Source: Desulfurococcales archaeon
GTDB taxonomy: Archaea; Thermoproteota; Thermoprotei_A; Sulfolobales; NBVN01
Assembly (NCBI GenBank): GCA_026986255.1
Contig: JALSOX010000027.1
Location: forward strand, 1 to 26,854
Direction: 5' to 3'
Length of the DNA stretch: 26,854 nt
A program made the translations under genes and the position numbers. Below are positions 1 through 26,854 of the stretch, piece by piece (within the stretch, counting starts at the first letter, position 1; every line of letters starts with the position of its first letter). The notes under the pieces are model-generated. The model worked only from the letters and a program-made list of their open reading frames with translations, had not been told where the DNA came from and did no database searches.

Positions 1-2299
1 ACAGCGCTGGGACGCCGTCGAGAAGGTCAAGGGGAGGATGCTGTTCACGGCTGACTTCGCCAAGTACTACAGGAACGCAGTATTCGTCTACAGCGTCAGG
101 ACAAAGTACGCCCACGCGAGGATAAAGTCAATAGATGTTAGTGAGGCTAAGAGGTATCCTGGAGTCCTACGCGTAATAACAGCTAAGGACGTACCTGGAG
201 TCAATGACGTGGGTTATGTAATACCGGATCAGCCCTTACTTGCCAGGGATAAGGTAAGGTACGTAGGCGACATAATAGCCCTCATAGTTGCGGAGGATCC
301 CAACGTAGCTAGGGAGGCCGGCGAGCTAATTAAGGTAGACTATGAGAAACTACCCGTAATAACGGATCCGCTTCAAGTGGTTGACCTGAGGACGCTTAAG
401 GAGAAGGAGCACCCGCTAATCCACGAGGAGAGAGGTAGTGACGTAGTCGCGCACTTCAAAATAAGGAAGGGCGACGTTAAGAAGGCATTCAACGAGGCTG
501 ACGTGGTTGTTGAGGGAGAGTACAGCACCCCCTTCCAGGAGCACGCATACATGGAGCCGGAAGCCGCCATAGCGTTACCGGAGGCTGACGGAGGAGTAAC
601 CATAGTAGCAACCACTCAGTGCCCCTTCGATGTCAGGAAGGCCGTTGCTAAGGTGCTGGGAATAACTCAAAATAAGGTTAGGGTGATAGTGCCTGCGGTC
701 GGAGGAGGGTTCGGCGGTAAGGAGGACGTAGTTAACGAGCTAGGCGCGAAGGCAGCCCTAGCAGCATTAATGACAGGTAGGCCGGCGGTGGTAATACACA
801 GTAGAGAGGAGTCAATAATCGGTCACAGCAAGCGTCACCCGATGAGGGCATGGTATAGGCACGCGGCTAAGCGGGACGGGACGTTACTGGCTGTGGAGGC
901 TAACATAGTACTCGATACTGGGGCCTACGCGTCTCTAGGCCCGTTCGTAGCATGGAGGGCAACGGTTCACGCAACTGGGCCCTACAAGGTTAAGGCAGCT
1001 AGGATAGATACGCTCTCAGTATATACGAATAACGTTTACGCAGGGGCCTTCAGGGGTTTCGGGTGTCCGCAAGTAACGTTTGCTGTGGAGTCACAGATGG
1101 ATGCCCTAGCGGAGGAGCTAGGGATGGACCCTGTGGATCTTAGGCTAAAGAATATACTCAGGGAAGGTGACAGGACGGTGCATGGGCAACTCCTCACGAA
1201 GGATCACGGCGTTGGGCTGGAGGAAGCCATAGTGAAGGCTGTTAAAGCCTCTAAATGGTATGAGAAGAGAAAGTTATTCAGCAAGCAGTCGGGAACACTA
1301 AGGAAGGGTATAGGTATCACGCTACTATGGCACGGTAACTCAATAGGTGTTGAGGGAGCCGACTACTCCTCAGCCACCCTAATAATAAACAGGGACGGCT
1401 CAATAACGTTCAGGGTAGGCTTAATAGACATGGGTCAAGGATCGCAGTGGGGTATGGTCCTAATAGCGTCAGAAATCCTGGGTGTGCCGCCCTCATACTT
1501 CAGGGTTGAGCAACCGGACACAGCAGCAACCCCTGACTCAGGCCCGACAGTAGCGTCAAGAAGTACCGTGATGGGCGGCGCGGCAGTAGTGAATGCGGCG
1601 TACAAGCTCAGGCAGAGACTAAACAAAGTAGCCTCCACACTCCTCGGCTGCGACCCGGACGACGTGGAGATAAGGGCGCCTGACGTGTACTGCAGGTCAG
1701 ATCCAGAGAAGAAAGTGTCGTGGAGCGACGTGGTGGAGCAGAGCTTCTGGCTAGGAATACCGCTCCAAGAGTTCGGCTACTTCAGGGCCCCGCCGGCGGA
1801 GTGGGATGAGGAAACAGGTCAGGGAGCCCCGTACATAACCTACACGTTCGGAGCAATAATCGCTGAAGTAACAGTTGACTTGGAGACCGGTGGCGTTAAG
1901 GTCGACAGAATGGTGACAGCATATGATATAGGGAAGGTGATAAACAGGGTTGGCGTCGAGCTCCATGCTGAAGGCGGCGCGATACAGGGCCTAGGCTATG
2001 CGTTAATGGAGGAGGTAGTGCACAGCAAGGACGCGTACGTAATGAACGCGAACCTGTCAACATACTACATACCAACTATACATGACGTGCCTGACGAGAT
2101 AATACCGATATTTATCGAGGCAAAATACAGGAGAGGACCCTTCGGAGCTAAGGGCTTAGGTGAACCATCAATTAACGGCATAGCGCCAGCAATAGTGAAC
2201 GCTGTTAGCCACGCAACCGGGTTAAGGTTCCACAGCATACCGCTAACACCGGAGAAAGTCTACATGGCCCTAAAGAAAGCAGGTAAAACACCGTTCTAA
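1..2299 (+). CDS. Molybdenum hydroxylase large subunit (xanthine dehydrogenase/aldehyde oxidase family), 5'-truncated
   Basis: This is the molybdopterin-binding catalytic subunit of a xanthine dehydrogenase/aldehyde oxidase-type hydroxylase, which normally works with FAD and 2Fe-2S subunits. The frame is open from base 2, so the gene starts before the window. The residues before the first ATG (base 38) read RWDAVEKVKGR, the usual N-terminal family motif, so that ATG is internal. Counting from base 38, GGGFGGK lies at residues 222-228, the cofactor loop AFRGFG at 337-342, DMGQG near 470, and the C-terminal GAKGLGE with the catalytic Glu at 709. The AYxCSFR loop of form I CO dehydrogenase is absent, so CO oxidation is not supported and the substrate is unknown. 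The small and medium subunits are not in the window; they may lie upstream. Confidence 0.93.
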   Translation, partial: QRWDAVEKVKGRMLFTADFAKYYRNAVFVYSVRTKYAHARIKSIDVSEAKRYPGVLRVITAKDVPGVNDVGYVIPDQPLLARDKVRYVGDIIALIVAEDPNVAREAGELIKVDYEKLPVITDPLQVVDLRTLKEKEHPLIHEERGSDVVAHFKIRKGDVKKAFNEADVVVEGEYSTPFQEHAYMEPEAAIALPEADGGVTIVATTQCPFDVRKAVAKVLGITQNKVRVIVPAVGGGFGGKEDVVNELGAKAALAALMTGRPAVVIHSREESIIGHSKRHPMRAWYRHAAKRDGTLLAVEANIVLDTGAYASLGPFVAWRATVHATGPYKVKAARIDTLSVYTNNVYAGAFRGFGCPQVTFAVESQMDALAEELGMDPVDLRLKNILREGDRTVHGQLLTKDHGVGLEEAIVKAVKASKWYEKRKLFSKQSGTLRKGIGITLLWHGNSIGVEGADYSSATLIINRDGSITFRVGLIDMGQGSQWGMVLIASEILGVPPSYFRVEQPDTAATPDSGPTVASRSTVMGGAAVVNAAYKLRQRLNKVASTLLGCDPDDVEIRAPDVYCRSDPEKKVSWSDVVEQSFWLGIPLQEFGYFRAPPAEWDEETGQGAPYITYTFGAIIAEVTVDLETGGVKVDRMVTAYDIGKVINRVGVELHAEGGAIQGLGYALMEEVVHSKDAYVMNANLSTYYIPTIHDVPDEIIPIFIEAKYRRGPFGAKGLGEPSINGIAPAIVNAVSHATGLRFHSIPLTPEKVYMALKKAGKTPF

Positions 2300-2302
2300 G
2301 CA

Positions 2303-2316
2303 CACGTTTTTAACTT
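2303..2316 (+). promoter_or_regulatory. Putative TATA promoter of the 94-residue gene
   Basis: A T-rich box (cgtttttaactta) follows the hydroxylase stop codon and lies about 45 bases before the TTG start at 2361. Spacing suits an archaeal TATA box with a short leader. Seen by eye only. Confidence 0.4.
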
Positions 2317-2360
2317 AAAGCAATTGAGGAGCAGTTAATACTATATGGATGTGAAGGAAA

Positions 2361-2645
2361 TTGAAGGTCATTATTCGAAGAAACGAAATAACGATCGAGG
2401 GAATAGCCACACACATTACCGCCGAACTACTGACCAAGCAATTAAGCGAGTTACTAGAAACACGTGAAAGGAGGATAGCGTTCTTCTACGAGGGCGGGCC
2501 AGGGCCGTTAAACAGGGGGATGGTAATTAAGGTGAGGCTCTCCAAGAAATTAGGGGATAGTGACTTAGTAGCAGTGAAGAAGTTTTTCGAGGTTCGCGGG
2601 ATACCTGCTAAGGTGGTGACGCAGTCACCATCACTTCAAGATTAG
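2361..2645 (+). CDS. Small conserved-looking protein of unknown function (94 aa)
   Basis: I do not recognise this 94-residue protein. It begins with a TTG because the same frame has a TGA only nine bases upstream, so no earlier start exists; an ATG at 2345 is in another frame. The predicted chain alternates strand-like segments (VIIRRNEITIEGI) with helices (AELLTKQLSELLETRERR) and ends in a strand-helix-strand pattern, so a small alpha/beta fold is likely. There are no cysteines, signal peptide or membrane segments. It lies between the hydroxylase and the CBS-domain gene on the same strand and has its own likely promoter, so it need not act with either neighbour. Codon pattern matches nearby genes, which supports real coding. 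Confidence 0.6.
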   Translation: MKVIIRRNEITIEGIATHITAELLTKQLSELLETRERRIAFFYEGGPGPLNRGMVIKVRLSKKLGDSDLVAVKKFFEVRGIPAKVVTQSPSLQD

Positions 2646-2651
2646 TTGATG

Positions 2652-2695
2652 ACCACGTAAGCAATATTTCCACCTACTCTATCATTACGTGGTGA
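2652..2695 (+). promoter_or_regulatory. Hairpin overlapping the ribosome binding site of the CBS-domain gene
   Basis: ACCACGTAA (2652-2660) and TTACGTGGT (2685-2693) form a perfect 9-bp inverted repeat with a 24-base loop. The 3' arm overlaps GGTGA (2691-2695), a good archaeal SD site for the CBS gene, so folding would hide it. The loop also holds CCACCT, which is complementary to SD sequences. The regulatory role is inferred. Confidence 0.4.
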
Positions 2696-2701
2696 CCTTA
2701 G

Positions 2702-3133
2702 ACGGTCGAGAAACCCGCCCGCAAGTTAGTTATTAGGGTAAAGGATATCATGACTGCACCCGTAGTAACGGCAACTAAGGAGGTCCCCATAGAGGACGTG
2801 GCTAAGCTAATGTTCGATAACAGGATAGGTAGTGTCGTGATAGTGAATGATGAGGGGAGGATCGAGGGGATAGTGACGGAGCGGGACATGATTTACGCCA
2901 TAGCTAAGAACAAGGTAGGTAAGGGAATACCCGTCTACACAATAATGACGGAGAACCCTATAACGATAGACCCAGATGAACCACTCATAGATGCTGTCCG
3001 TAAGATGCGGGAGGCTAAGATAAGGCACCTTCCCGTAGTGAGGGACGGTGTGCCCGTAGGGATGGTTTCGTTGAGGGATATTATAGAGGTAATGGCATAT
3101 TTAGTTTCTGGGGGAGAGCACCTGGGAGGGTGA
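2702..3133 (+). CDS. Tandem CBS-domain protein
   Basis: This is a stand-alone pair of CBS domains, a fold that usually senses adenine nucleotides or S-adenosylmethionine. The first repeat spans KDIMTAPVVTA to VTERDMIYA and the second spans YTIMTENPITI to VSLRDIIEV. The first standard start is the ATG at 2750, but it lies inside the conserved KDIMT motif, and the frame stays open upstream to a TAG at 2699 with homologous-looking residues VEKPARKLVIRVKDI. No ATG, GTG or TTG exists in that stretch. An SD site GGTGA (2691-2695) stands six bases before ACG 2702, so I place the start there tentatively; the conservative gene is 2750-3133 (127 aa). One base separates its stop from the upp start, so the two are probably co-translated. 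Confidence 0.85.
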   Translation, partial: TVEKPARKLVIRVKDIMTAPVVTATKEVPIEDVAKLMFDNRIGSVVIVNDEGRIEGIVTERDMIYAIAKNKVGKGIPVYTIMTENPITIDPDEPLIDAVRKMREAKIRHLPVVRDGVPVGMVSLRDIIEVMAYLVSGGEHLGG

Positions 3134-3134
3134 C

Positions 3135-3806
3135 ATGGGTTTGAAGGTTAAGGTTCTGGATCATCCTTACATTCAAGCAATACTCACCGTACTAAGAAAT
3201 AAGGACACAAAACAGATAGAATTCAGAAAATCGCTTGTCAGAATGGGCAGGGCCTTCGGGTTGGAAATGATAAAGGACTTCGAAACCGAGGAGGTTTACG
3301 TTGAGACCCCCTTAGGGGTTAAGGCGAAGGGACTGAAGATAAAGGGTGTCGATAAGGTAGTGATAATAACGGTGCTACGCGCCGCATGGCCCATGGTTGA
3401 GGGCCTCATTAAGATATTCCCTCAAGCAAGGCAAGGAATAATATCCGCTAGAAGGGTTGAGGAGAAAGGCATGACGCCTAACGGACGATTCGACGTTGAG
3501 GTATCCTACGCGAGAATACCCAACATAAGTAGCGATGATACAGTAATACTGGTTGACCCGATGGTCGCCACGGGCTCAACAATGGAGACCATACTGAGGA
3601 AGGTCGTCGAGAAAGGGAAGGCAAGGAGGTACGCTATAGTGTCGGTTATAGCGACTCCCCACGCCATAGAAAGGCTATCTGAAGTGTGTGATGAGCTGGG
3701 GATAGACGCGGTGATGTATACGGCGTCAATAGATCCTAAACTAAACGATAAGGGCTACATAGTGCCTGGACTAGGCGATGCCGGTGATAGAGCCTTCGGC
3801 GGGTAA
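3135..3806 (+). CDS. upp: Uracil phosphoribosyltransferase
   Basis: This enzyme makes UMP from uracil and PRPP in pyrimidine salvage. At 223 residues it has the usual family length. The PRPP-binding loop VILVDPMVATGST spans residues 137-149, and the C-terminal uracil-binding motif YIVPGLGDAGDRAFG is intact. The N-terminal half contains VLRAAWPMVEGL, matching the family's VLRAG region. The start ATG is one base after the CBS-gene stop, and the SD site GGAGGGTGA overlaps that stop, which points to translational coupling. The pairing suggests that the CBS protein senses a nucleotide linked to salvage, but this is inference. No truncation or odd residues are seen. Confidence 0.95.
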   Translation: MGLKVKVLDHPYIQAILTVLRNKDTKQIEFRKSLVRMGRAFGLEMIKDFETEEVYVETPLGVKAKGLKIKGVDKVVIITVLRAAWPMVEGLIKIFPQARQGIISARRVEEKGMTPNGRFDVEVSYARIPNISSDDTVILVDPMVATGSTMETILRKVVEKGKARRYAIVSVIATPHAIERLSEVCDELGIDAVMYTASIDPKLNDKGYIVPGLGDAGDRAFGG

Positions 3807-3849
3807 GGAAATTAATAAAACCCTCATTACCGGATCGGGGAAGTACTCG

Positions 3850-3867
3850 GTTAAAAATTTTTAAATA
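3850..3867 (+). promoter_or_regulatory. Strong TATA promoter of the KaiC-like gene
   Basis: The run ttaaaaatttttaaataaag after the upp gene includes TTTTTAAATA, a near-ideal archaeal TATA box. Transcription should begin about 25 bases later, near 3890, giving a short leader before ATG 3917. Confidence 0.65.
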
Positions 3868-3916
3868 AAGGTTAACCTCAGTAAACGGATTCCCGTACCG
3901 GGTGATGGGTATTAGT

Positions 3917-5341
3917 ATGAGTAAAGCACTAAGATGGTGCATACCAGGCTTAGACGACGAGTTAGGGGAAATACGGCCGGGAACCTTAATAGTGCTCTTG
4001 GGACACCCCGGCGCCGGCAAGACAACGCTTGCCTCCAAGATGGTATCCTGCAACATAGGCAGGCTTGGTATTAAAGTGGTCTACTTCAGCACGTCCGAAA
4101 CTAAGGAGAAGTACTTCACGTACATGGAGAACCTAGGTTTGAGGCTTAAGGACTTCGAGAGTAAGGGGTTGCTGAAGTTTATTGAACTACCGACATTCTC
4201 AGGAGAAATGGCGTGTGATGTGTTCGTTGATATACTTACCCGCACCGTTACGGAGGAGGATCCAGACTTAGTAGTGATAGACAGTGTAACACCGATACTC
4301 TGGTACCTCAAGGACGACCCGTCCCGTCGATCCTTCCTACATGCCGGAATATATAAGGTAGTCTCTGAACTCCGTAAGACCATGATATTAATAGGTGACC
4401 TACCCTACGGCAAGGAACGCGTTGACTTAGGCGGCATAGAGTTCGTTGCTGACGTGGTGTTAGTGGCAAAGCTGCTTAGCGAACGCGGGAGACCCACGCG
4501 GAGGCTTGAGGTAAGGAAGTTCAGGGGAAGGAGCGTAAGGGTAAGTGAGTTCCCATTCGCCATTGTGGAGGGGGTAGGGATAAAGGTAGTGAAGCCCCCG
4601 CATACATGGAGCCCTAAACATAAGGTTCGATCCAAGCTAACGATACTTGATGGTGACCCCCTAAGCAGGGTGATAGGCCCGATATTCAGGGGTGAGCAGG
4701 TACTAGTGACGTATCCCGTGGGATCCGGTGTTTCGTTGAGGTTCGCAACCGTAGTTGCGCGTAGGGCGGTTAGGGATAAACTGAAATTGCTGTTAGTGAC
4801 GAGCTCATCCTCGGCCGAGCTCATCAACGCATACATATACTCCGCGTTGAGGGCGCTTGGCGAGGACTGCTCCAAGAAGGACTTTAGTAAGTATGTGAAG
4901 GTACATGTTCAAGACCTATTCACGATGTCGGTTACGGAGCTCATGGGTAGAACCTTAGTAGTGAGTGAGGAATATGACCCTGACATAGTGTTGGTGTTGG
5001 ATGTGGCTGTCGAGAGGGACGTACTGTGGCAGAATGTGGAGCTATTCAATCAAATGAATTACGCGTTCGTATCGATAGACAGATCCAATGGAATAGTAAC
5101 CTTTAGGCTATTCGGAACCCGCGGAGGCGACATTAGGGAGGCGGGACTCCTCGCGGAAATGAGTGACGTGGTCATGCAGGTAATGCCTCGATCATGCTGT
5201 GAGTACTCTGTGAAGGTTATTAAGAATCCTTTCAGGAAGCCAAGCCCGTCAGCGATCCAGGAGCTGGAGAGGGAGCTCAACTCAGTAGCTCCTCATGCTG
5301 AGGAGTTCATCCGAAACCTCTCAGGGATGGGGGACAGCTAG
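3917..5341 (+). CDS. KaiC-like RecA-superfamily ATPase with a degenerate second domain
   Basis: This is a two-domain KaiC/RadA-like P-loop protein of unknown role. Numbered from ATG 3917, the first domain has a clean Walker A GHPGAGKTT at residues 29-37 and a Walker B-like DLVVIDS. The second domain begins near residue 240; its P-loop position reads YPVGSGVSL, without the Lys and Thr/Ser needed for ATP hydrolysis, although a hydrophobic strand ending in Asp (IVLVLD) remains. The frame is open from GTG 3902 and ATG 3905, but GGTGATG at 3901-3907 looks like the SD site for ATG 3917, so I chose that start. Its stop overlaps that of the convergent gene through the palindrome CTAG. Possible roles include signalling or regulation of motility; none is shown here. 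Confidence 0.85.
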   Translation: MSKALRWCIPGLDDELGEIRPGTLIVLLGHPGAGKTTLASKMVSCNIGRLGIKVVYFSTSETKEKYFTYMENLGLRLKDFESKGLLKFIELPTFSGEMACDVFVDILTRTVTEEDPDLVVIDSVTPILWYLKDDPSRRSFLHAGIYKVVSELRKTMILIGDLPYGKERVDLGGIEFVADVVLVAKLLSERGRPTRRLEVRKFRGRSVRVSEFPFAIVEGVGIKVVKPPHTWSPKHKVRSKLTILDGDPLSRVIGPIFRGEQVLVTYPVGSGVSLRFATVVARRAVRDKLKLLLVTSSSSAELINAYIYSALRALGEDCSKKDFSKYVKVHVQDLFTMSVTELMGRTLVVSEEYDPDIVLVLDVAVERDVLWQNVELFNQMNYAFVSIDRSNGIVTFRLFGTRGGDIREAGLLAEMSDVVMQVMPRSCCEYSVKVIKNPFRKPSPSAIQELERELNSVAPHAEEFIRNLSGMGDS

Positions 5342-6438
5342 ACCACCGCATTAAGTACTCTGTAAAGTAACTCCTCATAAGCACTCCGCGGTAGCCCGTC
5401 AACCATAACCTTGGGCGCGCCGGTAACGCCGTCTACAGCCCCACTAGATACTGCGGACTTCAAGCACAGTATCTCATCGCTGACCGAATGCGCGTAATTT
5501 AACTTACCGAGCAACTTAAGTAGGAGTAACTCCATGGCGTAAGCACCTACGTTCGAAATCACTGACGTTACTAGGTAATCAACAGTGGAACTCGCGGCTA
5601 TGCCGCCCCTGCAGGGACATCTGCAAGCGTTGCCGTAAGGCACTACCCTCCTAACGGTATCCTCAATAACGCCCATACCAACCTCATTTCCTCCATCACC
5701 AACAGATATCGTGATGGCGTCGTAGGTTCTGGCGACATTCATGACTTCCTCGACGTGCGAGTGATGTTGTGAGACGTCGATCCCTTTCATGGAGTGATAC
5801 ACCCCCAAGTAGTTGTGTCCAGCCTTCTCCACAAACACTATTGCTGAAGGTGGCAGGTCACTGAATATTTCTGTAAGGTCACCCCTAGTTAGGGGGTACG
5901 CCGTCCTCAGGGTAAGCACGGGGATCCACGCATTACGTAGACTGCGCACGCTAAGAGAGCATCCTCCTGTGAATGCGGGTTTTAAACCAGCCGCTCTTAA
6001 AGACTCCCCAGTTACGCGGATTAAGTCTGTCCGTTCGTCAATTATCAAGGCAGTAGCTACGCCAAGCCTCTTCAAAGCCCTGGCAAGGAATACTGCCCCA
6101 GTAACCCCATCCGTTTCCTGCACGTACTTCGGAGGTGTGGCGAAACCGAATGAAATGAAGATCACGTCAGCCCTACGGCTCTGTATGATGTCTGCGAGAG
6201 TTTCGCATACCAGTAGGAGCGGGTTAACACCGTACTTGCTGGTGACGGCTTCACAGAGGTCACCTACCACCCCTCGCTTGTTAATGTCCGCACATATGAT
6301 ATCACGTAACTTGCTGGCTAGGCCCACGATGCTCAGACGCGTTCCCCTGTTATGGTTCTCCCAAGGTAAAAATATTGTCTTACGTTGTGTGGTGCTCGCA
6401 TTGAATATTCTTCTGATGTTTTTCTCATAATGTAGCAT
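5338..6438 (-). CDS. DUF4392 family protein, D-glutamate cyclase-like
   Basis: This 366-residue protein resembles the DUF4392 family, whose mammalian member is D-glutamate cyclase (D-glutamate to 5-oxo-D-proline). Matching features are the TDGVTGAVFLARALKRLG segment, VFVEKAGHNYLGVYHSMKG, and the glycine-rich ISVGDGGNEVGMGVIED motif that marks the family. The C-terminal part contains CRCPCRGG, a cysteine cluster that could bind a metal and that I do not associate with the mammalian enzyme. The start ATG has an AT-rich box about 50 bases upstream, shared with the divergent gene. The substrate in archaea is uncertain. The assignment rests on remembered motifs rather than a search. Confidence 0.8.
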   Translation of the reverse strand: MLHYEKNIRRIFNASTTQRKTIFLPWENHNRGTRLSIVGLASKLRDIICADINKRGVVGDLCEAVTSKYGVNPLLLVCETLADIIQSRRADVIFISFGFATPPKYVQETDGVTGAVFLARALKRLGVATALIIDERTDLIRVTGESLRAAGLKPAFTGGCSLSVRSLRNAWIPVLTLRTAYPLTRGDLTEIFSDLPPSAIVFVEKAGHNYLGVYHSMKGIDVSQHHSHVEEVMNVARTYDAITISVGDGGNEVGMGVIEDTVRRVVPYGNACRCPCRGGIAASSTVDYLVTSVISNVGAYAMELLLLKLLGKLNYAHSVSDEILCLKSAVSSGAVDGVTGAPKVMVDGLPRSAYEELLYRVLNAVV

Positions 6439-6487
6439 TTTAGAATGGATTTTGAGTTAATTGTGAATATTAACTGTTCGAATTGCA

Positions 6488-6502
6488 TCCATATTTTTAA
6501 GC
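6488..6502. promoter_or_regulatory. Bidirectional AT-rich promoter box
   Basis: The sequence ccatatttttaag lies between two divergent genes. Read on the plus strand it is 40-50 bases before the start at 6539, and read on the minus strand it is about 50 bases before the start at 6438. It could serve as the TATA element for one or both genes. Confidence 0.45.
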
Positions 6503-6538
6503 TGTTTGCCTCAAAATATACAGGGGCTGTGATGATTA

Positions 6539-7525
6539 ATGGTGATAGAGAGGTCATTCGAGGTAGTCACAGTAGTCCCCCCTGAAGACGTCCTTGAAAT
6601 TTTATCCGACCTCGAACTCAGCATACCGATGTGGTCTATTTACGAGTCAATGGAATTGATCAGCGATAATGAAGCCTACGTTACGCTCAGGATCTCCGGC
6701 TCCACTTACAGGTTAAGGCTACGGCTAAGGAGGGAGAGGAACCGAATAGTAATCGAGGGAACAGGCCCCATAACGCTCACAATAGTGATAAACGTTGAGA
6801 GGCGTGGTGCGGGAACAATAATAAGCGGGAAAGTCACGGTTAAGGCAGGATTCTTCAGGGAACGAATACTTGCCCCAGGAATAGCTGCGTTCATCGATGA
6901 TACTAAAAATAAGGTAATGTTTCAGTTACCAATGATTGCTGAGGTATATAAGGAAAGAAAGAAGATCCTAGAGAAACCCAGGGAAAAAGTTGAGGGGGTT
7001 AAGAAGCCCGAAGTTAAAGCGCCAGCACCTCAGCCCAAGCAGCCCCCACAACCAGCCGAACGTGAAGTCAAACCACGGCCTGAGGAGATACGCGGGTACG
7101 AGGAAGCCCCAAAGAAAGTGGAGGAGAGGGAGGAGGTACCGGCACCTAAGCCTGCTAAAGTACCAACACGGGTTAATATTATAGCGAATCCTGACAAGCT
7201 GGGCGACGAGTTGGTACTAGGTATGATCCTGCTTAAATCCGAGCTAATCGACACTACAAAGGTCAGCCTAAGCGGTGAGGAAGTACTGAATCAGGTCAGC
7301 AGGAAGTATAGTGACCTCAAAGAAGACGTGCTGTACATAAACATCAGGTCCTCGGACGGGAAGATCAACATGAAATTCCTCATAGAGAAGGGAGTATTGA
7401 CGGGGGTCAGAGCAGACCTCCAGGATAGGGTACTAAACGGTAAGGAAGCACTGGAACACATAATGAGCTTACCTAAAGTGGAGGGGAGGATGTACATATT
7501 CAAGGTTCCGCCAAGTGCTGTGTGA
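6539..7525 (+). CDS. SRPBCC-like domain protein with charged linker and novel C-terminal domain
   Basis: The product has 328 residues in three parts. Residues 1-140 look like a helix-grip SRPBCC/CoxG-type ligand-binding domain: an opening strand, a helix (PEDVLEILSDLE), then many beta strands (AYVTLRISG, YRLRLRLRRE, RIVIEGTGPITLTIVI) and a final helix. Residues 140-215 are a low-complexity linker rich in Pro, Lys and Glu. Residues 215-328 form a compact alpha/beta region (FLIEKGVLTGVRADL, EGRMYIFKV) that I do not recognise. There is no signal peptide or membrane span, so it is probably cytosolic. Its ATG follows a GTGATGATT stretch that may act as SD. It is divergent from the DUF4392 gene, with no operon partner. 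Confidence 0.7.
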   Translation: MVIERSFEVVTVVPPEDVLEILSDLELSIPMWSIYESMELISDNEAYVTLRISGSTYRLRLRLRRERNRIVIEGTGPITLTIVINVERRGAGTIISGKVTVKAGFFRERILAPGIAAFIDDTKNKVMFQLPMIAEVYKERKKILEKPREKVEGVKKPEVKAPAPQPKQPPQPAEREVKPRPEEIRGYEEAPKKVEEREEVPAPKPAKVPTRVNIIANPDKLGDELVLGMILLKSELIDTTKVSLSGEEVLNQVSRKYSDLKEDVLYINIRSSDGKINMKFLIEKGVLTGVRADLQDRVLNGKEALEHIMSLPKVEGRMYIFKVPPSAV

Positions 7526-7621
7526 GCCGGGAATCACGCATGATGTTGTAGGGAACGTCGCCAGCACCACTTAATTAGGATATTAAGGCAGGTCATCAAT
7601 AGTAGGAGTAAGGCGCATGAA

Positions 7622-8386
7622 ATGATACCGGTACTAATAGTGATCGGCGCGTTCGGAATAGGGTTTATCTCAGCCATTGCTGGGATAGGTGGGGGGAGCT
7701 TACTAGTACCGTTCCTTGTCCTAGCCCTCGGTTACAACGTTAAAGTCGCGATAGCGACCAGCCTTATGTGTATAGTTGTCACGTCATCCTCAGCCTCCAG
7801 CGAGTACCTTAGACGCGGACTAGTGGACATGGGCACGGCGCTACTGCTGGAACCCCTCACGGCGTTGGGGGCGATAACAGGTGCTTACATAACACTAACG
7901 CTACCAGCAAATGTCCTTAAGATAGCCCTTGGGGCCCTATTCCTGTATATATCAGCTGAGACTATATGGAAGGCGCTTCACGAAAGAAAGGGAGGCGTAG
8001 AGGTTCCCGGGAGCGTAACGGCTCTCCGCAAAGCGGTGGGTTCTACCCTCTCATTCATGGCGGGACTAGCCTCCGGAGTCTTCGGGATAGGTGGGGGCGT
8101 GATTAAGGTACCCATAATGACATACATTATGAAGCTCCCAATAAAGACGGCAGTGGCGACAAGCTCCTTCATGGTTGGCCTCACAGCAGCTAGTGGAGAG
8201 ATAGTCTACCTAACGAAGAACCTCACGGATCCCCTAACAGCGACGTTGCTCTCCGTAGGCATAATACCCGGCGCCATCCTCGGTGCGAAGTGCCTAAAGA
8301 AAACAAAGCCAAAATACGTGAGGATAGTGTTCGGCGCGGTACTACTGTACGCATCACTAAGACTACTCACATCGATAACCCCATAA
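7622..8386 (+). CDS. TauE/SafE family membrane exporter
   Basis: This 254-residue membrane protein belongs to the TauE/SafE (formerly DUF81) family, proposed to export sulfite, sulfonates or related anions. It opens with the family's glycine-rich pattern GIGFISAIAGIGGGSLLVPFL, and the repeat of this motif in the second half (GLASGVFGIGGGVIKVPIM) shows the internal two-fold duplication. About eight hydrophobic spans are visible. An ATG at 7617 reads only ATG-AAA-TGA, so the start at 7622 is used. Fourteen bases after its stop lies a DUF1634 gene, a known neighbour of this family. The transported substrate cannot be read from the sequence. Confidence 0.9.
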   Translation: MIPVLIVIGAFGIGFISAIAGIGGGSLLVPFLVLALGYNVKVAIATSLMCIVVTSSSASSEYLRRGLVDMGTALLLEPLTALGAITGAYITLTLPANVLKIALGALFLYISAETIWKALHERKGGVEVPGSVTALRKAVGSTLSFMAGLASGVFGIGGGVIKVPIMTYIMKLPIKTAVATSSFMVGLTAASGEIVYLTKNLTDPLTATLLSVGIIPGAILGAKCLKKTKPKYVRIVFGAVLLYASLRLLTSITP

Positions 8387-8399
8387 TAGGCGGGGAACC

Positions 8400-8672
8400 A
8401 TGAAGTACGAAACACCATCACTAATCCTAAGATACGGCACAATCACTGGACTAATAATAGCGATACTAGGGGAAGTACTAACAACAATAAAACCCACACT
8501 CAAACCACTAACATATTACGGACTAGGAATAATAATAGCAACACCCATAACGTCACTAACAGCGATAGCCGCCATACATGCAATCAAGCACGACCTAAAA
8601 ACATTCACACTAGCAGCACTCGCACTAGCGATAATGCTCACAACAATAGTCGTTATGCTAATAAAACCATAA
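8400..8672 (+). CDS. DUF1634 membrane protein, partner of the TauE/SafE exporter
   Basis: This is a 90-residue protein with three hydrophobic spans: residues 12-28 (TGLIIAILGEVLTTI), 38-60 (YYGLGIIIATPITSLTAIAAI) and 70-88. Size, topology and position directly after a TauE/SafE gene fit DUF1634, a family usually found in this pairing and thought to assist the exporter. The SD-like GGCGGGGA is just before the ATG. The coding strand is unusually rich in A and C and poor in T, which sets it apart from its neighbour and may reflect its membrane composition or a different history. The function remains undefined. Confidence 0.8.
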   Translation: MKYETPSLILRYGTITGLIIAILGEVLTTIKPTLKPLTYYGLGIIIATPITSLTAIAAIHAIKHDLKTFTLAALALAIMLTTIVVMLIKP

Positions 8673-9126
8673 CAAAACATCATGGAGCACACAAAATATC
8701 TTCGCGACCCTAACCTCACATTAAGGCGCTGTAGCGCATCCCCTCAAGGACATAACGTCATTCAACTTAAAACACAATAAATCTTCGAAATTGATGCGGC
8801 ACTCAAATGATTGGAAGTTTACCACGCATATTGCCAGTAGCTGTTTGACTAAATCACTCTTTAGTCCTTCAAACTTAGTCCTTCCAAGCAAGTGAAGTCC
8901 TAGGCTAACGCATGTTTAAAGCAGTAGCGCTCCTCCCTGAAAACCTGAATCAATTACGGTTCTACCTCAACGTTTTTATCGCCTATAGGATTGTACAGCA
9001 CTATCTTAACTATCGGGGATCTGAACTCGGAACCTCTGGTTTAGGGAGGTGGAAAGCCTCATCAGATGTTCCTTTTAGCCCTAAGTCATCACCGGAATCA
9101 GATACTACTCTGATATTTAGGGAGTC
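8673..9126. other. Intergenic region without a convincing gene
   Basis: About 450 bases with no gene I can support. An open frame at 8912-9154 (80 codons) runs over the promoter of the next gene and has no protein-like pattern. Visible structure: a direct repeat TTAGTCCTTC at 8861-8870 and 8875-8884; a T-rich box near 8971-8980; a short hairpin ACCTC/GAGGT around 9031-9050; and the inverted repeat listed separately at 9097-9114. A small RNA is possible but unproven. Confidence 0.5.
9097..9114. promoter_or_regulatory. Inverted repeat, possible operator
   Basis: ATCAGA (9097-9102) and TCTGAT (9109-9114) form a 6-bp inverted repeat with a six-base spacer, ending about 14 bases before the TATA region of the exported-protein genes. 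This position suits a regulator binding upstream of the transcription factor B site. The role is inferred. Confidence 0.35.
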
Positions 9127-9146
9127 AATATATATACATTTATACC
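9127..9146 (+). promoter_or_regulatory. TATA promoter of the exported-protein genes
   Basis: The run caatatatatacatttata is a clear archaeal TATA region. Transcription would begin near 9157-9165, which favours ATG 9169 over ATG 9151 as the start of the following gene. Confidence 0.65.
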
Positions 9147-9168
9147 AATTATGAGAAACGGGGATTCT

Positions 9169-9864
9169 ATGCGGAAAGTGGTAGTACTCGCATTAGTATT
9201 CGTGCTCACGCCTTTACTTTTGGTATCTATGTTTACAGCGAGTAAAACCAACATAAGCTATACGGCGCCACCAGATAAGTTGAAAGACTCCGGCTATCAT
9301 GATGCGGCACTTACTCATTTTAAGGTGCTTGTGGTTGGTCTTAGCAATAACCTAGTGTCCGCGTTAAGGCTCAATGGGTTTAACATATCATCGCATCCAA
9401 GGAGCTGGGACACTATCTCCCTAAGTCATGTAGATGCCCTTATAGTAGGGCTTGATAGTAGCTACAGCGTTAAAGAGAAGGATGTTATCGTAAAATTGGG
9501 TAAAAGTCTTCTTAATAGTGGGAAGACCATAGCGTTCGTATCGAAGGCAGGTACGGATCCTAGGCACTTAGCGGAATACTTAAGTAAGATAATAAAAAAC
9601 CAGGTAGTACTAAAGAATGTTGTGAGCGGTCTAAATGAAAGAGCATGTACGACTGTCGTAAAGCCTGGTAATAAGGGCATAATAAGGACGTGTTCGTCAG
9701 GTGAGAAGATATATGTGTTCATAATTAGGCTTGTTGGCAAAAGACATGATGCCCCCGTAATCTACGTTCTAAGCAGTGATAATGACATTAGAATTAGTTC
9801 TGTTTATGTACAAAAGTGGTTTATAAAGAGCCTCTGGGAGGCGTTGGGTAGAGAGGGGTGTTAG
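9169..9864 (+). CDS. Membrane-anchored or secreted protein of unknown function
   Basis: I do not recognise the family. From ATG 9169 the product has 231 residues. The start MRKVVVLALVFVLTPLLLVS is a signal peptide or membrane anchor, so the rest should face outside the cell. The body has a Rossmann-like flow of strands and helices (HFKVLVVGLSNNLVSALRLNG; VDALIVGLDSSYSVKEKDVIVKLGKSLLNSGKTIAFVSK), similar in style to flavodoxin or class I amidotransferase-like domains but without a catalytic motif. Two cysteines in the second half (RACTTV, IRTCSS) could form a disulfide. ATG 9151 is in frame but lies at or before the expected transcription start. A strong SD site at its 3' end serves the next gene, so the two form a unit. 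Confidence 0.65.
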   Translation: MRKVVVLALVFVLTPLLLVSMFTASKTNISYTAPPDKLKDSGYHDAALTHFKVLVVGLSNNLVSALRLNGFNISSHPRSWDTISLSHVDALIVGLDSSYSVKEKDVIVKLGKSLLNSGKTIAFVSKAGTDPRHLAEYLSKIIKNQVVLKNVVSGLNERACTTVVKPGNKGIIRTCSSGEKIYVFIIRLVGKRHDAPVIYVLSSDNDIRISSVYVQKWFIKSLWEALGREGC

Positions 9865-9869
9865 AGCAG

Positions 9870-10612
9870 ATGAGGAGCCATGTAGTTATGGGTGCTTTGC
9901 CTATTATTATTGCTCCTCATCTTATTAATGATTGCTCCTCAACAAGTTGCATACGCAGAGGTTAGTGTTAGGAATTAGGAATATGGAGCTCTACCAGCAG
10001 TGGGTCAGGACGCACGTTTACGGTGACGGTAACGTACTGAGCCATACTGTCGAATGGTATTATGCGAAGGGATACGTCTCTGGTAGTCCAAGATATTACT
10101 GGGCAGTTTACGTAAGAATCATTCCAGATGCAGCACCAAGCAGTAATGATGAGAAATGGTATGTGCATGATTTTAAGGCTACCTTCAAAGACTTAAGCGG
10201 TTCTCTTTCAGTGTATGATATTAATCCCGGTAATCCCCTTGGCTGTGTTAATTCGTGGAGCGGCGGCGTAAGCGCATCTGCAAGTATGAGTCCAGATGGT
10301 CCTACCGTGAACATAGGTATATCGTACACGGTTAGCGGGAATTTCTACAGTCTTTCCGTGGAGCCTAAGGGTACGTACCCGAAGACATTGTGGGTCTACA
10401 AGCCCTGTAGCATCGTGTACGATAGTGCATGGAAAGCTGGGTCAGCGGCCATGTATGTGGCGACATCTTCTACCGCCATTAAAGTGGAGAATCATGTAGG
10501 CGCTACGTACTATGAGGATGTGAAAGAGTGCTTCCTATTCTACTGCTGGTGGAGTCTAAAAGAAATACATGGCCACGAGCATGTTTGGTACGTTACTCTA
10601 AGTCCGCCATGA
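9870..10612 (+). pseudogene. Exported protein of unknown function, apparently frameshifted near its start
   Basis: An intact frame runs from about 9932 to 10612 (226 codons), but it has no convincing start and no signal peptide. Just upstream, frame 1 encodes an excellent signal sequence, LLLLLLILLMIAPQQVAYA followed by EVSVRN, and then stops at 9976. Removing one T near 9974-9976 joins it to RNMELYQQW in the main frame. A strong SD site GAGGGGTG (9853-9860) stands nine bases before ATG 9870, which opens MRSHVV in frame 0; one further single-base shift near 9885-9890 would link it to the signal sequence. GTG 9892 is an alternative start needing only one shift. The body is rich in Tyr, Trp, Ser and Gly and looks beta-rich, with four or five cysteines. 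This is either a decayed gene, sequencing errors, or recoding. Confidence 0.6.
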
Positions 10613-10869
10613 TGTAGTAACCTAACCTTACATTTATTTAAGCTGATAAGCATTACTCTCAGGGGGAAGCTAGGTTAGAGGACTTCCCGTTGCAATAATT
10701 ATCAGGCATAAGCTTTTTTTGGATGTTAATCTTTAATGACATTTAGCGTCATAAAACTGCTAAAGGTTTTTATAGACGTAATCTCGATGATCGAGGAATT
10801 AGCCAGTGTTCTTCAAAGTCTCCGGTACAAGTTCTTTTGTGCTTGCAAAGAAGGCTTCATGAAACTTCT
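10613..10869. other. Intergenic region left of the integrated element
   Basis: No gene is supported. CTAACCT (10622-10628) and AGGTTAG could pair across about 40 bases, followed by a T run. A T-rich box near 10766-10775 precedes a 34-codon open frame (10787-10891) that ends inside the half-tRNA; it could be chance or a remnant. Confidence 0.4.
10711..10720 (+). terminator. Oligo-T terminator
   Basis: Seven T residues (10714-10720) about 100 bases after the exported-protein genes form a typical archaeal oligo-T termination signal on the plus strand. Confidence 0.45.
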
Positions 10870-10914
10870 TGGTGCGGCGGCCGGGATTTGAACCCGGGAT
10901 CTCCGGCTTGGGGG
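10870..10914. repeat. Left attachment site (orphan 3' half of tRNA-Gly)
   Basis: These 45 bases are identical to 13759-13803. They contain CCA, the 3' acceptor strand, the T arm, the variable region, the 3' anticodon stem and the anticodon loop from C32, but the 5' half of a tRNA is missing. Confidence 0.92.
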
Positions 10915-10921
10915 ATCAGAA

Positions 10922-11024
10922 AGATATGCATGTATTCATATCGCTTGATATGAAAGGTCTTCTGAGGTGATAGTCAACGAGGATAGTTATAGAGGCTATT
11001 ACCTAATGTCTGATATGAAAGGTT
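10922..11024 (+). repeat. Left cluster of TGATATGAAAGGT repeats
   Basis: Two exact copies of TGATATGAAAGGT lie at 10946-10958 and 11011-11023. A partial copy (gatatgca, from 10923) and an inverted core TTCATATC (10935-10942) lie nearer to the attachment site. The same motif clusters at the right end, so these are candidate recombinase arm sites. Confidence 0.7.
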
Positions 11025-11051
11025 ATGGTACCTATCCTAATCTACTAGTGC

Positions 11052-12089
11052 TCACTCTATCCTTATTCTGCCTACGTAAAGTTTCATTCTAGGAGTATCT
11101 CTATACCTACCTTCATACACATGCTCTACTGTAATGGGCTTTATATTCATTGCTTTAAGCTCGTTTTCTAGGAGTATCCTTAAGGCTCTTGCAGCTACTA
11201 CGTTCTTCCCTGCTGCAAGGATGTAGATGTTTCTGATACCGCGGTACTTCTCCAACACATGTTTTACGTAGCATATATGAGGTTCTAGCATAGCCTCGAT
11301 CTTCTCGGGGCGTGCTACTAGAACAAATGCTATCCTTATGTACTTACCGTATATAACTGGTTCCTCAATTTCTTCGCCTCTAGCAAGCTTATACAGCATT
11401 TTGATTAGTTCAAGAACTTCATTGTCTATTGATGGATCTCGGTGTGGGTACCGTAGCTTAGCCACCTCGACCATCTCCGGTATTAGGATTCTGGAGAGTA
11501 GTGATCTATCGTCTATCTCGACGATCATCGATGTAAGTTTGCGGAGGTTCTCGTCGCTTTCTGTTAATGTGTCTATGACTTCGTTGATGGCCGTGACAAT
11601 GGGCTGATACTCCTTAGCGATACTCCTAGCTACGTGAGCTGATAAACAGTTGAGGAGCTTGCTATCGTACACCGCTTTCATCTCTGGTGCTAATAGATCC
11701 GGTATCGCTGTTACCAGCGCTCTAGCGATGTTCTCGTATCGATTCCTCCTACCACTCTTCAATACTATAACGAGTCTACCCGCTTTTAGATTCATAACTG
11801 CTCTATCTTCATCACCCCACTCAACAACTATCTCTGGAACCTCCTCAACAGCGAAGTTCTTGGTGAAGCCGCTCTCTATTAGATGTCTAACCTCCCTGCT
11901 TATAGCGCTCTTCTCAAACCGTTTACTAGCCCACGACAATGTCCAAGATATGTGAATAGCTATTCTTTCAAACCTCTCGGGTTTCTGTATGTAGAGAAAT
12001 AGGATTACTAGAAGAATGAAAGAGATTGGTCCAAGGAAACTCCATATGTTTCTCCAAAGCTCTATCAGTTGGCTAACAGCTTCAGTCAT
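11052..12089 (-). CDS. Single-pass membrane protein of unknown family (element cargo)
   Basis: I do not recognise this 345-residue protein. One hydrophobic span lies near residues 14-36 (NIWSFLGPISFILLVILFLYI), followed by a basic stretch, so the large C-terminal part is probably cytosolic. Next come strand-like segments (EIVVEW, RLVIVLKSGRR), a helical middle (residues about 120-240), and a final alpha/beta region (IRIAFVLVARPEKI; IRNIYILAAGKNVVAARALRILLE). No catalytic motif is obvious. The ATG at 12089 has GAGAGGAG about ten bases upstream. It starts 32 bases after the zinc-ribbon gene on the same strand, so the two form a unit. A membrane effector in a defence or toxin system is a possible role, inferred only from topology and setting. 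Confidence 0.65.
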   Translation of the reverse strand: MTEAVSQLIELWRNIWSFLGPISFILLVILFLYIQKPERFERIAIHISWTLSWASKRFEKSAISREVRHLIESGFTKNFAVEEVPEIVVEWGDEDRAVMNLKAGRLVIVLKSGRRNRYENIARALVTAIPDLLAPEMKAVYDSKLLNCLSAHVARSIAKEYQPIVTAINEVIDTLTESDENLRKLTSMIVEIDDRSLLSRILIPEMVEVAKLRYPHRDPSIDNEVLELIKMLYKLARGEEIEEPVIYGKYIRIAFVLVARPEKIEAMLEPHICYVKHVLEKYRGIRNIYILAAGKNVVAARALRILLENELKAMNIKPITVEHVYEGRYRDTPRMKLYVGRIRIE

Positions 12090-12121
12090 TCTCTACGGCT
12101 CCTCTCTAGGGGTCTAAACCC

Positions 12122-12406
12122 CTACCTACTAGCTACAGCTACTTGCTGTTTCTCCTTGGACAAGAGTGCTACTCTAACTATACAGCTAGGTTTATCACAT
12201 ACTAGAACGGGTTTCCCATCAACCATGAGGATCCCACCTATGTTATCCAAAGTTATCTTTCTCCCACAGATGAAGCACTTAGCCTTACCACTAACAACAT
12301 CGTCGTATAGATTAAGCTTACGTAGTAGCCCAGCTACTTCATCAGTACTGATGGCAGTTACTGGTATCCTCCTCTTAACAACATTCTTCATCACAATCAC
12401 ATCCAA
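12122..12406 (-). CDS. Small zinc-ribbon protein (element cargo)
   Basis: The product has up to 94 residues and contains CFICGRKI followed about 24 residues later by CDKPSC. The C-x2-C and C-x4-C pairs should bind one zinc ion, as in small archaeal zinc-ribbon proteins that bind nucleic acid or mediate contacts. The N-terminal third is a helix-rich segment (TDEVAGLLRKLNLYDDVVSG). The longest frame begins at TTG 12406; ATG 12391 is an alternative with GGATGTGAT before it. A TATA-like tattaata lies near 12429-12436, so transcription of this gene and the membrane protein gene probably starts here. Its job is unknown; it may regulate or partner the downstream membrane protein. Confidence 0.65.
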   Translation of the reverse strand: MDVIVMKNVVKRRIPVTAISTDEVAGLLRKLNLYDDVVSGKAKCFICGRKITLDNIGGILMVDGKPVLVCDKPSCIVRVALLSKEKQQVAVASR

Positions 12407-12425
12407 GAAACTATATGTAAACCTA

Positions 12426-12440
12426 GATATTAATACTAGC
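12426..12440 (-). promoter_or_regulatory. Putative promoter of the zinc-ribbon/membrane protein unit
   Basis: The box tattaata on the minus strand, upstream of the zinc-ribbon gene, is placed to start transcription around 12405-12410. Confidence 0.4.
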
Positions 12441-12590
12441 GCTCTCTAGATACGAGAACCCTGCTAATACCTTTCCGCCCTCCTAAGTGTTCATAAGCTT
12501 CGGAGACTTAAGACCTCTTAACTAGTATCCTTAAGGAATCTTAAAATAAAGATTAGCAACAAATAGCTAAGCTTCTTATTACGTAGACTA

Positions 12591-13505
12591 TTAGAGCTTT
12601 GGTGGATAGAATATCCAAGGTGTTCTTATACCCTCACTGTTCCAGAACTCTATGCTTCTCAGTATGCGCTCTCTAGCCTTAAAGTACTTATCATAAGGTA
12701 CTTCATGTAGGAGTATAAGTGTGACCAAGTTTATTATAGTTGCATTCATTGTAGGCCAGAATCTCTCTCCATGTATGAGGATGTTTCTCCATTCATCAAT
12801 GAACTTGAACATATATGCACCCTTATCAACTCCATACACTCCTCTACACAAATTACAGAACTTCTCCAAATTCTTCCTAAGATCTGTCGAAGCATACTCC
12901 TTGTAGAATAAGTAAAGTAAGTGGCCAACACGATTTATTCTCTTACGATCCTTTCCATATTTTATAACTCTATTTCCTAGCGGAACCTCGAACTGCTTAC
13001 GAACAGTGCCATCCACATCTACATGATCCTCACACATAGTCTTCAACATCCTCTCTAGGAGTGGGAAGGCTAAGTGAGCAGATACTATGAAATCCTTTGC
13101 AAAAACATCACTAAGTTCAGGAAAAATAGACGTGATTTGAGCAATGGGTAGGAGGTTTACACGAAATACAAGGTTCATTTGATTAAGAAGCTCCACATCC
13201 CGTTTCAAGAACGCAAGTTCATCTTTTAGTTCATTAACCAATTGTATAGTCCAAGCCCATAAATACTTGTGGTCATGATTAACATTCTGAGCCTTATGTG
13301 TTTTTACAAGTAGTACAGGTAACTCCCTCAATATCTCAAGCGGAATATCATGAATATTATAATGTTGAACTATTAGGTACTTTGACTCGCAAGAAGTGGT
13401 ATTGATAGCCACATAATTACTCTTACTATCTGCTTTAATCCTGCTTTCACCCTTCATCCAACACTCCACGTAGTTATCTATCAATTTCTTGATCTCGACC
13501 AACAT
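12591..13505 (-). CDS. HEPN-like protein with RX4H motif (element cargo)
   Basis: This is a 304-residue, mostly helical protein. Near residue 240 it reads FIDEWRNILIHGERFW. R-N-I-L-I-H matches the RX4H signature of HEPN RNases, including the usual Asn after the Arg, and the motif lies in a run of helices (YMFKFIDEWRNILIHGE; NATIINLVTLILLHEV) as in HEPN domains. Such domains cut RNA in toxin-antitoxin, abortive infection and CRISPR effectors. The N-terminal half has no recognised domain; there is no signal peptide or membrane span. ATG 13505 is 35-45 bases from an AT-rich minus-strand box (13540-13550). The gene is separated from the other cargo genes by about 185 bases and has its own promoter. 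The HEPN call is motif-based and tentative; no antitoxin is obvious. Confidence 0.7.
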   Translation of the reverse strand: MLVEIKKLIDNYVECWMKGESRIKADSKSNYVAINTTSCESKYLIVQHYNIHDIPLEILRELPVLLVKTHKAQNVNHDHKYLWAWTIQLVNELKDELAFLKRDVELLNQMNLVFRVNLLPIAQITSIFPELSDVFAKDFIVSAHLAFPLLERMLKTMCEDHVDVDGTVRKQFEVPLGNRVIKYGKDRKRINRVGHLLYLFYKEYASTDLRKNLEKFCNLCRGVYGVDKGAYMFKFIDEWRNILIHGERFWPTMNATIINLVTLILLHEVPYDKYFKARERILRSIEFWNSEGIRTPWIFYPPKL

Positions 13506-13539
13506 ATTGCATCAAACCTGTATCCACTCTAATTACATC

Positions 13540-13550
13540 GTTTAAAATAG
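13540..13550 (-). promoter_or_regulatory. TATA promoter of the HEPN-like gene
   Basis: CTATTTTAAAC on the minus strand lies 35-45 bases before ATG 13505, which suits transcription from about 13518 with a short leader. Confidence 0.5.
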
Positions 13551-13658
13551 TATGGTATATCACGTCGGTTAGTCAGCACGAGCATATATTGGAGTTCCTC
13601 GATAGTTCTATTGAACTCCTGACCTCAGTAGAGTAGTATCAGAATCGAATATTTATGC

Positions 13659-13738
13659 TGATATGAAAGGTGGAAAATGGTGATATGAAAGGTGCTCTCC
13701 CGATATGCAAGGAGGTACATGAGCTGATATGAATGTAG
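13659..13738 (+). repeat. Right cluster of TGATATGAAAGGT repeats
   Basis: Exact copies of TGATATGAAAGGTG lie at 13659-13672 and 13681-13694. Degenerate copies follow at 13701-13714 (cgatatgcaaggag) and 13725-13738 (tgatatgaatgtag). The steps are 22, 20 and 24 bases, about two helical turns each. The cluster ends 21 bases before the right attachment site. It matches the left cluster. Confidence 0.75.
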
Positions 13739-13758
13739 AACATCAGTTGATGTAGGAG

Positions 13759-13803
13759 TGGTGCGGCGGCCGGGATTTGAACCCGGGATCTCCGGCTTGG
13801 GGG
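13759..13803. repeat. Right attachment site inside tRNA-Gly
   Basis: This is the intact copy of the 45-bp direct repeat. Its outer end falls at C32 in the tRNA-Gly anticodon loop, a common crossover point for archaeal integrases. Confidence 0.92.
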
Positions 13804-13837
13804 GCCGGCGTCCTAGACCAGGCTAGACGACCGCCGC
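13759..13837 (-). tRNA. tRNA-Gly (anticodon CCC)
   Basis: This is an intron-less 76-base tRNA (13762-13837) plus an encoded CCA (13759-13761). The acceptor stem GCGGCGG pairs with CCGCCGC and the discriminator is A. The D stem is GTCT/GGAC, the anticodon stem CCGGC/GCCGG, and the T stem CCGGG/CCCGG with loop TTCAAAT. The seven-base anticodon loop is CCCCCAA, so the anticodon is CCC and position 33 is C instead of the near-universal U. It decodes GGG glycine codons. Its 3' half is the integration site of the neighbouring element, which restores the gene on insertion. A TATA box (CTTATAAG) lies 26-33 bases upstream. Confidence 0.93.
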
Positions 13838-13862
13838 GCCATGATTTTTGTTTGGGGTGGGG

Positions 13863-13870
13863 CTTATAAG
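13863..13870 (-). promoter_or_regulatory. TATA promoter of tRNA-Gly
   Basis: CTTATAAG on the minus strand is 26-33 bases before the mature 5' end of the tRNA, immediately after the GGGP synthase stop. Confidence 0.65.
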
Positions 13871-13876
13871 TTCTAG

Positions 13877-14668
13877 TTATTTTCTCTTTATTGATTTTAT
13901 GATTTCCACGCATTTTTCAGGGTCTTTCTCCACTATTGTTCCGGTCACTATTATGTCCGCGCCTGCTTTCGCGGCGGCTTTGGCTTTCTCGGGTGACCTT
14001 ATCCCTCCTCCGACTATGAGTGTTAGGTTCTTCTTTACTTTGGCTGCGTGTCTTATGAAGGCTGGCGGTATCGGTTCCGGTGCTCCTGATCCTGCTTCGA
14101 GGTATGCGTATTTCATCCCCATCATCCTGGCTGCTAGTACGTATGCTGCCCCTATTTCGGGTCTGTCGTAGGGTATTGGCCTCGCTCTCCCAACGTACCC
14201 TGCCGCGCCACCGTACCCGACTATTATGTAGGCTGTGGGTAGGGCTTCTAGTCCGTATCTTTCTATTATTGGTGCTCCGAGTACCTGCGCGCCTACGATG
14301 AAGTATGGGTCGTCTGAGTTTAGGAGTGAGAGGAATAGTATGGCGTCAGCGAGCTTGGATATGCCGGTGATGTTCCCCGGGAACAGTATGATCGGGACCC
14401 CCAAGCCCTTAAGTTCCTGAACCACGGCATCTACGAATCTTTCTGAGACCCCTACGGATCCGCCGATGAGGAACGCGTCCGTTCCTGCCTCGACCATGGA
14501 CTTACCCAGCTTACGCAAGTTCTTTAACGCTTCCCCGTAAGCCTTGTCAGGATCTATTAGCGTGAAGTGTAGCGTGCCTTCCTCAGCTATCTTGTTGATG
14601 ATGTAGTCATGCACTGATGACCAGTTACTCCGTGCCTCCCTCAACGCTTTCCTCCTCGGGAGTCTCAT
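13877..14668 (-). CDS. Geranylgeranylglyceryl phosphate synthase
   Basis: This enzyme joins geranylgeranyl diphosphate to sn-glycerol-1-phosphate, the first committed step of archaeal ether lipid synthesis. The (beta/alpha)8 signature motifs are present: FTLIDPDK, YLEAGSGAPEP, LIVGGGIRSPEKA and DIIVTGTIVE. The longest frame is 263 residues and overlaps the upstream Elf1-like gene by 44 bases. Three starts are possible: ATG 14668 (GAGGTGA three bases upstream), TTG 14644 (GAGGAGG six bases upstream) and GTG 14614, which gives MHDYIINK, closest to typical family N-termini. I list the longest. The gene is last in a minus-strand cluster with PINA, the SWIM protein and the Elf1-like factor. Confidence 0.94.
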   Translation of the reverse strand: MRLPRRKALREARSNWSSVHDYIINKIAEEGTLHFTLIDPDKAYGEALKNLRKLGKSMVEAGTDAFLIGGSVGVSERFVDAVVQELKGLGVPIILFPGNITGISKLADAILFLSLLNSDDPYFIVGAQVLGAPIIERYGLEALPTAYIIVGYGGAAGYVGRARPIPYDRPEIGAAYVLAARMMGMKYAYLEAGSGAPEPIPPAFIRHAAKVKKNLTLIVGGGIRSPEKAKAAAKAGADIIVTGTIVEKDPEKCVEIIKSIKRK

Positions 14669-14960
14669 AAGTCACCTCAATCTCGCCGGAGGTGAACTTA
14701 TCCAGGAACTTCGAGTAAATGTCCACAGCGTCAAGTATTGGGGGTATGTCCTCCATGGTTGCGCGTAGCCCGCATGAGGGGTTGAGGCACTTAATTACGG
14801 CCCTTTTCCTAGTTAAGGTCTCATCCTCCTCGTTAACGGTGTATTCATCAACGTCGATAACTAGGTTAGGCAGTCCGCAGGCGGGGCATTGAAACACCTT
14901 AGGTAGTCGGCGTCTCTGCTGACCTATCTTCTTATAGCGTTTCCTTCTGCGCCTACCCAT
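14625..14960 (-). CDS. Elf1-like transcription elongation factor (zinc ribbon)
   Basis: This small basic protein resembles the eukaryotic/archaeal Elf1 transcription elongation factor. It starts with MGRRRRKRYKK, then has a zinc ribbon with CPACG and CLNPSCG pairs, and then the family's closing motif ILDAVDIYSKFLDKF, which corresponds to the PIDVYSxWVD segment of Elf1. An acidic tail follows. A TTG stands directly before the ATG, but the SD site GGTGA lies four bases before ATG 14960, so I chose that start. Elf1 acts on the elongating RNA polymerase; here that role is known only from the family. It overlaps the GGGP synthase gene, so the two are translationally linked. Confidence 0.85.
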   Translation of the reverse strand: MGRRRRKRYKKIGQQRRRLPKVFQCPACGLPNLVIDVDEYTVNEEDETLTRKRAVIKCLNPSCGLRATMEDIPPILDAVDIYSKFLDKFTSGEIEVTYETPEEESVEGGTE

Positions 14961-15006
14961 CAAATCACCGTGTTAGGGGATACGTGGGCCCGTAATTAAG
15001 TTAGCG

Positions 15007-15393
15007 CTACTTGAGGAGTAACTTACGTAAAGTGTTGGATTTGCCGTCGAGGATGAGCTCATATATTATATCGTAGAATTCATCAGCACTCAATCGAAGC
15101 TCTCTAACGGTACCTTCCCTCTCAGCAACTTCGGTTGCCACGAGGTGATAGCAGGCGGGCCTCTTCCGGCGTAACACGACGTTGAACTCGAAGTCCTTAC
15201 ACGTGCAGAAGTACCTCCTCACGATGAAGTAATCGCGATCCCTACCCTTAAAGAGGGTGAAGCTCCTGCCCCCAACATTCACCCTTACCACCCTCTTCTC
15301 ACGTATTGCTGCTTTAGATCGCGGCGGCACATCTAGGCTATCGCTGGATAGGTAGGTTAGGGTCCTCACATACCCTCGAGCTTCGTGGAGCAT
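15007..15393 (-). CDS. SWIM zinc-finger protein
   Basis: This 128-residue protein has the SWIM zinc-binding pattern C-x-C-xn-C-x-H: YFCTCKDFEFNV, then ACYHLV. In archaea and eukaryotes, short SWIM proteins (Sws1 type) pair with RecA paralogues in homologous recombination, but other SWIM proteins do different work. The N-terminal half contains beta strands (RVVRVNVGGRSFTLFKG), and the C-terminal part is helical. It sits 29 bases downstream of PINA and upstream of the Elf1-like gene, all on the minus strand. No RecA paralogue lies beside it in this cluster. The DNA repair role is inferred from family and neighbours. Confidence 0.8.
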   Translation of the reverse strand: MLHEARGYVRTLTYLSSDSLDVPPRSKAAIREKRVVRVNVGGRSFTLFKGRDRDYFIVRRYFCTCKDFEFNVVLRRKRPACYHLVATEVAEREGTVRELRLSADEFYDIIYELILDGKSNTLRKLLLK

Positions 15394-15422
15394 CGCAGGG
15401 ACTACCTCGATTAGGCTTCACT

Positions 15423-16973
15423 CTATATTAACTTCAGCGATATTGTTATGCCGTACTCACTCTCAATCTTCCTTAATTTCCTCCTCAGTCTCTTGAGTGA
15501 CCTGAGATCCTCCCTGGGAACGAGTATTGTGACGTTACTGCCCTCTACACGTATCTCGGCTGTCGGCACGATGTTGTGGAGTATTCTGCGTAACCTGCTC
15601 TCCAACCCGGCGACCCCAAGCCCTCTGACAGGAACCACTATCGTCTGCTCGCCGAAGGTGTATATCTCGTACTCTAGCTGACCTGTGAGGAAGTCCTTCA
15701 CCTCCACCACGGGTCTCGCTAACTCAGCCTCCCTTAAGCCTGTGGGTAGCTTCACAGTCATGTTTAACTCATACACCTTCCGCACCTCACCCTCCTCGAT
15801 AAATATGACGGTGTCGATTATGGACGGTATCATGCCTAAGTCGACTCTACGCAGGAACCTTTGAACCGCGTCTATGGGCGTAGTTGCGTGTACTACGCCA
15901 ATCATGCCTATGCCGGCTAACCTTAAATCAACGTAGAGTCTGAAGTCGTCATCGGTTCTCATCTCGTCAAACACCGTGTAGTCTGGCCTAGAGAGGAGGA
16001 GTATGTCATGTAGCTCGTCAGGCGACGCATACACTTTAGAGTACTGAGTTACGTCTGGGGGCAACCTCATGTCACGTGGTGATTCAATGGTCTTCACAAC
16101 CTTCCTCTTACGCATGTAGTACTCGGCGAGCGCCTGCGCGAAGGTGGTCTTACCCATCCCCGGCGCGCCAGCTATTAATATGCCTTCGGCGCGTTCCTCC
16201 AGCCTCCGCACCAGCTTGGAAGGCAGGTTGTAGTCCTCAAGCCTAGGCTTGGCTAGTGGACGTACCGCGGTGATTTCCCACCCGTCACTCATTGGTGGCC
16301 TAGTAATTACTATTCTGTAGTCACCGAGCTGGACGATCGTTGAGCCCATTCTCTCAACCTCTACGACAGCCTCGGAAGTCGTTCTGGCAGCCTCTATGAT
16401 CTCGTCAGCTATGGCCTCTACCTCCTCCCGACTGAGGGGCGACTCACCTAACTGAACTAAGGACCAGTGACCGGGGTACCCCTTCTTAGCGTACGGGGGT
16501 GCCCCCTCCTTCAAGTGCACTGACATTGTTGAATCATCGAAGAACCTCTCAAGTAGCGTTAAGCGTGCCCTAGGCGGTGGAACGTAAAGCACCTTAATGC
16601 CTAGGGACTCAGCAGCTAACTGCTGGGTCTTCGATGAAGTTATGAGTGTCGCACCCGAGTCCAAACAATAGCTACGTGTCAGGGAGTCAAGCGTTGAGTA
16701 CTTCCTCCTTCCAGACGCCTCAACAACGTCGAGCTCAATGCCCTTACTCTCACACGCTGCCCTAACCAGCCTAAGCTCCTCAAGACCTATGAGACCAACA
16801 GCTCGCCCCTCCTTAGCTTGCTCCTCAAACGAATCCACTACCTCCTTAAGTATTACAAGCCTCCCTCGAAGCTTCCCATCAATCACTAACCTACGTAGAG
16901 TCCCGTCAGTAATCACGCTCACGTCAGGCACGAACACCTCAACACCTACTTCCCGGATCCCCAAGGCATCCAT
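15423..16973 (-). CDS. PINA: PIN-domain/PilT-type ATPase with KH domain
   Basis: This 516-residue protein has the three-part layout of the archaeal PINA ATPase. A PIN domain (residues 1-140) contains FVPDVSVITDG and SGATLITSSKTQQLA. A PilT/VirB11-like ATPase follows, with Walker A GAPGMGKTT at residues 269-277, Walker B-like YTVFDEM, and a GVVHATTPIDAV histidine segment. A KH-like domain ends the chain (IRVEGSNVTILVPRED). In Sulfolobus the homologue forms hexamers, binds Holliday junctions and promotes branch migration, so a recombination role is expected here. A TATA box (CTTATAAG, 16998-17005) is so close to the ATG that the message is probably leaderless or nearly so. The gene leads the cluster PINA-SWIM-Elf1-GGGPS. 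Confidence 0.92.
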   Translation of the reverse strand: MDALGIREVGVEVFVPDVSVITDGTLRRLVIDGKLRGRLVILKEVVDSFEEQAKEGRAVGLIGLEELRLVRAACESKGIELDVVEASGRRKYSTLDSLTRSYCLDSGATLITSSKTQQLAAESLGIKVLYVPPPRARLTLLERFFDDSTMSVHLKEGAPPYAKKGYPGHWSLVQLGESPLSREEVEAIADEIIEAARTTSEAVVEVERMGSTIVQLGDYRIVITRPPMSDGWEITAVRPLAKPRLEDYNLPSKLVRRLEERAEGILIAGAPGMGKTTFAQALAEYYMRKRKVVKTIESPRDMRLPPDVTQYSKVYASPDELHDILLLSRPDYTVFDEMRTDDDFRLYVDLRLAGIGMIGVVHATTPIDAVQRFLRRVDLGMIPSIIDTVIFIEEGEVRKVYELNMTVKLPTGLREAELARPVVEVKDFLTGQLEYEIYTFGEQTIVVPVRGLGVAGLESRLRRILHNIVPTAEIRVEGSNVTILVPREDLRSLKRLRRKLRKIESEYGITISLKLI

Positions 16974-16997
16974 CCCTATGATGAAGAACTAAGCGAC

Positions 16998-17005
16998 CTT
17001 ATAAG
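16998..17005 (-). promoter_or_regulatory. TATA promoter of PINA
   Basis: CTTATAAG on the minus strand lies 25-32 bases before the PINA ATG, so transcription should start at or very near the start codon. Confidence 0.65.
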
Positions 17006-17021
17006 CGCCTAGGCAGAAACC

Positions 17022-17030
17022 AATTTTAAC
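17022..17030 (+). promoter_or_regulatory. Putative promoter of tRNA-His
   Basis: An attttaa box lies about 35-40 bases upstream of the tRNA-His 5' end, diverging from the PINA promoter. Confidence 0.45.
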
Positions 17031-17061
17031 CCGTTACACCTCACAAATTAATGGGTCACGT

Positions 17062-17139
17062 GGCTCCGGTAGCGCAGATCGGTAGCGCGCGGGGCTGTGG
17101 ACCCCGAGGTCCCGGGTTCAAGTCCCGGCCGGAGCCCCA
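17062..17139 (+). tRNA. tRNA-His (anticodon GTG)
   Basis: This intron-less tRNA has acceptor GCTCCGG/CCGGAGC, D stem GCGC/GCGC, anticodon stem CGGGG/CCCCG with loop CTGTGGA (anticodon GTG), and T stem CCGGG/CCCGG with loop TTCAAGT. The extra 5' base G-1 (17062) is encoded and faces discriminator C73, the identity pair for histidyl-tRNA synthetase. The CCA end is also encoded (17137-17139). Confidence 0.96.
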
Positions 17140-17163
17140 CCTACCTCCTTAATTAGACCACCG

Positions 17164-17202
17164 ACCCTAACACCGCTACTAGGTAGCATGACACGTTAGG
17201 GT
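17164..17202. terminator. Nested hairpin between tRNA-His and the ATPase operon
   Basis: ACCCTAAC (17164-17171) pairs with GTTAGGGT (17195-17202), and within it GCTAC (17175-17179) pairs with GTAGC (17183-17187). It covers the UPF0216 stop codon and separates convergent transcription units, so it may block read-through or stabilise an RNA end. No T run is seen. Confidence 0.35.
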
Positions 17203-17612
17203 TCTTCCCCCGGCGTTCGTCTGAAGCTAATGGCGTACATGAGTAGCGTGCCTATCTCCCGCCTGAGGATCCTTAGGTGTATTGGATATAGTCGTAGGGG
17301 AGGGCTCTCAGGTTCGTCAATGTTGAGGATCCTGCAAATCAGCTTTATGGCGACAGGATCCTCGACCTCAGCAACCATCTCCTTCAGCTCAGCCCTCATC
17401 TTGAGGATTATTGGTAGGAGGAGGTTCCCGCAGAGCTCATTCCCTAGGATCTCGCAGGCCTTCCGGAGTTCGGAGTGCCTGAACATGTGGGCACTGCCGT
17501 CACGCAGTAGGACGTGAGGGTATTCCTCGTTGAGAAGCTCCCTAAGATTCTTTCTCCTCTTTGGAAGCATGTAGTTAACGGCCTTTAGCTCGTCACGCAG
17601 TAAGCGCTCCAA
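17196..17612 (-). CDS. UPF0216 (DUF61) family protein
   Basis: This 138-residue protein belongs to UPF0216/DUF61, an archaeal family of unknown function. The family pattern is seen in LLRDELKAVNYMLPKRRKNLRELLNEE followed by VLLRDGSAHMFRHSELRKACEIL. The chain has no cysteine pairs or membrane spans that suggest a mechanism. The start is TTG 17612; the frame stays open upstream (DKV precedes it) but offers no ATG, GTG or TTG before the ATPase D gene ends. It follows the D subunit by about 37 bases on the same strand and may be transcribed with the ATPase operon, though no functional link is known. Confidence 0.85.
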   Translation of the reverse strand: MERLLRDELKAVNYMLPKRRKNLRELLNEEYPHVLLRDGSAHMFRHSELRKACEILGNELCGNLLLPIILKMRAELKEMVAEVEDPVAIKLICRILNIDEPESPPLRLYPIHLRILRREIGTLLMYAISFRRTPGEEP

Positions 17613-17649
17613 AACCTTGTCGGTAGTATCGCTTCCGAACCCTTCACCA

Positions 17650-18309
17650 TTAAGCGGAGGCAGAGACCGTCCCCTCCTTTCGCGCGAGTATTTGCTTCAC
17701 CTTCTTCATCCTAGTCTTATCCTCACGTTCCCTCTCCTCAAACTTAAATTCCAGGAACTTTATGGTGTTCTCCATCCTAGGTATTAGGACGTTCTCCAAT
17801 GCGTTAACCCTTCTCTTAACACGCGCTACCTCAGCCCCCAACCTAGTTATGGAGGACTCCACCTCACCCAGCCTAGCTGTGAGATCCAGTAATTCCTCGA
17901 AGCACCTACTAGCGAGCGTCAGCAGTATAGGGTACTCTGGACTCTCTCTAGGCTTACCTTCCCTCCTAACCTCGATTAGCGGTACGCGGACGCCGGCAAC
18001 TACGCGTGACCCTACTACGCCCTCAACCCTACCATACCTGGTGCGGGCGTAGGATTCCGTTAAGGACGGGTCTATGAATGGTGTTGATTTAATGAGGAGT
18101 GACTCGCATTCCTGCACCTTATCGCAGATCCTCTGACGTAGCTCAACAGCGTCCCTTATCAGCATTATGAGTTCCTGTGTCAGTATTATGAGGCGGTCCT
18201 TCAGCACCTTATGCAATCTCTTAGCTACCTTAACACGCTTCTTTAACCTGATTAACTCTATCTTCGTTGGCCTAGTTACCCTTAACGTCTGCTGTGACAC
18301 TTGCCTCAC
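17650..18309 (-). CDS. atpD: A-type ATP synthase subunit D
   Basis: This subunit forms the central rotor stalk that links the A3B3 head to the membrane ring. The family N-terminus [20 protein letters not shown] is seen here as [21 protein letters not shown], followed by long coiled-coil helices at both ends of the 219-residue chain ([39 protein letters not shown] begins the second). The longest frame starts at GTG 18309; GTG 18300 has GGTGAGG just before it and gives [13 protein letters not shown], which is the likelier start. Either way the gene overlaps the end of subunit B by about 30-40 bases, so translation is coupled. Confidence 0.94.
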
Positions 18310-19711
18310 CGCCCTTCAGCACCCTACGGTACTTGGGGTGATACTTCCTAATGTTCTCAACGCTGATTAGCTTCAGATCCTCCTCCGGTAGCATTGATAG
18401 GAGTTCCCAACCGATATCTAGGGTCTCCTCAATAGTTCTGCGCTCGAACTCACCCTGATTTATGAATTTCCTCTCAAATAGTTCTGCGTACTCAAGGTAT
18501 CTTTTATCGCGCTCGCTTAGTGACTCAACACCTATTATTGCGGAGAGCTCCCTCAGATACTGGCCCTCCGTGTAGGCCGCTATTAACTGCATGAATACTT
18601 GGTAGTGGTCTTCCCTAGTCTTGCCGGGGCCCACGCCGTCTTTCATGAGCCTGGAGAGTGAGAGGAGCGCGTCTACTGGTGGGTAAACGCCCTTCCTGTG
18701 TAGGTCCCTTGAGAGCACTATCTGCCCCTCAGTTATGTAGCCCGTTAGGTCGGGTATGGGGTGTGTTATGTCGTCGTTAGGCATCGTAAGTATGGGCATC
18801 TGCGTCACCGAGCCTTTCATCCCTTTAATCTTTCCGGCCCTTTCATAGATCGTTGCGAGGTCCGTGTACATGTAGCCCGGGTACCCTCTCCTTCCAGGTA
18901 TCTCCTCTCTAGCAGCGCTTAATTCGCGTAGCGCTTCACAGTAGTTAGTCATGTCAGTCATCACTACTAGGACATGCATGCCGTGACGCCATGCGAGGAA
19001 CTCGGCCGTGGTTAAGGCCACTCTAGGAATGACGATTCTTTCGATCACGGGTGAGGCCGCAGTGTTGATGAACGCGACGATGTTCTCGATGTTCCCCGTC
19101 TTCCTTAAGTTCTCTATAAAGAAGTACGCTTCCTCGTAAGTTACGCCTATTGCGGCGAACACTACGGCGAAGCGCTCCCCCTTACCTTTAACCCTTGCTT
19201 GACGCACTATCTGCGCAGCTATCCTGTTATGGGGTAAGCCGGCCCCGCTGAATATGGGGAGCTTCTGCCCTCTAACCACTGAGAATAGGCCGTCGATGGC
19301 TGAGATGCCAGTTTCAATGAATTCGGAGGGCGGTTCCCTAACCGCAGGGTTTATAGGGGCACCATTTATGTCTAGCCAATCCTCCGGAACTATTGGGGGG
19401 GCTCCGTCAATGGGTCTTGCTAGGCCATCGAAGATACGTCCAAGCATGTCCAGAGATACAGGTATCCTGAGGACTTCACCCTTAAACCTTACGTGGGCGT
19501 TCTTCAGGTTAACTTCGCTAACTCCGCCGAAGACCTGGAGGACTGCAACGTCTCGTGACACGTCTATTACTTGCCCGAACCTCGTCTCACCTGACTCTAG
19601 AATTACTTCGGCTACTTCGTTGTACTTGATCCCGGGAACGGGTTTAACGAAGAGCAATGACCCCTTAGCGCTTAGTGCCTTCCTAACTTCCTTCACGTAG
19701 AGCTCCGTCAC
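18272..19711 (-). CDS. atpB: A-type ATP synthase subunit B (regulatory)
   Basis: This is the non-catalytic subunit of the hexameric head. At 479 residues it has the normal length. Typical motifs are [52 protein letters not shown], in which the P-loop is replaced as expected for B subunits, and the [45 protein letters not shown] block. The GTG start overlaps the stop of subunit A (GTGA), which shows tight coupling. No unusual residues are seen. Confidence 0.97.
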
Positions 19712-21492
19712 CCCCCACCCACCTCCTTAAGTAACTCCTTAATGCTGTCTTTGATCTCCGTGATTAGCGCGTCGTGTGTGTCCTTGAACTTATCATAGGG
19801 TACCTCCTTCATACGGGCTATCTTAACCCTTACTGGTAGCGCCCTAATCTTCTCGAGTGGTGCACCGTTATTTAATGCTCTTAGCGCCTCGTGGTAGAAC
19901 GTGAGTATGACATCCATCATCAGCACGGTCTTCTCCGGTGGGCAATAGCTGTCTATTGGATGGAAAGCGTTTTGCTGTAGGAAATCCTCCCTAATCATCC
20001 TGGCCGCGTCGAGCAGTAACTTATCATTGTCGGGTAGTGCATCGGGTCCAACTAACCTAACGATCTCCATGAGTTCAGCTTCACGCTGAAGGATGTTTAA
20101 TGCCTCGTCCCTAAGCCTCCTCCACTGGGGGAATAACTCCCTCCACCAACGCTCGACGGTCTCCACGTAGAGTGAGTAGCTAAGTAACCAGCTCACCGCG
20201 GGGAAGTGTCTGCGGTTAGCCAGCGATACGTCAAGCGCTATTAACGTACCAATATACCTTAGGGTGTTCTGTGTGACTGGCTCACTGAAGTCGGCGCCAG
20301 GAGGCGATACCGCACCAACTATGGTCAGCGACCCCACGCGGTCACCCTCGCCCAGGCACTTCACCCTTCCCGCCCGCTCGTAGAACTCGGCGAGCCTCGA
20401 CCCTAAGTATGCGGGAAAGCCCTCCTCGCCAGGCATCTCCTCAAGCCTTGCAGAGATCTCCCTCATCGCCTCAGCCCACCTGGAGGTTGAGTCAGCAACT
20501 AAGAGCACGTCGTACCCCATGTCACGGAAGTACTCCCCTATAGTGACTCCTAAGAACACGCTTGTCTCTCTGGCCGCTACAGGCATGTTTGAAGTATTAG
20601 CAATGAACACGGCCTTCTCGGCTAAGGGCCTTCCTGAGGCCGGGTCCTTGAGCTTAAGGAAGCTGTGGAGAGCATCCGCCATTTCATTACCACGCTCACC
20701 GCACCCTACGTAGATGTTCAGCCTAGTGCGTGCCCACTTGGTAAGCGTCTGGAGGAGTACGGTCTTACCGCTACCGAAGCCTCCGGGCACGGCTGCCTTA
20801 CCACCCCTAGCTATCGGGAACATCATGTCAAGCACTCGCTGCCCTGTGATTAAGGGCTCCGTGGGTTCAAGCCTCCTCACGTATGGCCTCGGTTTCCTTA
20901 CAGGCCATCTCTGAAGCATGGTTAACTCAATCTCCTTCCCATCCACTTCAACCACCGCTATGGGGTCGGTTATTGTGTAGTCCCCATCACCAACAATTTC
21001 CTTTAACTTCCCGTGGATGTCTGGTGGAACCATTATGTAGTGATCAATGAGTTGAGTCTCCTTGACTACCCCAAGAATTGTTCCAGGCCCTACTTTGTCG
21101 CCGGGCTTCAATTTGCTGTTCCTAGTGAAGTGCCACTTAACGTCGCGTGGGAGCGCCGGAACCTTCACACCCCTCTTCACGAAGGGACCTATGAGGCTCC
21201 CAATAACTGAGAGGGGGCGCTGGAGCCCGTCGAAGACCTTACCAACGATTCCGGGCCCCAACTCAGCGAATAAAAGACTTCCCGAGCCCTCCACGGGTTC
21301 ACCAACCTCAAGACCTGAAGTGTCTTCGTAAACCTGAATGTAGGCATGGTCACCATGTAAGCCTATGATCTCACCTATGAGGCGTTCCTCACCAACATAC
21401 ACTACCTCGTAGACCATGGATCCACTCATACCTTCGGCCACGACAAGCGGGCCTGAGATACGCCTTATTCTACCCACGACCAAAGGTATCAC
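19708..21492 (-). CDS. atpA: A-type ATP synthase subunit A (catalytic)
   Basis: This is the catalytic subunit of the head, 594 residues long. The nucleotide-binding loop GGFGSGKT lies at residues 237-244, and the Walker B/arginine region reads [31 protein letters not shown]. The non-homologous region typical of A subunits is present between the N-terminal barrel and the P-loop ([17 protein letters not shown]). The GTG start overlaps the stop of subunit F, and its own stop overlaps the start of subunit B. No intein interrupts the gene, although inteins are known at the P-loop in some archaeal homologues. Confidence 0.98.
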
Positions 21493-21842
21493 CCGAGTTC
21501 CAAAGCTATACCTAAATAACGTCTTATTAAGGAGGAGTAATACTCCTTAACCTCCGCCTTAGGGGCAGACGTGATGTCAGGAACGTAAACAACAACAGTC
21601 TTGCCTAACGATTGCCTCACTCTCTCGAAGTACTGTTTAAGCTTATCCTGCACAATCACTAGTATTGCACCCTTCTTTGATAAGTCATTAACCACGGTAT
21701 TCAGTGCCTTAAGCACAACATCCTCAGGAGCATCAACACTGACTACGTACCTCTCACTAGCCCCTCCTAGCGTGAAGCCAAGCGTGAAGTACTCATCCCC
21801 AACAACGCATATGCTACCCTTACTTACCGGTAACTTTGCCAT
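21489..21842 (-). CDS. atpF: A-type ATP synthase subunit F
   Basis: This 117-residue subunit of the central stalk has the family pattern ICVVGDEYFTLGFTLGG, then LVIVQDKLKQYF, then the closing helix region. It contacts subunit D and modulates activity. The ATG lies inside the end of subunit C (23-base overlap), and its stop overlaps the start of subunit A. No later start codon fits the conserved strand, so the overlap is real. Confidence 0.92.
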   Translation of the reverse strand: MAKLPVSKGSICVVGDEYFTLGFTLGGASERYVVSVDAPEDVVLKALNTVVNDLSKKGAILVIVQDKLKQYFERVRQSLGKTVVVYVPDITSAPKAEVKEYYSSLIRRYLGIALELG

Positions 21843-22809
21843 GGGCGTTCAACCACCTACTAAGTACTTCATCGAGGAAATATTTGCCTAAACCAAGAAC
21901 CTGCGACTTAATAAGTGATGAGAGGAGGAGCGCCTCATACTCCTTCGCAACCATGTATGCGATAGTCACATCGTGTGAGAGGGGACTGAACGCCATCTCA
22001 TCAACACACATAGCATACCTCAGCGTAGCGATGATGAAATCAGCCTCTAAAGGATCGCTACCTTCAATAACCTCGGAAATCCTGGAAGGTAGCTTCGGAA
22101 GATTTGCATAGGCTTCCTTACCTTCAAGAAATGCCTCCCTAACCCTTAACTCGAGTATGTCAATTAGCTTGAGATCCCTCAAGCACTTATTGAACTTCAC
22201 CTTAGGCTGAATACTGCTGGTTACGGACTCTATCCTGCGCCAGTATTCCTCAACTACGGAATCGCGTAGGGAATCAACGTTAAGTTCGTGAATAGGGCCT
22301 TCAGGGCTCAGCATAAGGGCGTCAGCCACAATCATCGCGGGTACCGAACGATACTCTCTAAATATAGATATCAGGTGCTGCGTACTCTCAGCAATCGCAA
22401 GTCTCTCTAGTAACCACTCATCGATGAAGGGAAAGCGGGTTAGTATTCTTCGATTTAACGAAAGTTCCCGCAACACCTCAAGTAACTCCAGGAGTTCATA
22501 TTTTTTCATAAATAGTTTAATGAATTGAACGACGTTCTCTCCGGGCTTGGTCAGCTCAGCAATGTTTGCTAGATCCTCATGCCAGCACTTCATAAGTGTG
22601 GCAAAAATCTCCTTAAGGGACGCTTCCCGGAAATCAATGCCGGTACGTACTTTCAAGCATTCAATAGCTGGGTAGGGGCTCAAGGACTCTAGGAAGGCAT
22701 CAATGTTTGCTAGGTTAGACCCACTTAATGAACGCAGTAAATCGGGAGTTATGATATGTTGGAACTCAACCTTGACCTTCTCAAGAAAGCTTAGGTTGCC
22801 TGAACTCAT
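21820..22809 (-). CDS. atpC: A-type ATP synthase subunit C
   Basis: This 329-residue helical protein lies between subunits E and F and matches subunit C, the funnel-shaped connector between the central stalk and the proteolipid ring (V-ATPase subunit d homologue). Family-like features are repeated helical bundles and the late EADFIIATLRYAMCVDEMAF segment. Sequence conservation in this family is low, so identification rests on length, helicity and operon place as well as motifs. The ATG is seven bases after the subunit E stop, and the 3' end overlaps subunit F. Confidence 0.87.
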   Translation of the reverse strand: MSSGNLSFLEKVKVEFQHIITPDLLRSLSGSNLANIDAFLESLSPYPAIECLKVRTGIDFREASLKEIFATLMKCWHEDLANIAELTKPGENVVQFIKLFMKKYELLELLEVLRELSLNRRILTRFPFIDEWLLERLAIAESTQHLISIFREYRSVPAMIVADALMLSPEGPIHELNVDSLRDSVVEEYWRRIESVTSSIQPKVKFNKCLRDLKLIDILELRVREAFLEGKEAYANLPKLPSRISEVIEGSDPLEADFIIATLRYAMCVDEMAFSPLSHDVTIAYMVAKEYEALLLSSLIKSQVLGLGKYFLDEVLSRWLNAHGKVTGK

Positions 22810-22816
22810 TTCTGGA

Positions 22817-23416
22817 TTACCCTTCAGACCGGAATACTCTAGAATTAAGTATGTTCATAATTTCAGGCATTGCTTTTTCGAGCCGCGTAGCGTAAGTATT
22901 ATCGATGGCATGCTCCCTATCGAGGCTCTCAACGAGCACACCACCCAGTATTCTCGGGTCATGTAATTCCACAGCAGTCACAACATCCTTAAAGCGCTCT
23001 TGAACGACCTCCTTAATCACGTTGGAGTCCTTGGGAACCACTTTAACTATAACGCTACCAGCGAAGATGCCGCTTTCAAGGCTCTCTTTAAGAAGAGTCT
23101 TGAGGGATTCCTTACGCTTGGATACAGGTAACTCTGCCAGCTCTCTCTGCACTTCTGTGAGGATTTCATTAAGTATTCTGTTTTTGAGTTTGAGGAGCTC
23201 AATGTTAAATTCCACTAACTTGCTGACGTACTCTGCGTTCTTCCTCTCAATGAATTCCTGTAGTGCCTTCCTTCTAGCGTTCCTTAGCTTCCTGTAGTAT
23301 TCTTCCTTGGCCTCAGCAACAATTCTCTCTGCCTCCTCCCTAGCCTTACGTAGTATTTCCTCCGCCTCCCTTTGTGCCTCCTCCAAAATCCTCTTTCTTA
23401 GTTCCTCTAGGCTCAT
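22817..23416 (-). CDS. atpE: A-type ATP synthase subunit E
   Basis: This 199-residue subunit forms the peripheral stalk with subunit H. Residues 1-75 are a long charged coiled coil (EEAQREAEEILRKAREEAER onward), and the C-terminal half is the alpha/beta head that binds subunit B (VIVKVVPKDSNVI; DPRILGGVLVES). The DNA for the EILRKAREEAE stretch is nearly identical to a stretch of the subunit H gene (see findings). It is ten bases downstream of the K subunit gene. Confidence 0.94.
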   Translation of the reverse strand: MSLEELRKRILEEAQREAEEILRKAREEAERIVAEAKEEYYRKLRNARRKALQEFIERKNAEYVSKLVEFNIELLKLKNRILNEILTEVQRELAELPVSKRKESLKTLLKESLESGIFAGSVIVKVVPKDSNVIKEVVQERFKDVVTAVELHDPRILGGVLVESLDREHAIDNTYATRLEKAMPEIMNILNSRVFRSEG

Positions 23417-23426
23417 AACGCATCGC

Positions 23427-23903
23427 CTACACGGGCAGGCCAGCTACCATAGTGAGGAGTAAGTATCCGAACACCAGCCCAAGGATCCCGAATAGCTCAA
23501 CGTAGGACGCAAGTATCATTGTATGCACCCATATTCCTCCCTTCGTCTTCGGTACCTCTATAATACCCGACATACACACGACGCCCTGCATCCAAGCGGA
23601 TGCGAATTCAGCGCAAAATACGGCTATTCCTATGCCTAGGAAAGCCCAGCCCTTAAGAGCGGTTAACTCTCTGACTGAGGGAAGCACTGACGTAAGACCC
23701 AGCATGGTGAAGATCAGACCGTAGAATGTCTGAGTCATGGGTAATGCGGATAGTATCAGCACTTGCTTAAAGTACCCGGGCTCCTCAGCTAACACCGTGA
23801 GTCCAGCTGACGCCGCTCTCGCTGTCCCTATGGATGATCCTGCTAAACCTCCTGCCAGACCTAGGGCTATGCCTAATGTCGCAACGAAATTCACAATATC
23901 CAC
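23427..23903 (-). CDS. atpK: A-type ATP synthase proteolipid subunit K (four-span, Na+-site residues)
   Basis: This is the membrane rotor ring subunit. A longer frame begins at 23978, but a TATA box at about 23938-23945 and GGTG seven bases upstream mark GTG 23903 as the start, giving 158 residues and four membrane spans. The second span has LPMTQTFYG with L54, T57 and Q58. The third has MQG with Q106. The fourth has SYVELFG with E136. These match the sodium ligands L61, T64, Q65, Q110 and E139 known from Enterococcus hirae NtpK. The first hairpin lacks a carboxylate, so each four-span unit has one ion site. The short two-span proteolipid of Sulfolobus is different. Sodium coupling is inferred, not shown. 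Confidence 0.92.
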   Translation of the reverse strand: MDIVNFVATLGIALGLAGGLAGSSIGTARAASAGLTVLAEEPGYFKQVLILSALPMTQTFYGLIFTMLGLTSVLPSVRELTALKGWAFLGIGIAVFCAEFASAWMQGVVCMSGIIEVPKTKGGIWVHTMILASYVELFGILGLVFGYLLLTMVAGLPV

Positions 23904-23935
23904 GGCCTCGCACCTTGATACTATAAAATAGGGGG

Positions 23936-23947
23936 ACTTATAAAGAA
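23936..23947 (-). promoter_or_regulatory. Internal promoter before the K subunit
   Basis: TTTATAAG on the minus strand lies about 35-42 bases before GTG 23903, in the 180-base gap between subunits I and K. It may boost expression of the ring subunit, which is needed in many copies. Confidence 0.5.
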
Positions 23948-24083
23948 TATCACATGATGAACTATACAAATTTTTCAAATCCCTAACGTAGTGATAGCAA
24001 CATATAACAACAATCGAGGGTACTCACTTGAAGAGAAGTTAAGTATCACGTCAAGCAAAAGCGGTGAAGAATCACTAGCAGGA

Positions 24084-26141
24084 TTAGGGGCTGTGAATCC
24101 CACCAGAACCTATGGGAATGGCACCCTCAACCTTTATTGTGAAGGGCTGGAACTCCTTTCCATCTCCTTCATAGAACTTGGGGAGGAACTCCACGAAGCA
24201 TAGTCTCAGTGAATGAACAAATGCACCAATTATTCCGAACGCTATATTCAGCAGGTTGGTTAGTACCATGACGATGGATGTTGCTATAACGCCGAGGACC
24301 AATCCTAAAGCATGTATTGGTACTGCCGATGAAACAGCACCGCCGAGTTCTAAGGAAAGACCATTGAAATTCTGCGCTAGTAATGTAGTAGCAAGTCCTA
24401 TTCCTGCAAGCCTCGTGTACGACATTATGTCACCGAGAAGTCCTGTTAGGTCGAAGAGCCAGAATAATGAGCCCAGCCCCCTGTAAGCTATTAGCTTACC
24501 GGCAATTAGTAGGGATAACCCAGCGACTGCGCCGTACAGTAGGCAGTTTGCGAAGGAGTTCAAAGGCGCTGGTAAACTAACGTTAAGGAATTTATACAGG
24601 ACATATGGTATGCCGAATACCTCGCTTATGAAGAACCCCGTCTTGGAGATTATCTCTCCCATATTTCTTAATTTAATATACTTTATGAAGGAGAGAATAT
24701 GTGCTATGTTAACGTGCACTAGCCCAATAATTAATGCAAGGGTTATAAAGAACATAGGGTTAAGTAATGGCAGTAAAGCCTGTAATGTTGATCCTGAGGA
24801 TGCAACAAAGCTTATCCTACCGTCATTGAGGACTATTGAGTACCCGGCAAAGCTGTTGGAGAGTAAGCCGAAGAATATCGACGATAGTGAGAGGTACGTG
24901 CAGAGCTTCTTGAATAACCTATACCCTTCAGAGTAGGGGTTCTCTATGAACCCCGTTTTCTCTAGGAGGTAGTTAACTATGATGAACATAGCGGTGCCGT
25001 AGATCACATCAGCAAACATTAAACCGAAGAATAAGGTGAGGGAGTACGTAATTATTGGGGTTGGGTCGTACTCGTTGTAATTCGGGACGCCGTAAATCTT
25101 TGTTATCATTTCATAGGGCTTAAATATGCGTGGGTTCCTAAGCTTCGTCGGTGGTGTCTTATCGGGTGGCGGAGGGGAATCAACAACATACACGTATTTC
25201 AAGCCGGAGTAAAGGAAATCCTCCAACCACCTCCTGCTCGAGATAGGCACCCATCCCTCAATAGCGACTAGGTACCTCCCCTTTAAAGCGGAGAGAAGGA
25301 CTTGTAGCCTATCCCTGTACGCTGTGACCACCACCTTACCTAGGGCTAGGTCCTTTGAGACCTTGCTTACAAGCTTCTTGAATTCGTCCTTAAGTTTGCC
25401 TAACTCCGCGCGGAGATCCTTGATGCGCACTTTTAATTTACTCAGGAATTCTGAGACAGTGACTCGCTCTTCAGGTATCTCAATCACCTTACCCCCGAGA
25501 CTCTTGGAGATCTCATTAACAGCTTCTACATCACCCCTTGGGCCGGCAACTATGATTACTGCCTTCCTATACTCCTTTAAGGTCACTACGTCAAGCACTA
25601 CTCGATGTTTAAGGTCTTCAGGTAACTCAGCGAGAAATTCGTCAACGAGATCCTTCTCCAGCAGTATTGTGCGCGCAGCCACTACATTTCCGTTGAAGGA
25701 TATGTTATCGATGAGGGCATCGCCGTATTTCGGAATCGCGGACAATATTGACAATACCTGCAGGATCTCCTCAGACTTAGAGATCTCCTCGCTGATTCGC
25801 TCGATTCTAGCCTTAATACTCCTAGCTCGTTGCAAAGCTTCCGAGAGTTTACTCGATAGGCTTAGGAGGTAGTCATGGAGCTTACTTGCTGATATCTCAC
25901 CGTCTAACTTGACAAGGATCTGTTCAGGGATGATTGCGTCAAACTCACTGAGTATGCGTTCTAGCTTACGTAGCCTCTCAGCCTCCCTAGAGAGGGCCTC
26001 ACGGTCTTTTTCGCTGACCTCCGTAAGTAGCTCGGGGTGCAGGGAACCGGCGCTCTGGAGGGCCTCCAGTAATTTCCCAGCGAGTTCCTTCTCAGTAAGG
26101 ATCCTTACGTAAACTACCTTCTCTGGCGTGGATACGATCAT
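24084..26141 (-). CDS. atpI: A-type ATP synthase subunit I (a)
   Basis: This 685-residue stator subunit has a soluble coiled-coil half (residues 1-330) and a membrane half with about eight spans. The ion-path arginine is in the conserved block IMSYTRLAGIGLATTLLA. Other family features are PTKLRNPRIFKPYEMITKIYGVPNYNEYDPT before the first span and GLMFADVIYGTAMF. The ATG is two bases after the subunit H stop, with GGGAG upstream. It lies in the usual place after H and before K. Confidence 0.97.
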   Translation of the reverse strand: MIVSTPEKVVYVRILTEKELAGKLLEALQSAGSLHPELLTEVSEKDREALSREAERLRKLERILSEFDAIIPEQILVKLDGEISASKLHDYLLSLSSKLSEALQRARSIKARIERISEEISKSEEILQVLSILSAIPKYGDALIDNISFNGNVVAARTILLEKDLVDEFLAELPEDLKHRVVLDVVTLKEYRKAVIIVAGPRGDVEAVNEISKSLGGKVIEIPEERVTVSEFLSKLKVRIKDLRAELGKLKDEFKKLVSKVSKDLALGKVVVTAYRDRLQVLLSALKGRYLVAIEGWVPISSRRWLEDFLYSGLKYVYVVDSPPPPDKTPPTKLRNPRIFKPYEMITKIYGVPNYNEYDPTPIITYSLTLFFGLMFADVIYGTAMFIIVNYLLEKTGFIENPYSEGYRLFKKLCTYLSLSSIFFGLLSNSFAGYSIVLNDGRISFVASSGSTLQALLPLLNPMFFITLALIIGLVHVNIAHILSFIKYIKLRNMGEIISKTGFFISEVFGIPYVLYKFLNVSLPAPLNSFANCLLYGAVAGLSLLIAGKLIAYRGLGSLFWLFDLTGLLGDIMSYTRLAGIGLATTLLAQNFNGLSLELGGAVSSAVPIHALGLVLGVIATSIVMVLTNLLNIAFGIIGAFVHSLRLCFVEFLPKFYEGDGKEFQPFTIKVEGAIPIGSGGIHSP

Positions 26142-26143
26142 CT

Positions 26144-26449
26144 TTAGCTCCCTTGAGCAGTCCCCGCAACTAACTCTACAATCCTCGAAACGATTTCATT
26201 CTTGTACCGACTATACCTCTCCTCCATTACTCGCCTCCTCCTCTCGAAGTCCTCCTGCGCCTTCTTGAGTTTCACGCGGAACTCTCCCTCAATCTCCCTA
26301 ATCTCATCCTCGCTCAGTGGTGCGTCAATTTCTGCGCTTCTCAATGATTCTGCTTCCTCCCTAGCCTTACGTAATATCTCATCCGCCTCCTTCTTGGCCC
26401 TCTCTACGATCTCCCTGGCTTCCTTCTCAATATCGCTTAAGGAAGACAA
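26144..26449 (-). CDS. atpH: A-type ATP synthase subunit H (peripheral stalk)
   Basis: This 101-residue charged coiled coil (DIEKEAREIVERAKKEADEILRKAR and onward) pairs with subunit E in the peripheral stalk and corresponds to V-ATPase subunit G. The start is TTG 26449, right after GGGAGTGGGAGG on the minus strand; no better start codon is in frame. It is the first gene of the operon. Coiled coils are easily confused, so the call depends mainly on its place directly before subunit I. Confidence 0.87.
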   Translation of the reverse strand: MSSLSDIEKEAREIVERAKKEADEILRKAREEAESLRSAEIDAPLSEDEIREIEGEFRVKLKKAQEDFERRRRVMEERYSRYKNEIVSRIVELVAGTAQGS

Positions 26450-26534
26450 CCTCCCACTCCCTAAGATTTGTTAGGGGTTTTCAAATAAGCTTTAGCATAC
26501 TGAGGGAGACCATCAGCCCTCACACGGTTCTTCA

Positions 26535-26599
26535 TGCTTTTTAAAGTGTTTAATCCGCTCCGGAGTGGTCCTCATCATGTGCACGCTAATGTTTTTAGA
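26535..26599. promoter_or_regulatory. Divergent promoter region between the ATPase operon and PCNA
   Basis: CTTTTTAAAG near 26537-26546 is a near-palindromic TATA-like box that could serve either strand, and GTTTTTAGAA (26591-26600) lies 32-41 bases before the PCNA start. A CTCCGGAG palindrome stands between them. Assignment of each box is uncertain. Confidence 0.4.
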
Positions 26600-26631
26600 A
26601 ACTTAATTAACATTACTTCGGGATTGTTGAG

Positions 26632-26854
26632 ATGAGTGAGGAGTATATCGTCAAGTTCGAGCATTCTAGTGCTAAGCAATTAGTAACGGTTTTAGAGGCA
26701 TTAGGGAACATCGTCGATGAGGCTCTATTTAGGTTCACGCAGGAGGGCTTGACCGTTAAGGCACTAGACCCGGCGCAAATAGCGCTGATAATCATAAAAA
26801 TACCTTCGGAGGCATTCCTAGAGTACAGCATAGAGAAAGATCTGGAGGTCGGCG
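26632..26854 (+). CDS. pcn: DNA sliding clamp PCNA, 3'-truncated by the window
   Basis: The frame from ATG 26632 stays open to the window end (74 codons). It reads as the N-terminal part of an archaeal PCNA: a KFEHSSAKQLVTVLEALGNIVDEALFRF opening, then TQEGLTVKALDPAQIALIIIKI, which matches the family's FTxEGIxxxAMDPSxVALV motif. PCNA is the ring clamp that holds DNA polymerase and other replication enzymes on DNA. Crenarchaea often have several PCNA genes; which one this is cannot be told from the fragment. It diverges from the ATP synthase operon. Confidence 0.92.
   Translation, partial: MSEEYIVKFEHSSAKQLVTVLEALGNIVDEALFRFTQEGLTVKALDPAQIALIIIKIPSEAFLEYSIEKDLEVG

Follow-up and report, generated by a model that had tools for sequence, protein, structure and literature searches.

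SSV-type elements, viruses and plasmids with a suicidal integrase (PF16795), insert into the 3′ half of a tRNA gene, so that one end of the insert carries an intact tRNA and the other a displaced half, and are far larger than the unit we describe here. Other systems offer further comparisons: CIMEs, in bacterial ICE families, are flanked by att sites, lack an integrase, often lie in tandem and are thought to be moved by the recombinase of a related element, and integron cassettes stand in tandem, differ in cargo while having their recombination ends in common, and in some cases carry toxin-antitoxin genes. For integrase-less insertions in archaea, gene loss is the usual account, and is the presumed cause given in PMC8371274. 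The cryptic integrated elements of Thaumarchaeota, as presented in PMC6563490, are like our unit in being small (the smallest is 2.6 kb) and in carrying mostly unknown genes, although they come from another phylum-level group.

A bracketed unit at tRNA-Gly(CCC)

In the window, by which we mean the whole 26,854-nt stretch of a Desulfurococcales archaeon that was analyzed, repeat comparison identified a 45-nt direct repeat with 100% identity (10870-10914 versus 13759-13803, spacing 2889 bp) that spans the tRNA between its anticodon and its encoded CCA. Only the copy at 13759-13803 belongs to a complete tRNA, the copy at 10870-10914 being a half alone, and our search of 8001-14500 for a second tRNA-Gly 5′ half located this half only at 13759-13837 and not near 10870-10914. 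This upholds the preliminary description, which had seen in the perfect repeat an intact tRNA-Gly's 3′ half and an orphan half bracketing three genes, these being the three larger minus-strand ORFs of 345, 94 and 304 aa. The locus thus has the form of a tRNA-targeted integrative element, with an intact tRNA at one end and an identical displaced 3′ half at the other. Its features, together with those of a probable older unit to its left, are as follows (numbers beginning with G denote other genomes):

8791..8800, minus strand: probable decayed end of an older half-tRNA, TTGATGCGGC (alignment with three relatives, and position)
8801..10869: probable older unit A (not present in G163 or G161; GC 42.8%)
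8912-9154, 9151-9864 and 9932-10612, all plus strand: unit A ORFs, no Pfam match
10870..13758: unit B, integrated element of 2,889 bp (repeat spacing, low GC, absence from G163 and G161)
10870..10914, minus strand: att copy, displaced (orphan) tRNA-Gly 3′ half (45/45 identity to 13759-13803)
10946..10958, plus strand: TGATATGAAAGGT repeat, left end, exact
11011..11023, plus strand: TGATATGAAAGGT repeat, left end, exact
11052..12089, minus strand: 345-aa protein with a C-terminal Alba-like fold (N-terminal hydrophobic helix by reading)
12122..12406, minus strand: zinc-ribbon-like 94-aa protein (cysteine pattern by reading), a conserved companion of the 345-aa gene
12591..13505, minus strand: 304-aa protein, probable HEPN-type (invariant R240-N241-x3-H245)
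13659..13671, plus strand: TGATATGAAAGGT repeat, right end, exact
13681..13693, plus strand: TGATATGAAAGGT repeat, right end, exact
13701..13713, plus strand: degenerate repeat, 3 mismatches
13725..13737, plus strand: degenerate repeat, 3 mismatches
13759-13803, minus strand: att copy forming the 3′ half of the intact tRNA-Gly(CCC) (45-bp repeat)
13759..13837, minus strand: intact tRNA-Gly(CCC), integration target (ARAGORN; Rfam tRNA, 60.5 bits; repeat search)

Unit B has a GC content of 40.4%, against 50% in its flanks. The C-terminal domain of the 345-aa protein has the Alba fold, and the prediction is that this is a membrane Alba-like protein. Residues R240, N241 and H245 of the 304-aa protein are invariant in 8 of 8 family members, and they form an Rx4-6H motif, as defined for HEPN proteins in PMC3710099, with a polar residue after the arginine; the protein is probably HEPN-type. 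The cargo as a whole probably represents a defence or toxin-like load. PADLOC returned no match for the five proteins submitted. A homologue of the 345-aa protein, P0001, is 91% identical to it, and its longest contig, at 2,836 bp, comes near to unit B in length. When the 345-aa and 304-aa proteins were compared with 50,697 phage and 72,556 plasmid records by tblastn, and sought in IMG/VR by peptide-pattern scans, no match was found, and we therefore rejected a known virus or plasmid as the identity of the unit. An exact search of virus and plasmid collections for the doubled TGATATGAAAGGT repeat also returned nothing, as did comparison of the 226-aa protein of unit A with the phage, plasmid and IMG/VR data.

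With up to two mismatches permitted, the window contains four TGATATGAAAGGT sites, all of them exact and all at the ends of unit B beside the two att copies; shuffled sequence gave a mean of 0.73 sites, and four were reached in 1 of 100 shuffles. Elsewhere in the 31 genomes of the family, the exact repeat occurs twice, in one copy in G162 and one in G171, and the 3 kb inspected around either contains no tRNA, so that our attempt to find a helper element by way of this repeat failed.

The same tRNA-Gly site in close relatives

A search for an empty site, which the preliminary description had proposed, showed that 2 of 4 close relatives (G163 and G161) have a single tRNA-Gly(CCC) copy in a syntenic position, with at most about 107 bp unaligned before the next gene, and that the other two (G162 and G165) hold different units. 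Together with the extent of the repeat from anticodon to CCA, the single tRNA-Gly at the syntenic site in two relatives leaves chance duplication as no sensible explanation. A short segmental duplication unrelated to the intervening genes would account for the repeat alone, but it is contradicted by the repeat borders, by the empty sites and alternative occupants in relatives and by the low GC between the copies, and we regard it as highly improbable.

What the relatives with an empty site lack is a block of about 5.0 kb (the unaligned stretch begins at 8680 or 8735 and ends at 13750 or 13752). The 2.9-kb size first given to the element therefore holds for the bracketed unit but not for the whole absent block; the earlier reading was sound on unit B, and overlooked the probable older unit A, an apparent decayed end of a third half-tRNA at 8791 and the recurrence of the gene pair described below. 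The counterpart of TTGATGCGGC in the relatives is TTGGTGCGGC, at the 3′ end of the tRNA, and by this alignment a second, older unit probably lies to the left of unit B, at about 8791-10869.

In the sister species G162, the tRNA-Gly holds a different unit of 1,264 bp, with only part of the 345-aa gene and a left end 77.6% identical to that of the window unit. Its half-tRNA is letter-identical to the window copy while the flanks diverge by 10-15%, which, with the different unit, favours separate insertions. G165 carries a 3.1-kb unit at the same tRNA-Gly, with a fragment of an SSV-type integrase matched by tblastn to archaeal integrase ORFs (4.6e-53). We considered a clean two-part split of this integrase across both ends and found support only for the part beside the orphan half: a 92-aa piece beside the intact tRNA has no Pfam or PHROGs family, and weak integrase matches nearby (E 0.016 and 0.041) coincide with the tRNA half itself, and we therefore call it a broken integrase. 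G165 also has an uninterrupted ORF, on contig C110 (L139), as a candidate natural tyrosine integrase of the same archaeal family. The end repeats of the G165 unit differ from those of the window, so it is improbable that the broken integrase is a direct helper here.

The Alba/zinc-ribbon family and other bracketed units

Of 229 genomes of the class, 8 carry the Alba/zinc-ribbon gene family, as do 3 in a phylum sample; weak partial matches in G551 (E 1.2e-4) and G253 (E 5.3e-4) and a weak 47-residue match of the 304-aa family in G011 had been dropped before carriers were counted. In 10 of 12 carriers the 345-aa family member has the 94-aa gene next to it, in varying orders and orientations. Orphan half-tRNAs bound the island in 4 of the 12, the window included, and in 6 no tRNA half was seen in the sequence read around the 345-aa family, which in G002 and G238 is not due to contig ends. 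In G085, the pair lies 433 bp from an intact tRNA-Gly(CCC); a candidate decayed half-tRNA there (L016, about 2114-2158) was rejected, since its 23/45 ungapped matches fall below the region's best of 24, a value reached by 2 of 100 shuffles. An orphan T-arm in L016 (6372-6399) was also set aside, as it seems, by reading of the letters, to be part of a long-intron tRNA.

Other bracketed units lack the full pair: G114 unit 1, G162 and, in the ORFs read, G142 unit 2. At tRNA-Thr(TGT), bracketed units of 1,161 and 3,007 bp in G114 and of 13.3 kb in G052 have right-end motifs in common and different cargo; conserved ends are likewise shared between the left ends of the window and G162 units. Since there are units without the pair, and ends that are shared without the cargo, it is the ends rather than the cargo that look like the mobile part.

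Integrase supply and rival explanations

No integrase was detected among the three unit B proteins (Pfam, PHROGs and NCBIfam), and units A and B gave nothing at E<=0.05 against 20 ORFs taken at archaeal integrase matches (tblastn), a comparison for which the G165 unit served as the positive control. The description of the element as integrase-less thus stands, and neither the intact nor the split integrase of an autonomous SSV-type element was detected in the window units. Across window units A and B and the G162 and G114 units, tblastn gave no or only marginal integrase matches. PF16795 integrases are present in 9 of 31 genomes of the same family (8 above the cut-off), indicating that helpers circulate; none was found in G161 or G162, G163 has one match below the cut-off, neither PF16795 nor PF00589 was found in G114 or G420, and no helper for the window unit was identified in the genomes examined.

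We consider it probable that 10870-13758 is a non-autonomous integrative element whose integrase acts in trans. A tyrosine recombinase from another element would carry out recombination between the unit's att copy and the 3′ half of tRNA-Gly(CCC), so that the tRNA is restored and the native half pushed away; the TGATATGAAAGGT repeats flanking att would be likely cis sites for the recombinase or an accessory factor; and unit B, with a putative cargo of membrane Alba-like protein, zinc-ribbon partner and HEPN-type protein, would have inserted next to an older unit at the same site. The preliminary description had left the choice between a small element mobilised by an integrase whose gene lies elsewhere and a remnant, and the empty sites and lack of a detectable integrase bear it out as far as it went. 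Deletion from a larger plasmid or virus that inserted with its own integrase, and then lost this and most other genes, is a less likely but serious alternative. It has the presumption in favour of gene loss (PMC8371274) behind it, and the broken integrase in G165, a weak N-terminal integrase-like match in G142 (E 3e-4) and the partial 345-aa gene in G162 indicate that decay does happen here; against it, both att copies are perfect, the three ORFs are intact, the repeats are kept at both ends, and integrase loss without trace would be needed in window units A and B and in the G162 and G114 units. That several separate bracketed units have no detectable integrase favours an enzyme encoded elsewhere over a remnant.

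The Alba/zinc-ribbon pair may serve mobility or maintenance, such as by tethering or segregation through binding to the end repeats, rather than being cargo. The constant company of the two genes despite differing orders and orientations fits this, as does the binding of nucleic acid by Alba folds, but bracketed units exist without the full pair, and G002 and G238 have the pair with no visible tRNA half, making this reading improbable.

Under our preferred reading of mobilisation in trans, the unit is att-flanked and integrase-less like a CIME, and differs in its archaeal host, in having no conjugative relative that we could see, in its recurrent gene pair and, across the units, in cargo (toxin-antitoxin, restriction-modification, CRISPR-type or HEPN genes). 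The units resemble integron cassettes in tandem arrangement, varied cargo and common recombination ends, but target tRNA genes and hold several genes each, and we found neither a resident integrase nor an attI platform for them. Preserved ends, separate insertions of related units and common ends around different cargo would imply that these archaea have mini-elements mobilised in trans, which serve at tRNA genes as a slow cassette system whose freight is toxin and defence genes. The related units found in other archaea point to a mini-element of a recurring kind that borrows its enzyme and carries toxin- or defence-like genes. We tentatively propose, as a possibility short of an even chance, that hyperthermophilic Thermoproteota harbour an undescribed family of mini-elements that lack an integrase, are bounded by tRNA sequence, pile up in cassette fashion at tRNA-Gly(CCC), tRNA-Thr(TGT) and another tRNA, and are moved in trans via conserved end motifs. 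Such elements would carry from host to host a new membrane Alba/zinc-ribbon module as well as genes of the toxin-antitoxin, restriction, CRISPR and HEPN types. The window offers a concrete att site and cis motif for testing mobilisation in trans, and our survey brings out a widespread, unannotated protein pair, a predicted membrane Alba-like protein and a zinc ribbon.

Integration at tRNA-Gly(CCC)

Our analysis confirms the perfect 45-bp direct repeat placed by the preliminary description at 10870-10914 and 13759-13803, and likewise its reading that the first copy is an orphan lacking a 5′ half, that the second lies in an intact tRNA gene, and that three genes are bracketed. That finding is right, and it is larger than was stated.

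Features of the tRNA-Gly(CCC) locus
about 8801-10869: unit A, a probable older unit; GC 42.8%; ORFs of 80, 237 and 226 aa
10870-10914: orphan half-tRNA
10870-13758: unit B, 2,889 bp; between the att copies, larger ORFs, minus strand, of 345 (Alba-like C-terminal fold), 94 (zinc-ribbon-like) and 304 codons
13759-13837, minus strand: complete tRNA-Gly(CCC), with its 3′ half at 13759-13803

The two copies match from the anticodon through the encoded CCA, the extent expected where a tyrosine recombinase acts at a tRNA 3′ half (compare PMC8371274). The GC content of 10915-13758 is 40.4%, versus a flank mean of 50.1% (sd 2.3%, minimum 45.5%, 324 equal-length windows).

Alignment with three relatives shows the original tRNA flank persisting to about 8790 and departing after a stretch at 8791, where the tRNA 3′ end of the relatives has TGGTGCGGC or TTGGTGCGGC and the window has TTGATGCGGC. 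On the simplest reading, an older unit A would have an outer half-tRNA decayed to ten bases, a short remnant whose placement rests on synteny, and the orphan copy at 10870 as its inner half; the locus is probably a tandem array. None of the unit A ORFs has a Pfam match. The 237-aa and 226-aa ORFs (9151-10612) look secreted, and a pattern scan of IMG/VR found no relative of the 226-aa protein.

The same site in four close relatives

Searching by the neighbour gene pcrB gave a match in 199 of the 229 genomes of the class, and in four of these (G163, G161, G162 and G165) the PcrB protein is 87-94% identical and the locus collinear with the window. The empty site that the preliminary description proposed to look for is present in G163 and G161, each with one tRNA-Gly copy; their alignments with the window run to 8679 and 8734 and pick up again at 13753 and 13751, respectively. 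In G162, 1,264 bp separate an orphan half from the intact tRNA. The left end of this unit is 77.6% identical to window 10869-11171, a match that takes in the 3′ terminus of the 345-aa gene, of which G162 has only a remnant. As cargo the unit carries a TumE toxin (PF20126, E 3e-14) and, next to it, a 102-aa protein matching no family over cut-off. In G165, where the att copies lie 3,075 bp apart, an archaeal integrase with one internal stop adjoins the orphan half (Phage_integr_3, E 5.6e-13; two pieces against a PHROG integrase, E 2.8e-5 and 6.2e-10), and a PaREP1/HEPN protein is also enclosed (E 6.7e-29, L105:11551-12048). We call this integrase broken; a clean split of it is no more than possible.

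Given these different occupants, no fewer than three distinct units have used the 45-nt site in sister species. Over 45 nt, the window, G162 and G165 have letter-identical half-tRNAs despite flanks that differ by roughly 10-17%. This favours insertions that were separate and recent; the halves could also have been kept identical by gene conversion from the intact tRNA. To the left of the G165 orphan half, about 4.2 kb absent from the window (L105, reversed coordinates 1370-5588) holds peptidase-like and transporter-like ORFs. The right ends of this stretch and of the G162 unit are alike, and another, older unit may therefore lie there.

Carriers, tRNA-bounded islands and end motifs

The 345-aa family occurs in 8 of the 229 class genomes. 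A phylum sample of 398 genomes gave seven matches: two already counted, three new (G238, G395 with one internal stop, and G420) and two too weak and left out, making 12 carriers with the window included. The zinc-ribbon gene adjoins in 10 of the 12 (G123 has a fragment, where a contig stops); in G142 and G420 the contig begins inside the 345-aa gene and one side is unreadable. The 304-aa family has no counted match in the 229 genomes, one weak match being left uncounted. A PaREP1-family (HEPN-related) gene adjoins the Alba/zinc-ribbon pair in G001 (L001:7307-7618). The longest contig of P0001, a 345-aa homologue 91% identical, is 2,836 bp, close to the 2,889-bp unit, and might be its free circular form.

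Islands bounded by orphan tRNA halves are found in four of the 12 carriers, namely the window and the following three.

Islands in other carriers
G114 (C73), L020:6019-10296: tandem array of two integrase-less units with PIN-type toxin-antitoxin genes
G052 (C8), L021:1817-15228: RAMP (CRISPR-type) protein, type I restriction subunit, specificity subunit, Alba/zinc-ribbon pair
G142 (C2): a pair of orphan halves with 42 bp in common, all identical; the 345-aa family gene lies in the unit ending at the first

The G114 tRNA-Thr(TGT) (L020:6019-6128; intron-bearing by our reading, no ARAGORN call) has a single 5′ half. Two orphan halves, with identities of 100% and 92% across 49 nt, define a first unit of 1,161 bp that carries only an AF2212-like + PIN pair and a second of 3,007 bp that has UPF0175 and DUF3368 genes with the Alba/zinc-ribbon pair. 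A further PIN gene lies beyond the last half-tRNA. The G052 tRNA, Pro according to ARAGORN, is by our reading the same intron-bearing tRNA-Thr(TGT), with an orphan half (43/48 identical, no 5′ half) 13.3 kb away. No intact tRNA gene was recovered in G142; the 6.2 kb between its orphan halves (L019:1077-7300) has phosphoesterase-like ORFs by reading. Two carriers have the gene near a tRNA with no demonstrated orphan half (G085, 433 bp from tRNA-Gly(CCC); G395, whose contig terminates in a tRNA 3′ end). No tRNA half was seen in six: G002 and G238, over 13 and 19.5 kb, and G001, G420, G019 and G123, where a contig end truncates the locus or the contig is shorter than 5 kb. A convenience, non-random control of 26 PcrB loci (89,979 bases) had 12 T-arms in complete tRNAs and 0 orphan.

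TGATATGAAAGGT is present four times across the 26.9 kb of the window, as a pair close to each att copy. A search with up to two mismatches adds no sites (shuffle mean 0.73; four reached in 1 of 100 shuffles); two 3-mismatch copies, spaced 20 and 24 bp, extend the right-hand series, and at that level five scattered sites occur elsewhere. A 1-mismatch copy stands at the corresponding position in G162, and related CATATC or ATATCA motifs, alike by eye, lie just upstream of the displaced half in both G142 units. These repeats are candidate sites for a recombinase or accessory factor. The ends of the G165 unit have other short repeats in common (GAGTTAACTACA-like). By eye, the two G114 units and the one in G052 have the same arrangement immediately inside the displaced half: GTTTCA, a gap of about 15-25 nt, TGAAAC and, after it, TATTTrTAyTCTCT or a sequence much like it. 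Their cargo differs. Since units have ends and not cargo in common, we take the Alba/zinc-ribbon pair as cargo, alongside toxins, nucleases and restriction genes.

Integrase supply: mobilisation in trans or a remnant

Using tblastn with 20 ORFs taken at archaeal integrase matches (E ≤ 0.05), we found no integrase match in unit A, unit B, G162 or G085, and marginal ones in G114 (0.042) and G052 (0.013, 0.047); the G165 integrase served as positive control (4.6e-53). A weak N-terminal match just past the first orphan half of G142 (3e-4) probably marks a remnant belonging to its second unit. In the window's family, 9 of 31 genomes have PF16795 (8 of them over cut-off), including G165 with two and G163 with one below cut-off; G161 and G162 have no match. 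Among 11 carrier genomes, PF16795 and PF00589 are each found in 8, and G114 and G420 have neither. This spread indicates that helpers circulate among relatives, none of them tied to unit B.

A 2021 review (PMC8371274) describes several integrated archaeal elements without an integrase, presumably lost after integration, and PMC3718332 reports remnants as common at Sulfolobus tRNA genes. The same review notes that tandem integration occurs and that related elements can serve fragmented integrases, and PMC6563490 gives the smallest thaumarchaeal cryptic element as 2.6 kb, with integrase present. We found no account of the Alba/zinc-ribbon pair or of such trans-mobilised mini-elements in the open-licence literature, and one may exist. 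On balance we lean towards unit B being an element mobilised in trans, the plain remnant being the less probable of the two. The end arrangement shared by the G052 unit leaves this balance unchanged.
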